Positions 1 to 42,583 of a stretch of DNA of 42,583 nucleotides are shown piece after piece. The DNA comes from Thermoanaerobaculia bacterium (GTDB taxonomy: Bacteria; Acidobacteriota; Thermoanaerobaculia; Multivoradales; JAHEKO01). The notes under the pieces were generated by a model. That model searched no databases, was not told the origin of the DNA, and worked only from the letters and a program-made list of their open reading frames with translations. The position numbers were made by a program, and so were the translations under genes. Within the stretch, counting starts at the first letter, position 1. Each line of letters begins with the position of its first letter. Where the stretch lies: positions 1-42,583 of the forward strand of contig CALZIK010000056.1 of assembly GCA_945787635.1 (NCBI GenBank), in the 5' to 3' direction.

Positions 1-1593
1 ATAGCGCATCCGCAAAATGCCGTCGGTGAGATTCATGGCGAAACCATCGGCGTCGCCGCCGGGTGGGTAGACGTCGATCAACTTGGCGGTGAAGTCGGTG
101 TCCACCGCGCTCGAGGTCACCCACAGCTTGACCACGACCGGTCCCGTGACCTCGAGAGGCCGCTCGAGCACCGATGTCTGAAACACCAACACGTCAGCCC
201 GTTCGGCAAGGTGTCGCTGGTCGCAACAGGCCACGAGCTCGCTGCGACAGCGCTGATCGAAGGCGCCCCCCTGCGGTAGATAAGGGTGCTGGGTGTTCTG
301 GGTCCCACCGCCGACGGTGGGCACCGGGTCGAGCGGATCATAGCGATAGCGGCTCGGCTTTACGGTGCCGGAACCGGGATTCTGAGGCGCCTCGGCGTGA
401 AGCTCGCCTCCCGGATGAAGAAACATGCGCGTTGACCGCGCGCGAGCGAGCGGCCACTCGTTCTCGTCCCTCCAGGCGCCGCCGTGCTCGAGCCGGCCAT
501 CGCCGTCTCGCCTTCCGCTTCCCCCACCCATCACGAAGATCCGCACCGGCGGCTCGTCGAAGATTCCGGTGTCGACGCCGCGCAGGCACTGGTCGAACCA
601 GCGCAGCTTGACCTCATTGAGGCCGATCGCGGCGTCCGCGCCGAAATCGACTTCGCCGCACCAGCTCCGGCCGTAGTCGTCGTAGCCGTGGGTCCAATGG
701 CCGATCAGGAGCTTCTTCGGCGCCGTCCTGAGGTTGGCGCCGCGCTCGCGAAGCCTCGCGAACTTCTCGGTTGTGGCCCAGACGTGGTGCCCGTACCAGG
801 AGGTCTGCAGAAGAACCGGAAGATCCGGGTGCCGATCGAGGTGCTCCTCGAGGTTCCATCCCGGGTGCTTCCAGTAGTCCGCGTAGTCGCTCGATCGGAG
901 CATCTTTAGAAACCAGCGCTGGTAGCCGGGCGCGAAGCGCAGCGGCGTACTCTCGAAATCGAGCGGCAGGGCTCGGAACCAGTCCTCGAGCTCGGCGCTC
1001 GCGGCCTCGAAGTCTCCGCGCGCGACGGCGTCCCGCGCCAGCTCCTGGCCTTCGCGCGCCATCCGCAGCACATAGGGCAGCGCCACGCCGAGCTCGAAGG
1101 CGCCACCGTGCCGAAGCGTCCGATGGTGGTAGTTGTAGCCGCCGTCGCAACAGACCTGCGCGTGGAGCCCCGGCGGCCGGAGCAGCGCCAGCGGCTGCTG
1201 ATTCGTGGCCGAGTAGGAAAGGCCCATGGTGCCGATCCGGCCGTCGCTCCACGGTTGCTGTCCGATCCACTCGAGCGTGTCGAACCCGTCCGGACCCTCG
1301 CCGGGTGAAAGGAAGCTCCACTCGCCGCCCGAGCCAAAGCGCCCCCGCACGTCCTGCATCACGACCGCATAGCCGCGCTCGGCGAACCACCGGCCCGCCT
1401 GCTCCAGCACCTCGCGGCGTTTGTCGTAGGGCGTGCGCTCGACCAGAGTCGAAAACCGTCCGGCAGGCGAGCGACCGCGGCTGACGGGCAAATAGAGATC
1501 GGCGGCAAGCTCGACGCCGTCTCGCATGGGGACTCTGAGATCGGAATGGAGCGCGACCTCGAAGCTCGGCCGGGAGCCGGAGGCCGAGCTCAT
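1..1593 (-). CDS. CocE/NonD-family (X-Pro dipeptidyl-peptidase-like) alpha/beta hydrolase, 3' end beyond window
   Basis: This frame is open from an ATG at 1593 to the window edge, giving 531 residues without a stop. The N-terminus is typical of the CocE/NonD family: a 'VPMRDGVELAADLY' strand, 'RTPYDK', 'QDVRGRFGSGGEW' and the nucleophile-elbow-like GLSYSA with Ser as the expected nucleophile. The later part has 'SWYGHH' and 'LIGHWTHG', followed by the C-terminal jelly-roll region ('LEVTGPVVVKLWVTSSAVDTDF') that ends X-Pro dipeptidyl-peptidase and cocaine-esterase relatives. Family members hydrolyse esters or amides of acylated substrates; the substrate here cannot be told. No signal peptide is apparent in the first residues. 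The start codon overlaps the stop of the symporter upstream as ATGA, so the two are probably translationally coupled. The alternative frames across this stretch are Arg/Ala-rich shadows. Confidence 0.88.
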   Translation of the reverse strand, partial: MSSASGSRPSFEVALHSDLRVPMRDGVELAADLYLPVSRGRSPAGRFSTLVERTPYDKRREVLEQAGRWFAERGYAVVMQDVRGRFGSGGEWSFLSPGEGPDGFDTLEWIGQQPWSDGRIGTMGLSYSATNQQPLALLRPPGLHAQVCCDGGYNYHHRTLRHGGAFELGVALPYVLRMAREGQELARDAVARGDFEAASAELEDWFRALPLDFESTPLRFAPGYQRWFLKMLRSSDYADYWKHPGWNLEEHLDRHPDLPVLLQTSWYGHHVWATTEKFARLRERGANLRTAPKKLLIGHWTHGYDDYGRSWCGEVDFGADAAIGLNEVKLRWFDQCLRGVDTGIFDEPPVRIFVMGGGSGRRDGDGRLEHGGAWRDENEWPLARARSTRMFLHPGGELHAEAPQNPGSGTVKPSRYRYDPLDPVPTVGGGTQNTQHPYLPQGGAFDQRCRSELVACCDQRHLAERADVLVFQTSVLERPLEVTGPVVVKLWVTSSAVDTDFTAKLIDVYPPGGDADGFAMNLTDGILRMRY

Positions 1594-3116
1594 TGCTTTG
1601 GAGGCGAGTCGTGGATGATCTCGCCGTCGCGGCGCGGGTCGGCCTCTCCAGCGGGAGGTACGTGCCCGGCGAGTGTCGAGTAGAAGCGCCCGTGGTCGCC
1701 TTCGCGGCCTCGTTTCCTGGTCGCAAGCGACACTAGCGGAATCACGAACACCGGAATCAAAGTCGTGACGTACGAGGTGTCGAGGGTCGCGTCGCTCAGA
1801 TGAGTCCACAGGTACCAGACCACGCCCAGTAAGTAGCCCGCCGCCATGCCCCAGAAGACGCCCGCCTCGGTGGTGCGTCGCCAGAAGAAAAGGTAGCCGA
1901 GGGCAATGGCCGGAGGCACCACCATCGCATAGCCGAGCAGCAGCATGTCGAGAAGCGAGACATCGGTTTTCGACACGCCCCAGGCCGCCAGAGCGGCGAT
2001 CAAGCCGATGACGACGGTCGCCAGCCGGTAGGCCCTGAGCTTCTCGGCCTCGCTCCCCGATCCGCCCACCGGCAGCCAGTCGCGTACGAACATGGTGGCG
2101 CTCGAGAGCAGCACCGGACCGCCCGATGAGATCACCGCGGCCAGGATCGCCGCCAACGCCAGCCCTCCGACCAGAGGGTTGATCTCGAGAGCCATCGCGG
2201 TGATGTTGTTGTATCCCTGAAGGCCGCGGTCGAAGCCGTACCGGGCGAGAGTCTGCATCCCGACGAGGCCCGCCAAAAGCGGCATCAGAGCCGCGAGAGC
2301 GCCGGCGAACAGGAAGCCCTTCAGCAGTATCCGCTCGTTGCGGGCCGCGGTCGAGAAGTTCGTGTAGATCGAAGCGGCTGGCGTGTGGATGGCCGCCGAG
2401 AAGATCATCCCGAGAATCGGCACCCACCCGGCCCCGACCGGACTCCACCACGACCGCGACTCGGCGCCGGCCTCGAGGAGCCGCTGGTCGATCAGCCCGC
2501 TCATCGCTTCCCAGCCACCCAGGAATCGAACACCCATCACCCCCACGGCCAGAAGGCCCACGACGATCATCCCCGAGTGGATGAGATTCGTCACCGCGGT
2601 GCCCCACAAGCCGCCCAGCGTCGTGTAGCTCACCAGAATCACGGCCGCCACCAGAACCGCCGCCCCCATCGGCATCCCGGTCAGGGCGCGCAGCATCACC
2701 CCGATGATGTAGGCCTCGATGACGTTGACGACGAAGTACTCGGTCTGCACGCACAGGCTGGTCAGAATCTGGTTTCGCCGAGAGCGATCACGGAGCCAGA
2801 AGGCCTCGCCCACGGTTTGAAGCCCGAGACGCCGGAAGGGTTTCGCGAAGAACACACCCACCAGCGCCAGCGCGAGAAAGGTGCTCACCGAGTACCACCA
2901 TAGAAACCAGGTGCCGCCCGAGGCGACATTCCCGGCGACGCCGTAGGTGCCGGCACCCCCGATTCGCGTCCCGGCCAGGCCGGCCGAGAGCATCGCCACC
3001 CCCAGTCCGCCGCCGGCGACCGTCCAGTGGCGCGAGGTCTTCACCCGGCGCGCGAGAAGGCTCCCCACAATCGTGACGATCACGAGATAGGCGGAGATGA
3101 TCGCGATGGGAATCAC
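1590..3116 (-). CDS. Sodium:solute symporter (SSS family)
   Basis: A protein of 508 residues from a GTG at 3116. It has about thirteen hydrophobic segments and the SSS pattern: an N-terminal 'ISAYLVIVTIVGSLLARR' helix, a Gly-rich 'GLAGTRIGGAGTYGVAG' second segment, 'SYTTLGGLWGTAVTN' and 'GGPVLLSSATMFVRDWL'. These proteins use the sodium gradient to import sugars, amino acids, carboxylates or other organic solutes; the substrate is not predictable here. I chose the GTG because the longer frame reading up to 3251 runs across the divergent aldehyde dehydrogenase leader and adds a non-family extension; no strong ribosome binding site marks either start. Its stop overlaps the CocE-like hydrolase start, so the pair may import and hydrolyse related compounds (inference). 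Confidence 0.88.
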   Translation of the reverse strand: MIPIAIISAYLVIVTIVGSLLARRVKTSRHWTVAGGGLGVAMLSAGLAGTRIGGAGTYGVAGNVASGGTWFLWWYSVSTFLALALVGVFFAKPFRRLGLQTVGEAFWLRDRSRRNQILTSLCVQTEYFVVNVIEAYIIGVMLRALTGMPMGAAVLVAAVILVSYTTLGGLWGTAVTNLIHSGMIVVGLLAVGVMGVRFLGGWEAMSGLIDQRLLEAGAESRSWWSPVGAGWVPILGMIFSAAIHTPAASIYTNFSTAARNERILLKGFLFAGALAALMPLLAGLVGMQTLARYGFDRGLQGYNNITAMALEINPLVGGLALAAILAAVISSGGPVLLSSATMFVRDWLPVGGSGSEAEKLRAYRLATVVIGLIAALAAWGVSKTDVSLLDMLLLGYAMVVPPAIALGYLFFWRRTTEAGVFWGMAAGYLLGVVWYLWTHLSDATLDTSYVTTLIPVFVIPLVSLATRKRGREGDHGRFYSTLAGHVPPAGEADPRRDGEIIHDSPPKQ

Positions 3117-3216
3117 CAGCGGGCCGGAGCTTACAGCAGGCCATCCGGAGCCGTCCGAACCGAGTAGAATGCAGCAGCCCCAAGAAGCTCGAGCTCTCAG
3201 CGAAAGGCAGGTCCGC

Positions 3217-4677
3217 ATGACCGTGACATCCGAAACCCAGGCGCCCACCAATCCGCTCTACGTCTCCGGCCAGTGGACTCCCTCGGCGGCCGACGAAGCC
3301 CTCGATGTTTTCAATCCGGCGACCGGCCAGGTCATCTCGCGAACGCCGCTCGCCCGGCCCGATGAGGTCGACGCCGCGGTGGCGGCGGCCAAGGCCGCGT
3401 TTCCGTCCTGGCGCCGGGTGCCGCCGCCAGAGCGCGCCCGCTACCTGTTTCGCTATCGCGATCTTCTGGTCAAGCACAGTGACGAGATCGCGCGCATCGC
3501 CAGCCGCGAGCATGGCAAGACGGTCGCCGACGCCAAGGGCTCACTGCAGCGGGGCATCGAGGTCGTCGAGTTCGCCTGCGGCATCCCGACGCTGATGATG
3601 GGCGAATGCCTGGAGGACGTCGCCGCGGGCATCGACACACGCTCGATTCGCCAGCCGCTGGGCGTCTGCCTGGGAGTCACGCCGTTCAACTTCCCGGTGA
3701 TGATTCCCCTGTGGATGTTCCCGCTGGCCCTCGCCTGCGGCAACACCTTCGTCTTGAAACCGTCCGAGAAGGTGCCGCAGTCCTCGATCCGGCTGGTCGA
3801 GCTGCTCCACGACACCGGGATTCCCGAGGGCGTCCTCAACGTCGTGCACGGCGCGGCCGCTCAGGTCGAACAGTTGATCGATCATCCCGACGTGCGGGTG
3901 ATCTCGATCGTGGGCTCGAGCGAGGCGGCCGCGGCGGTGTACGCTCGCGCCGCCGCCCGGGGCAAGCGGGTCCAGGCCCTGGGTGGCGCCAAGAACCACC
4001 TCGTTGTCATGCCCGACGCCGACCTGGACATGGCCACCGAGGCCATCATCCAGTCCGCCTACGGCTCGACCGGCCAGCGCTGCATGGCCGGCAGCGTCGT
4101 CGATGCCGTCGGATCGGTCGGCGACGAGCTGGTCGAGCGCATTCGCGCGCGGGCCGCCGCCCTCCGCCTCGGCCCCGGTGACGACGAGGCGACCGAGATG
4201 GGGCCGCTGGTCAATCGGGCCCAGCGCGACCGAGCCGCGAGCTACATCGACCTCGGCGTCGAGGAGGGCGCCAAGGTGGTGCTCGACGGCAGGAGCGAGC
4301 TCGAGCGAGACGGCTTCTTTCTGGGACCGACGCTCCTCGACGAGGTCAAGCCCGGCAGCAGGGTCTCCCGCGACGAGATCTTCGGCCCGGTGCTCTCGGT
4401 GATCCGTCCCAAGGACCTCGACGAGGCGCTCGAGCTGGTCAACGCCTCACCCAAGGGCAACGGCGCGGTGATCTTCTCCCGCGACGCGGGCGCCATTCGA
4501 CGTTTCTGCATGGAGGTCGAGGCCGGCATGGTGGGGGTCAACGTCGGCGTCCCCGCGCCGATGGCCTTCTTCCCGTTCGCCGGCTGGAAGGGGTCGTTCT
4601 TCGGCGACCTGCACGCCACCGGCAAGGACGGCGTGCGGTTCTATACCGAGTCGAAGGTCATCACCAGCAGGGTTTAG
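3217..4677 (+). CDS. mmsA: Methylmalonate-semialdehyde dehydrogenase (CoA-acylating)
   Basis: A protein of 486 residues of the aldehyde dehydrogenase superfamily. Family features are 'VTPFNFP' near residue 155, 'LKPSEKVP', the substitution pattern GGAKNH near residue 257 and the catalytic 'GSTGQRCMA' with Cys289. The Asn in GGAKNH replaces the general-base Glu of ordinary aldehyde dehydrogenases, a hallmark of CoA-acylating MmsA/IolA enzymes. The expected reaction is oxidation of methylmalonate semialdehyde (or malonate semialdehyde) with NAD and CoA to propionyl-CoA (or acetyl-CoA) plus CO2, in valine, beta-alanine or inositol breakdown. The ATG at 3217 has a GAAAGG just upstream; an in-frame ATG at 3097 adds a non-conserved extension overlapping the divergent symporter and was not used. 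The class-III aminotransferase at 10667 could supply a semialdehyde substrate, but this is only suggestive. Confidence 0.93.
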   Translation: MTVTSETQAPTNPLYVSGQWTPSAADEALDVFNPATGQVISRTPLARPDEVDAAVAAAKAAFPSWRRVPPPERARYLFRYRDLLVKHSDEIARIASREHGKTVADAKGSLQRGIEVVEFACGIPTLMMGECLEDVAAGIDTRSIRQPLGVCLGVTPFNFPVMIPLWMFPLALACGNTFVLKPSEKVPQSSIRLVELLHDTGIPEGVLNVVHGAAAQVEQLIDHPDVRVISIVGSSEAAAAVYARAAARGKRVQALGGAKNHLVVMPDADLDMATEAIIQSAYGSTGQRCMAGSVVDAVGSVGDELVERIRARAAALRLGPGDDEATEMGPLVNRAQRDRAASYIDLGVEEGAKVVLDGRSELERDGFFLGPTLLDEVKPGSRVSRDEIFGPVLSVIRPKDLDEALELVNASPKGNGAVIFSRDAGAIRRFCMEVEAGMVGVNVGVPAPMAFFPFAGWKGSFFGDLHATGKDGVRFYTESKVITSRV

Positions 4678-4692
4678 GCAGGTCGGCTGACC

Positions 4693-4770
4693 TGTAGCGG
4701 TCGACGTCCCTGTCGAACGATCTGCGGTATTGCGCAACGAGGACGGTCGAGACTGAGCTCGACCGCTACA
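4693..4770. repeat. 12-bp perfect inverted repeat downstream of mmsA
   Basis: TGTAGCGGTCGA at 4693-4704 is the exact reverse complement of TCGACCGCTACA at 4759-4770, with 54 bases between. It sits in the convergent interval between mmsA and surE, next to a second and larger palindrome. There is no T-run, so it looks like a REP-type intergenic element rather than an ordinary terminator. Confidence 0.65.
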
Positions 4771-4784
4771 ACTCCGGCTTCTGC

Positions 4785-4854
4785 CGCGAGGTAGCGTCGG
4801 GCGCCCCTGCCCGACGTCCCCCCGTCGCACACGGAGGTACGACGCTACCTCGCG
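4785..4854. repeat. REP-like composite palindrome overlapping the surE stop codon
   Basis: CGCGAGGTAGCGTCG at 4785-4799 is a perfect 15-bp inverted match of 4840-4854. Nested inside is a second hairpin: CGTCGGGC (4795-4802) pairs with GCCCGACG (4809-4816) around a six-base loop. The distal arm contains the TAG stop and last codons of surE. The core GAGGTAGCGTCGGGCGCCC (19 bases) recurs at 12051-12069 in another convergent intergenic gap, so this is a dispersed element. Confidence 0.7.
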
Positions 4855-5729
4855 TAGCCCGCGGCCTTCGCCTCGGCCTCCGCGAAAAGGAGCGACAGAC
4901 TCTCGAGCGCCGCATCCGCCGACTCGTGGGCCTGGAGCGGGGTAACGGCCACGTGCCCTTCGCGCACGACGTCGATGTCCGAGCCCGGCTCGGCGTCACC
5001 GGTGGGCTGCTCGAAGAAGCTCCACAGATACGGCCGGCCGTACATATTGCGGCGCGACTCGAAGCTCTCGGTGCCGGTCAAGCGACTCTGGCGCGCGAGC
5101 TTTGGGGCTCCCGTGACCGACACCGGCACGTTGACGTTGAGAAACACCGTGTCGGGCAGGCCGTGCTCCTTGATGACGGCGGCCACCTCGGCGGCGGCCT
5201 GGGCGGCGGCTCGATAGTCGGGGTGCGCCTCTCGGGCCAAGGACACCGCGATCGCCGGGATGCCCTGGAGAGCCGCTTCGCGGGCGGCCGCCACGGTTCC
5301 AGAGATGTAGGCGTTGCGGCCGAAGTTGAGCCCGCGGTTGACGCCGGAGACGACGAGATCCGGCGGCGCGTCTTTCATCAGGTGCCCGGTTGCGACCCGG
5401 ACGCACGTGGCCGGAGTGCCGGAGAGCCCGGTCGCCGGCCGGCCCGCCACCTCGCGCCGCACCGGAAAGATCGGGTCGCGAAGGTTGAGGGCGTGGCCGA
5501 TGCCGCTCTGGTTCTCGAGCGGCGCGACAATCGTGATCTCGCCGAGCGGCGCGAGCGCCTCGACGAGAGCCGCGAGACCCGGGGACTCGATGCCGTCGTC
5601 GTTGGTGACCAGGATGCGGTAGATGTCTTCGGAGGGTTTGGCTGAAGGCTGGGCGGACGCCGTCAGGCAGACCGTTAACGCTAGCACCAGCGCGGCGACG
5701 AGGGATCTACAGCGGACGGGGACGGACAT
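4845..5729 (-). CDS. surE: SurE-type 5'/3'-nucleotidase with signal peptide
   Basis: A protein of 294 residues. The SurE metal site is complete: Asp44 and Asp45 in TNDDG, Ser75 in NQSG and Asn131 in SGVNRG, followed by 'SGTVAAAREAALQGIPAIAVS'. SurE enzymes remove phosphate from nucleoside 5'- and 3'-monophosphates using a divalent metal. Unusually for a family normally cytoplasmic, the first 26 residues look like a cleavable signal peptide (basic start, 'LVAALVLALTVCLTASAQ'), so export to the periplasm is inferred. The start is marked by GAGGAG about ten bases upstream. It lies 33 bases after the M20 hydrolase gene on the same strand, so the two are probably co-transcribed. Its last codons lie inside a REP-like repeat arm. 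Confidence 0.9.
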   Translation of the reverse strand: MSVPVRCRSLVAALVLALTVCLTASAQPSAKPSEDIYRILVTNDDGIESPGLAALVEALAPLGEITIVAPLENQSGIGHALNLRDPIFPVRREVAGRPATGLSGTPATCVRVATGHLMKDAPPDLVVSGVNRGLNFGRNAYISGTVAAAREAALQGIPAIAVSLAREAHPDYRAAAQAAAEVAAVIKEHGLPDTVFLNVNVPVSVTGAPKLARQSRLTGTESFESRRNMYGRPYLWSFFEQPTGDAEPGSDIDVVREGHVAVTPLQAHESADAALESLSLLFAEAEAKAAGYAR

Positions 5730-5762
5730 TCTCGTTTCTCCTCGAAGTGCGAGCGGAGTTAC

Positions 5763-7034
5763 TCAGGCGGTTCCCGCCAGCTCCAGCGTGGTCAGCGCCA
5801 TGACCTTGGTCGAGTTGACGAGATCGTCGAGGTCGCAGTATTCGTCGGGTTGGTGCGCGAGCTCCAGAATCCCCGGGCCGTAGGCGACGCAATCCTCGAC
5901 ACCGGCGATGCGGGCGAAGTGCTTCTGGTCGTATGTGCCCGGCGAGGCGACGATGTCCGCATCGGTCTCGAGGACCTCCGAGATCGACCGCTGCAGGCTC
6001 GCGACCAAGGGCGAGCCCTCCGGGGCCCGCACCGGATGGACGATCATCTGATCGCTCAACTCGTAGTCGAGATCCGGAACCCGCGCGGCGGTGCGTTTCA
6101 ACAGTTCCACGATCTCCTCCTTGGTGGCCTCGAAACCCTCTTCGAGCAGGAACCGCCGGTCGAAAACCGCGTGGCAGCGGTCCGCCACGCACGGGCTCTG
6201 GATGCCGTCGGCCGGCTGTCCCCCGACCACTGCGTTGACGTTCAAGGTCGAGTGCCGCGCACCGTCCGGAACCACGGGCATCGCGGTGATCCGTTCGGCC
6301 AGCGCGGGCTGGAGCTCGGTGCGAATCGCCTCCAAGATCGCTCCCATGTGATCGATCGCGCTCACGCCGAGAAAGGGCATGCAGCCGTGCGCGATCCGGC
6401 CCTTGGTGACAATCTCGAACCAGTAGACGCCGCGATGCCCGACGCAGATCCGATCGACGTTGAGCGGCTCGGGAATGATCACGTGATCGATGCGGTCGCT
6501 CGCAAAGCGGCCATGCTCGGCCAGCCAGGCGACGCCGGCGAAGCCACCGCTCTCCTCGTCCACGGTGCCGCTCACCTCGACCGTACCGGCGAGACGGGCG
6601 CCCGCCCGGCGGAGCGCCTCGAAGGCGAAGATTCCGGCTGCGAGACCTCCCTTCATGTCACAGCTGCCGCGACCGTAGATGCGGTTGTTCTTGACCTCGC
6701 CTCCGAAGGGATCCGTCGTCCACCCCTCCCCTGCCGGCACTACGTCGAAGTGGCCGTTGATGTGAACCACCGAACCGGCGCCCTCCCCCACCCGGGCGCC
6801 GACAACGTTGACGCGAGGATGATCGGTGGTGTGCTCGGGCCGACCCTCGGCGGCGAAGTACTCGACCGCAAAGTCGTGTTGCTCGAGATGGTCACCGAGG
6901 AAGTGGGCGCACTCCTCGTACGCGTCGCCGGGTGGATTCACGGTGGGAATCCTCAGGAAATCGCCCAGAAACGAGATCATCTCGTCTCGCAGTTGGTCGA
7001 CTTCGTCGAGGATGCGGCCGCGTAGATCAGGCAT
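5763..7034 (-). CDS. M20-family metallohydrolase (ArgE/DapE-like)
   Basis: A protein of 423 residues of the ArgE/DapE/ACY1/CPG2 family of co-catalytic zinc amidohydrolases. Visible metal-site motifs in order are 'NGHFDVVP' (His, Asp), 'GRGSCDMKGGLA' (bridging Asp), 'GTVDEESGG' (general base Glu and ligand Glu), 'PEP' and a late 'ELAHQPDEY' (final His ligand). The middle holds the dimerisation domain ('HRGVYWFEIVTKGRIAHG'). Members deacylate N-acyl amino acids or cleave small peptides; DapE, ArgE and carboxypeptidase G2 activities cannot be separated by eye, and no lysine or arginine genes flank it. I took the ATG at 7034 as start because family homology begins just after it and the longer reading to 7100 adds only an atypical leader; no clear ribosome binding site is seen. 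Confidence 0.87.
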   Translation of the reverse strand: MPDLRGRILDEVDQLRDEMISFLGDFLRIPTVNPPGDAYEECAHFLGDHLEQHDFAVEYFAAEGRPEHTTDHPRVNVVGARVGEGAGSVVHINGHFDVVPAGEGWTTDPFGGEVKNNRIYGRGSCDMKGGLAAGIFAFEALRRAGARLAGTVEVSGTVDEESGGFAGVAWLAEHGRFASDRIDHVIIPEPLNVDRICVGHRGVYWFEIVTKGRIAHGCMPFLGVSAIDHMGAILEAIRTELQPALAERITAMPVVPDGARHSTLNVNAVVGGQPADGIQSPCVADRCHAVFDRRFLLEEGFEATKEEIVELLKRTAARVPDLDYELSDQMIVHPVRAPEGSPLVASLQRSISEVLETDADIVASPGTYDQKHFARIAGVEDCVAYGPGILELAHQPDEYCDLDDLVNSTKVMALTTLELAGTA

Positions 7035-7139
7035 GGGTTGAAAGACGATACACCGCGAGACGGGGAACCGGCGCCACGTTCCCTGATGAGAGAGCGACAC
7101 GGCGAGGCTCCCCGCGGGAGCCTCGCCGATCGCTCGAGA

Positions 7140-10100
7140 TCAGCGTGAGTACTTCAGCCCGAGCTGGATGATGCGGCCGTCGCCGTTGGTGGAGGTGATC
7201 CGCCCGAACGTCGATGTCCCGATCCTGAAGCCGGGGTCGGCCAGGTTCAGCTTGTTGAACGCGTTGAAAGCCTCGATCCGCAATTGGAGCCGATGGTCGC
7301 CCTTGATGTCGATGTTTTTGAACAACGAGAGGTCAACGCGCTCGAAGCCCGGTCCGCGAACGACGTTGCGGCCCATGTTGCCCGGCACGACCGACTCCGC
7401 CCGGGAACGTTCGGAGAAGCAACTGGTGTCGAACCACTCGTCGACCGTCCGTGGACCGCTGTTGGGATCGCAGATGAGGTCCGGGCGTCCGGTCAACCCG
7501 TAGATCGAGGAGGTGCTCGTTCGAATCTGGAACGGGAAGCCGGTCTGCGTCTGCACGATGCCGTTGACCTGCCAGCCGCCGAGGATCGCCTTCATGGCTC
7601 CGCCCTTGTTCTCGAAACCCGGCAGATCGTAGCCGAAGCTCAGCACCCACCGATGCTCGACATCGAAGCGCGCCGCACCGCGCTCGAACGCCAGCGCACG
7701 GTCGATCGAGGCGGGGTCATTCTGATCCACCGCCAGGACCGGACGTAGCTCCTCGCCGCCGCCGACGTTGAGCGCCGAATCGTGGTCCTCGGCGTCGCTG
7801 TAGGTGTACGAGGCCAGGAAGTTGAGTCCCCTGGTCGGCCGCATCCGCACGCTCGCCTGAATCGAGTCGTACCAGGACTCGGCTTCGGTGAAGGTCGGCC
7901 GCACCAGGCTGAACGCCGGGAAGAGACGCGGTCCGCGGGTCGGCGTACCGTCGACGTCGACGACGGTGAATGGATTGGTCTCGATGAAGATCGGCAGGTT
8001 CTTGCCACGCGAGCCGACATAGCCCACCTCCACCCCGATGTTGTCGCCGAACTGGCGCTGGTAGGTCAGGTTGTAGTGCTGGTAGGACGGCGTGGTGAAC
8101 TCGGATCCCCAGCCGATGAAAATGATGCCCGGGGGGAAGCCGGTCGGCCCGCCGGTGAGGTTGGCCAGTGGATCGTTGAAACTCAGATCCGCCGCTCCCG
8201 CGTCGATCTGAAGCAACGGGTTGAAGGGCGGCGCCAGAACCGCGTTCTGGAAGAAGTCGCCCTGGCCGGGGAGGCTGTCGTAGAAGATTCCCCAGCCGGC
8301 ACGCACACTCGAGCGTCCGTCCCCCTTGGGGTCCCAGGTCACGGCGAGGCGCGGTGCGAGATTGTCGCTATCGGTGTTGTAGGTGCCTCGCGGAACACCC
8401 TGATCGCCGGGATAGACCAGGCCGGTGGGCGCCTCGGGGAATCGCGTCGACTGCTGCCCCGGCCGGAAGCTGTTGAGGGCATCGTTGGAGTCGACGAACG
8501 GCTCATTGAGTTCGTAGCGGATACCCAAGTTCAGCGTAAGGTTAGCCGACATCCGGAACTCGTCCTGCGCATAGACCGCCCACGAAGCTCCCTTGCCCTC
8601 GTTGATGGCATCGGCGCCCGGACTGGCCTGACGAAACTGGGTCGGCAGCCCGAGCAGGAAATCAGCGATCGCGTTGCCGGTCTGGGTTCCGTTGAAGGTG
8701 AAGTCGCCGTTCGGCCGGTTGATGAAGCCGATGAACATCTCCTCCTCGCGCCAGTCGAACCCGAACTTCATCGCATGCCGGCCCTTGAGCCAGCTGAAGT
8801 CGTCGGTGAACTGCTGAACGTCGTTTTCACGCTTCACGAAAGGCTGTTGAGGATCGCCGAGGTTGGGCAGACCCGAAACCGTAACCCGAGCGAGCCCGAC
8901 CGCTAGGTCGTTGAGATTCGGCACGTTCAAGCCGTACTCAGCGTTCGTGATGCCGCTCGTAACTGTCGGCGAAGCATCGATCTTGTTTTGCGACACGCGC
9001 GCCTGATTGAACATGCTGTTGTTGATCGTCGCCGTGTGAGACAGCATGAAGTCGTCGAGATTCGACGACGCGGTCGTCCCGATGGGCTCGACTACCGGCG
9101 GGGTCACTCGGTCGGATTTACTGTAAAGATAGCGCCCGAGCAAGGCGTTTTGGTCATTGACCCGGTAGTCGAGACGAAGGCCGAGCTGATCGCGATCGTC
9201 AGTGGCGGGCGGAGAGGTGATGAACCGGTTGGTGCCCGAGTTGGGCAGCGGAATGAAGTCGTTGATGATCTGCTGCGCACTGCCGTTCAGGCGATCCGCC
9301 GGGATCACGTTGCCAGGAAACGGCTGGCCGGTCTGAGGATCGATGATGGTGCCGGAGCCCGAGAAGTCACCCATGCGCTCCGCGGCGGTGAGCACGGTGA
9401 GATTGCGGGTGGTGCCGCGGGTGTTGCGGAAACCCTCGTAGTAGGTAAAGCCGAAGAGCTTGTCCTTCATCAGGGCGCCGCCCAGAGTACCGCCGAACTG
9501 GTCCTGCTCGAGAGGCGGCTTGGGCTGGTCCGTGGGTGAAAAGAAATTGCGCTCTTCGAAGGAATCGTCGCGATTGAAGATCCATGCGCTCCCGTGCCAC
9601 TCGTTCGAGCCGGACTTGGTCACCACGTTGACGACCGATCCAGCATTGCGGCCGTATTCGGCGCTGTAGGAATGCGTGAGGATCTTGAACTCTTCGATGG
9701 CGTCCGGAGGCGGGCGCAAGACGAAACCGGTGTTGAAGGTGTCGTTGTTGGTGGCGCCGTCGAGCAGAAAGTTGTTCGACTGGCTGCGCACACCGTTGAC
9801 GCTGAAGCCCGAGGTGACCGGACCGAAGCCGTTGATGCCGGCATCGGCGTCGCCGTCACCGCCGCCAAAGAGGGCGGGCGGCGCCACCACGCCCGGGGTG
9901 AGCGTGCCGAGCTGAGTAAAGTTGCGGCCGTTGAGGGGCAGGTTTACGATCGTCTCCTCGTCCACCACAACGCCGAGGGTCGCATTCGAAGTCTCGATAA
10001 AGGTGGCGTCCCCGGTGACGGTCATCACTTCGGTGACCTCGCCGATCGTGAGCTCCAGGCCGACGCTGGCCGTTTCCGCCGCGGTGACCCTGACGCCCTC

Positions 10101-10394
10101 ACGATTGAGCGTGTTGAACCCGTCCAGGGTCGCGGTGACGTTGTAATCACCGGGCGGCAGCAACGGGGCGCGGAAGAAACCGTCGGCGCTGGTCGTCACC
10201 ACGCGGGACTGGTTGGTCTTCGGGTTGGTGATCGTCACGGTGACTCCCGGCAGGACCGAGCCCGATTCGTCGGTCACCGTACCCGCCAGCTGGCCCGTCG
10301 CCTGCGACCAGACAGTGGTCGGCATGGAGAGCAGAGCCATAGCCAGCAGCAGTACGACCATGTGGGGATGGCGGTTCCATGTTCTTACTTTCAT
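7140..10394 (-). CDS. Oar-like TonB-dependent receptor with carboxypeptidase-regulatory domain
   Basis: A protein of 1084 residues with a signal peptide (cleavage likely after 'TTVWSQA'). Next comes a carboxypeptidase-regulatory-like/CnaB-type beta-sandwich ('GTVTDESGSVLPGVTVTITN', 'PLLPPGDYNVTATLDGFN'), a plug domain ('LPLNGRNFTQLGTLTPGVV', 'DGATNNDTFNTGF'), and a long beta-barrel. It ends in an alternating hydrophobic strand 'IIQLGLKYSR', as expected of an outer-membrane barrel. These Oar-type receptors are abundant in Acidobacteriota and are thought to import polymers or peptides; the ligand is unknown. The ATG at 10394 follows a strong AGGAGG seven bases upstream, so the longer frame to 10541 is rejected. 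It stands alone and divergent from the aminotransferase gene. Confidence 0.93.
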   Translation of the reverse strand: MKVRTWNRHPHMVVLLLAMALLSMPTTVWSQATGQLAGTVTDESGSVLPGVTVTITNPKTNQSRVVTTSADGFFRAPLLPPGDYNVTATLDGFNTLNREGVRVTAAETASVGLELTIGEVTEVMTVTGDATFIETSNATLGVVVDEETIVNLPLNGRNFTQLGTLTPGVVAPPALFGGGDGDADAGINGFGPVTSGFSVNGVRSQSNNFLLDGATNNDTFNTGFVLRPPPDAIEEFKILTHSYSAEYGRNAGSVVNVVTKSGSNEWHGSAWIFNRDDSFEERNFFSPTDQPKPPLEQDQFGGTLGGALMKDKLFGFTYYEGFRNTRGTTRNLTVLTAAERMGDFSGSGTIIDPQTGQPFPGNVIPADRLNGSAQQIINDFIPLPNSGTNRFITSPPATDDRDQLGLRLDYRVNDQNALLGRYLYSKSDRVTPPVVEPIGTTASSNLDDFMLSHTATINNSMFNQARVSQNKIDASPTVTSGITNAEYGLNVPNLNDLAVGLARVTVSGLPNLGDPQQPFVKRENDVQQFTDDFSWLKGRHAMKFGFDWREEEMFIGFINRPNGDFTFNGTQTGNAIADFLLGLPTQFRQASPGADAINEGKGASWAVYAQDEFRMSANLTLNLGIRYELNEPFVDSNDALNSFRPGQQSTRFPEAPTGLVYPGDQGVPRGTYNTDSDNLAPRLAVTWDPKGDGRSSVRAGWGIFYDSLPGQGDFFQNAVLAPPFNPLLQIDAGAADLSFNDPLANLTGGPTGFPPGIIFIGWGSEFTTPSYQHYNLTYQRQFGDNIGVEVGYVGSRGKNLPIFIETNPFTVVDVDGTPTRGPRLFPAFSLVRPTFTEAESWYDSIQASVRMRPTRGLNFLASYTYSDAEDHDSALNVGGGEELRPVLAVDQNDPASIDRALAFERGAARFDVEHRWVLSFGYDLPGFENKGGAMKAILGGWQVNGIVQTQTGFPFQIRTSTSSIYGLTGRPDLICDPNSGPRTVDEWFDTSCFSERSRAESVVPGNMGRNVVRGPGFERVDLSLFKNIDIKGDHRLQLRIEAFNAFNKLNLADPGFRIGTSTFGRITSTNGDGRIIQLGLKYSR

Positions 10395-10552
10395 CGTGTC
10401 CTCCTGTAGTGCAAACCCCGACCGGCTCGGCGCCGGCCTCGTGAGGAAAAACGAGCCTCCGGATCCGCTCCCCGATTCGGATACGGCTCTCGCGTCAGAT
10501 CCGCGACTGCGATCAGGCGCCCGAAGCGCCGCGAACGTCATTTGGTGGCGTA

Positions 10553-10581
10553 ACTATCTCCGAAATCGTCTGACTTGGCAA
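10553..10581 (-). promoter_or_regulatory. Candidate promoter for the TonB-dependent receptor
   Basis: Reading on the minus strand, TTGCCA (10581-10576) and GATAGT (10558-10553) are separated by exactly 17 bases, each matching four of six sigma-70 consensus positions. Transcription would start near 10545 and leave a leader of about 150 bases. I see no clear hairpin or riboswitch in that leader. Confidence 0.4.
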
Positions 10582-10666
10582 GACATCACGACAACGACCG
10601 GTCTTGATTGCTGTTGTCGGCATCTCGGCTTTTCGAGTAGCCTCGCGTCGAACCCACGGAGGAGCC

Positions 10667-12004
10667 ATGAATCACCAAGAGCTTGCCGACAAGAACAAGC
10701 AGTACACGCTGGCGGCCTGGGCCGCCCAGGGCCAGTGGGCGCCGCTGACCATGAGCCGCGCCGAAGGCGTCTATTTCTGGAACGCCGACGGCAAGCGGTA
10801 CATCGACTGGTCGTCCATGCTCATCAACGTCAACATCGGGCACGGCAACCGCCACGTGATTCGAGCCATCCAGGAGCAGGCCGAGCGGTTCACCTACTGC
10901 CGCCCCGACTACGTCACCGAGCCGCGCGCGCGCCTGGGCGAGATTCTCGCGGAGGTCACGCCGCACCAGCTCGCGAAGAGCTTTTTCACCCTGGCCGGCG
11001 CCGACGCGATCGAGAACGCGATGAAGATGGCCCGGCTCTATTCCGGGCGCCAGAAGATCCTCACCCGTTATCGCTCGTACCATGGCGGCACCTTCGCCGC
11101 CGCAACCGCCGGAGGCGATCCCCGGCGGTTGGCCAACGAGCCCGGAGTGCCCTGGATCGTGCGATTGCACGACCCCTATGCCTATCGCAGCCCCCTGTAC
11201 CGCGGCCGCACAGCCGACGAAGGCGACCAGGCGCTGGTCGACCAGATGCGCGACACCATCGAGTTCGAGGGTCCCGAGAACATCGCCGCGATCCTGCTCG
11301 AGGGCTACAGCGGCACGAGCGGCGTGATCCAGGGCGGCCGGGTGTACTGGCAGGGCGTCCAGCGCCTGTGCGACGAGTACGACATTCTGCTCATTATCGA
11401 CGAGGTCATGAGCGGCTTCGGCCGCACCGGCAAGTGGTTCGGCATCGACCACTACCCCTTCGTCAAGCCCGACATCCTGGTCTCCGCAAAAGGCCTCACC
11501 TGCGGCTACGTGCCGCTCGGAGCGGTGACCGTCAGCCCCGAGATCGCCGCCCACTTCGACGGCAACACGCTCTGGTGCGGGCTCACCTACAGCAGCCACG
11601 CGCTGGCCTGCGCCGCCGGCATCGCCTGCTATGAGGTCTATCGCGACGAGGATCTGATCGCGCGCTCGGCCGCCAAGGGAAAGATCCTGGAAGCCGGTCT
11701 CGAGAAGCTCCGCGACGTGCATCCCTGTCTCGGCGATATCCGCGGCACCGGCCTCCACTTCGTGATCGAACTGGTCAAGGATCCCGAGACACGCGAACCG
11801 TTGAGTCCCTTCAACGGCCCCTTGACCGAGCCGATGGCGAAGATCTCCAAGTTCTTCCGAGACGAGGGGCTGAGCACCTTCGTGCGCTGGAATTGGATCT
11901 TCTGCTGCCCGCCGCTCGTCATCACCGATGAAGAGCTCGCCGAGGGGCTCGACCTGGTGGACCGGGCGCTCGCTCTCGCGGCTCCCTACGTCGCTGGGGG
12001 CTAG
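10667..12004 (+). CDS. Class-III pyridoxal-phosphate aminotransferase
   Basis: A protein of 445 residues with the class-III (omega) aminotransferase layout. It shows 'FWNADGKRYIDWSSMLINVNIGHGN' at the N-terminus, 'YRSYHGGTFAAATAGG' in the substrate region, 'IIDEVMSGFGRTGKWFG' with the PLP-ring Asp near 245, and 'LVSAKGLTCGYVPLGA' with the Schiff-base Lys near 275. The overall pattern resembles enzymes annotated as taurine- or beta-alanine:pyruvate aminotransferases, which transfer an omega-amino group to pyruvate or 2-oxoglutarate, but the donor cannot be fixed by eye. The start at 10667 follows GGAGG six to seven bases upstream. With mmsA at 3217 it could form a beta-alanine or beta-aminoisobutyrate route (inference; not adjacent). 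Confidence 0.9.
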   Translation: MNHQELADKNKQYTLAAWAAQGQWAPLTMSRAEGVYFWNADGKRYIDWSSMLINVNIGHGNRHVIRAIQEQAERFTYCRPDYVTEPRARLGEILAEVTPHQLAKSFFTLAGADAIENAMKMARLYSGRQKILTRYRSYHGGTFAAATAGGDPRRLANEPGVPWIVRLHDPYAYRSPLYRGRTADEGDQALVDQMRDTIEFEGPENIAAILLEGYSGTSGVIQGGRVYWQGVQRLCDEYDILLIIDEVMSGFGRTGKWFGIDHYPFVKPDILVSAKGLTCGYVPLGAVTVSPEIAAHFDGNTLWCGLTYSSHALACAAGIACYEVYRDEDLIARSAAKGKILEAGLEKLRDVHPCLGDIRGTGLHFVIELVKDPETREPLSPFNGPLTEPMAKISKFFRDEGLSTFVRWNWIFCCPPLVITDEELAEGLDLVDRALALAAPYVAGG

Positions 12005-12050
12005 GAGACTTGAGCTCGTCGGCCGCGGTCGGCGAGCCACCACCACCGCT

Positions 12051-12069
12051 GAGGTAGCGTCGGGCGCCC
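12051..12069. repeat. Second, half-length copy of the GAGGTAGCGTCGGGCGCCC element
   Basis: These 19 bases are identical to 4788-4806 in the mmsA-surE gap. The right half of the palindrome is missing here, so it looks like a decayed or solo copy. It again lies in a convergent intergenic gap. Confidence 0.6.
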
Positions 12070-12120
12070 TCACGGAAGGACCGATCCGAGAAGGGAACAC
12101 CACGGCAGGACCAGCCGGGA

Positions 12121-12146
12121 GGGGACACCTCGAGAAAGGTGTCCCC
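12121..12146. terminator. Hairpin between convergent genes, possible bidirectional terminator or REP
   Basis: GGGGACACCT (12121-12130) and AGGTGTCCCC (12137-12146) form a perfect 10-bp stem with loop CGAGAA. It sits just before the end of the dehydrogenase at 12149. No T-run follows on either strand, so a Rho-independent role is uncertain and a REP-type role is equally possible. Confidence 0.5.
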
Positions 12147-12148
12147 GA

Positions 12149-13264
12149 TTACAACGCTTCGCCGATGGCGGCGGCGAGCTCTTTCGTGGTCGCGTCCCCG
12201 CCGAGATCGGGTGTCCGTACACGCCCGGCAGCGACCACGGACTCGATAGCCGCGACGATCCGGTCGTGCGCGGCGGTCTCGCCGAGATGTTCGAGCATCA
12301 TCGCGCCCGCCCAGATGGTGCCGATCGGATTGGCGATCCCCCGGCCGGCGATGTCGGGCGCCGAGCCGTGAATCGGCTCGAACATCGAGGGATGCTGGCG
12401 CTCCGGGTTGAGATTGCCGCTCGGCGCCAGGCCCAGGCTGCCGGTGATCGCGGCGCCCAGGTCGGTGAGAATGTCGCCGAAAAGATTCGAGGCGACGATC
12501 GTGTCGAGCGTCTCGGGGTGGTTCACCATGCGGGCAGCGAGGGCATCGACGTGGTAGCGGGTGACTTCAACTTGCGAATACTCGGCCGCCACTTCGGCGA
12601 CGACTTCGTCCCAGAGCACCATCGAATGGCGCAGAGCGTTCGACTTGGTCGCGCTGGCGAGCTTTCGGCGCGGGCGGCTCGCCGCCAGCTCGAAGGCGAA
12701 ACGGGCCACCCGCTCGATACCCCGCCGCGAGAACACCGAGGTCTCCTCGGCGGTCTCGGTGTCCTCACCACGATCCACCCGCCGGCCGATGCCGCAGTAT
12801 TCGCCTTCCGAGTTTTCGCGCACGCAGACCATGTCGACGTCCTCCGCGGATCGACCGGCCAGTGGCGTAGCGGCACCGGCCAGGAGCCGCATCGGCCTGA
12901 GGTTGACGTACTGATCGAACCGCTGGCGAATCGGCAGCACCAGGCCCCAGACCGGCACGTGATCGGCAAGCTCGGGAGAGCCGACGGCGCCGAGCAGGAT
13001 GGCATCGACCGACGACAGCGTGTCCAGAGCGTCGGCCGGCATCATCTCGCCGTGCCGCGCGTGGTAGTCGCTCCCCCAGGGAAACTCCTCGGAGACGAAC
13101 CTGAAGCCGCCCGACGCCGCTACGGCACGCAGCACCTCAAGCGCTACCGGCGTGACCTCCTTGCCGACTCCGTCGCCGGGGATGACCGCGACGCGGTAGT
13201 TGCGCGATCCGTCGCCCGCCCGCGAGCTTCGGGCTCGGTGAGCCTTGGGAGCCGGTGGCGTCAC
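12149..13264 (-). CDS. Tartrate/D-malate-type beta-decarboxylating dehydrogenase (isocitrate/isopropylmalate family)
   Basis: A protein of 371 residues. It begins with 'YRVAVIPGDGVGKEV', has 'AILLGAVGSP', the substrate-binding 'VRENSEGEY', 'RYHVDALAARMV' and 'ASNLFGDILTDLGAAITGSLGLAPSGN', and ends with the NAD-binding 'EPIHGSAPDIAGRGIANP' and 'AGAMMLEHLGE'. The last blocks match the tartrate dehydrogenase/D-malate dehydrogenase branch better than LeuB, since leucine-pathway neighbours are absent. The reaction would be NAD-dependent oxidation and decarboxylation of a 2-hydroxy acid such as D-malate or tartrate. It starts with GTG at 13264 overlapping the TGA of the SDR gene (GTGA), so it is coupled to it. 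The symporter, SDR and this enzyme look like one uptake-and-oxidation operon for a hydroxy acid (inference). Confidence 0.85.
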   Translation of the reverse strand: MTPPAPKAHRARSSRAGDGSRNYRVAVIPGDGVGKEVTPVALEVLRAVAASGGFRFVSEEFPWGSDYHARHGEMMPADALDTLSSVDAILLGAVGSPELADHVPVWGLVLPIRQRFDQYVNLRPMRLLAGAATPLAGRSAEDVDMVCVRENSEGEYCGIGRRVDRGEDTETAEETSVFSRRGIERVARFAFELAASRPRRKLASATKSNALRHSMVLWDEVVAEVAAEYSQVEVTRYHVDALAARMVNHPETLDTIVASNLFGDILTDLGAAITGSLGLAPSGNLNPERQHPSMFEPIHGSAPDIAGRGIANPIGTIWAGAMMLEHLGETAAHDRIVAAIESVVAAGRVRTPDLGGDATTKELAAAIGEAL

Positions 13265-14052
13265 ATCCCGGGCGGCGTGAAGCGGCCGTCGGTCGCCGTC
13301 CAGCCCGCGTCGACGAAGATCACCGTTCCGGTGACGTAGCTCGCCGCGTCGGAGGCCAGAAAGACGGTCGCGCCGACCATCTCCTCGGGCTGCGCCCAGC
13401 GGTTGAAGATGTTTCGCGCCGCGTAGGCCTGGTACCACTCCGGGTTTGCCTTGATCGGACCGGTCAACGGCGTCTCGACGACGCCGGGCGCCACGGCGTT
13501 CACCCGCACGCCCTTCGGACCGAGCTCGGCGGCCAGAGCCCGCGCCATCTGCAGGATACCCGCCTTGGTCGCGGCGTAGACGCCCTGCCCGGGCTCCACC
13601 ATGAGAGAGCGGATGGATGAGAACATGATGATGCTTCCGGAGCCCTGTTCGCTCATGATCCGGCCGGCCGACTGCATGGCGTGAAGGCCGCCCTTCAGGT
13701 TGAGCCCGATCACGCGATCGAACTCGTCGTCGGTGTAGTCGAGCAGCGGCTTGCGGACGTTCATGGCGGGAGTGCAGACCAGCACGTCGAGGCTGCCATG
13801 GCGATCGCGTACCCCGCCAAAGGCCGTTGCGACCGCGTCGCCGTCGCCGAGATCGAGCACCGCCGCATCGGCCTGGCCGCCGTCGGCGGCGATCGCCTCC
13901 GCGGTCTCCCGGGCCAGATCACCCTTGATGTCGAGGCAGACGACCCGCCCCCCGTGGGCCGCGCATCCCACCGCCACGGCCCGCCCGATGCCCGATCCGG
14001 CACCGACGACAGCGACGTTTTTTCCCTCCAGACTGAACAACGAGCTCGGCAT
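13261..14052 (-). CDS. Short-chain dehydrogenase/reductase (SDR family)
   Basis: A protein of 263 residues of the classical SDR type. The cofactor motif GAGSGIG lies near residues 17-23, an Asp follows in 'VVCLDIKG' (suggesting NAD preference), the catalytic Ser is in 'MFSSIRS', and Tyr and Lys are in 'GVYAATKAG'. The C-terminus reads 'YVTGTVIFVDAGWTATDG', standard for the family. The usual NNAG motif is replaced by CTPAMN, which is atypical and may affect cofactor-pocket stability. It probably oxidises or reduces a hydroxyl/keto group of the compound handled by the neighbouring dehydrogenase. The start is well supported by AGGAGG five bases upstream. It follows the symporter gene by 29 bases and overlaps the next gene by four. 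Confidence 0.9.
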   Translation of the reverse strand: MPSSLFSLEGKNVAVVGAGSGIGRAVAVGCAAHGGRVVCLDIKGDLARETAEAIAADGGQADAAVLDLGDGDAVATAFGGVRDRHGSLDVLVCTPAMNVRKPLLDYTDDEFDRVIGLNLKGGLHAMQSAGRIMSEQGSGSIIMFSSIRSLMVEPGQGVYAATKAGILQMARALAAELGPKGVRVNAVAPGVVETPLTGPIKANPEWYQAYAARNIFNRWAQPEEMVGATVFLASDAASYVTGTVIFVDAGWTATDGRFTPPGM

Positions 14053-14081
14053 GATCCCTCCTATGTTATCCAGCTCTCAGC

Positions 14082-15506
14082 CTACCGGACTTTGCTCGAT
14101 CGCGCGGAGCGCAGGAGCAGAACAACCCCGCACACCAGAACCGAAGCGATCAGCCCCCAGGTGTTGGGACTCAAGGCCGCGACCCACCCGGACGCGCCCG
14201 ACCATTCCTTCCAGGGCGCCAGCCTCGCGGCGATCAACACGGCGACTCCGCCGCCGATCGCGGCCAGCGCCTCGGGCGTGCCGATCCGTCGGGACTGGAG
14301 CCCCACGACCACCGGCACGAAGAGGCTGACTCCCAGAAGCGAGTAGAAGATGCTGAGCGAGCCGATCACCGAGGGCAGGACGATCGCGAGCGCGACTCCG
14401 AGAGCTCCTCCCGTCACCGCGGCGATGCGCGCGACCTTGAGCACCTGGCGATCGTCGGCGTCGGGTCGCACGAACCGCTTGTAGAGATCCTTGGAAAGAG
14501 ACGTGGCCAGCATGAAGAGGATCGCGTCGGCCGAGCTCATCTCGGCCGAGAACACCGCGGCCAGTCCGATGCTCCCGAGCGCCACCGGCAGCCCCACGGT
14601 CAGGACCATGGGCAGCGCAAGCTCGCCGTTGGCGAGATTGGGATCGTAGACGCGGGCGATCATCCCGAGCACCGGCGGTACCGCCGCGAACGCCATCAAG
14701 GCCACCGCGCTCGCCCCGACGCCGAGCCGGATGGTCTTCTCGTCGCGAGCGCCGTAGACCTTCTGCAGGAGCCCGGGCGAGACCATGAACGCCGGCACGA
14801 GCAGCGCCAGGTAGGTCCAGCTCGAGCTTCCGCCCCAGAAATCGAAGTAGCTCTCCATTCCCGGAGCTCCCTCGGGGACCGCCGCCACGACAGCCGCCCA
14901 GCCGCCGGCGTCGGCCAGAGCCCAGGGCAACGCCACGGCGAAGCCGATCACCAGCACCACCAGCTGCACCAGATTGACCCAGGCCGAGGTCAAGAGGCCG
15001 CCGGCGGCGAAATAGACCGTCATCACCCCGCCGCCGATCAGGCAACCGATCTCCTTGGGAACGCCGGCGACGACGTTCAAGATCCACGACAGCGCGATGA
15101 GCTGCCCCGCGAGGATCGCCAGGGTCCCCAGCCACAGCAGGATCGCGATCGTGGCTCGCACCTCGCGGCCGTAGCGGAACTCGAGGTAGTCGCCGGCGGT
15201 ATAGAGATCGTGCTCTCGCGCGAGCCGCCAGATCCGCGGCCCGATCCAGAGCGCCAGGAGAAGCGTGCCGATGCCGGCGGATCCGACCCACCAGATCCCA
15301 CTGAGGCCGCGGCTGTAGCCCAGTCCGGCCGCGCCGACCGTCGAGCCGGCGCCGATATTGGCGGCGAGAACCGTCGAGAACAGAAGGATCGGCCCGAGCT
15401 TGCGGCCGGCCACGAAGAAGGTCCCGGTGGTCTCCACACGCCGGCCGATCCACAGGCCGAGCGCCAGAAGCACGATCGAGTAGAGGATGAGAACTGTCAG
15501 CTGCAA
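14082..15506 (-). CDS. Sodium:solute symporter (SSS family), second copy
   Basis: A protein of 474 residues with about twelve or thirteen transmembrane segments. It begins with 'LTVLILYSIVLLALGLWIGRR' and carries the SSS pattern 'FFVAGRKLGP', 'AANIGAGSTVGAAGLGYSRGLSGIWW' and 'DLYTAGDYLEFRYG', with 'AVFSAEMSSADAILFMLATSLSKDLYKRF' later. Members couple sodium entry to import of organic solutes. Its position ahead of the SDR and the tartrate/D-malate-type dehydrogenase suggests an organic acid as substrate (inference). The start is a TTG at 15506 preceded by GGGGGA about nine bases upstream; no in-frame ATG is available nearby. It is not closely similar by eye to the other symporter at 1590-3116. 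Confidence 0.88.
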   Translation of the reverse strand: MQLTVLILYSIVLLALGLWIGRRVETTGTFFVAGRKLGPILLFSTVLAANIGAGSTVGAAGLGYSRGLSGIWWVGSAGIGTLLLALWIGPRIWRLAREHDLYTAGDYLEFRYGREVRATIAILLWLGTLAILAGQLIALSWILNVVAGVPKEIGCLIGGGVMTVYFAAGGLLTSAWVNLVQLVVLVIGFAVALPWALADAGGWAAVVAAVPEGAPGMESYFDFWGGSSSWTYLALLVPAFMVSPGLLQKVYGARDEKTIRLGVGASAVALMAFAAVPPVLGMIARVYDPNLANGELALPMVLTVGLPVALGSIGLAAVFSAEMSSADAILFMLATSLSKDLYKRFVRPDADDRQVLKVARIAAVTGGALGVALAIVLPSVIGSLSIFYSLLGVSLFVPVVVGLQSRRIGTPEALAAIGGGVAVLIAARLAPWKEWSGASGWVAALSPNTWGLIASVLVCGVVLLLRSARSSKVR

Positions 15507-15585
15507 AGCAAGGTCCCCCGAGTCTTCCGGCGATGCGGCGAGCAGCGCGGCCCCGAGAAGCCCTCACCTCGCCGACCGCGGCTGT

Positions 15586-16350
15586 TTACGAGTCCGGTTG
15601 ATTCTGCCGGTCGCCGACCGCTTCTGTCCAGGCCGGGTCCTCGAGGCGCTCGATCGAACGTCGAAGGTTGCCTCTCGCCGCTTCCTCGTACTTCTGCTGG
15701 AAGTGCTCCGTCGAGTAGATCGCCGGCCGATCCAGAAACCGTCTCAGAATCCGCGCGCGCCCCGCGTTGAATCCCGCCGCTCCGCGCGCTTCGATGACCG
15801 GGGCGTATTCGATGCGGATTTCGTCCTCATAGGCATCGAAGCGCTCCCAAGGCTGGCCGAGGATCGAGAGATCGATGTCGACCACGAGCTCGGCGTCGCC
15901 GGTCGATGGCACCGCGTTGTGGCGCGTCGCCAGAATGAGATCGGAGACGCGCTCGGCGCGCTCCTCGCTCAAGCCCAGCACACGTGCGGATTCTCTTCCC
16001 AACCACGCGCTCTCACCTTCATTGTCCGCGCCTCCGATGTCATAGACGACGTCGTGAAACCAGAGCGCCAGCTCGACGGCTTCCGGGTCGTGGGCCAACT
16101 CGCGCGCTTGGTCGAACTCGCGCAGGGCGTGTTGGATGTGCCGAAGCGTGTGATAGGCCCGATGAGGTTCGCAGTAGCGCGCGGCGAGCTTCCGGAACGG
16201 AGCCTCGCCGTCGGCTTTCGATCCCTCCGATCGAAGCTCTTCGACAAAGGCCGCCCACCGCTCTCGCGAGGCATCGAGGTCGGGGCAGTCAGCACGGGCC
16301 GCAGGTATGGCGATCATCAGCGATAAGAGCCAAGTGGCGATGAGTTTCAT
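15586..16350 (-). CDS. Predicted HD-superfamily metal-dependent phosphohydrolase, exported
   Basis: A protein of 254 residues. Motifs are those of the COG4339-type HD family: 'YCEPHRAYHTLRHI' (His67 and His71), 'ALWFHDVVYD' (His99-Asp100) and 'DIDLSILG' further on. HD proteins hydrolyse phosphate ester or anhydride bonds using bound metals; the substrate of this subgroup is unknown to me. Residues 1-20 look like a signal peptide ('LIATWLLSLMIAIPAARA'), so a periplasmic place is inferred, although members are commonly cytosolic. The start has GGAG eight bases upstream. It lies on the same strand as, and 49 bases downstream of, the metallophosphoesterase, so the two putative phosphatases may share a transcript. 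Confidence 0.83.
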   Translation of the reverse strand: MKLIATWLLSLMIAIPAARADCPDLDASRERWAAFVEELRSEGSKADGEAPFRKLAARYCEPHRAYHTLRHIQHALREFDQARELAHDPEAVELALWFHDVVYDIGGADNEGESAWLGRESARVLGLSEERAERVSDLILATRHNAVPSTGDAELVVDIDLSILGQPWERFDAYEDEIRIEYAPVIEARGAAGFNAGRARILRRFLDRPAIYSTEHFQQKYEEAARGNLRRSIERLEDPAWTEAVGDRQNQPDS

Positions 16351-16399
16351 CGGTACGCTCCATTCTAGAGCCTCGCCGACGACGCTGACGGCTACGACC

Positions 16400-17437
16400 T
16401 CATCGGTTCGCTGGTTGCCGCCACAAGCTGGCCCGGTGGATTACGCGGCCTGTGGGGGCCGACGCATCCACGAACTCGAAGGAGAGCTCATCCGGAGATA
16501 CCTCGACGATCGCGAAGCCGAAGGCGCTCGTGGCCGAAATCACCTCGACGCCGGAGCCTGGAGGAAACGCCCAGCTTTGTCTCGCCGCATACAGGTCGCC
16601 GCCGCCGGCGCCCTGGACGATCTGATCGAAGTCCGGAGTCCGTAGATGCCCCTGGAGATGGTCGTGGCCAGCGAAGTAGACGTCGACGTCGCATCTGCGG
16701 ATCAGGCGCTCGAGCAGTGCTTGCTCGATCTCTTTGAAGGTTCCATTGGCGCGGCCGTGCCGGCCGCCCGGCGTATAGATCGGATGGTGTCCGAAGACGA
16801 GTCTCCAGCCGGGTGCGGCACACAGATGCTCGCGGGCGCGCTCGATCTGGCCGGTTTCGAGCCCCCGTGTGAGCAGGGTGGTGTCGACCGCTTGGATCGC
16901 CACCCATTCCGGCAGCTGCGGAACGGCATAGTCGAGAGCCGGCATGCGCCAGCGCTCACTCAGTTCGGAGTAGCTGATCTCGCTTTGGATCGAGCCCTTG
17001 CGCAGCCAGTCGTGGTTGCCGGCCACCATCCAGAAATCGGTTCGGCCGAACGCTCGATACGGTGCTTCGAACTGTTTCTCGAACGCACTCAGGGCGCGCT
17101 CGGCGTCCGGCCCCTCGAGACTCCGCGCGCCGGACCGGTAGATGTTGTCGCCGGTCACGAGGACGAAGTCGCACCCGCCGTCGGCGGCGCAACGTTCGTG
17201 CAGGACGTCGCCAACGGCGAGTTGCTCGGGTCCGCCGGTGCCCGAATCGCCGAGAACCGCAAAGCGCAAGCTCGTCTCGCCGCGATGGTCCGCTACCACG
17301 AGCGCGCCTGCGGGGCGAATCCGGAGCAACTCACCGACCTTCGGGCCGGTGACTCTTCGAAGCTGGATGCACGCCGCAACCAGCGAGACGACGACCAATG
17401 CGACGCAAAGTAGGAAAGTGCGCGTACGACCTACCAT
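16400..17437 (-). CDS. Metallophosphoesterase lipoprotein (calcineurin-like / purple acid phosphatase-like)
   Basis: A protein of 345 residues with all the blocks of the calcineurin-like phosphoesterase fold: 'LGDSGTGG', 'VTGDNIY', 'MVAGNHDW', '[11 protein letters not shown]' and '[12 protein letters not shown]'. These supply the Asp, Asn and His ligands of a two-metal centre that hydrolyses phosphomonoesters or diesters. The N-terminus has one hydrophobic segment ending in VAAC, a plausible lipobox, so it is likely an anchored lipoprotein facing the periplasm. The ATG at 17437 overlaps the end of the pheA-aroF fusion gene by seven bases, which argues for co-transcription with an aromatic amino acid gene although no functional link is obvious. 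The longer frame to 17743 lies wholly inside that upstream gene and is rejected. Confidence 0.87.
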
Positions 17438-19482
17438 CGCCGCCCTTGCCCCTCCACGATCGGCACAAGAGCCGCCTGGAGCCGCGCGAGGTCGTCGCCG
17501 GAGAGCGCCTGCTCGGCATCGCACAGGGCCTCCTCCGGATTTGGATGCACTTCCACGATCAGACCGTCGGCGCCGGCTGCCGCCGCAGCGAGAGCCAGTG
17601 GCGCGACCAAGCCGCGCCGACCGGCCGCGTGCGAAGGATCGACGATCACCGGTAGGTGGGTTCGCTCCCGAAGCACCGGCACCGCCGAAACATCGAGAGT
17701 GCTGCGGGTGGCGTTCTCGAAGGTACGGATGCCGCGTTCGCAAAGGATGACCTGGTGGTTGCCGCCTGCCATGACGTACTCGGCGGCCTGCAGGAACTCC
17801 GCGATCGTGGCGCTCAGACCGCGCTTCAAGAGCACCGGCCGGCGCACGGCGCCGACTTCCTTCAAGAGCTCGAAATTCTGCATGTTGCGTGCGCCGATCT
17901 GCAGAACGTCGGCCACCCGGGCGACGCGGTCCAGGTCTTCGAGGCGCAACACCTCGGTCACGATCGGCAGCCCGTACGCCTCCCGAGCCTCGGCCAGAAG
18001 CTCGAGGCCCTCGTAGCCGAGGCCCTGAAATGAATAGGGTGAGCTTCTCGGCTTGAAGGCACCGCCTCGGAGCATGCTCGCGCCGAGTCCCGCGACCATC
18101 TCAGCGGCGGCGAGTATCTGCTCCCGGCTCTCGACCGCGCAGGGACCCGCGATCATGGTGAAGGTGTCACCACCCACTTCCACGCGACCCACCCGGAGGA
18201 CGGTGCGCTGGCCAGGCGACGCGATCGCCGTCAGGTTCGGCCGGCCCGCGGCTGCGGGAATCGGCTCCGCGACCTCGGAGTCGTCGGCCGCGGCCGCGGG
18301 AGCCACCGTTTCACCCGGTGCCGCTCGCAAGTCCTCCCGCTCGACGATTGCGCGCGAGGGATAGCAGCCTAGAATCCGCAAGCTGCCGGTGCGCTGCCGG
18401 ACGCGGTTCAAGGTCTCGACCATGCGCGGATCTTCGGCGTTGGCCTCGACGTCGAGATAGAAGAGGTACTCCCAGGGCATGTCGGGCACGGGCCGGCTCT
18501 CGAGTTTGCTCAGGTTGAGACCCGCCTCCGAGAACGCGTTCAGGCACTCGGCTAGCGCGCCTTGACGGTGATCGACGGTCAAAAGGACCGAAGTCTTGGC
18601 GGGTACGCGCCCATCCACGCGCTCGGCCTCACGCCCGATCAGGACGAACCGCGTGTGGTTCTCGGAGTGATCCGCCACGCGATCGTCCAGGATCTCGAGA
18701 CCGAGCTGCCGGGCCGCCTCGGCCGAGCAGATCGCCGCCACCTGGGCGTCCTCGGATTCGGCGACCGACTCGGCGGCGGCCGCCGTGTCGTACCAGCTTT
18801 CGGCCCGAACCCCGACCAGACCGCGCAAGAACCGACCGCACTGCTGCAACGCGACCGGATGGGAGCGCACCGCGCGCAGATCGGCGACCTTCGCGCCCGG
18901 CTTCGCCACCAGGCAGTGCTCGACCCGCCAGATCTCTTCGTCCACGAGAGCCACGGGACGGTGTGCGATCTCGCGGTAGACCTCGTGGATGCTGCCGGCG
19001 ATCGTGTTCTCGATCGGCAAGAAGGCGTAGTCCGCCTCACCGGCCTCGAGCGCCTCGAGGGCGCTCTCGAAGGTCTCGTAGCCGGTTCGGGCAAGAGTCG
19101 AGTGCGGTCGGGAGGCGAAGAGCTTCTCGAGCGCCAGCTCCGAATAAGAGCCGGAAGCCCCCTGGTAGGCCACGCGAAGCGCCGGCCCGGTTCCCTCGCC
19201 CGCGGGAGCGGCCAGCCGGCGCTCCTGGTCCCGCCGAGAGTAGGCCAGAAGCTCTCGCAGAACCCTGCCGGCGAAATGCACCGAAAGCCCCAGGCTTTCC
19301 GCCTCCCGGCGCCAGAACGTGAAGACCTCGCGCTCACGGTTCGGATCCCAAAGCGGTGCCTCCCGGTTCTCGAGCTTGAAGCTCGCGATCTTGCGAACGG
19401 CCTCCATCCGCCGAGCCAAAAGGCCGAGAAGCTCGCGATCGATCTCGTCGATCGCGCTGCGGGATTGGTCGAGCTCCGCCAT
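17431..19482 (-). CDS. Fusion: chorismate mutase - prephenate dehydratase - ACT - DAHP synthase
   Basis: A protein of 683 residues that joins four modules. Residues 1-90 are an AroQ-type chorismate mutase ('[26 protein letters not shown]'). Residues 100-285 are prephenate dehydratase ('[12 protein letters not shown]', '[12 protein letters not shown]', NHTRF near 275). Residues 298-373 are an ACT domain with GALAECL and ESRP, the Phe-binding signature of PheA. After an Ala/Pro linker, residues 428-683 are a type I-beta DAHP synthase ('[10 protein letters not shown]', '[17 protein letters not shown]', 'DPSHAAGRR'). It would catalyse the first step of the shikimate pathway and also the conversion of chorismate to phenylpyruvate, with Phe feedback on both. 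The ATG at 19482 has AAGGAG six bases upstream. It is preceded by an apparent Phe attenuator. Confidence 0.93.
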
Positions 19483-19501
19483 TGGGTCTCCTTCTCTCAA
19501 C

Positions 19502-19529
19502 AAAAAAGCCCCGCCGGTCCGGCGGGGCT
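19502..19529 (-). terminator. Rho-independent terminator of the Phe attenuator
   Basis: On the minus strand a perfect 9-bp stem (19529-19521 with 19515-19507, sequence AGCCCCGCC/GGCGGGGCT) is followed at once by six T's (19507-19502). It lies 20 bases before the start of the pheA-aroF fusion gene and inside its 5' leader, so it fits an attenuator rather than the end of the upstream gene. Confidence 0.85.
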
Positions 19530-19552
19530 CGTTGCGGTCGATCGTTCCTGAC

Positions 19553-19627
19553 TTATCCGGTCGCGGCCCCGCTCTTCGGACTAGCGTCCGCAAAAAAGAA
19601 AAACGAGGAAGTGAAGGTCGCACGCAT
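19553..19627 (-). CDS. Phe-rich leader peptide of the attenuator (pheL-like)
   Basis: This is a 24-codon open frame from ATG 19627 to TAA 19555-19553. It begins MRATFTSS, then has four Phe codons in a row (TTT TTC TTT TTT at 19603-19592), and ends [12 protein letters not shown]. Five of 24 residues are Phe, comparable to the enteric pheL leader. Just after the Phe codons lies a small hairpin (CGGAC/GTCCG, 19590-19577). GCGGGGC at 19572-19566, near the end of the frame, can pair over seven bases with GCCCCGC at 19528-19522, the first arm of the terminator. A ribosome stalled at the Phe codons would leave this antiterminator segment free; one reaching the stop would cover it. No good ribosome binding site is visible, which is the weakest point. 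Confidence 0.8.
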
Positions 19628-19653
19628 GTTCTGAGGTCGGTTCAAGCGGGCAA

Positions 19654-19682
19654 AAGCTAGCACGGGCGGCAGGAGCGGTCAA
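19654..19682 (-). promoter_or_regulatory. Promoter of the pheA-aroF leader
   Basis: On the minus strand TTGACC (19682-19677) is followed after exactly 17 bases by an extended -10, TGCTAGCTT, with the hexamer at 19659-19654. Transcription would begin near 19647, about 20 bases before the leader peptide, giving a leader of about 165 bases before the structural gene. The -10 hexamer contains the TAG stop of the upstream DUF2878 gene. Confidence 0.6.
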
Positions 19683-20274
19683 CGGCGGCCGCGGCCGGCG
19701 AACCACCCGGCGACTTCGGACGAGAGTCCCATGGCAACCGATAGGCGCCGCCGCCAGTCGCAAACCGGTCGGCGACGGCCACCAGCAGCGGCAACGTGAT
19801 CGACCAGGTCAATCCCAGAACCGCGACCGCGGCCAGGCGCGGCTCGCCGAAGGTCGCGGCGCCCAAACGCTCGCCTCCGAGAAAGGACAGCGGCCCCCCG
19901 ATCAGTCCCAGAGCCGACGCCAGGAGATAGCGCTTCGAGAGCCAGCGCAGGCAGAAGTGAAGCGCGGTCGCGAACTGCATCCAGAGCGCGAGGATCCAGA
20001 GTGGCGCCAGTGCTCCGGGTTCGTGGCCGCCGAACCGGAGCACCCCGAACGCCGCGTGGAGAGTGTCGGCCGTAAGCCCGATGGCCGCGGCGGCGGCGAT
20101 CACCGGGATCTCGAGCCGGGGGCGCTGCGCTAAAGCCAGGTGCAGAGCGATCAGAGCGAAAGCGATCGAGGCGCCCGCCGTGCCCCACCCACCGGCAGCG
20201 CCGAGCACGCAGACCAACCAGCCCAACTGGTAAAGCGCCGCATTCAGCAAGGACGAGTGAGCCGAAGACGTCAT
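19657..20274 (-). CDS. DUF2878-family integral membrane protein
   Basis: A protein of 205 residues made almost entirely of hydrophobic segments, about six. Typical stretches are 'ALYQLGWLVCVLGAAGGWG', 'IAFALIALHLALAQRP', 'LWILALWMQFATALHFCLRWL' and 'SALGLIGGPLSFLGGERLGAA'. The pattern matches the DUF2878 family, whose biochemical role is not established; such genes recur beside CFA-synthase, DUF1295 and DUF1365 genes in other bacteria, as here. Its ATG overlaps the TGA of the secreted-protein gene upstream (ATGA), so the two are coupled. Its last codon and stop form part of the promoter for the downstream attenuator. Arg-rich readings of the other frames are shadows. Confidence 0.78.
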   Translation of the reverse strand: MTSSAHSSLLNAALYQLGWLVCVLGAAGGWGTAGASIAFALIALHLALAQRPRLEIPVIAAAAAIGLTADTLHAAFGVLRFGGHEPGALAPLWILALWMQFATALHFCLRWLSKRYLLASALGLIGGPLSFLGGERLGAATFGEPRLAAVAVLGLTWSITLPLLVAVADRFATGGGAYRLPWDSRPKSPGGSPAAAAVDRSCRPC

Positions 20275-21026
20275 CTTCCGACGCTCGAAGTTGCGATACT
20301 CGCTGTCTTCGAACCGTAATCGAACACGATCCGCGCTTTGTAGCGATCGCCGTCCTCATCGCACACGTTGGCGAGCCCTCGGAACTCCAGGAGCCGGCCA
20401 TCGAGTCCGTAGACAAGATCGATGGGATCCAACGCCAGGCGCAGAAGCAAGCTCGCTGGTCTCATCTTGACCAGCAGAGCCTCGCGCCCCTGGTACTCGA
20501 CGCGGCCCTGCGGCAGAAGCTCGAACTTGAAGAACCGACGAGCGGCGGGCACCGCGAACTCGAACTCGAGGGGCTCGCCGGCGGCAATCTCGGCGAACCT
20601 CTCCCGCATGAAAGCGTCGAAGCCCGCGTCGATCACTGCGCCCTTGGGGCGCCGCACCCGCCTCGGCGAGGCACCACCGTCGGAATCGCCGGACGCCAGG
20701 GCCACCTCGTCCGGACCGACCTCGGCGCTCTCACTGAGGCCGATCCGGAAGTCGGTCATCTCGAAGGACGGGGCTGCTGGATCGGCGCCGTAGCGGACCT
20801 CCTTTTCGGCGATCAAGCGACCCTCGGCGTCGACGTATGTCACCGAGCGCTCGGCAAGCTGGCCGCGTTTCCAGGTTTCGATGTGCCGCTCGACGTAGAG
20901 AAGCTCATCCGTCTCGAGGCCATAGGCGGTGGCACTGTACTCGCGCGTTCCGGTGATCATGTTGGCTGCGCAGAGGCTCGGCAAGAGACAGAAGGTGAGA
21001 GCAGCGATCGATGTAAGGGCTTTCAT
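20271..21026 (-). CDS. Exported protein of unknown function in the lipid/stress island
   Basis: A protein of 251 residues with a clear signal peptide (cleavage near 'PSLCAA'). The rest is rich in beta-type sequence with repeated 'EYSATAYGLETDELLYVERHIE', 'VTYVDAEGRLIAEKEVRYG' and 'QGRVEYQGREALLVKMRPAS'. This resembles periplasmic beta-barrel or lipid-binding proteins, but I do not recognise a family. The gene is preceded by AGGAG, a promoter with a perfect TTGACA, and the shared operator at 21039-21060. It therefore appears to be co-regulated with the divergent SRPBCC/epimerase gene, and it is coupled to the DUF2878 gene behind it. Confidence 0.75.
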   Translation of the reverse strand: MKALTSIAALTFCLLPSLCAANMITGTREYSATAYGLETDELLYVERHIETWKRGQLAERSVTYVDAEGRLIAEKEVRYGADPAAPSFEMTDFRIGLSESAEVGPDEVALASGDSDGGASPRRVRRPKGAVIDAGFDAFMRERFAEIAAGEPLEFEFAVPAARRFFKFELLPQGRVEYQGREALLVKMRPASLLLRLALDPIDLVYGLDGRLLEFRGLANVCDEDGDRYKARIVFDYGSKTASIATSSVGR

Positions 21027-21038
21027 CTTGACTCCTGT

Positions 21039-21060
21039 GATTCGTTCAAAACGTTCATTA
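21039..21060 (-). promoter_or_regulatory. Operator A of the shared TGAACGTTTTGAACG motif
   Basis: On the minus strand the sequence AATGAACGTTTTGAACGAAT lies immediately downstream of the -10 hexamer, over the likely transcription start of the 20271-21026 gene. It is a tandem pair of TGAACG units at nine-base spacing. The same motif recurs in operators B and C. Confidence 0.7.
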
Positions 21061-21062
21061 GT

Positions 21063-21091
21063 ATCCTACATTCCCATCCTTTCTCTGTCAA
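21063..21091 (-). promoter_or_regulatory. Promoter of the 20271-21026 / DUF2878 operon
   Basis: Minus-strand TTGACA (21091-21086), 17-base spacer, TAGGAT (21068-21063). The -35 is a perfect consensus match and the -10 matches four of six. Operator A follows directly. Confidence 0.6.
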
Positions 21092-21098
21092 TACTCTC

Positions 21099-21126
21099 TT
21101 GTATTGGACTCAAATCCGTATATAAT
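21099..21126 (+). promoter_or_regulatory. Promoter of the SRPBCC-epimerase operon
   Basis: TTGTAT (21099-21104), 16-base spacer, and a perfect TATAAT (21121-21126). Transcription would begin near 21133, inside operator B, leaving a leader of about 27 bases. Confidence 0.65.
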
Positions 21127-21143
21127 GACGTTTTGAACGAATC
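21124..21143 (+). promoter_or_regulatory. Operator B of the shared motif
   Basis: AATGACGTTTTGAACGAATC overlaps the -10 and the predicted start point. It is the mirror image of operator A apart from one base missing in the first TGAACG unit. The two therefore form a 20-base inverted repeat bracketing the divergent promoters, an arrangement expected for repression of both. Confidence 0.7.
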
Positions 21144-21159
21144 GCTACCAAGATCCTGA

Positions 21160-22551
21160 ATGCCCACCGCTACCTTCGAGAGCCGGATTCCCGTCCCCCC
21201 GGCCGAGCTGTTTGCCTGGCACGCCCGAACCGGCGCTTTCGAGCGCCTCAGCCCACCGTGGCAGCAAATCGCGATCGATCACCCGGCTCCCGTAGAAGAA
21301 GGCACCCGCGTTCACCTGCGCCTCAAGAAGGGGCCGCTATGGCTCAAGTGGACGGCAGAGCACCGTGACGTGGAGCCGGGGCGCCGCTTCACCGACGTCC
21401 AGACCTCCGGCCCCTTCTCCCGTTGGGTCCATCGCCACGAGTTCGAGCCGCACGCTTCGGGCGGCTCGACGCTCCGTGACCGAATCGAGTACCGGCTGCC
21501 GGGCGGGCTCCTCGGCCGCATGGTGGCGGGCTCGAGCGTTGCGAACGACCTCGAGGCGACCTTCTGCTATCGACACGCCACCACGGCGCGCGACCTCGCC
21601 CGGCATCAACGCTTTCGAGTTCGGCCGCGCCAGCGCATCGCGATCACCGGAGCCTCCGGCCTCGTCGGCACCGGGCTGCGGGCGTTTCTCACCACCGGCG
21701 GTCACCGGGTCGTGTCGCTGCGCAGGGGTCGGCGATCCGCTCCGGGTGAGAGTGTCGACAGCGTTCACTGGACGACCGAGGCGGGGATTCTCGAACCCCA
21801 ATCGGTCGAGCCCTTCGACGCGGTCGTCCACCTGGCCGGCGAGAGCATCGCCTCGGGGCGCTGGACGGCGGCCAGGAAGAGCAGGATCCGGGACTCCCGC
21901 GTGAACGGCACCCGCAACCTTGTCCACTCGCTCGCCGAGCTTCCGAGGCCGCCCAAGACCCTGATCTGCGCCTCGGCCATCGGTTTCTACGGCTCGCGCG
22001 GCGATCGGATTCTCGAAGAGACAGCCGCCGCTGGCGACGGCTTTCTCGCCGAGACCTGCCGGGAGTGGGAGGCGGCCTCCCTGGAGGCCGAGAGCCTCGG
22101 CGTTCGCGTCGTCAGACTCCGCTTCGGCATCATTCTGACTCCCTCCGGCGGAGCGCTTGCCAAAATGCTGCCGCCCTTTCGGCTCGGCCTCGGAGGCGTT
22201 CTGGGAAGCGGCCGGCAGCACATGAGCTGGATTTCGATCGACGACGCCGTCGGCGCGATCCATGAAGCGGTCCTCGACGAAACCCTGACCGGGGCGGTCA
22301 ACGCCGTGGCTCCCCAACCGGTCACCAACCGCGAGTTCACGCAAGCCCTCGGCAAGGCCCTGCGCCGCCCGACGGGCTTTCCGGTGCCGGCGCCCGCCGC
22401 CCGTCTGGCGTTCGGGGAGATGGCCGACGAAATGCTTCTCTCGAGCACCCGCGTCGTTCCCAGTCGGCTGCTCGACACGGGTTTCGCCTTCCACGATCCG
22501 GACCTCGACGCGGCTCTCGCGCGGCTGCTCGGAAAGGCCCGAATGACATGA
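21160..22551 (+). CDS. SRPBCC domain fused to TIGR01777-type NAD-dependent epimerase (SDR39U1-like)
   Basis: A protein of 463 residues. Residues 1-150 are an SRPBCC/START-like ligand-binding domain ('FESRIPVPPAELFAWHARTGAFERLSPPW' and 'GPFSRWVHRHEFEP'). From about 160 there is an extended SDR with 'IAITGASGLVGTGLRAFL', 'VVHLAGESIASGRW', 'SAIGFYGSRGD', 'VRLRFGIILTPSGGALAKMLPPFRLGLGG' and 'GSGRQHMSWISIDD', all marks of the TIGR01777 family. The reaction is unknown; a role in modifying or sensing a lipophilic molecule is inferred from the SRPBCC part and the neighbourhood. No clear ribosome binding site precedes the ATG at 21160. The stop overlaps the next gene's start (ATGA). The gene is driven by the operator-B promoter. 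Confidence 0.9.
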   Translation: MPTATFESRIPVPPAELFAWHARTGAFERLSPPWQQIAIDHPAPVEEGTRVHLRLKKGPLWLKWTAEHRDVEPGRRFTDVQTSGPFSRWVHRHEFEPHASGGSTLRDRIEYRLPGGLLGRMVAGSSVANDLEATFCYRHATTARDLARHQRFRVRPRQRIAITGASGLVGTGLRAFLTTGGHRVVSLRRGRRSAPGESVDSVHWTTEAGILEPQSVEPFDAVVHLAGESIASGRWTAARKSRIRDSRVNGTRNLVHSLAELPRPPKTLICASAIGFYGSRGDRILEETAAAGDGFLAETCREWEAASLEAESLGVRVVRLRFGIILTPSGGALAKMLPPFRLGLGGVLGSGRQHMSWISIDDAVGAIHEAVLDETLTGAVNAVAPQPVTNREFTQALGKALRRPTGFPVPAPAARLAFGEMADEMLLSSTRVVPSRLLDTGFAFHDPDLDAALARLLGKARMT

Positions 22552-23066
22552 GGAAAGCCGACGAAAACGTCTACGAATTCGCGCTGGAGGCGGCCGTCGA
22601 GCGGGTTTTTGATCTCTTTTCGCGACCCGAGCGCCTCAACGAGCTGACACCCCGCTGGTTCGATCTACGGCCGCGCGAGCCCGTGCCCGAGCGGCTCGAC
22701 ACCGGCTCCGAAGTCGAGTACCGCTTGCGCTGGCGAGGATTTCCGATGACCTGGATCAGCCGGATCGTCGAATGGTCGCCGCCCCACCGGTTGACCTACG
22801 AGCAGGTCCGAGGGCCCTATCGGTTCTTCCGGCACGAGCACAGTTTCGACGATGCCGGCGTCGTGACTCGAGTCCGGGACCGGGTGAGCTACCGAACCGC
22901 CGGAGGGCTGGCGATCGAGAGGCTTCTGGTGCGGCCGGATCTAAGACGAATCTTCCGGCACCGCGCGCAAGCCGCCGCGAGCGTGCTCGCCGGTCGGGAC
23001 GCGATGCTCAGCGCCGGTCGGCCGGCGCCGGGTCCAATCAGCCACGGGCGAGCTTCATCCCCTTGA
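22548..23066 (+). CDS. SRPBCC-family protein
   Basis: A protein of 172 residues with the SRPBCC/START fold pattern: 'VYEFALEAAVERVFDLFSRPERLNELTPRW', 'TGSEVEYRLRWRGFPMTWISRIVEW', 'YEQVRGPYRFFRHEHSF' and 'VRDRVSYRTAGG'. Members of this group bind hydrophobic ligands and are sometimes labelled cell-division inhibitors; the ligand is unknown. It resembles the N-terminal domain of the preceding protein, so the two may come from a duplication. Its ATG overlaps the upstream stop by four bases. The final 29 bases overlap the 3' end of the convergent MerR-type regulator gene, so the two transcripts would be antisense there. Confidence 0.85.
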   Translation: MRKADENVYEFALEAAVERVFDLFSRPERLNELTPRWFDLRPREPVPERLDTGSEVEYRLRWRGFPMTWISRIVEWSPPHRLTYEQVRGPYRFFRHEHSFDDAGVVTRVRDRVSYRTAGGLAIERLLVRPDLRRIFRHRAQAAASVLAGRDAMLSAGRPAPGPISHGRASSP

Positions 23067-23919
23067 CCAACGCCTCGAGCTCGGCCATCGAGCCGCCGAT
23101 GTAGAGCAGCTCGCGCTTGGGCAGTCCGAGCTTTTTCGCGTGGACGCCTCCCACGACCAGTGGCGTGCCGCGCGCCTCGAGAGCCGGGAGCAGCCGCAGC
23201 ACGTCGTCTCGAAGGCGCCGCGGGTTGACGGCGACGCTCACGCTCAACCAGGCGAGCTTCGCATCGAGATCTTCGATCCCCAAGGCCAGGGTCTCGGCCG
23301 GAGTCTCGGCGCCGAGATTCACCGCGCGCAGGCCCTCACCCTCGAGCACCGCCGCTACCGCCATCGACGGCAGGATGTAGGGATCCCCGGACGCGGCGCC
23401 GCCGATCGTAAACGCAGCCTCATCGCTGACCTTGAGAAGCGACCGCAGCCGGCCCAGCGACTGAATCGCGATTTGGGTCGCGCGATGCTCCCAGAAAACC
23501 CCTGAGGGTTCTTTCGTCCACAGTTCGCCGATTCTCGCCATCGCGGCTCGAAGAGGCCCATCAACGATCTCGGCGACGCTCCAGCCGTCCAGAAACAGGG
23601 AGAACAAAAGGCCTCGGGCCTCGGCCTCCGCGCCCGCTCGAAGATATTCGAAAAAGCGAGCCGCGGCCTCGTCGCTGTGGAGCGAGAGCGAATCGACGCC
23701 GGCAAGAGCCGTCAGCTCCGCAAGACCGAGAACATCGGGGCGCAGCAGAGGAATCGAGCGCTCGCGAACGTATCGGGCCGCTTCCTGGACCGAGATTCGG
23801 CGATGACCTCCGGCGGTCTTGGCGGCCTCCAAGTGGCCATCATCTACCCAGCGTTTCACGGACGATTCGCTGACGCCGATCCCCTCGGCGAGTTCCCTGG
23901 GGCTGAGGACTTGTTTCAA
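23038..23919 (-). CDS. CarH/LitR-like MerR-family regulator with degenerate cobalamin-binding domain
   Basis: A protein of 293 residues. Residues 5-52 are a MerR-type winged helix ('SPRELAEGIGVSESSVKRWVDDG', 'GGHRRI'). Residues 80-165 are the four-helix domain with Trp134 and Glu144-His145, the W-x9-EH motif that packs on adenosylcobalamin in CarH. Residues 168-293 are a Rossmann-like B12-binding domain. The E-x-H-x-x-G motif whose His ligates cobalt is here GDPYILP, with Tyr181 in the His position, so normal base-off/His-on binding looks impossible. CarH/LitR proteins repress light-inducible genes in the dark and release DNA when light breaks the B12 bond. The start is TTG at 23919; no in-frame ATG lies nearby. 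Operator C lies in its own promoter region, suggesting autoregulation. Confidence 0.87.
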   Translation of the reverse strand: MKQVLSPRELAEGIGVSESSVKRWVDDGHLEAAKTAGGHRRISVQEAARYVRERSIPLLRPDVLGLAELTALAGVDSLSLHSDEAAARFFEYLRAGAEAEARGLLFSLFLDGWSVAEIVDGPLRAAMARIGELWTKEPSGVFWEHRATQIAIQSLGRLRSLLKVSDEAAFTIGGAASGDPYILPSMAVAAVLEGEGLRAVNLGAETPAETLALGIEDLDAKLAWLSVSVAVNPRRLRDDVLRLLPALEARGTPLVVGGVHAKKLGLPKRELLYIGGSMAELEALVKGMKLARG

Positions 23920-23930
23920 GATACGACTTC

Positions 23931-23950
23931 TATGAACGTTTTGAACGTCA
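23931..23950. promoter_or_regulatory. Operator C of the shared motif, upstream of the regulator gene
   Basis: TATGAACGTTTTGAACGTCA reads on the plus strand 12 bases upstream of the regulator's TTG start. It shares the exact 15-base core TGAACGTTTTGAACG with operator A. On the minus strand it follows a TTGACT (23984-23979) that could be the regulator's -35. Confidence 0.68.
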
Positions 23951-24047
23951 AAAGACTACCCGCGCTCAACAAAAAAAGTCAAGAGAAATCGGAGGATAGG
24001 AGAAATTCATCAAAAAAATCGCGACTCGAGTGCATCCAGAGCCGACC

Positions 24048-24082
24048 TTGACGGCGAATACCGAAATGTGCATGATCTGCAC
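24048..24082 (+). promoter_or_regulatory. Promoter and palindrome upstream of the fasciclin gene
   Basis: TTGACG (24048-24053), 17-base spacer, CATGAT (24071-24076). The -10 is embedded in an inverted repeat GTGCA-TGATC-TGCAC (24068-24082), which could bind a regulator other than the TGAACG-motif protein. Confidence 0.45.
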
Positions 24083-24118
24083 GATTTGGATGTTTTAATC
24101 AACCCAAAGGAGAATCCG

Positions 24119-24604
24119 ATGCGCAAAACACTCACAGTCCTGGCCCTCACTGCCCTGATCGCCCTTCCCGTAGCTGCGAACAGCTATGCCGAGAAGGACA
24201 TCGTCGAAACGGCCGCCGAGGCCGGGTCCTTCACCACTCTAGTTGCGGCCGTCCAAGCCGCGGGTCTGGCCGAGGCCCTCAAGGGCGACGGTCCATTCAC
24301 CGTCTTCGCCCCTACCGACGAAGCCTTCGCCAAGCTGCCTGAGGGAACCGTCGAGAGTCTGCTTCAGCCCGAGAACCTCGACCGGCTGCAGGCGATCCTG
24401 AAGTACCACGTCATCGGCGCTCAGGTCATGGCGGCGAGCGTCACCGACGGACTCGAGGCCGACACCTTGAACGGTGAATCTCTCTCGTTCTCCATCACCG
24501 AAAACGGCGCCAGTGTCAGCGGAGCCAAGATCGTCGCCACCGACGTCGCGGCGTCCAACGGCGTGATCCACGTGATCGACACGGTGCTCATTCCCTCCGA
24601 GTAA
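24119..24604 (+). CDS. Exported fasciclin (FAS1) domain protein
   Basis: A protein of 161 residues with a signal peptide (cleavage near 'VAANSYA') followed by one complete FAS1 domain. Its H1 and H2 conserved blocks are visible: 'GPFTVFAPTDEAFAKLPEGTVESLL' and 'ILKYHVIGAQV', ending in 'ASNGVIHVIDTVLIPSE'. FAS1 domains mediate adhesion or, in some bacteria, bind small lipophilic or carotenoid ligands; the role here is unknown. The ATG at 24119 follows AAGGAG; a GTG 51 bases upstream lies in the promoter palindrome and is rejected. Small FAS1 proteins of this length often occur near light- or stress-induced genes. Two stem-loops follow the gene. Confidence 0.92.
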   Translation: MRKTLTVLALTALIALPVAANSYAEKDIVETAAEAGSFTTLVAAVQAAGLAEALKGDGPFTVFAPTDEAFAKLPEGTVESLLQPENLDRLQAILKYHVIGAQVMAASVTDGLEADTLNGESLSFSITENGASVSGAKIVATDVAASNGVIHVIDTVLIPSE

Positions 24605-24631
24605 TCAGGGGACCTGACGACACGAACCCGC

Positions 24632-24694
24632 GCCGTTCCTCTCGAACGGCTCACCCTCCGGGCCGGTCGCTCCATTGGATTGCGACCGGCCCGG
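24632..24694 (+). terminator. Two stem-loops after the fasciclin gene
   Basis: A 7-bp hairpin (GCCGTTC/GAACGGC, 24632-24650) is followed by a perfect 13-bp inverted repeat (CCGGGCCGGTCGC at 24658-24670 with 24682-24694). No T-run follows, so they may attenuate rather than end transcription. I see no separate promoter before the next gene at 24729. Confidence 0.5.
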
Positions 24695-24728
24695 CGGACA
24701 GTCAGGCGCGGCCCGCGGGACGATTCTC

Positions 24729-26222
24729 ATGGCACACAAGATCCTAGTCACCGGAGCGACCGGCTATATCGGAGGCCGGCTCGTACCGCGCCTGCTCGAT
24801 GCCGGCTACCGGGTCCGCTGCCTGGCGCGAAGCCCGAAGAAGCTCGAAACTCGCGACTGGGCCGATCACGCCAACGTCGAGATCGCTCAGGGCGATCTGG
24901 ACGATCCGCAGTCTCTCGACCGAGCGCTCGAGAACGTGACCGCCGCCTACTATCTGGTTCATTCGATGCTTGCGGCCGGCGCCGACTATGCCGAGCACGA
25001 CCGCCTCCTAGCCCGGAACTTCGCCACGGCTGCGAGTAGATCGCCGTCGCTCCAGCGAATTGTCTATCTGGGCGGTCTCGGAGAGACCGGGGCGGATCTC
25101 AGCGAGCATCTCACTTCACGGCGGGAGGTCGAGCGCGAGCTCGCCGCCGGATCCGTCCCGATCACCGTGCTTCGCGCGGCGATGATCATCGGATCGGGCT
25201 CTGCGTCCTTCGAGATCCTGCGCTACCTGGTCGAACGCCTTCCGGTCATGGTGACTCCGCGCTGGGTGCAGACGGAGTCCCAGCCCATCGCGGTACGAAA
25301 CGTCCTCGAGTATCTCGTCGGCGTCCTGACTGTTGAGAAAACGGTCGGTCAGGTCCTCGACATCGGAGGGCCCGAAATCGTCTCTTACCGAGACTTGATG
25401 CAAATCATGGCGCAAGCCCTGGGCGTTCCCAAACGGATCGTCCTGCCAGTCCCCGTCCTCACTCCCCGCCTCAGCTCCCTCTGGATCCACTTGGTGACTC
25501 CCTTGAGTCACCGGATAGCCCGTCCCCTCGCCGAAGGCCTGCGCAACCGTGTCGTGTGCCGCTCGGCGGCCGCCCGTGAGCTGATGCCGCTTTCGCTGCT
25601 CAGCGTGCGGGAGGCCGTCGACGCGGCGCTCGGCCAGCATCAGAGCCACAACGTCGAGACGTCGTGGTCCGACGCGGGCCCGATCCCCGGAGATCCGGAC
25701 TGGGCCGGGGGCACGACGTTTCGCGACCGCAGGACCGCCCTCGTCGCCGCGGAACCGGATTCCGTTTTCCGCGCGGTCCGGCGAATCGGTGGAGGCAACG
25801 GCTGGTACGCCGCCGACGTCCTGTGGCGAATTCGCGGCTGGATGGATCGCCTGGTCGGCGGCCCCGGCCTGCGTCGCGGCCGCCGCGACTCCGAGAAGCT
25901 CGCCTACGGCGACGCTCTCGACTTCTGGCGAGTCACCGGGATCGAAGACGGTCGGCGCCTCGAGCTGCGCGCCGAAATGAAGCTGCCGGGAGAAGCTCTG
26001 CTCGAGTTCGTGGTAGAGGCGGCGCCGGAAGGCTCGAGGCTCACCCAGACCGCCCGGTTCAAGCCGCGGGGCCTGGCCGGCCTCCTCTACTGGGCGGCCG
26101 TCTACCCGTTTCACGGCTTCGTCTTCCGGGGCATGCTCACCGGCATCCGCCGCACGGCCGAGGCCCTCGCCGCGCCGATGTCGACAGACCGGGCCGAAAG
26201 CCCCGCGGCGGGCGGCTCGTGA
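24729..26222 (+). CDS. Atypical SDR fused to DUF2867
   Basis: A protein of 497 residues. Residues 1-310 are an NAD(P)-binding atypical SDR ('ILVTGATGYIGGRLVPRLLDAGYRVRCLARSP', 'YYLVHSM', 'IVYLGGLGE', 'LRAAMIIGSGSASFEILRYLVERLPVM'). Residues 340-485 match DUF2867 ('SVFRAVRRIGGGNGWY', 'FWRVTGIEDGRRLELRAEMKLPGEALLEF', 'FKPRGLAGLLYWAAVYPFHGFVFRGM'), an SRPBCC-like domain. The combination is a known architecture of unassigned function, often found next to photolyase, CFA synthase and DUF1365 genes. It is the first gene of a tightly packed run of coupled genes to 32793. The ATG at 24729 begins the Rossmann strand; an earlier in-frame start at 24675 lies inside the hairpin region. Confidence 0.9.
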   Translation: MAHKILVTGATGYIGGRLVPRLLDAGYRVRCLARSPKKLETRDWADHANVEIAQGDLDDPQSLDRALENVTAAYYLVHSMLAAGADYAEHDRLLARNFATAASRSPSLQRIVYLGGLGETGADLSEHLTSRREVERELAAGSVPITVLRAAMIIGSGSASFEILRYLVERLPVMVTPRWVQTESQPIAVRNVLEYLVGVLTVEKTVGQVLDIGGPEIVSYRDLMQIMAQALGVPKRIVLPVPVLTPRLSSLWIHLVTPLSHRIARPLAEGLRNRVVCRSAAARELMPLSLLSVREAVDAALGQHQSHNVETSWSDAGPIPGDPDWAGGTTFRDRRTALVAAEPDSVFRAVRRIGGGNGWYAADVLWRIRGWMDRLVGGPGLRRGRRDSEKLAYGDALDFWRVTGIEDGRRLELRAEMKLPGEALLEFVVEAAPEGSRLTQTARFKPRGLAGLLYWAAVYPFHGFVFRGMLTGIRRTAEALAAPMSTDRAESPAAGGS

Positions 26223-26641
26223 CCGGCGTCGCGCTCCTTCACGCCGCCTCGACCCTCGCCATGACCGGGCTCATCTGGTTCGTGCAGGTGGTGCACTATC
26301 CGCTGTTTCGCTATGCCTCGCTCGGCGACTTCCGCGAGTTCGCGGCCTCGCATCAAAGACGGACGACGGTCGTGGTCCTGCCCTTGATGTCGCTCGAGAT
26401 CTCCACGGCGGTTCTCCTTGTTACTCGTCCCCTGCCCGGTTCCTTCGGCAGCGCGACGACCGGCTTGCTGCTGCTTGCCGTGATCTGGCTTTCGACGGCC
26501 CTCGTTCAAGTGCCGCTTCACCGCCGACTCGGCCGAGGGTTCGACGGCGAAACCGCTCGCCGACTGGTCGGAACGAACTGGCTCCGCACCGCCGCCTGGA
26601 GCGCGCGGTCATGGATCGCCCTAAGGCTCCTCGCGCCATGA
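26219..26641 (+). CDS. Small integral membrane protein
   Basis: A protein of 140 residues from a GTG at 26219, with four predicted membrane helices: 'LLHAASTLAMTGLIWFVQVVHY', 'VVVLPLMSLEISTAVLLV', 'TGLLLLAVIWLSTALVQVPL', and a weaker C-terminal one. I do not recognise a named family with certainty; it resembles conserved hypothetical membrane proteins found in photolyase/CFA clusters. It overlaps the gene before it (GTGA) and the gene after it (ATGA), each by four bases, so it is certainly part of this operon. A longer Arg-rich reading in the same frame upstream is inside the SDR-DUF2867 gene and is not coding. Confidence 0.8.
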   Translation: MTGVALLHAASTLAMTGLIWFVQVVHYPLFRYASLGDFREFAASHQRRTTVVVLPLMSLEISTAVLLVTRPLPGSFGSATTGLLLLAVIWLSTALVQVPLHRRLGRGFDGETARRLVGTNWLRTAAWSARSWIALRLLAP

Positions 26642-27876
26642 GAATCGCGATTGTAGGGACCGGGGTTTCCGGCCTGACCTGCGCACACCTTCTATGCAGC
26701 GAGCACGAGGTATCGGTATTCGAGGCGCAAGCGCGGCTGGGCGGCCACACGGTGACCTCCGACATCGAGACCGACGAGCGGTCGCTGGCGGTGGACGCCG
26801 GTTTCATCGTCTACAACGAAGCCAACTACCCGAACTTCGTCAAGCTTCTTTCGCGGCTCGGCGTCGAGTCCCAACCCACCAGCATGAGCTTCAGCGTCAA
26901 GAGCGATCGCGCCGCGCTCGAGTATGCCGGCACCAACCTGAACACCCTCTTCGCTCAACGTTCGAACCTGCTGCGTCCGGGCTTCTACGGCCTCCTCGGT
27001 GACATTCTCCGATTCAATCGCGCCGCGGCTCGAGCCGCAGGCAACGGTCTCACCGGCACGCTCGGCGACTTTCTCGAGGCCCATCGACTGAGTGAGCGAT
27101 TGGCGGAGCTTTACCTGATTCCGTTGACCGCGGCGATCTGGTCCACGGAGCCCAGGAGAATCCTCGACACTCCGGCGCGCTTCGTGCTCCGCTTTCTCGA
27201 CAACCACAACCTGCTGGGCACCAGCGGTTTTCAGTCCTGGCGTGTCGTCAAGGGCGGCTCGGCCCGCTACGTGGAGAAGCTCGTCGCGCCCTTCCGGAAT
27301 CGCATCCGCCTGTCGTCCCCAGTGCGCCGGCTGACGCGAACCGCCGACGGAGTCGACGTCGCGACCGACTCCGGGACCGAGATCTTCGACGAGGTGATCG
27401 TCGCCGCCCACAGCCATCAGGCGCTGGCCATGCTCGCCAGGCCCTCGAAGCCCGAGCGCGAGATCTTGGGTGCCATTCAGTTCCAGCCCAATCCGGCGAT
27501 CCTCCACACCGACCGGTCCGTACTTCCCTCCAGACGCCGAGCCTGGGCCAGCTGGAATTACCGCGTTCCCGTGGATCGCCAAAACGCCGTGGCGGTGACC
27601 TACAACATGACCAAACTGCAGAGTCTGCCCACCTCCACGCCCTACTGCGTGTCGCTGAACCTGCACAGCGACGTCGCTGAGTCGGCGGTCTTGCGAAGCT
27701 TCGACTTCGAGCACCCGCTCTTCTCCACGGCCGCGGTCGCGGCCCAGAAGCGTCACGGCGAGATCAGCGGGATCGACGGAATCCACTACTGCGGCGCCTA
27801 CTGGCACAACGGCTTCCACGAGGACGGCGTCGTGAGCGCGCTCGAGGTGTGCGGCAAGTTCGGAGTTTCGCTGTGA
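26638..27876 (+). CDS. FAD-dependent oxidoreductase (COG2907, amine-oxidase-like)
   Basis: A protein of 412 residues. The N-terminal dinucleotide fold 'RIAIVGTGVSGLTCAHLL' is followed by 'VFEAQARLGGHTVTSD' and 'DAGFIVYNEANYPNF', as in COG2907 flavoproteins; the C-terminus has 'GIDGIHYCGAYWHNGFHEDGVVSAL', which closes the FAD site. Relatives act on fatty acyl chains: they stand next to CFA-like methyltransferases in pathways to methyl-branched and furan fatty acids, where they oxidise or reduce the methylated chain (from memory; exact homologues not checked). Here DUF1365 and two CFA-like enzymes follow directly, supporting a lipid substrate in the membrane. The start overlaps the previous stop by four bases. 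Confidence 0.9.
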   Translation: MRIAIVGTGVSGLTCAHLLCSEHEVSVFEAQARLGGHTVTSDIETDERSLAVDAGFIVYNEANYPNFVKLLSRLGVESQPTSMSFSVKSDRAALEYAGTNLNTLFAQRSNLLRPGFYGLLGDILRFNRAAARAAGNGLTGTLGDFLEAHRLSERLAELYLIPLTAAIWSTEPRRILDTPARFVLRFLDNHNLLGTSGFQSWRVVKGGSARYVEKLVAPFRNRIRLSSPVRRLTRTADGVDVATDSGTEIFDEVIVAAHSHQALAMLARPSKPEREILGAIQFQPNPAILHTDRSVLPSRRRAWASWNYRVPVDRQNAVAVTYNMTKLQSLPTSTPYCVSLNLHSDVAESAVLRSFDFEHPLFSTAAVAAQKRHGEISGIDGIHYCGAYWHNGFHEDGVVSALEVCGKFGVSL

Positions 27877-28637
27877 GCCTTTCGAGCGCGATCTACCTGG
27901 GAAGCGTGCGGCATCGGCGCTTCGAGCCCACCGAGCACGCCTTCCGGTACCCGCTGTTTCTGATGTACCTCGACCTCGCCGAGCTCGATACCGTATTCGC
28001 GAATCGCCGGCTCTGGTCGACCAGCCGAGCGGCGGTGGCCCGATTCGACCGCCGCGACCATCTGGGCGATCCCGCCCAGCCTCTCGACGCCTCGGTTCGA
28101 GAGCTGGTCGAGGCCGAGACCGGCACTCGCCCCGAGGGGCCGATTCGGCTGCTCACCCATCTGCGCTACTTCGGGCACTGCTTCAATCCGGTGAGCTTCT
28201 ACTACTGCTTCGACGAAAGCGGTACCCGGCTCGAGACCCTGGTCGCCGAGGTCAACAACACGCCCTGGGGTGAGCGTCACTGCTACGTCCTGACCGCTGG
28301 AGAGCCCACCGGCAACAACGGGACGCTGTCATTTCGCTCGACCAAGCGGCTCCACGTCTCGCCGTTCATGGGCATGGACGTCGCCTACGAGTGGCGAACC
28401 GGCGTGCCGTCCGAGAGGCTTCTGGTTCACATCGACAACCGTCGCAACGGCAACAGGCTCTTCGACGCGACCATGACGCTCGAGCGGCGCGAGATCACGG
28501 GCCCGCGCCTCGCGTGGTTGCTGGCTCGCTTTCCGATCATGACTCTGCGAGTGGTCCTTTGGATCCACTGGGAGGCTTTCAGACTATGGCTCAAGAAAAC
28601 GCCCTTCTATCCGCACCCGAAGCACAGCCGGACCTAG
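27873..28637 (+). CDS. DUF1365-family protein
   Basis: A protein of 254 residues starting with GTG at 27873, which overlaps the TGA of the flavoprotein (GTGA). DUF1365 features are 'AIYLGSVRHRRFEPTEHAFRYPLFLMYLDLAEL', 'IRLLTHLRYFGHCFNPVSFYYCFDE', 'VAEVNNTPWGERHCYVL' and 'KRLHVSPFMGMDVAYEWR'. Its activity is not established, but it is a nearly constant partner of the COG2907 flavoprotein and CFA-like methyltransferases, so a step in fatty acyl modification is inferred. The coding end overlaps the start of the next gene by 52 bases, longer than the four-base overlaps elsewhere in this operon. Confidence 0.9.
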   Translation: MSLSSAIYLGSVRHRRFEPTEHAFRYPLFLMYLDLAELDTVFANRRLWSTSRAAVARFDRRDHLGDPAQPLDASVRELVEAETGTRPEGPIRLLTHLRYFGHCFNPVSFYYCFDESGTRLETLVAEVNNTPWGERHCYVLTAGEPTGNNGTLSFRSTKRLHVSPFMGMDVAYEWRTGVPSERLLVHIDNRRNGNRLFDATMTLERREITGPRLAWLLARFPIMTLRVVLWIHWEAFRLWLKKTPFYPHPKHSRT

Positions 28638-29926
28638 AGCCGGTCGAGCCGGCCGGCGGCAACGCTCACGAGAGCCGGACCGCCCGCGATCCATGGCTGC
28701 GCCGGCGGGCGCGTCGGCTGGTCTCGAGTCGACTGGAGAGGCTCGCCGAGGGACGGCTGACGATCAGCGAGAACGGCGCGACTCGCGAGTTCGGTCGCCC
28801 CGGGACGTTTCCCCTCGAGGCTGCGATCACCATTCACGATCCGGCCTTCTGGGAACGCCTCGCCTGGGGCGGATCGATCGGCGCCGGCGAGGCTTTTTGC
28901 GACGGTCTCTGGACGACCCCCGATCTCACCGCCGTAATCCGCTTGTTCGCCCGCAATCAGAAGGCTCTGCAGGGTTTCGACTCGGGCCTGGGCACGCTCG
29001 CAGCTCCACTTCGAAGCCTCCTCCACCGCCTGAGGACGAACACCCGCGCCGGCAGCCTGCGCAACATTGCCGCCCACTACGACACCGGCAACGAGTTCTT
29101 CTCCAAGTTTCTCGATTCGACCTTGACCTATTCCTGCGCGATCTTCCCCGACGCTCTGTCGACCCTCGAGACCGCTCAACAGTGGAAGCTCGACACGATC
29201 TGCAAGAAACTCGAGCTCGACCGGAACGACCATCTGCTCGAGATCGGCACCGGCTGGGGTGGTCTTGCCATCCACGCCGCGCGTAAGCACGGCTGTCGAG
29301 TCACCACCACCACGATTTCCCGGCAGCAGTTCGAGTACGCTTCGAAGGCGATCGAGGAAGCCGGGCTCGACGACCGGATCACCGTGCTGCGAGCCGACTA
29401 TCGCGACCTGCCGGTCCTTCTGAACCAGCGCTTCGACAAGTTGGTCTCGATCGAGATGATCGAGGCCGTAGGGCACCGCTTCCTTCCAGGTTACTTCGAG
29501 GTCATCAGCCGCATGCTCAAAGACGACGGCCTGGCGCTTCTGCAGGCAATCACCATTCCCGACCAGCGCTACGACGCCTATCGCCGCTCGGTCGATTTCA
29601 TTCAACACTACATCTTCCCGGGCGCCCTCCTGCCGTCGATGGCCCGAATCCAGGAGTGCGTGCGCACACGAACCGACTTGCGACTCCTGGACCTCGAGGA
29701 CCTGACACCGCACTACGCCCGAACCCTCAAGGCCTGGAACGACCGCTTCGAGACGCGGGAAGACGAGATCGCCGAGCTCGGCCTGAGCGCTCTGGAGCGC
29801 CGAAAGTGGAAGTACTACTTCGGCTACTGCGAGGGCGGATTCCTGGAGCGAACGGTTGGAAACATCCAGATTCTGTTCGGAAAGCCTTTGAATCGCCGGC
29901 AGGTTTCGCCGAGCAGCTTCGTCTAA
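28586..29926 (+). CDS. cfa: Cyclopropane-fatty-acyl-phospholipid synthase
   Basis: A protein of 446 residues. It shows the full CFA-synthase pattern: 'IAAHYDTGNEFFSKFLDSTLTYSCAIFPD', the SAM-binding 'LLEIGTGWGGLAIHAA', 'TTISRQQFEYASKAIEEAGL', 'KLVSIEMIEAVGHRF' and 'QHYIFPGALLPSM', ending in 'YYFGYCEGGF'. CFA synthase transfers a methylene from S-adenosylmethionine to the cis double bond of membrane phospholipid acyl chains. Length is slightly above the usual 380-420 because of a 40-residue polar N-terminal extension. The ATG at 28586 has GGAGG about ten bases upstream and lies within the end of DUF1365. Related methyltransferases make 10-methyl or furan-precursor chains, so product identity is open. 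Confidence 0.93.
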   Translation: MAQENALLSAPEAQPDLEPVEPAGGNAHESRTARDPWLRRRARRLVSSRLERLAEGRLTISENGATREFGRPGTFPLEAAITIHDPAFWERLAWGGSIGAGEAFCDGLWTTPDLTAVIRLFARNQKALQGFDSGLGTLAAPLRSLLHRLRTNTRAGSLRNIAAHYDTGNEFFSKFLDSTLTYSCAIFPDALSTLETAQQWKLDTICKKLELDRNDHLLEIGTGWGGLAIHAARKHGCRVTTTTISRQQFEYASKAIEEAGLDDRITVLRADYRDLPVLLNQRFDKLVSIEMIEAVGHRFLPGYFEVISRMLKDDGLALLQAITIPDQRYDAYRRSVDFIQHYIFPGALLPSMARIQECVRTRTDLRLLDLEDLTPHYARTLKAWNDRFETREDEIAELGLSALERRKWKYYFGYCEGGFLERTVGNIQILFGKPLNRRQVSPSSFV

Positions 29927-29940
29927 AGGAGATCGCAACC

Positions 29941-30972
29941 ATGCAGTGGACCCTCAACCTGGCCGAATCCGGCTGGATCCCCGATCCGGTGCTCAAGGCC
30001 GGAATCCGACGATTGCTTCGAGGACGGATCACTTCGATCGGTGCGGAGCTCGAGCCGGAGGTCGAGATCGTGCGGCAAATGCGCGAGAGCCCGATCGCCA
30101 TCGAGACGGACGCCGCCAACGAGCAGCACTACGAAGTGCCGCCCGAGTTCTACCGGCTCGTGCTCGGCCGACATCTCAAGTACAGCTGCTGTTTCTGGCC
30201 CGACGGCGTCGGGTCGCTCAACGATGCCGAGGCGGCAGCGCTGGACCAGGTTTGTGAGCGCGCAGGCCTCGAAGACGGAATGCGCGTCCTGGACCTCGGT
30301 TGCGGCTGGGGCTCGCTCAGCCTCTGGATCGCCGAAAAGTACCCCCGGAGTCGGGTCACCTCGGTGTCCAACTCCGCCCCTCAGTGCGATTTCATTCGCG
30401 AGAAAGCCAGGGAACGCAACCTCGGCAACCTCGAGGTGATCACCGCCGACATGAACGGCTTTCAGCTTGCGAAGACCTTCGATCGCATCGTCTCGGTGGA
30501 GATGTTCGAGCACATGCGCAACTACGATGCGCTGCTCGCCCGCGTCGCCAGCTGGCTCGCCCCCAAGGGCAAGCTTCTCGTCCACATCTTCTGTCACCGC
30601 GACCGGCCCTACTTCTTCGAAGACAACGGCGCCAGCGACTGGATGGCCCGCCACTTCTTCACCGGCGGGCTGATGCCCTCCGAACGGCTCATGGAGCGGT
30701 CGTCGGGCCCATTGGCCCTCGATCGGCGCTGGCGTCTCAACGGCCGGCACTACGAAAAGACTGCCCTTGCCTGGCTCGAGAACTTGGATCGCAACCGCGC
30801 ACCGGTTCTGGAGATCTTCGAGAACACCTACGGACGGAATGACGCGCTTCGCTGGTTTCATCGCTGGCGCATGTTCTTTCTCGCCTGCGCGGAGCTCTTC
30901 GCCTACAACCAGGGCGATGAGTGGTTCGTTTCGCATTCGCTGTGGTCGTTGAAACCGACCGAGATCAACTGA
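29941..30972 (+). CDS. Second CFA-synthase-like SAM methyltransferase
   Basis: A protein of 343 residues. It lacks the N-terminal domain of Cfa and begins close to the catalytic region: 'NEQHYEVPPEFYRLVLGRHLKYSCCFWPDG', then 'RVLDLGCGWGSLSLWIAEKYP', 'VTSVSNSAPQCDFI', 'IVSVEMFEHMRNYD' and 'LVHIFCHRDRPYFFEDNGASDWMARHFFTGG'. This shorter form resembles plant coclaurine N-methyltransferase-like and bacterial CFA-like methylases, so it may methylate an acyl chain or another lipid-soluble substrate instead of forming a cyclopropane. The AAAGGAG ribosome binding site begins within the TAA stop of cfa, so translation is coupled. It is clearly a paralogue, not a copy, of the preceding enzyme. Confidence 0.9.
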   Translation: MQWTLNLAESGWIPDPVLKAGIRRLLRGRITSIGAELEPEVEIVRQMRESPIAIETDAANEQHYEVPPEFYRLVLGRHLKYSCCFWPDGVGSLNDAEAAALDQVCERAGLEDGMRVLDLGCGWGSLSLWIAEKYPRSRVTSVSNSAPQCDFIREKARERNLGNLEVITADMNGFQLAKTFDRIVSVEMFEHMRNYDALLARVASWLAPKGKLLVHIFCHRDRPYFFEDNGASDWMARHFFTGGLMPSERLMERSSGPLALDRRWRLNGRHYEKTALAWLENLDRNRAPVLEIFENTYGRNDALRWFHRWRMFFLACAELFAYNQGDEWFVSHSLWSLKPTEIN

Positions 30973-31025
30973 CGACCGCAACCAACGAGCTGTTACCGCC
31001 GAATGAAGCGAGGGGAACGCCGAGC

Positions 31026-31634
31026 ATGAACAAGCGCAGTAGATCCATCTTGATTGCCGCCGTCGCGGTCGCCGGCCTCGCGACTCTTGCAGCCAGCGCT
31101 TCCGCTTACGAGGAGCCTAGCTACGAAGTCATCGCCCAGGACGGCGACTTCGAGCTCCGACGGTACGCTCCCTATCTGGTCGCCCAAACGACGGTTACGG
31201 GACATTCCGAGCAGGCGAGCAACGAAGCGTTCATGCGGCTCTTTCGCTACATCTCAGGCAAGAGCCGAAGGCAGGTGCGGCCGGACGATCCGAAGGTCGC
31301 CATGACCATTCCGGTGACCATGGACTTCACCGGCGGCTCCACGACCATGACGTTCATGGTACCCGAGCAATACAGCCTCGAGACGGCGCCCCGGCCCGCC
31401 GATCCCGCGGTCGAGCTCCGAGAGATGCCCGGGGGCCTGGTAGCGGCTCTGAGCTACGGCGGTCGATCCAGCCGGGATAGATTCCTCGAACGCAAGAAGC
31501 GTCTCCTAGAATGGGCCGCGGACAGGGAGCTCGAGGCCGTCGCGGAGCCTGTCTTTGCGCAGTACAACGGACCGTTCACTCCCTGGTTCCTGAGGCGCAA
31601 CGAAGTGCTGATGGTAGTCAACAATGCCGGCTGA
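31026..31634 (+). CDS. Exported SOUL haem-binding family protein
   Basis: A protein of 202 residues with a signal peptide ('ILIAAVAVAGLATLAASASA') followed by a SOUL domain: 'PSYEVIAQDGDFELRRYAPYLVAQTTV', 'ASNEAFMRLFRYISG', 'KVAMTIPVTMDF', 'MTFMVPEQYSLETAPRPADPAVELREMPGG', ending 'AQYNGPFTPWFLRRNEVLMVV'. SOUL/HEBP proteins bind tetrapyrroles weakly in animals; bacterial members are poorly characterised. A periplasmic or membrane-edge site is inferred. An AGGGGA precedes the ATG at 31026. Presence in a lipid-modification operon next to a CarH-like regulator is common in bacteria with light-response clusters. Confidence 0.9.
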   Translation: MNKRSRSILIAAVAVAGLATLAASASAYEEPSYEVIAQDGDFELRRYAPYLVAQTTVTGHSEQASNEAFMRLFRYISGKSRRQVRPDDPKVAMTIPVTMDFTGGSTTMTFMVPEQYSLETAPRPADPAVELREMPGGLVAALSYGGRSSRDRFLERKKRLLEWAADRELEAVAEPVFAQYNGPFTPWFLRRNEVLMVVNNAG

Positions 31635-31646
31635 TCGAGGACCTAG

Positions 31647-31982
31647 GTGATCAACGGTCTCAAGATCCTCTTCAGCCTGGTTCTCTTGTCGATGCTGGTG
31701 GTGACCACGGTCGCGAGCCTCGATCGCGGCGTCTTCGAAGCCGGCGCCGAGCTCTGGGCCGACCCCTGGTTCAAGGCGACCCTGGCCGACGCCTACTTTG
31801 GTTTCCTCGCCGTGTACGTCTGGATCGCCTACAAGGAGCGAAGCTGGGCGCGCAGAATCGTCTGGTTCGTGCTTCTCATGCTGCTCGGCAACATCGCCAT
31901 CGCGGTCTACATCCTGATCCAGCTCTTCCGGCTGCCGGCGAACGCGTCGGTCGAGCAGCTGCTGCTGCGTAAGGGCGCCTGA
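31647..31982 (+). CDS. DUF1475-like small membrane protein
   Basis: A protein of 111 residues starting at GTG 31647, 12 bases after the SOUL stop. Three hydrophobic helices are visible: 'LKILFSLVLLSMLVVTTVAS', 'ATLADAYFGFLAVYVWIAY', and 'IVWFVLLMLLGNIAIAVYILIQLF'. The pattern agrees with DUF1475, a family of unknown function. One base separates its stop from the DUF1295 start, so the two are co-translated. No catalytic motif is evident. Confidence 0.8.
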   Translation: MINGLKILFSLVLLSMLVVTTVASLDRGVFEAGAELWADPWFKATLADAYFGFLAVYVWIAYKERSWARRIVWFVLLMLLGNIAIAVYILIQLFRLPANASVEQLLLRKGA

Positions 31983-31983
31983 G

Positions 31984-32793
31984 GTGCTCGAATCCATCGT
32001 GGCTCTCGCTCTGCCCGGATTCGTCGCCGCCCTGGGTCTCACGACGCTGGTCTGGCTGGCCAGCCTCGTCAAGCGCGACGTCTCGATTATCGACATCTTC
32101 TGGAGCCTGGGCTTCGTCATGCTGGCCTGGCTTTATCTCTGGATAGGCAACCAGAAGGCTCCGGTCGAGTCCTTCCGCCAGACCCTGGTGCCGATCCTGG
32201 TCACGGTGTGGGGCCTGCGCCTTTCCCTCCACATACTGTGGCGCAACTGGGGTCACGGCGAGGACTACCGCTACGCGGCCATGCGCGAGAAGTGGGGCAA
32301 GAGCTTCCCGCTGCTGTCGCTCCCGATCGTCTTCTGGCTCCAGGGCGCGCTCTTCTGGGCGATCGGCATGCCTCTACTGCAGGTGCAGATCTCGCGGCAA
32401 CCGCCGGGCTGGACCTGGCTCGACCTTCTCGGTATCGCCCTCTGGGCGGTCGGCCTTTTCTTCGAAGCGGTCGGGGATTGGCAGCTCGCGCGCTTCAAGG
32501 CCGACCCCAAGAACCAAGGCAAGGTCATGGACAAAGGACTCTGGCGCTACACCCGGCACCCCAACTACTTCGGCGACGCGACCTTGTGGTGGGGCTACGG
32601 CCTGCTGGCCCTATCGACCACCGGCTCGTGGTGGACGCTCGCGAGCCCGGCACTGATGAGCTTTCTGATCGTCAAGGTCTCGGGCGTGTCACTGCTCGAG
32701 AAGGGCCTAGGGGACACCAAGCCCAAGTACCGCGACTACGTTCGACGCACCAGCGGGTTTTTTCCCAAGCCACCCAAGCCCGCCGGCGAATAA
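31984..32793 (+). CDS. DUF1295 integral membrane protein (steroid 5-alpha-reductase-like)
   Basis: A protein of 269 residues from GTG at 31984. It has six to seven membrane helices and the DUF1295 signature near the C-terminus, 'GLWRYTRHPNYFGDATLWWGYGLLAL', plus 'KPKYRDYVRRTSGFFP'. It also carries 'SIIDIFWSLGFVMLAW' and 'YRYAAMREKWGK'. The RHPNYFG motif is shared with 5-alpha-steroid reductases and isoprenylcysteine methyltransferases, so reduction or methylation of a membrane lipid is plausible, but the substrate is unknown. It is the last gene of the operon and is followed by a strong bidirectional terminator. Confidence 0.9.
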   Translation: MLESIVALALPGFVAALGLTTLVWLASLVKRDVSIIDIFWSLGFVMLAWLYLWIGNQKAPVESFRQTLVPILVTVWGLRLSLHILWRNWGHGEDYRYAAMREKWGKSFPLLSLPIVFWLQGALFWAIGMPLLQVQISRQPPGWTWLDLLGIALWAVGLFFEAVGDWQLARFKADPKNQGKVMDKGLWRYTRHPNYFGDATLWWGYGLLALSTTGSWWTLASPALMSFLIVKVSGVSLLEKGLGDTKPKYRDYVRRTSGFFPKPPKPAGE

Positions 32794-32835
32794 ACATGGC
32801 GCCCTCCTCGCTGGCCGGTGACTCGAGCGGACAAA

Positions 32836-32860
32836 AACCCCGGGGCGAGCCCCCGGGGTT
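32836..32860. terminator. Bidirectional Rho-independent terminator
   Basis: AACCCCGGGG and CCCCGGGGTT form a perfect 10-bp stem with a five-base loop. TTCTTT follows on the plus strand and TTTTT on the minus strand, so it can end both the lipid operon and the convergent sigma-factor operon. Confidence 0.85.
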
Positions 32861-32888
32861 CTTTCGACCGCGGCTCGGGGCGAGCCGT

Positions 32889-33470
32889 CTAGTCGGCGCC
32901 CGCTTTCTCCTGCATGGCCTTGAACACCAGGTAGCCGCCAAAACCGATGATCGCCGCCGGCCACCAGTCCTCGACCCAATCGAGCGACACGCCGAAGCGC
33001 GTGTTGGCGAGCAGGATCGCGCCCACCACGACCAGGCTGAGGCCGCCGATCACCGAGCCTCGGAAACCGGGCAGCTGGAAGTCGTCGGGCAGCTGGATCT
33101 CGCTGCCGCCGTCGAGGGCGTAGTTGTAGAGCGAGGCGCGCCGCCAGGCGTCGACCACGTTGTACAGGAAGAAGAACGCGAGAAAGATGGCTCCCAGGGG
33201 GGTCGCCGGACCCATATCGTTGGTCAGTAGCGTGAGGGTGAGCGCGAACACGATGGCGTGAATGAAGCCGCGCTGGTAGTAGCCGACATAGACTTGTCCG
33301 ACGCCGGGAAGGATGAAGGAAAGTACGGCGGCCAGAAGCGGCGACTTGCGCCGCGAATCGTTGTAGGCGACCGACCGAGGCGCGGGCGCTGGCTGCGGAG
33401 GCTGCGGAGGCTGCGCTTCGGCAGCGTACTGCTGAGGCTCTTGGGGCATGTCGGTGGCTGGTTGGTTCAT
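32889..33470 (-). CDS. Small membrane protein with TM2/DUF-like and LiaF-like helices
   Basis: A protein of 193 residues. The first 35 residues are Pro/Gln/Ala-rich and probably cytoplasmic. Helices follow at 'SPLLAAVLSFILPGVGQVYVGYYQRGFIHAIVFALTLTLL' (TM2-like, with the Pro-Gly-Gly-Gln turn), 'GAIFLAFFFLYNVVDAWRRA', and two C-terminal helices 'GSVIGGLSLVVVGAILLANTRFG' and 'WWPAAIIGFGGYLVFKAM' similar to the helix pairs of LiaI/LiaF-type proteins. The function is not known. Its ATG overlaps the anti-sigma stop (ATGA), placing it third in the sigma/anti-sigma operon and suggesting a role in envelope stress sensing (inference). Confidence 0.82.
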   Translation of the reverse strand: MNQPATDMPQEPQQYAAEAQPPQPPQPAPAPRSVAYNDSRRKSPLLAAVLSFILPGVGQVYVGYYQRGFIHAIVFALTLTLLTNDMGPATPLGAIFLAFFFLYNVVDAWRRASLYNYALDGGSEIQLPDDFQLPGFRGSVIGGLSLVVVGAILLANTRFGVSLDWVEDWWPAAIIGFGGYLVFKAMQEKAGAD

Positions 33471-34276
33471 GACGTCTCCTCTTGGGTTTCCGTGTCTTCC
33501 GCCGCTGAGTCCGTATCGGCGTTCTCAAACCAAGACGCAACCTCCTCGAGGATGGTTCCAGCTGTGGCCCGAACGTCGAAGGTCACACGCTGCGCGTCGC
33601 GACGACCCTTCTCGACCGCCGCCTCGAAGCGCGCGGCGATCTCCTGCCGGGTCGTGGCCCCCAGCGCATCGAGGTTCTCGAGCGGCGGCGTCCTGGCGAG
33701 CTCAACGGCACGCTCGGGCATGGCCTGCAGCGGCGACCCGGGCATGCTGAAGACGACGACCAGAAGCACGGTCGCAAGATAGGCGAGCTCGGTGGCAAAG
33801 CGCGGCCGCCGAATCCACTGCGGCCAGGTCGCGACCCACCAGCGGCGGAGCCGCACCTCTGCGGGAAGCGTCCTGCGCAGGACGCCTTCCACCAGGCCGG
33901 TCCCGGGGCGGATGATCGCCAAACGCGGCAGCTCGGCGGCCAAACGCTCGAGCTCGGTAACCAGACCGGAGCACGACTCGCAATGCACGAGGTGCTCGGC
34001 CAGTAGAGTGCGCTCGACGCCGGCCGGCAACAGCCCGTCGACGAGCTCCGGCAGACGCTCCTCCGCCTGATGGCAAGGCGACCCACTGGTTCGGTCCAGA
34101 ACCTCGCCGGCGATCGCGCTGCCACCCGTATCGGCTTCGGGCAGGCGAACCAGCGCGAGCAAATCGGCGCAGTCCGCACAGTCGGCGGCATGGCCTTCGA
34201 AACGTGCCGCTTCCCACCCCGCGAGATCGCCCTGGACCAGCAGATCGAGGCCGGCTTCGAAGTCCTGGCAGTTCAT
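33467..34276 (-). CDS. Transmembrane anti-sigma factor with two zinc-finger (ZAS) modules
   Basis: A protein of 269 residues. Residues 1-40 carry a Cys-x(n)-His-x3-Cys-x2-Cys zinc-finger pattern ('CQDFEAGLDLL', 'FEGHAADCADC') and residues 65-105 carry a second ('CHQAEERLPELVDG', 'LAEHLVHCESC'). A single membrane helix lies near 'ELAYLATVLLVVVFSM', and the rest is a presumed periplasmic region ending in an acidic tail. Such proteins bind and inhibit the cognate ECF sigma factor until a signal triggers release. Two ZAS modules in tandem are less usual than one. The ATG at 34276 overlaps the sigma-factor stop by one base (TGATG), which fixes the start and shows coupling. Confidence 0.88.
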   Translation of the reverse strand: MNCQDFEAGLDLLVQGDLAGWEAARFEGHAADCADCADLLALVRLPEADTGGSAIAGEVLDRTSGSPCHQAEERLPELVDGLLPAGVERTLLAEHLVHCESCSGLVTELERLAAELPRLAIIRPGTGLVEGVLRRTLPAEVRLRRWWVATWPQWIRRPRFATELAYLATVLLVVVFSMPGSPLQAMPERAVELARTPPLENLDALGATTRQEIAARFEAAVEKGRRDAQRVTFDVRATAGTILEEVASWFENADTDSAAEDTETQEETS

Positions 34277-34878
34277 CAGAGCACCTCCTCCGACGGCTGG
34301 AGGCTGCGCACGGCTTTCGCCAGCTCGACACGAGCCCGGCTCCAGCGCGACTTGATCGTTCCCAGGGGCGCCGACATCATCTCGGCGATCTCGACCAGCT
34401 TCATCTCCTGGATATCCTTGAGCATCAGGATCTCCCGATTGGCCTCGCTGAGCGTGCCCAGAGCCCGGTAGACGAGTCGATCGCGAGCGCTGTCCAGGCA
34501 AGCCTCTTCGGGGGTGGGTAGCGCAACCCGGAGGTCCGGGGCGTCCTCCAGCGGCACCGAATGAGCCGGGGTCCGCACGTTGAGCCGGCGCAGCCGATCG
34601 ATGCAGCAGTTGCGGGCAAGGCGCATCATCCAGGCCACGAACGGCTTGTCTTCGCGAACCGTGTGCAGCTTTTCGTACAGGCGCACGAAGATATCCTGAG
34701 CCACGTCCCGGGCCTCCTCGCGGTCGCGCAGGTAGTGAAGGGCGATTGCGTAGACCCTGCCCTCGAGGCGCCGCACCAGCGACTCCCAGGCCAGGTCGTC
34801 TCCCCGGCGGCAGCGAGCAATGAGCTCGCTGTAGTCGAAGTCGGGCCTCGGCGTTGCCGCCTTGCGCACCTCAGCCAT
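34276..34878 (-). CDS. ECF-type RNA polymerase sigma factor
   Basis: A protein of 200 residues with regions 2 and 4 only, as in extracytoplasmic-function sigma factors. Region 2 reads 'LIARCRRGDDLAWESLVRRLEGRVYAIALHYLRDREEARDVAQDIFVRLYEKLHTV' and 'FVAWMMRLARNCCIDRLRR'; region 4 reads 'ALGTLSEANREILMLKDIQEMKLVEIAEMMSAPLGTIKSRWSRARVELAKAV' with a helix-turn-helix. It directs transcription of a stress regulon and is held by the anti-sigma protein encoded next. The regulon is unknown. The GTIKSR motif is standard for promoter -35 recognition. No ribosome binding site stronger than a GGAG-like stretch was found, so the start is likely but not proven. Confidence 0.92.
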   Translation of the reverse strand: MAEVRKAATPRPDFDYSELIARCRRGDDLAWESLVRRLEGRVYAIALHYLRDREEARDVAQDIFVRLYEKLHTVREDKPFVAWMMRLARNCCIDRLRRLNVRTPAHSVPLEDAPDLRVALPTPEEACLDSARDRLVYRALGTLSEANREILMLKDIQEMKLVEIAEMMSAPLGTIKSRWSRARVELAKAVRSLQPSEEVL

Positions 34879-34926
34879 CTCCTATCAGGACGTACAGGGC
34901 ATCAGAATGGTTCCCTCAAGCCGCGG

Positions 34927-35289
34927 TCACGCGCAGGAGACCAGAAAAGTCGCCCGGACGTTGGCCCCAGTCGCGACGATGGCGTTGACCGGGTTGACGC
35001 CGACCTCGCAGTTGTCCGCGACATCGGTCAGGCGCGCCGAGTAGCTGCCGGGCGCCACCGAGAAGACAACCCGGTCGTTGAGACCGATGGTCTGGATGAC
35101 CGAAAGACCGGGTCCGGTGACCTGGAGACTGTAGGCGTTGGCGTCCTGGTTGGCGCCGGTGGTGATGGTATCGACGCTCAGGGTCCCGAAGGTGGACTCG
35201 ACCGGCGAGGCACTCCCGCAGCCCCCCGCCGTCAGTAGAATCGCCAGAACCCATCCGCACTTGGTCCCGCCGATCGGATCGCGGTTCAT
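34927..35289 (-). CDS. Small lipoprotein of unknown function
   Basis: A protein of 120 residues with a lipoprotein signal peptide ending in LTAGGC, so Cys24 is the likely lipidated residue. The mature part is a small beta-rich domain ('TLSVDTITTGANQDANAYSLQVTGPG', 'DRVVFSVAPGSYSARLTDVADNCEV') with three Cys in total. This resembles short PEGA- or Ig-like modules, but I assign no family. It overlaps the stop of the upstream cytochrome gene by four bases (ATGA), so the two are expressed together. Confidence 0.7.
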   Translation of the reverse strand: MNRDPIGGTKCGWVLAILLTAGGCGSASPVESTFGTLSVDTITTGANQDANAYSLQVTGPGLSVIQTIGLNDRVVFSVAPGSYSARLTDVADNCEVGVNPVNAIVATGANVRATFLVSCA

Positions 35290-38039
35290 TGGCTGCCCTC
35301 CGGCCGAACGGGGGCCGCTTCGGTAAGCCGTCGGTTCGAGTGCTTCTTCCCGGCCAAACGGAAGTCCAGATCTCGACTCAGCGCGATTCGCCGACCGGTG
35401 CCCGGATGAAGAGCGGTGAAGGTCAGCTCCGCACCTGGTCTCGCCCGCTCGAGCAACGCGTCAAGATCGAGAGAGGGTGCCTCGTTCCGGTCCGGTGCGA
35501 AGGCGTCTGCCACCGGATCGTAGAGCCAGCCCAGCTCGGCGCCGCCCTCGGCCGTCTTGACCCCGAGCTCCACCGCGCCGGTTTCGGCCAGTGCTACCAG
35601 CTGGCGAATCAGCGGCTGCTTCTGCCCGGGAGCGCTCACCGTTGCCTGCCGGCCGACCGCGGCGTGGGTGTCGAGGCTTTTGGTTCCCGGGGCCTCGGTC
35701 AGGCGCTCTTCGAAGCCGGATCCGGAAAACGCCAGCATGAACGCGACCAGGTCCGCAACCTGCTGGTCGTCTTCGAGGTTGAAGACCTCGGCGCTCACGA
35801 AGCGTGCGAGCGAGTCGACTGTGCCGTCATGGAAGAAGCCGAAACCCGCCAGGCTTCGGCTCCTGGTTCCTTCCATACCGACCTTGTCGTACAGGTTGCG
35901 CAAGTGCGGGATCTTGAAGCCCAGCTGCTCGGATGCGTCCTGGCCGATGAGCGCCTGGTGGGTCTCGCCGTTGGGGCCAGGGGGAATCGGCACGAAGCTG
36001 ATCAGGTCGCGACGCATGGGAGTCCCCTGGCCGGTGGGCAGAGCGTGGCAGGTCACGCAGCTTCTCAGGCTTCCCGCGAGCCGGCCGCTGCGATAGAGGT
36101 CCAGTCCTCGCTGGGCGTTGCCGCGCGGCAGCGACTTGCCCTCGCGGCCGAAACGTCCGGTGCGCAGGTGGTTCTTGAGAGATACCGAGCGAGGCAGGGA
36201 GTTGTCGAGATTACGGAACGGATTGGGCGGGAATCGCACGGTGGCAAGAAACTTCTCGAGCTTTTTCATCTTCGACCGCGAGAGCTTGCGGTCGTCGCCG
36301 AGCAGACCGCGAAACGCTTCGGCGAACTCCTCGAGCCCGTCCCGATCGCCGCGCCAGTGATGCGGCTCCTTGCCGATAATGTCCTGGAGCGTCTGGGTGG
36401 TCATCGGCCCTTTCATCGGATGCCAGCCCGGCGGAAAGACGTCGCCGGGGATCAGCGACCTGTTCTGATCCTCGTTCGACTTCATCGAACCGCTCGGATC
36501 CCCGAGGTCCCAGGCCAGCCGATCCGTGCGCGCGTCAGCGTGACACGAGGCGCATGAGACATGCCCCAACCCGGAGGTCTTGTGGGTGTCGTAGAGGTGC
36601 GGCCGACCTTTCCGGATCGCTCGCGGCGTGGGATCGAAAAACCGGGCCTTCGAGATCTGCGTGCCGGCGCCGATGTCAACGACCGATACGCTGGCCGCGA
36701 AGCGATTGAGAACGTAAAGGCGGCCAATCTGCTCGTCCAGGGCGAGACCCGCGGCTCCTGCACCGACCTCGATCGGATTGCCGACGCGAGCGCCGGTGGT
36801 GTCGATCACCACCACGTTGTTCGAGCCCATGCCAGCGACCCAGGCTCGGGTGCCGGCAGCGTTCCAGACGATTGCTCGAGGATCGCCGATCGACCGGTTG
36901 CGTACCGATTGCGAAACGCGCGGCCGGTCGTAGGTCAGATGTGGATTCAGGTCGACCACGGAAGGATTGGCGCCACTCGAATCGACCAGGCCCAGGTTGA
37001 CGCGCAGGAATCGGCCATTCAGAACCGGCTCGAACCGGACCTCGTTGACGGCGTCGGTGCCGACCACCGTCACCTGCCCGCTGGCCGGGTTGACCGCGAC
37101 CGCCATGACCAGGTTCATCAGGCCTTCGAGATAACCGACCCCGAGGGTGCGCGTGTCGAGGGTCGCCAAGTCACGGTCCACGACATCCCAGCCCGGCACG
37201 CGCTTGGACTTTGCCGCCTGCGGCCCACTCACGAAATCGGTCCAGTCGCCGCCGTTGTCGTCCAGCCATCGGCCGGTGGCGTTCCTCTTGACGATCAATG
37301 CGACGGGTGGCGGCGGCGGGAGATCGGACGCGATCGGCGGGTCGAACGACGACCCTCGGTTGGGAGGCGGATTTTGCCCACCGTGGGGCCCCGACGGATC
37401 ACTGACGACGTTGCGAGGAACGGTTGGGCGCGCGTCCTCTTGCTCGACGTCGAAGCCCCCTGGGAGCACCGTCGAGCGATTGCCGGATTCGAAGATCGCG
37501 ACGTAAACCGTCCGACCATCGGGCGAGACCGCCATCGCGCGCGGATCTTCGGCTTCGAGCTTGACCCGGGCCGGCTTTGCCCCGAGGTCGCCCGGATCGA
37601 ACACCAGCACGGTGTTGGCCTGCGAGCAGGACACGAAGGCACGCTCGGGAACACCGGCAAACACCACGTCGGCGGGCTCGTCGTCGGTGTCGAGGCTCGC
37701 GCGCACCCGCATCGCGGGAACGTCGATGACCGAAACGCTGTCCGAGACATGGTTGGCGACCCAAACCTCGGCATTGTCGCGAAATCGCACCGAGACCGGG
37801 TCGATCCCGACCGGAACCGAGCCGATCTCGCGAGGATTGCCGTCGGCCACGTTGAAGAAGACCACCCGACCGGCCGGCAGATTCACGGCGGCCAGGGTGG
37901 CGCCGTCGGGACTCAGAGCCAGGGGATGAACGCTCGGGGTCTCGAAATTGACGAACTGGCTCGGGGCCGCGAGCGCCGCCGGGACGGCGCAGAGCCAGCC
38001 GACCAAGAGATAGCCGAATCTGTTTCTCGAGCAACCCAT
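35286..38039 (-). CDS. YVTN beta-propeller fused to di-haem cytochrome c (cytochrome c peroxidase-like)
   Basis: A protein of 917 residues with a signal peptide ('FGYLLVGWLCAVPAALAAP'). Residues 30-470 contain repeated propeller blades ('HPLALSPDGATLAAVNLPAGRVVFFNVADG', 'VWVANHVSDSVSVIDV', 'AWVAGMGSNNVVVIDT', 'LYVLNRFAASVSVVDI'). The C-terminal half carries two c-type haem sites, CASCH at 496-500 and CVTCH at 661-665, in a context ('GFFHDGTVDSLARFV', 'FNLEDDQQVADLVAFMLAF') like MauG/CcpA-type di-haem proteins. It probably works in the periplasm in electron transfer or oxidation of an unknown substrate. The ATG at 38039 is followed by the signal peptide; a longer in-frame start at 38096 adds an unlikely extension. 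The small lipoprotein gene follows. Confidence 0.87.
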   Translation of the reverse strand: MGCSRNRFGYLLVGWLCAVPAALAAPSQFVNFETPSVHPLALSPDGATLAAVNLPAGRVVFFNVADGNPREIGSVPVGIDPVSVRFRDNAEVWVANHVSDSVSVIDVPAMRVRASLDTDDEPADVVFAGVPERAFVSCSQANTVLVFDPGDLGAKPARVKLEAEDPRAMAVSPDGRTVYVAIFESGNRSTVLPGGFDVEQEDARPTVPRNVVSDPSGPHGGQNPPPNRGSSFDPPIASDLPPPPPVALIVKRNATGRWLDDNGGDWTDFVSGPQAAKSKRVPGWDVVDRDLATLDTRTLGVGYLEGLMNLVMAVAVNPASGQVTVVGTDAVNEVRFEPVLNGRFLRVNLGLVDSSGANPSVVDLNPHLTYDRPRVSQSVRNRSIGDPRAIVWNAAGTRAWVAGMGSNNVVVIDTTGARVGNPIEVGAGAAGLALDEQIGRLYVLNRFAASVSVVDIGAGTQISKARFFDPTPRAIRKGRPHLYDTHKTSGLGHVSCASCHADARTDRLAWDLGDPSGSMKSNEDQNRSLIPGDVFPPGWHPMKGPMTTQTLQDIIGKEPHHWRGDRDGLEEFAEAFRGLLGDDRKLSRSKMKKLEKFLATVRFPPNPFRNLDNSLPRSVSLKNHLRTGRFGREGKSLPRGNAQRGLDLYRSGRLAGSLRSCVTCHALPTGQGTPMRRDLISFVPIPPGPNGETHQALIGQDASEQLGFKIPHLRNLYDKVGMEGTRSRSLAGFGFFHDGTVDSLARFVSAEVFNLEDDQQVADLVAFMLAFSGSGFEERLTEAPGTKSLDTHAAVGRQATVSAPGQKQPLIRQLVALAETGAVELGVKTAEGGAELGWLYDPVADAFAPDRNEAPSLDLDALLERARPGAELTFTALHPGTGRRIALSRDLDFRLAGKKHSNRRLTEAAPVRPEGSQ

Positions 38040-38122
38040 CTCGCCGGACCTACCCGAGTCTAACCTCGAGGGTGCCCCGGTAGAGACGCGTGACACATTG
38101 GGTATCGAGTATTCTCCGGACC

Positions 38123-38821
38123 ATGCGAATCCTCGCCGGCACCAGCGGCTTCAGCTACAAGGAATGGAAGGGCGAGTTTTATCCCGAGAAGCTCAAGAAC
38201 GCCGACATGCTCGAATACTACGCTTCGAAGCTGCCGGCGGTCGAGATCAACAACACCTTCTACCGTATGCCCAAGGCCGAGGTGATCGAGAGCTGGGCCG
38301 AGAAGGTCCCCGAGGGATTCCGCTTCGTTCTCAAGGCCTCTCGGCGCATCACCCACTTCAAACGTCTCAAGGGTACCGAGGAAGAGACGGCCTACGTGGT
38401 CGAGACCGCCCGGGTTCTGGGTTCTCGGCTCGGCGCACTGCTATTTCAGCTGCCTCCGAACTTCAAGAAGGACCTCGAACGGCTCGAGGTCTTCTTGAAG
38501 ATCCTGCCGAGAGACGTTCGGGCGGCTCTCGAGTTTCGCCACGACAGCTGGTTCGACGCCGAGGTCTTCGAGGTCCTCCGCACGCACAACCGGGCTCTGT
38601 GCCTCGCCGATACCGACGAGAAATCCCCGGAGATCGTGGCGACCGCGGACTGGGGCTATCTCCGGCTGCGCCGGGCCGACTACTCCGCCAAGGCCCTGCG
38701 AGCCTGGCTCGAGACCATCGGCGAGCAGGGCTGGAGCGAGTGCTTCGTGTTCTTCAAGCACGAAGACGAGGCGGGCGGCCCGCGCATGGCCGAGAGTCTG
38801 CTCGCCCTGACTTCGACGTGA
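38123..38821 (+). CDS. DUF72-family protein
   Basis: A protein of 232 residues with the DUF72 (COG1801) pattern: 'ILAGTSGFSYKEWKGEFYPEKLKNADMLEYYASKLPAVEINNTFYRMP', 'GFRFVLKASRRITHFKRL', 'LGALLFQLPPNFKKDLERLEVFL' and 'RAALEFRHDSWFDAEVFEVLRTHNRALCLAD', ending 'ECFVFFKHEDEAGGPRMAESLL'. It is a TIM-barrel family of unknown activity. The ATG at 38123 begins the first strand; an earlier start at 38090 is less likely. It starts 84 bases from the divergent cytochrome gene and converges on the methyltransferase gene, with a perfect stem-loop between. Confidence 0.9.
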   Translation: MRILAGTSGFSYKEWKGEFYPEKLKNADMLEYYASKLPAVEINNTFYRMPKAEVIESWAEKVPEGFRFVLKASRRITHFKRLKGTEEETAYVVETARVLGSRLGALLFQLPPNFKKDLERLEVFLKILPRDVRAALEFRHDSWFDAEVFEVLRTHNRALCLADTDEKSPEIVATADWGYLRLRRADYSAKALRAWLETIGEQGWSECFVFFKHEDEAGGPRMAESLLALTST

Positions 38822-38823
38822 GT

Positions 38824-38852
38824 CCGGCCCGCGCTTTTTCTAAGCGGGCCGG
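38824..38852. terminator. Stem-loop between convergent genes
   Basis: CCGGCCCGC (38824-38832) pairs perfectly with GCGGGCCGG (38844-38852) around an 11-base loop containing five T's and the methyltransferase stop codon. It probably ends both transcripts, though no T-run follows the stem. Confidence 0.5.
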
Positions 38853-39598
38853 CGCAGCAAGTGATAGAGGTTGAGGCGGCCCGACTCACCGTCCGCAAGG
38901 AAGCTCTCGACCTTTCGCAAACCGACCGAGCCGACCAGCTCTGCGGCCTCGGCAGGCCCGGCGTGATGGCAGTAGCGCACGGCGCCGGCGTCGCCCCAGC
39001 CGAGGAGATGATCGCCGGGCTCGAGGTCGCCGGTATCCAGACCCGCGCAAGCGGGTTGGGTGTCCCAGGACTCAAACCGGCTTCGAAAGCGCTGCAGCTC
39101 GCCGAACTGCCAGAACGAAAGCCCCAGAAGCCCACCCGGCCGAAGTCGCCTGGCGGCGCTCGAGAGCAGCTGCCGCCGCCGCTCGAGCGACGGCACATGA
39201 TGCAGCAGACCGAAAGCGAGAATCAGGTCGAAGCGGGCGTGCAAGGCGAGCTCGGCCAGCGGCTCCCGCAGCAGGTCCGCTGCCGCCAAGTGCGCCCGAG
39301 CGGTCAGCGAACCCTCCAGCGTGCGCCTGGCCTCGCCAACCAGGGGAACCGAACGATCGAGGCCGAGGTACGAGATCTCGGTGCCGAAAGCCCTGACCAG
39401 CTCGGGCAGCAGGCGGCCGTTGCCGCAACCGAGATCTAAAATCGATACTCTCGGCGAGCGGAGGCTCGAATCGGCCAGCCCGAAGAGCTTCCGCCAGCCG
39501 GTCCAGGGTCGCTTGCGAGTACGACTGAACTCCGAGGCGCGTTCGCGATAGAAATCCCGGTTGATCCGATCAAGAACCTCTACGGTAGACGCCTTCAT
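38840..39598 (-). CDS. Trm9/ALKBH8-like class I SAM methyltransferase (candidate tRNA wobble-uridine methyltransferase)
   Basis: A protein of 252 residues. The N-terminus 'INRDFYRERASEFSRTRKRPWTGWRKL' matches the 'FSxTRxxPW' segment that marks Trm9 and the methyltransferase domain of ALKBH8. The SAM fold follows with 'ILDLGCGNGRLLPEL', 'YLGLDRS', 'AADLLREPLAEL', 'FDLILAFGLLHHVPSLERRRQLL' and 'RLRPGGLLGLSFW'; the His-His and the RRxxLL helix agree with Trm9. Trm9 methylates 5-carboxymethyluridine at tRNA position 34 to mcm5U, acting on a product of Elp3. Here the gene is divergent from elp3 with five bases between start codons, which strongly supports a joint role, though activity in bacteria is inference. 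The ATG at 39598 is preferred to a TTG one codon upstream. Confidence 0.78.
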   Translation of the reverse strand: MKASTVEVLDRINRDFYRERASEFSRTRKRPWTGWRKLFGLADSSLRSPRVSILDLGCGNGRLLPELVRAFGTEISYLGLDRSVPLVGEARRTLEGSLTARAHLAAADLLREPLAELALHARFDLILAFGLLHHVPSLERRRQLLSSAARRLRPGGLLGLSFWQFGELQRFRSRFESWDTQPACAGLDTGDLEPGDHLLGWGDAGAVRYCHHAGPAEAAELVGSVGLRKVESFLADGESGRLNLYHLLRRPA

Positions 39599-39603
39599 CA
39601 ATC

Positions 39604-41373
39604 ATGCCGACCTTCCGACCGTTCGAGCCCGAAAGCCACGAGCGCGAGCTTATCTCCATTCTCGGAGAGCTCGCGGAGCTCGAGACCTTCGGAGCGCTGG
39701 AGCTCCAGAGGGTTCTACGCCGGTATCCCAAGAACGGGCGGGGCCTGTTCTCGAAGAGCGAGCTGGTCCGAGGCTTCCGACGATTCCGCAACCGGCTGGG
39801 TCCTTCCTTGGATGGCGATGCCCTCCTCGAGCGCCTGCGCATGAAGCCGGTGCGAACCATGAGCGGCGTCGCACCGGTCACCATCTTGACCAAGCCCTTC
39901 CCGTGCCCGGGGCGTTGCATCTTCTGCCCGAGCGACGTTCGCATGCCGAAGAGCTATCTCTCGGACGAGCCCGGTGCCCAGCGCGCCGCACAGCATCAGT
40001 TCGATCCGTATCTTCAGACTCTCTCGCGGCTCCACGCCTACCACAACAACGGCCATCGAACCGACAAGGTCGAGTTGATCATCCTGGGAGGCACCTGGTC
40101 CTCATATCCGGAGGCCTACCAGATCTGGTTCGTCAAGCGCTGCTTCGACGCGATGAACGACTTTTCCGGCGAGAGCGCCGCGCCACTGGCTCCGACCGAA
40201 CCGGTGATCGACTTTCGCCTCTTGGAGGAGCGCATCGACGGGCAGTCGATCGATCGCAGCTACAACCAGGTCGTCTCGGACTTCGCCGAGGGCGCGGTGA
40301 TCGACCACGAGACCGCAACCTGGAGCAAGCTCGAAGAGCTTCAACGGGTCAACGAGGGAGTCCGGACGCGGTGCGTCGGACTGGTCGTCGAAACCCGACC
40401 CGATCACCTGACGCTCGACGAAGCCCTGCGCATGCGCCGGCTCGGGGCCACCAAGGTCCAGATCGGCTATCAGAGCCTCTCGGACCGGGTTCTCGCTCTC
40501 AACAAGCGGGGACACGACGTCGCGGCTACGCGCGAGGCGATGAGAGTTCTGCGCAGGGTCGGCTTCAAGATTCACGCCCACTGGATGCCCAATCTCTACG
40601 GCTCCGACCCGGCCGCCGACCTGCTCGACTACGAGCGCATCTTCGAGGATCAGGACCTGCGTCCCGACGAGCTCAAGATCTACCCGTGCAGCTTGATCGA
40701 GAGCGCCGAGCTGATGGCCTTCTACAAGCGCGGCGAATGGCGCCCTTACGAGCACGACGAGCTGCTCCGAGTGCTCACCCGGTGCATGCATCGCACACCC
40801 CGGTACTGCCGCTTGACCCGGGTGATCCGAGACATCCCGGGCACCGACATCGTCGACGGCAACCGCGTCACCAACTTCCGGGAGCTGGCCGAGCGAGAAC
40901 TGCAACAACTGGGCATGGCCAGCGCCGAGATCCGCGCGAGGGAGATTCGAGATCTGGAGATCGTAAGCTCCGACCTTAGCCTCGAGACGACCGAATACGA
41001 CACCGCTATCGGCCGCGAGCAGTTTCTCGAGTTCGTGACTGCCGAAGACCGGATCGCGGGCTTTTTGCGGCTGAGCTTGCCGGCCGAACCGGTCCCGATA
41101 CCGGAGATTCGCGACTCCGCGATGATCCGGGAGGTCCACGTCTACGGCGGGCTGGTCGGCCTCGGCAGGCGCCGGCAGGGACTCCCCCAGCATCTCGGCC
41201 TCGGACGACGACTGGTCGCGGAAGCCGAGCGCCGCGCGGCCGCGGCCGGCTATCCGAACCTGGCGGTTATCTCGTCGGTCGGCACGCGTGAGTACTACCG
41301 GCGACTCGGCTTCCAGGACGGGTCGCTCTATCAGACCAAGCCGCTCGCCGCCGCGCTCAGATCGGAGGGTTAG
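39604..41373 (+). CDS. elp3: Elp3-type radical SAM / GNAT tRNA uridine-34 modification enzyme
   Basis: A protein of 589 residues. It has a radical-SAM domain with the CxxxCxxC cluster motif Cys101, Cys105, Cys108 ('PFPCPGRCIFCPSD'), preceded by 'VRTMSGVAPVTILTKP' and followed by 'LILGGTWSSYP', 'VGLVVETRPDHLTLDEALRMRRLGATKVQIGYQSLSD', and 'KIHAHWMPNLYGSDP'. The C-terminal 150 residues form a GNAT acetyltransferase ('IREVHVYGGLVGLGR', 'VISSVGTREYYRRLGF'). Elp3 makes carboxymethyl uridine at the wobble position from acetyl-CoA and SAM. Archaeal and bacterial Elp3 act without the rest of the eukaryotic Elongator. The ATG at 39604 is followed at once by family sequence; no ribosome binding site is seen and the message may be nearly leaderless. 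It is divergent from the Trm9-like gene. Confidence 0.92.
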   Translation: MPTFRPFEPESHERELISILGELAELETFGALELQRVLRRYPKNGRGLFSKSELVRGFRRFRNRLGPSLDGDALLERLRMKPVRTMSGVAPVTILTKPFPCPGRCIFCPSDVRMPKSYLSDEPGAQRAAQHQFDPYLQTLSRLHAYHNNGHRTDKVELIILGGTWSSYPEAYQIWFVKRCFDAMNDFSGESAAPLAPTEPVIDFRLLEERIDGQSIDRSYNQVVSDFAEGAVIDHETATWSKLEELQRVNEGVRTRCVGLVVETRPDHLTLDEALRMRRLGATKVQIGYQSLSDRVLALNKRGHDVAATREAMRVLRRVGFKIHAHWMPNLYGSDPAADLLDYERIFEDQDLRPDELKIYPCSLIESAELMAFYKRGEWRPYEHDELLRVLTRCMHRTPRYCRLTRVIRDIPGTDIVDGNRVTNFRELAERELQQLGMASAEIRAREIRDLEIVSSDLSLETTEYDTAIGREQFLEFVTAEDRIAGFLRLSLPAEPVPIPEIRDSAMIREVHVYGGLVGLGRRRQGLPQHLGLGRRLVAEAERRAAAAGYPNLAVISSVGTREYYRRLGFQDGSLYQTKPLAAALRSEG

Positions 41374-41378
41374 CTCAC

Positions 41379-42583
41379 CTATTCGGCGATCTCTTCGAGG
41401 ATCTTCCAGAGCTCGCCTTCTCGCACGAGCTCGAGCTTTTTGTTGACTTTGTCTCGAAAGGTATTCGATCGGTACTCCTGCGCGAAGGTGATCGCCGCCC
41501 GATTCGGTCCCGCGATTCGGGTCTGGAAACCCGAGAGCGCGACCTCAATGAACTCCGGCGCAGTCAGACGCTGTCGGCGCAGAGCTTCCCATTCGCTCCG
41601 GTTTATTCCCCCGGGCGGAACGAAACTCTGAGCGTAGAAGCTCAGATAGTCGTCTGCGCGCCGACCGGACCAGGCTCGAGCCCAGGCGCGGGCGAAGGCC
41701 ACGAGGTCGCCCGGAACCGGAGGCACCCCACTCACCTCGATCTCCGAATCGGCGCGGGGAATCGCGGGTAGATCCGCAGACTCGACGGCGGTCTCTTCCG
41801 GAGGGACCGGACGCGGCGACCGCACCGGCACTTCCGCCGGTATCGGCAGCGCGCTCACGGCGCTCTCCAGTTCGGTCACCCGCGTCTCGAGCTCTCGGTT
41901 CGAATCCTCGCTCTCAGCCAGCGCAGCACGCGCTTTCGTCAGATCGTCATCGAGCCGCGCCGCCATCGAGGCCCTCGCGCTGGCACGCTCCCACTCGGCA
42001 CGCCAGCTCTGCGTTTCCTTCTCCAGCTCGCTCACCCGGCTCGCGAGGTCGCGATTGGCAGCCTCGCGCTGGGAGAGCGCCGCGCGCGCGCGCGCCAACT
42101 CGTCTTCGAGCTCGGACAGCGTGTTGGTCATCACAGCGGCCTGCTTTTTCTCGGTGGCCGAGCTTTCCGCGATCGTTTCCAGCTCGGTCACCCGCGCCTC
42201 GAGGTCTCGGTTCGCCGTCTCACTCGAAACAAGCGAGGCCCGCGCCTGGGCCAGATCCTCTTCGAGCCCGGATAGCGTCTCGGCCATCGCCGCACCGCGC
42301 TCTTTCTCGGCCTCCAGGCTCGCCGAGGCTGTCTCCAGCTCGGCCACCCGGGACTCGAGGCCACGGTTCGCTGTCTCACTCGAAGCAAGCGAGCCCCGCG
42401 CCCTGGCCAGCTCGGCTTCGAGCCCGGATAGCGTCTCGGCCATCGCGGCACCGCGCTCTTTCTCGGCCTCCAGGCTCGCCGAGGCTGTCTCCAGCTCGGC
42501 CACCCGGGACTCGAGGTCTCGGTTCGCCGTCTCACTCGAAGCAAGCGAGCCCCGCGCCTGGGCCAGCTCGGCTTCGAGCCCGG
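41379..42583 (-). CDS. Coiled-coil protein with 52-residue repeats and C-terminal SnoaL/Cds6-like domain, 5' end beyond window
   Basis: At least 400 residues in frame, open to the window edge. From residue 1 of the visible part there are heptad-rich 52-residue repeats, each starting 'V(A/T/S)ELE' and ending near 'ANR(D/G)LE(S/A)R', at least four full units. Upstream units are nearly identical and downstream ones more diverged. After a Pro/Glu-rich linker comes a C-terminal domain 'LVAFARAWARAWSGRRADDYLSFYAQSFVPPGGINRSEWEALRRQRL', resembling the NTF2/SnoaL-type 'Cds6' domain often found at the end of large periplasmic or membrane-anchored coiled-coil proteins. Function is not known; the N-terminus is missing, so localisation cannot be judged. 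It ends five bases from the convergent elp3 stop, with no terminator between. Confidence 0.82.
   Translation of the reverse strand, partial: GLEAELAQARGSLASSETANRDLESRVAELETASASLEAEKERGAAMAETLSGLEAELARARGSLASSETANRGLESRVAELETASASLEAEKERGAAMAETLSGLEEDLAQARASLVSSETANRDLEARVTELETIAESSATEKKQAAVMTNTLSELEDELARARAALSQREAANRDLASRVSELEKETQSWRAEWERASARASMAARLDDDLTKARAALAESEDSNRELETRVTELESAVSALPIPAEVPVRSPRPVPPEETAVESADLPAIPRADSEIEVSGVPPVPGDLVAFARAWARAWSGRRADDYLSFYAQSFVPPGGINRSEWEALRRQRLTAPEFIEVALSGFQTRIAGPNRAAITFAQEYRSNTFRDKVNKKLELVREGELWKILEEIAE
42188..42583. repeat. 156-bp coding tandem repeat
   Basis: Successive units are 156 bases long (52 codons); for example 42302-42360 is repeated at 42458-42516 with identical bases. 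Close identity at the DNA level between adjacent units implies recent duplication or ongoing slippage. More units probably continue beyond the window edge. Confidence 0.8.

Follow-up and report, generated by a model that had tools for sequence, protein, structure and literature searches.

A putative phenylalanine attenuator ahead of an aromatic fusion gene in a Thermoanaerobaculia genome

Described attenuators and the Phe-rich leader

The attenuation of pheA is among the known attenuators of the enteric type (PMC1183508). The enteric pheA system (leader pheL; Rfam family RF01859, Phe_leader) combines a Phe-rich leader with competing antiterminator and terminator structures, and its target encodes chorismate mutase (CM) and prephenate dehydratase (PDT). 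Leader ORFs of amino acid attenuators can also be leaderless. For instance, the transcript of the trpL ORF from Sinorhizobium meliloti starts exactly at the ATG (PMC7298713). A survey of predicted attenuators lists almost none with a known function in Acidobacteria (PMC2965389), and papers on such attenuators in Acidobacteria were not found within the limited literature collection that was searched. The mechanism as such is known; for this lineage, however, hardly any aromatic amino acid switches of the type have been documented.

Here, we describe a leader region in a stretch of 42,583 nucleotides from a Thermoanaerobaculia bacterium (contig CALZIK010000056.1 of assembly GCA_945787635.1), which is referred to as the window. 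On the minus strand, a short Phe-rich ORF and a terminator-like hairpin precede a gene encoding a four-domain fusion protein with a DAHP synthase part (Table 1). The element is very probably a functional ribosome-mediated transcription attenuator that senses charged tRNA-Phe, and we assign this reading a probability of about 0.88. The initial annotation had already proposed a classical attenuator, and this proposal survived every computational test that was run.

The window element resembles the enteric pheA system in its Phe-rich leader, in the competing antiterminator and terminator, in the CM-PDT target and in the presumed working principle, which the enteric trp attenuator has in common with pheA (PMC1183508). 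It differs from it in the fusion of the target gene to a DAHP synthase, in the absence of a visible ribosome binding site and in the distant lineage. The element reached a score of 19.1 bits with the Phe_leader model, as compared to the gathering threshold of 55 bits (E 0.65), and it is, judged by sequence and covariance, outside this Rfam family. Moreover, no Rfam family, T-box included, reached its gathering threshold in the window, and the matches below threshold were unspecific. The leader ORF of S. meliloti trpL is likewise an amino acid attenuator leader lacking a Shine-Dalgarno sequence. Unlike the window element, it concerns Trp and belongs to the Alphaproteobacteria. Its transcript begins with the ATG itself, which for the window is uncertain.

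Layout and predicted switching of the leader

Table 1. Sequence elements of the leader region and the structural gene (window positions)
Feature	Position	Strand	Basis
-35 box TTGACC	19677..19682	-	Sequence; promoter-pattern count in the window
Extended -10 box TGC-TAGCTT, 17-nt spacer after the -35 box	19654..19662	-	Sequence; promoter-pattern count
Leader peptide ORF, 24 codons, ATG 19627 to TAA 19555-19553	19553..19627	-	Sequence
Putative regulatory codons, four consecutive Phe (TTT TTC TTT TTT)	19592..19603	-	Sequence; rarity of the run; rarity of TTT
Segment 1, CCTCGTTTTTC, overlapping the Phe codons; 11-bp pairing with segment 2	19598..19608	-	MFE fold
Segment 2, GTCCG-AAGA-GCGGGGC-CG, antiterminator 5' arm; 19577-19567 alternatively pairs with segment 1	19564..19581	-	
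Segment 3, CG-a-GCCCCGC-CGGAC, antiterminator 3' arm, overlapping the terminator 5' arm	19517..19531	-	
Predicted intrinsic terminator hairpin (3:4), 11 pairs, -22.3 kcal/mol	19506..19530	-	Terminator scan; folding
T tract, six T	19502..19507	-	Sequence
AAGGAG Shine-Dalgarno sequence of the structural gene, 5 nt before ATG 19482	19488..19493	-	Sequence
Structural gene, 683 aa, chorismate mutase - prephenate dehydratase - ACT - DAHP synthase fusion	17431..19482	-	Domains CM_2 + PDT + ACT + DAHP_synth_1

Rereading of the sequence confirmed all coordinates that the initial annotation had given for the promoter, the leader, the Phe codons, the GCGGGGC and GCCCCGC motifs and the terminator, and all elements follow one another in the proper order and register. 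The two boxes at 19682-19654 constitute a predicted sigma-70-like promoter. The pattern TTGACN(17-19)TANNNT has three matches in the window, where 0.38 are expected, and the other two each sit shortly before an ORF of their own strand. The ATG of the leader is situated 26 nt downstream of the -10 box, and direct reading revealed no Shine-Dalgarno sequence ahead of this ATG at 19627, as had been pointed out before. An in-frame TTG at 19645, 8 nt past the -10 box, would give a near-leaderless ORF of 30 codons. The domains of the fusion protein bear out the earlier assignment of a prephenate dehydratase to the downstream gene, and the amino acid encoded by the run, Phe, fits the pathway product of this gene.

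The hairpin at 19530-19506 was the only terminator-like site that a terminator scan detected between positions 17000 and 21000. The six T residues had been described correctly; the stem, previously given as 9 bp, comprises 11 pairs according to the scanner. The antiterminator had been considered to be limited to seven bases, which turned out to be an underestimate. Its core GCGGGGC (19572-19566) is complementary to GCCCCGC (19528-19522) and is flanked by GTCCG:CGGAC and CG:CG pairs, giving a 2:3 helix of 14 bp in total with a folding energy of -28.2 kcal/mol, as compared to -22.3 kcal/mol for the terminator. The initial annotation was right about the promoter, the leader, the antiterminator and the terminator and had missed a further helix, which extends over the Phe codons. 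In this 1:2 helix, CCUCGUUUUUC (19608-19598) pairs with GAAGAGCGGGG (19577-19567) over 11 bp (-17.5 kcal/mol when folded alone). According to the folding model, the pairings 1:2, 2:3 and 3:4 are the complete set of a classical attenuator switch.

The folding of transcripts that stop before segment 3 is complete gave a probability of 0.68-1.0 for the 1:2 helix. In the equilibrium fold without a ribosome, the antiterminator outcompetes the 1:2 helix after segment 3 has emerged, and the default state therefore rests on the folding kinetics. For the scan of ribosome masking, the footprint was hidden codon by codon and the antiterminator probability was computed for each position of the A site. This probability is about 1 for A-site positions at codons 1-14, a range that covers every Phe codon. 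From codon 17 to the stop codon, the antiterminator is blocked, and at codons 15-16 the outcome varies with the assumed footprint. The switch point is predicted to be located just past the Phe codons. This agrees with the original idea that a stalled ribosome frees segment 2 and that a ribosome at the stop codon masks it.

The proposed mechanism would operate as follows. The transcript would begin about 7 nt past the -10 box, near position 19647, and a ribosome would translate the leader. When Phe-tRNA is scarce, the ribosome would stall at the Phe codons and cover segment 1. Segment 2 would then remain available for pairing with segment 3, and the polymerase would read on into the structural gene. 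When Phe-tRNA is abundant, the ribosome would advance over segment 2 to the stop codon, which would allow 3:4 pairing and the end of transcription at the T tract. An untranslated leader should favour termination because the 1:2 helix forms first, before segment 3 is complete, and would keep the terminator on, provided that it persists.

Chance expectation and alternative explanations

The hairpin could merely terminate transcription of the DUF2878 gene upstream, with the Phe run being a coincidence in the intergenic spacer. Indeed, this gene is co-directional and ends at position 19657, 127 nt ahead of the hairpin. Moreover, the closest fusion relatives lack such a leader, and the leader is not preceded by a ribosome binding site. 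However, this explanation is unlikely, given how rarely the features coincide by chance. The 4.36-Mb genome G000 contains 20 copies of the run of four TTY triplets, TTYTTYTTYTTY, counting both strands, and therefore only about 3.4e-4 occurrences are expected by chance in the 146-nt leader. Upon inspection, nearly all remaining sites turned out to lie inside or opposite long frames and not in a short leader frame ahead of a terminator. The codon TTT makes up three of the four positions of the leader run, as compared to 8 of the 75 Phe codons across six genes of the window. The pairings were assessed by randomising the 60 nt that separate the Phe codons from the terminator (n = 2000). An equally good antiterminator duplex was obtained in 10 shuffles, an equally good 1:2 duplex in 90, and both together in none of the 2000. 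A second version of the antiterminator shuffle test gave 21 of 1000 for the window. Since these tests were picked post hoc, after the element had been seen, they are treated as separate supports and their results were not multiplied. The coincidence is also difficult to reconcile with the promoter-like site, which lies where the upstream gene ends and before the leader, with an encoded amino acid that suits the gene, and with the recurrence of the layout before pheA genes of the class.

It is even less probable that the leader is real but that control is exerted by translational coupling or by another signal, such as a general slow-down of translation, rather than by Phe-dependent termination. 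Phe-rich ORFs may also be used in other ways nearby, as suggested by an 11-codon ORF in the genome G020, which has its own AGGAG and no terminator. At the window locus, however, a strong predicted terminator with six T residues and a competing antiterminator are present, and the distance of 70 nt between the stop codon of the leader and the start of the structural gene is beyond that of normal reinitiation coupling. Finally, a mechanical ORF of 730 aa that is in frame with the gene opens at GTG 19623, but an N-terminal extension across a non-terminating hairpin, with no separate leader, is hardly credible, as the homologues contain nothing corresponding to the extension and become similar only from about residue 2-11 of the 683-aa product onwards, and as ATG 19482 has its AAGGAG 5 nt upstream.

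Fusion-gene relatives and aromatic leaders in the class

The attenuator reading was also confronted with the relatives of the fusion gene. In G041 (copy b), G028, G020, G035, G001 and G003, the region upstream of the fusion gene lacks a Phe leader with a terminator as well as similar DNA. A search of the leader DNA against 149 genomes of the class yielded no close homologue, only short chance matches. Both findings, together with the lack of a Shine-Dalgarno sequence before the leader ATG, speak against the attenuator reading. In a tree built on the CM-PDT part of the fusion proteins, the window gene is sister to copy a of G041 (support 97/94), and both are placed inside a clade that is otherwise from family f4 (100/99). 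The gene of the genus mate G001 pairs with that of G003 (99/98) and not with the window gene. Because the tree places the window gene with the f4 copies rather than with the genus mate, the gene was probably acquired by horizontal transfer or is an old paralogue. The initial annotation had named homologous loci without the Phe codons as evidence against an attenuator. Literally, this is what the inspectable homologues show. However, the tree identifies them as paralogues or distant copies, which may account for the lack of a leader in some relatives, and the sole true sister gene, G041 copy a, is truncated by its contig start at about residue 10, which leaves no readable upstream region.

The upstream regions of the relatives contain other sequence elements. 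The fusion genes of three relatives, G003, G028 and G041 (copy b), are preceded by a perfect palindrome, TGCCGCNNNGCGGCA (L006 1320-1334, L009 1283-1297 and L114 497-511, respectively). It was found nowhere else among 245 loci and is also absent at the window locus. The palindrome is likely an operator, which we regard as putative. The Phe-rich ORF of G020 (TTG-IFPVFYLLFF-stop, L010 about 1405-1440) ends shortly ahead of the gene's own Shine-Dalgarno sequence and is possibly a translational leader.

Other genes of G000 were inspected as well. The aligned start of trpE directly follows an upstream coding frame, pheS is preceded by another coding frame and has no leader, and the second DAHP synthase gene has no leader or terminator immediately upstream. 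The only further Phe-rich short ORF with a terminator-like site nearby, at C34:8574, was rejected as a false positive, being the antisense of the start of a Lys-rich protease gene. The intergenic region C34:8700-9010 at the contig end contains repeats of the type GGTCGACCGCTACAATTTTCGGTCGA in direct and inverted orientation. HisG was not found in G000, and prephenate dehydratase is present in 3 of the 18 genomes of the window's family f1, several of which are incomplete; together, these observations hint at amino acid auxotrophies in f1.

Aromatic leaders also occur elsewhere in the class. Upstream regions were scanned for aromatic-rich short ORFs followed by terminators, with reversed sequences serving as a control. 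Hits were obtained in family f14 and none in the controls. In this family, four prephenate dehydratase (pheA) genes are preceded by such leaders. Those of G101 (MISASLRFFAFFSAGRAGSVTV, motif FFAFF) and G085 (MNFSQFSSARYYFWYEPQPGLCRVARC, motif YYFWY) were detected by the automatic scan, and those of G079 (MQHNRSAFRFFSRMSAACLIV) and G094 (MNTTSCFAARFTGFFSKERR) were first read by eye. Together with FRFF and FTGFF, the motifs contain Phe in three leaders and mixed aromatic residues in G085. Each leader is followed by a terminator immediately before the gene. For G101, complementarity exists between GAGCGGGC, close to the leader end, and GCCCGCTC of the terminator, and for G094 between GGAGCGG and CCGCTCC. 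The antiterminator shuffles, taken alone, gave a clear result for G101 (8 of 1000) and weak results for the other three: G079 (146 of 1000), G094 (76 of 1000) and G085 (52 of 1000). The f14 pheA loci share the layout of the window element: three to five aromatic codons in a short stretch, an antiterminator arm within the last leader codons and a terminator about 20-34 nt past the stop codon. They differ from it by an unrelated sequence, an unfused PDT gene and start codons that are, as read from the sequence, only 7-13 nt past the -10 box (26 nt in the window). Owing to this short distance, the f14 leaders are probably leaderless.

Moreover, four CM-DAHPS operons of f14 are preceded by Tyr-rich leaders (G091, MFLRAYYYGFYT; G088, MTRTAQRFAYYYGYFT; G094, MNVNAPRNAYWYGYFT; G076, MTPNARAYRSFYGYYS). 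Like the window element, they combine an aromatic-codon leader with a terminator ahead of aromatic-pathway genes. Unlike it, they encode Tyr instead of Phe and have extra hairpin segments between the stop codon and the terminator, which is located 53-65 nt past the stop. A search with their segment pattern across 396 genomes of the phylum recovered two of the four known f14 loci. Three other matches were rejected, having no leader or terminator hit; the two that were read by eye resemble coding sequence. Outside f14 and the window, inspection of dozens of further PDT genes and of the six fusion relatives gave no Phe leader with a terminator. Aromatic-rich leaders followed by terminators were also observed at 19 of 80 named loci, and none in reversed controls; these 19 are DAHP synthase loci from Clostridia, other Firmicutes and one member of the Lentisphaerae (L041, L047, L048, L053, L064, L071, L075, L076, L083, L085, L086, L090, L091, L094, L098, L101, L102, L105 and L111).

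The lineage has at least eight further examples of an aromatic leader with a terminator, all in f14. Because four of them precede pheA and four CM-DAHPS genes, we conclude from sequence and layout that the class uses predicted aromatic attenuators repeatedly. It can be suggested, though only tentatively, that such attenuators arise repeatedly and independently at non-orthologous genes, with the foreign-looking fusion gene of the window on the one hand and pheA and CM-DAHPS in f14 on the other. They would follow one layout without shared sequence and would be partly leaderless, and homologous fusion copies would carry a palindromic operator instead. If so, this would be a lineage in which the switching between control devices can be followed. 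What makes the finding more interesting is that independent versions recur in a single class that has been little studied. If the placement in the Acidobacteriota is right, the window locus and its eight companions provide a testable set of amino acid switches for this lineage. Such leaders would also illustrate what gene callers miss and offer material for studying how attenuators arise anew. Moreover, predictions about when these bacteria synthesise phenylalanine themselves follow from the putative switches.

Follow-up and report, generated by a model that had tools for sequence, protein, structure and literature searches.

A direct-repeat motif lies at four promoters in a lipid-gene island of a Thermoanaerobaculia bacterium (Acidobacteriota) and is very likely the operator of the regulator encoded within that island at 23038-23919 on the minus strand. 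The window, by which we mean the whole stretch of DNA analyzed, is 42,583 nucleotides long. The assignment rests on the motif itself, its period, its placement at promoters, its conservation, its linkage to the regulator, and the domain architecture of this protein, all of which are shown by the sequence. No binding or expression data are available, and binding, oligomeric state, repression, and the signal are inferred.

Scanning the window with the 15-mer TGAACGTTTTGAACG returned exact copies at 21043-21057 on the minus strand and 23933-23947 on the plus strand, and only these two. At up to three mismatches there were five matches, whereas shuffled windows averaged 0.52 and not one out of 100 had as many as five. 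The motif has the layout TGNAYG-N3-TGNAYG, and the match to it extends over 18 bp. Same-strand TGNAYG pairs spaced 9 bp apart occur 16 times (shuffle mean 0.055, maximum 1); there were no pairs at 11 bp, the CarH spacing, and no excess there. The halves of the weight matrix correlate at 0.98 in direct orientation and at -0.23 when one is inverted, and a palindromic reading (CGTTttgAACG) was therefore rejected. The operator is built from 9-bp units, TGNAYGWTT, arranged head-to-tail in two to three copies. At 16.9 bits the matrix has five matches in the window, located at four operators, compared to five in total over 100 dinucleotide shuffles (0.05 per window). The motif could in principle be a chance similarity of AT-rich promoter DNA, and the restriction of exact copies to two would fit that reading; it is all but excluded by the shuffle controls and by the independent recovery of the motif from other genomes described below. 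The motif is real.

Two of the sites, S1 and S2, lie between divergent genes. S1 (21040-21057, minus strand; TGAACGTTTTGAACGAAT) consists of two 9-bp repeats and scores 26.2 bits with a matrix that excluded the window from training; a matrix trained only outside the family still gives it 24.1 bits. Directly upstream is a sigma-70-like promoter, TTGACA-17-TAGGAT (21063-21091, minus strand). The arm that S1 is inferred to control begins with a conserved secreted protein (20271-21026, minus strand) that has no Pfam match and which we take to be DUF6134-like, followed by a DUF2878 protein (19657-20274, minus strand). S2 (21125-21142, plus strand; ATGACGTTTTGAACGAAT) has one full and one degenerate repeat, and its inferred target is the arm encoding an SRPBCC-TIGR01777 epimerase fusion (21160-22551, plus strand) and an SRPBCC protein (22548-23066, plus strand). 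It scores 17.2 bits with the matrix trained without the window and is weak, at 13.4 bits, with the outside-family matrix; two orthologous loci (L046 and L047) hold strong sites at the same place. S2 begins at the -10 box of a sigma-70-like promoter, TTGTAT-16-TATAAT (21099-21126, plus strand). Across S1 and S2, GATTCGTTCAAAACGT and ACGTTTTGAACGAATC are perfect inverted copies of each other over 16 bp, and 73 nt separate these arms.

S3 (23933-23950, plus strand; TGAACGTTTTGAACGTCA) lies 13 bp upstream of the start of the regulator gene, suggesting autoregulation. It contains the exact core, scores 21.8 bits, and has a counterpart in most orthologues. S3 is two bases behind the -10 box of a candidate regulator promoter, TTGACT-18-TAGTCT (23953-23982, minus strand), and a TTGAC element 32 nt from the site is also found in L047 and L049. 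This promoter and the plus-arm promoter at S2 were read from the sequence, the latter being missing from the consensus scan.

The fourth site, S4 (24069-24095, plus strand), comprises three diverged 9-bp repeats, TGCATGATC-TGCACGATT-TGGATGTTT. The degenerate pattern matches it exactly twice, and the matrix trained without the window scores it at 24.3 bits in one register and 16.9 bits in another, the former being the second-best score in the window. The first S4 repeat overlaps the -10 box of a promoter, TTGACG-17-CATGAT (24048-24076, plus strand). Since S4 is a fourth operator, the main operon, which is led by a fasciclin-domain protein (24119-24604) directly behind the site, joins the regulon, although its control is likewise inferred. 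The genes that follow, all on the plus strand, encode an NmrA-like NAD(P)-binding protein with a DUF2867 domain (24729-26222), an FAD amine-oxidase-type oxidoreductase that by its position may be UfaD-like (26638-27876), a DUF1365 protein with a UfaO-type domain (27849-28637; domain link from PMC7380195), a UfaM-like cyclopropane-synthase-type methylase (28544-29926, the coordinates of the stretch searched), and a second methylase of this type (29656-30972, an open frame whose true start is probably later). A search of the window for Rfam RNAs, including the cobalamin riboswitch, returned none at gathering scores. An ECF sigma/zf-HC2 pair is located approximately 10 kb away.

These results bear out most of the original prediction, which had been made by inspection. 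The identical 15-base core at two sites, a third copy lacking one base at 21126-21139 (TGACGTTTTGAACG), the mirror-image pair at divergent promoters, and direct-orientation half-sites 9 bp apart all held. The third copy is better taken as 21125-21142, where the fixed 9-bp period places an intact half-site behind a degenerate one. No further copies had been found in the window by eye, but S4 had been overlooked. The proposal that the adjacent regulator uses the motif as its operator, repressing both arms and its own gene, is supported.

To be refuted, that proposal would have required the motif to be absent from orthologous islands or to be present in many copies at unrelated genes. Neither was found. 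A de novo search of 20 orthologous regulator-upstream regions, without the window, recovered the same 15-mer with an LL of 155.3, while 15 shuffled sets reached 57.2 at most. Sites of at least 16 bits are present in 18 of these 20 regions, on which the matrix was also trained; of the remaining two, L057 has no site and L056 has one of 12.5 bits. A near-orthologue in the same genus, L050, is without the DNA-binding domain, and no site above 9.2 bits was found in 19 kb around it. Ten loci of distant, weakly matching B12 proteins (L022-L025, L028-L030, L034, L036, and L038) gave a best matrix score of 10.4 over about 3 kb each. The repeats usually begin just behind the -10 box; among 45 site rows, 25 have any TTGAC within 60 nt, and in 12 of these a distance of 28-31 nt separates it from the site downstream.

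Of 16 genomes of the class that carry the regulator, 10 contain an exact match to the degenerate pattern, compared to 6 of 132 others (Fisher 4.9e-8); the reversed pattern is present in 2 of 148 genomes. L039 and L048 (G011), which match the regulator equally, were counted once. Both pattern and matrix were built from regulator-linked regions, and scores beside regulators are thus not independent. In the host genome, nine off-island near-matches with one mismatch each all fall inside long open frames at the loci that were inspected, as do the three best off-island matches of another scan; consequently, this pattern scan identified no off-island operator. We also considered whether the motif is the operator of another regulator, unlinked but acting on the same regulon; the ECF sigma/zf-HC2 pair would be a candidate. 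This is very unlikely, as the motif co-occurs with the regulator across genomes and is present at the regulator's own promoter, and similar sites adjoin regulators in genomes where the neighboring genes differ.

The regulator is a 293-residue protein with a TTG start, in which a BldC-like helix-turn-helix DNA-binding domain is joined to CarH-type B12-binding_2 and B12-binding domains. Its structure model (pLDDT 93.4) matches TtCarH and CtMerR. For the DNA-binding domain, the first 50 residues, the best match is CtMerR (PDB 8jbs, E 2.3e-7) and BldC is next. With the BldC family profile NF033787 the regulator scores 31 bits, where the cut-off is 77. BldC of Streptomyces (PDB 6ama/6amk) has a similar helix-turn-helix and binds 9-bp direct repeats, AATTXXXXC, head-to-tail and in variable number (PMC5859096). 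In the BldC register the unit of the window reads GWTTTGNAC, and BldC repeats at smeA-sffA such as CATTTGCAC resemble GATTTGCAC of the window. In contrast to the regulator with its two fused B12-type domains, BldC has only 68 residues and no sensor domain.

Among solved structures, CtMerR of Chloracidobacterium thermophilum (PDB 8jbs/8jbt) is nearest both to the regulator as a whole and to its DNA-binding domain. It has the same domain order and is a proven AdoCbl photoreceptor, a tetramer that light converts to monomers (PMC11796333). That study terms the DNA-binding site "alternative", and the word "operator" is absent from its main text. Upstream of an approximately 90%-identical CtMerR orthologue (L132) we found an 18-bp sequence, TGAACGTTTTGAACGTTT, that contains the same 15-mer. 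The neighbor of this orthologue is a polyprenyl synthetase and not a fatty-acid operon. A separate de novo search on only the relatives that retain the axial histidine yielded TGAGCGgTTTGAGCGATT, and the 9-bp operator grammar is found in eight of nine CtMerR-type relatives (L119, L115, L113, L114, L116-L118, and L090); L112, a relative that shares 66% identity with the L090 protein, lacks a good site. In the two Blastocatellia-like genomes scanned with a related pattern, G421 and G365, there are six matches each, but the reversed control also has three each, which counts against the assignment. We found no report of a CtMerR operator, or of the 15-mer and its variants, in the open-licence PMC literature searched, which included an exact-string search. 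The motif provides a proposed DNA code for the CtMerR branch of B12-type regulators, whose light-responsive sensor domain has been solved but for which the literature we read reports no target.

We propose that the regulator would bind head-to-tail to two to three tandem repeats whose first base falls at the -10 box, or shortly after it, in each of the four promoters, with each BldC-like domain reading one repeat and the B12-type domains holding two or more protomers together. RNA polymerase would then be blocked at the two divergent arms (DUF2878 and SRPBCC), the regulator gene, and the fasciclin-led operon of furan-fatty-acid type. The genes would be freed when the oligomer falls apart in response to an unknown signal, which by analogy may be light or photo-oxidative stress. 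Such a repressor would combine repeat reading of the BldC type with sensing of the CarH type, each a known module.

The description of the regulator as CarH-like needs correction, as it has a BldC-like DNA-binding domain, 9-bp repeats, and no axial histidine. Tyr181 occupies the position of this histidine in GxxH (GDPY, where CtMerR keeps GDLH), and dark/light control is therefore not established. A true CarH/LitR system, in which an AdoCbl-bound dark tetramer sits on the operators until light takes it apart, remains possible but is not the reading we favor. Class I CarH/LitR proteins are likewise repressors with B12-binding_2 and B12-binding domains and tandem direct-repeat operators that overlap promoters. 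The regulator retains the GxxW, EH, and GxxxP signatures, its model resembles TtCarH as well as CtMerR, and the light-responsive CtMerR has a near-identical predicted operator. Against this reading, the axial residue, a conserved histidine in class I, is tyrosine in 21 of 21 orthologues, class I operators are 11-bp repeats, nnnnTnnACAn (PMC9304148), read by another DNA-binding domain, and the NCBIfam CarH profile gives a score of only 27.9 where its cut-off is 400. A B12-independent repressor that has kept the fold and depends on a partner protein or on a different ligand, as in CarA or class II LitR, is slightly less likely than not. The invariance of the His-to-Tyr change and the existence of such relatives in both groups (PMC9304148, PMC9758184) favor it; a lost cofactor leaves unexplained why the pocket residues W134, E144, H145, G203, and P207 are invariant. 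What a B12-like pocket senses without the histidine is the question this change raises. More boldly, and with less confidence than we attach to the operator assignment, these proteins may form a separate B12-domain repressor branch with a BldC-type 9-bp code, one clade of which exchanged histidine for an invariant tyrosine in an otherwise preserved pocket and became a sensor of Tyr-ligated cobalamin or another tetrapyrrole over furan-fatty-acid-type membrane protection; we hold this to be possible but less likely than not.

Related genes are controlled differently elsewhere. The class II LitR proteins PplR/PmlR of Pseudomonas repress a light-inducible locus that includes ufaM together with an FAD oxidoreductase gene (PMC9758184), but keep a single B12-type domain, work with a LOV protein, and recognize TGTACA-N12-TGTACA, which is unlike the window motif. 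In Rhodobacter, related furan fatty acid genes, encoding the UfaM methylase, UfaD, and UfaO with DUF1365 (PMC7380195), are under ChrR/sigma-E, an anti-sigma factor control without a B12-type repressor. If the inferred control is correct, the island would add a third kind of regulator to those that govern furan-fatty-acid-type genes.

The TGAACGTTTTGAACG core matches exactly at 21057-21043 (minus strand) and 23933-23947 (plus strand) of the window, and the copy at 21126-21139 is one base short, as had been predicted from sequence alone. Five window matches carried at most three mismatches to the core, against a shuffle mean of 0.52. Sites S1 (21040..21057, minus) and S2 (21125..21142, plus) form a perfect 16-bp inverted repeat flanking two back-to-back promoters. 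An 18-bp matrix, trained with the window excluded, scored S1 at 26.2, S4 (24069..24095, plus) at 24.3, S3 (23933..23950, plus) at 21.8 and S2 at 17.2 bits, with a second, upstream register of S4 at 16.9 bits; the top score beyond the two operator-bearing intergenic regions was 10.8. A second matrix, trained on 11 regions all outside the window's family, preserved the order (S1 24.1, S4 20.5, S3 19.0, S2 13.4) with a top score of 11.7 beyond the two regions. When both intergenic regions were shuffled 2000 times each, 21 of 4000 shuffles reached 16.9 bits, with a maximum of 22.0. The original prediction of three control regions held in part, as it did not include S4; we propose four operators, not three. 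The motif is very likely the operator of the adjacent repressor (23038..23919, minus), an inference from sequence, with binding and repression not measured.

Expectation-maximisation with random starts on 20 other regions, each comprising ~250 bp upstream of a regulator and drawn from 17 genomes besides the window's (three genomes contribute two copies each), recovered TGAACGtTTTGAACG without the window at a log-likelihood of 155.3; 15 dinucleotide-shuffled sets of these regions gave at most 57.2. The repeat unit is TGNAYGWTT. The 20 regions contain 16 half-site pairs spaced 9 bp on one strand (shuffle mean 0.055); of the remaining same-strand pairs no more than 40 bp apart, two are at 18, two at 27 and three at other distances. 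The matrix halves correlate directly (r 0.98) and not when inverted (-0.23), and the predicted direct half-sites nine bases apart are upheld. In the three genomes with two regulator copies (L052, both on one contig; L047/L048 in G011; L060/L061 in G112), every copy has its own 9-bp-repeat site of at least 16 bits, raising the possibility of a common code for paralogous regulons.

Absence of the motif from orthologous islands that keep the regulator would have counted against the prediction; most orthologous islands keep it, with three exceptions. No site was found in the region of locus L057, and L056 reached only 12.5 bits. In L050 (G001:C127), from the same genus, a near-orthologue at 9894-10505 (73% over residues 88-291) lacks the DNA-binding domain; within the 19 kb fetched nothing scored above 9.2 bits and the other island genes were absent. 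Truncation of the gene or a join made in assembly could explain this.

Many copies at unrelated genes would likewise have been damaging; the prediction passed this test as well. The exact pattern TGNAYGWTNTGNAYGWTT, scanned in 148 genomes of the class, was present in 16 (reversed control, 2): 10 of 16 regulator genomes (15 at E<=1e-30 plus G017, carrying an N-terminal fragment) versus 6 of 132 others (Fisher 4.9e-8). In one of these six, G059, the match immediately precedes the gene for a distant homologue of the regulator (27-34% identity across long matches); in the other five it falls inside long open frames. Since regulator-linked regions served to design the pattern, regulator-adjacent matches are not independent evidence; those away from regulators are. 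Several such matches occur at other promoters: between DUF6134-like and TIGR01777 genes (G004:C314), preceding an NmrA-DUF2867 homologue (G017:C315), a nitroreductase gene (G003:C28) and a weak outer-membrane-barrel match (G017:C566), and near a DUF4397 gene and outer-membrane barrel (G014:C8).

TTGAC was present within 60 nt on the same strand in 25 of 45 site rows, at 28-31 nt in 12 of the 25, 21 nt (one repeat nearer) in three, 37-40 nt (about one repeat farther) in five and other distances in five. The operator therefore usually starts where the -10 box ends, a placement that fits a repressor. MerR activators, unlike this, bind between -35 and -10. All sites of at least 16 bits in the upstream-region rows, S3 among them, are oriented away from the regulator gene.

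The regulator (293 aa) contains HTH_17, B12-binding_2 and B12-binding domains, the last at 23.6 bits, under the Pfam cut-off of 32.1. In NCBIfam an excisionase-type HTH exceeded its cut-off; BldC and CarH models fell far below theirs. The closest PDB relative of the whole protein is CtMerR, and residues 1-50 are closest to CtMerR, then BldC. A predicted structure (pLDDT 93.4) best matched TtCarH and CtMerR. The B12-pocket signature residues GxxW, EH and GxxxP (PMC11796333) are retained; GxxH is GxxY in 21 of 21 aligned sequences (L057 also has S for G), and the Tyr aligns with the CtMerR His. The axial His is present in L090 and 8 of 8 further relatives. Which ligand or signal is sensed is left undecided by the available evidence.

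BldC recognises head-to-tail 9-bp AATTXXXXC repeats, with Arg30 contacting the C-G pair (PMC5859096). In the BldC register the unit here becomes GWTTTGNAC; the BldC target smeA-sffA includes CATTTGCAC (PMC5859096). The TRW Arg of BldC aligns with the KRW Arg of the regulator, although equating the former with Arg30 assumes a three-residue tag offset. The motif is best described as a code of 9-bp repeats belonging to a branch of BldC/B12 regulators and not as a CarH operator; assignment to the adjacent regulator is supported, whereas the CarH-like label needs correcting.

CtMerR-type proteins are encoded at L119 and L115, which come from two 2-contig genomes. The L119 protein, ~90% identical to 8jbs as estimated from the printed alignment, has TGAACGTTTTGAACGTTT (28.1 bits) upstream of its gene; the L115 sites are TGGGCGTTTTGAGCGTTT and TGACTGTTTTGGTCGTTT. 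Five relatives (L113, L114, L116-L118) share the recognition helix SDATVKRW, and half-site position 4 is G in 13 of 14 of their hand-picked half-sites, in contrast to A in the window clade. De novo search of nine His-type regions gave TGAGCGgTTTGAGCGATT, without a shuffle control for that set; the L112 region contained no good site. Genome G421 has a fasciclin gene, 54% identical to that of the window, that diverges from the regulator gene, and two repeat sites lie in the space between them. At L132 the divergent genes encode a TPR-like protein and a polyprenyl synthetase, which would fit possible isoprenoid or carotenoid control. The L132 CtMerR orthologue also adjoins a gene of the RAMP superfamily of CRISPR type III (10526-11668, minus). 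At 1501-1518 of L128 (G365:C142), a repeat site immediately precedes a gene for GTP cyclohydrolase II; pterin genes are present in another light regulon (PMC9758184).

Downstream of S4 are fasciclin, NmrA-DUF2867, FAD oxidoreductase, DUF1365 and two CFA-type methylase genes, followed by SOUL and DUF1295 proteins. UfaO contains DUF1365 and UfaM methylates fatty-acyl chains (PMC7380195), which makes a furan-fatty-acid-type function likely, although not shown. In Pseudomonas, class II LitR places related genes under light control (PMC9758184); in Rhodobacter, related sets are under sigma/anti-sigma control (PMC7380195). About 1 kb past the DUF1295 gene, an ECF sigma factor (34276-34878, minus) adjoins a zf-HC2 protein (33467-34501, minus) in overlapping frames, probably a sigma/anti-sigma pair. 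Elsewhere, 17431-19623 (minus) encodes a 730-aa chorismate mutase, prephenate dehydratase and DAHP synthase fusion.

Follow-up and report, generated by a model that had tools for sequence, protein, structure and literature searches.

An Elp3 and Trm9-like methyltransferase gene pair, head-to-head in several bacterial groups, as a predicted mcm5U34 pathway

In bacteria, C5 of the tRNA wobble uridine (U34) is modified by the MnmE/MnmG route, which yields cmnm5U34. The archaeal and eukaryotic pathway acts on the same position by a different chemistry: archaeal Elp3 reportedly forms cm5U34, eukaryotic Trm9, which needs Trm112, presumably partners with Elp3-made cm5U and, to our knowledge, the second enzyme of this pathway had been thought missing from bacteria. 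As given in the available parts of the sources, a Trm9 homologue is clustered with Elp3 in Sulfolobus solfataricus, where the other Elongator subunits are absent (PMC2584109), archaeal Trm9 homologues in print come from Sulfolobales and Halobacteriales only (PMC5372719), and a review documents mcm5U34 in Haloferax volcanii and calls bacterial xcm5U34 unproven (PMC7663514). No account of an Elp3-Trm9 pair in bacteria was found in the literature searched, which was available in part and in which subscription papers are mostly outside coverage.

The window analyzed here, a stretch of 42,583 nucleotides (contig CALZIK010000056.1) from a Thermoanaerobaculia bacterium, carries a gene for a Trm9-like class I SAM-dependent methyltransferase of 252 aa (38840-39598, minus strand) and an elp3 gene of 589 aa (39604-41373, plus strand) encoding a radical SAM and GNAT protein, predicted to be a tRNA U34 carboxymethylation enzyme. 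As described in the first-pass annotation, the two genes are divergent and occupy exactly 38840-41373; their start codons are separated by a gap of 5 bp (39599-39603), which is identical in both congeners (L004 and L005). The methyltransferase frame runs on the minus strand from an ATG at 39598 to its stop at 38840. An in-frame TTG at 39601 was rejected as the start, since the N-termini of homologues favour the ATG, where the conserved N-terminus begins. The shared start region and head-to-head transcription would probably hold both genes together and promote their co-expression. A DUF72 (PF01904) gene (38090-38821, plus strand) is convergent with the methyltransferase gene and also adjoins in L004, L005 and L011; it is no proven part of the pathway considered below.

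The pair does not occur by chance, as its arrangement and co-occurrence recur in the host order, Chloroflexota, Patescibacteria and other groups. Among 59 genomes of the host order, Elp3 (E<=1e-20) was detected in 36 and the methyltransferase family (E<=1e-30) in 32, all of which have Elp3. The link to Elp3 proposed in the first-pass annotation was thus borne out by the survey of co-occurrence, the family being present in 32 of the 36 host-order genomes with Elp3 versus none of the 23 without it (Fisher 1.2e-12, a value that overstates independent events because the genomes are related). In three of the host-order genomes with Elp3 only (G006, G010, G014) the Elp3 gene is cut or starts at a contig end; G022, in which Elp3 has 10 kb upstream and no methyltransferase is found, is a true exception. 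The same pattern holds in Chloroflexota (n=151; completeness not given, so that single absences may be gaps), where Elp3 occurs in 27 genomes and the family (E<=1e-30) in exactly those 27, versus 0 of the 124 without Elp3 (Fisher 1.9e-30, overstated for the same reason). This cut excluded weak, mostly partial matches in four Chloroflexota genomes (G328, G364, G380 and G392; 9e-26 to 1e-27), three of which have MnmG and none Elp3.

Both genes lie within about 3.2 kb of each other in 22 of the 32 host-order genomes that carry them, and all 22 pairs are divergent. In the remaining 10 they are on separate contigs or distant, some of these cases being merely contig edges. In one genome (G007) the intact methyltransferase gene is found elsewhere and a decayed family remnant still stands head-to-head with elp3. 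Of the Chloroflexota pairs, 24/27 are head-to-head, one (G061) has the genes some 5 kb apart in the same orientation, and two have them on different contigs. A scan of named genomes retained 80 loci, of which 52 (L063-L113 and L127) belong to the family and most of the others match the SAM-binding core only. It placed the family in Chloroflexota, Patescibacteria, Fermentibacteria, Ignavibacteriales and deltaproteobacteria, with weak matches on two contigs of archaeal origin. The notion of an oddity confined to the host was rejected, since family and pair are found across Chloroflexota and other named genomes. Elp3 is held by 41 of the 52 named loci, head-to-head in 40 of the 41; several of the 11 loci without it end near the methyltransferase gene, and here too completeness is not given and single absences may be gaps. 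Two divergent methyltransferase subtypes, a long type and a Dehalococcoidia type, are both head-to-head with Elp3.

MnmE and MnmG are absent from the host order at the cut-offs used, each being found in 0/59 genomes and in 9/14 control genomes. Nearly all host-order matches to TIGR00136 span only a stretch near 290-414 and were read as unrelated flavoproteins, and the listed matches to TIGR00450 cover the G-domain region only and were read as Der/Era-type GTPases. In a sample of the phylum (n=199), MnmG (E<=1e-60) was present in 169 genomes, including 9/9 from the other orders of the class and 0/11 from the host order, and the methyltransferase family (E<=1e-25) was present in 10, all of the host order. 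In Chloroflexota, MnmG occurs in 68 of the 151 genomes, in 0/27 with the pair versus 68/124 without it (Fisher 1.0e-8, likewise an overstatement given the relatedness of the genomes), and 56 genomes have neither pair nor MnmG. Among the named genomes with the family (50 of the 52 loci covered), MnmG was found in 1/50, an Ignavibacteriales MAG. Related though the genomes are, the pattern is shared by two separate groups (the host order and Chloroflexota) and by two methyltransferase subtypes. The pair looks like a replacement of MnmE/MnmG. Of the two roles suggested in the first-pass annotation, a second system or a replacement, the latter stands and the former was rejected, neither MnmE nor MnmG being over cut-off in the genome or the order. 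Going by the gene content observed, the pair would stand in for the lost MnmE/MnmG in the host order and in the pair-bearing Chloroflexota. Five host-order families (f2, f5, f7, f8 and f9) have neither pair nor MnmG; MnmG is thus missing from more of the host order than carries the pair, so its loss may be the earlier event.

The window Elp3 scores 474.3 bits against TIGR01211, 124 bits above the cut-off of 350. Its Fe-S cluster motif CPGRCIFC (39904-39927, plus strand, residues 101-108) keeps all three cysteines (C101, C105 and C108), and K155, K322, E510 and Y564 are the counterparts of K77, K193, E386 and Y441, listed as acetyl-CoA/KAT pocket residues of Dehalococcoides mccartyi Elp3 in the available part of PMC6367351. 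By its sequence this Elp3 is complete, catalytic residues included, and, given their conservation, it would make cm5U34 on tRNA by acetyl-CoA and radical SAM chemistry.

The methyltransferase is not named by Pfam or NCBIfam: it has generic Pfam matches only (Methyltransf_11/12/23/25) and falls far under every NCBIfam equivalog cut-off. Its AF2 model (pLDDT 89.8) is that of a class I SAM methyltransferase domain. With the eukaryotic Trm9-Trm112/ALKBH8 domain (Yarrowia 5cm2) it shares the class I fold, the TR-xx-PW segment, the active-site HH and the DxLLxW...RYxH lid, and it differs from it in being bacterial, tied to elp3 and in having C in place of Y in the lid. The FSxTRxxPW segment pointed out in the first-pass annotation is literally present as FSRTRKRPW (39503-39529, minus strand, residues 24-32), which aligns with the TR of Yarrowia Trm9, and is followed on the same strand by the SAM-binding motif I DLGCGNG (39416-39436, residues 55-61) and by the lid motif LEPGDHLLGWGDAGAVRYCH (38966-39025, residues 192-211), which aligns with DVMVPW...YRYYH of Yarrowia Trm9. 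In an alignment of 15 host-order members R28, H133, H134, R208, H211 and N243 are invariant and the lid block reads LExGDxLLxW...RYCH; across the family, R28 and H134 are invariant in 37/37 members and H133, R208, Y209 and H211 are kept in at least 90%. The available part of PMC5372719 lists five yeast Trm9 residues whose mutation cripples activity (R29, H115, R241, Y243 and N271). For four of them plausible counterparts are R28, H133/H134, R208 and N243 (38870-38872, minus strand), with numbering mapped through the Yarrowia alignment and spacing, and N243 a candidate only, as N271 lies outside the Yarrowia alignment obtained. Several Anaerolineales have a residue other than N at this last position. 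The Y243 position, aligned by spacing, is C210 in the window enzyme, for which reason it is named Trm9-like and not filed as Trm9. Across the family this position is Y, C, V or another residue, being tyrosine in many Patescibacteria and in most Dehalococcoidia-type rows. A strict lid pattern was found in 28/41 family rows (1/7 for the Dehalococcoidia rows) and 0/12 outgroup rows and is not a classifier; another motif pattern (M1) was rejected as a family marker, being loose enough to match UbiG as well.

Profile comparison against 177635 PDB sequences agrees with the likeness to Trm9 claimed in the first-pass annotation, the best relative of known structure being Trm9 (5cm2_Z) for the host-order profile A1 (1.5e-12; next 3e-11, a near tie over the core only), for the profile A3 of the long-type clade of the window (5.1e-18; next 6.3e-14) and for the whole-family profile A2 (4.2e-28 as domain E, against 1e-13 for the top domain of the second-ranked match), whose alignment takes in two archaeal rows. 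The Trm9 alignments of A2 and A3 span the lid, and most other matches end near residue 160. Judged by these profiles, the methyltransferase represents a widespread bacterial family whose closest solved relative is yeast Trm9. Comparison of folds does not separate class I methyltransferases: with the window model, Trm9 is sixth by Foldseek in a near tie, and VIA-align puts METTL6 first (Z 20.6), NTMT1 near the top and CmoM fourth (Z 19.7), Trm9 not being among the best 50 matches listed; with a model of the Dehalococcoidia type, Trm9 is fifth by Foldseek. In a tree of 53 rows, where long branches meet and the deep order is not settled, a clade of the family with Trm9 is acceptable (p-AU 0.517). 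The CmoM-like grouping against which the first-pass annotation had weighed its reading did not arise, yet the test does not reject a tree that joins the bacterial family to CmoM (p-AU 0.248). Since neither fold nor deep tree gives a clean family assignment, the functional claim rests on genome context.

The p-AU of 0.248 and the structural rank of CmoM speak for an alternative in which the methyltransferase is CmoM-like and esterifies cmo5U34 in the CmoA/CmoB route, its tie to Elp3 being an indirect one through work on the wobble uridine. E. coli CmoM has a similar fold and does esterify a wobble-uridine carboxylate, that of cmo5U, and yecE, a distant relative of the neighbouring DUF72 gene, adjoins yecN-cmoA-cmoB in E. 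coli. However, the near one-to-one occurrence of the methyltransferase with Elp3, the absence of the strict lid pattern from E. coli CmoM, CmoA, UbiG and BioC, and the weaker A3 profile match to CmoM (3.5e-10, versus 5.1e-18 to Trm9) make this alternative improbable.

The reading we prefer, and consider likely, is that the pair is a pared-down bacterial form of the wobble-uridine pathway of archaea and eukaryotes, in which chemistry, substrate and co-expression are predicted. The Trm9-like enzyme would esterify the carboxylate of cm5U34 with SAM, so that mcm5U34 is the most likely product; this step is proposed because of the homology, the lid and active-site residues, and the co-occurrence. 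Thiolation by another enzyme may follow. The archaeal systems resemble the pair in having Elp3 and a Trm9 homologue without the other Elongator subunits, and differ from it in not being bacterial. Points that count against this reading are C210 and the varying N271 counterpart, the fold ranking and the deep tree, the exception G022, the Ignavibacteriales MAG with both the family and MnmG, and the missing co-occurrence signal of Trm112. In these terms the interpretation of the first-pass annotation is partly supported and largely holds. The methyltransferase could instead take the product of Elp3, or tRNA, as its substrate and give something other than mcm5U, for instance on the way to ncm5U or at another tRNA position. 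The departure of the window clade from Trm9 at the Y243 position would fit such a role, although this is one position and not diagnostic alone, but many linked members from Patescibacteria and of the Dehalococcoidia type keep an RYY or RFY lid. Because these members are equally linked to Elp3, the Trm9-type site looks ancestral here, and a different product is hardly to be expected. Finally, that the two genes merely co-travelled by descent and transfer, with a methyltransferase unrelated in role, would agree with its generic fold and Pfam matches and with the want of a library name, but is very improbable, given that both subtypes are head-to-head with Elp3, that the 10/32 host-order genomes in which the genes are not seen together still carry both, and that no Elp3 means no methyltransferase in 23/23 and 124/124 genomes.

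For the pair as a predicted mcm5U34 pathway, a broader scenario to which we give even chances is that whole bacterial lineages, namely much of the host-phylum order, part of Chloroflexota including Dehalococcoides, and many Patescibacteria, exchanged MnmE/MnmG for a compact Elp3-Trm9 cassette spread by horizontal transfer, which would provide them with mcm5(s2)U34 of the archaeal/eukaryotic type. Such a cassette would need none of the other Elongator subunits and might also do without Trm112, and its abutting or overlapping head-to-head start codons would tie the expression of both genes. Trm112 (PF03966) occurs in 57/59 host-order genomes, with or without the pair, and gives no co-occurrence signal; that it was not found in the pair-bearing genome G007 (91% complete) is a weak hint that it may be dispensable for the pair. 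From the present data bacterial Elp3 gains a likely second enzyme, in a pair that is mutually exclusive with MnmG in two taxonomic samples. If this is right, xm5U34 chemistry would be interchangeable across domains of life, and the long-studied Elp3 of D. mccartyi, known from its crystal structure, would have an overlooked partner next door.

In the alignment obtained, the Elp3 of locus L156 is identical to the solved D. mccartyi structure (5l7j) over 459/459 residues. It is bacterial, like the window Elp3, but without the N-terminal extension seen in the latter. It is likewise adjoined head-to-head, at a distance of 43 bp, by a gene for a Trm9-like methyltransferase (LVPW...RYY-LY...RN) which, unlike that of the window, is of the second subtype. 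One Dehalococcoidia-type protein searched alone puts Trm9 seventh. A profile of nine such proteins against the PDB has Trm9 first (1.8e-20), tied with 1ve3 (2e-20), and of these two matches it is the one to Trm9 that reaches through the lid.

The predicted start codons of elp3 (39604-41373, plus strand) and of the divergent Trm9-like methyltransferase gene (38840-39598, minus strand) are separated by a junction of 5 bp (39599-39603), and comparison of junctions revealed the same spacing in both congeners of the window. Also, in several distant lineages the divergent predicted starts overlap as CATG, with a gap of -2 (junctions L073, L094, L096, L099 and L103). With start codons predicted to lie 5 bp apart or to overlap, promoters or leaders must sit within the opposite gene. 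In genome G007, a decayed remnant of the methyltransferase gene (L178:5637-5837, minus strand) lies head-to-head with elp3, and an intact copy occurs on a different contig.

A DUF72 gene (38090-38821) abuts the methyltransferase gene and is also found on the same fragment in the two congeners (L004 and L005) and in locus L011, with 63-76% identity, and DUF72 may be one of the company of wobble-uridine genes. In E. coli, the distant DUF72 relative yecE adjoins yecN-cmoA-cmoB.

In searches of the host-order genomes, MnmE, MnmG and Elp3 were all missing from families f2, f5, f7, f8 and f9, as exemplified by genome G018 (listed as 100% complete). In these families U34 either lacks an xm5 group altogether or receives one by an additional route.

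Other genes of the window include one (17434-19623, minus strand) whose single 730-residue product joins domains for chorismate mutase, prephenate dehydratase and DAHP synthase. Convergent with elp3 is a gene, partial at the window end (41379-42583, minus strand), for a coiled-coil repeat protein with a C-terminal Cds6-type NTF2-like domain.
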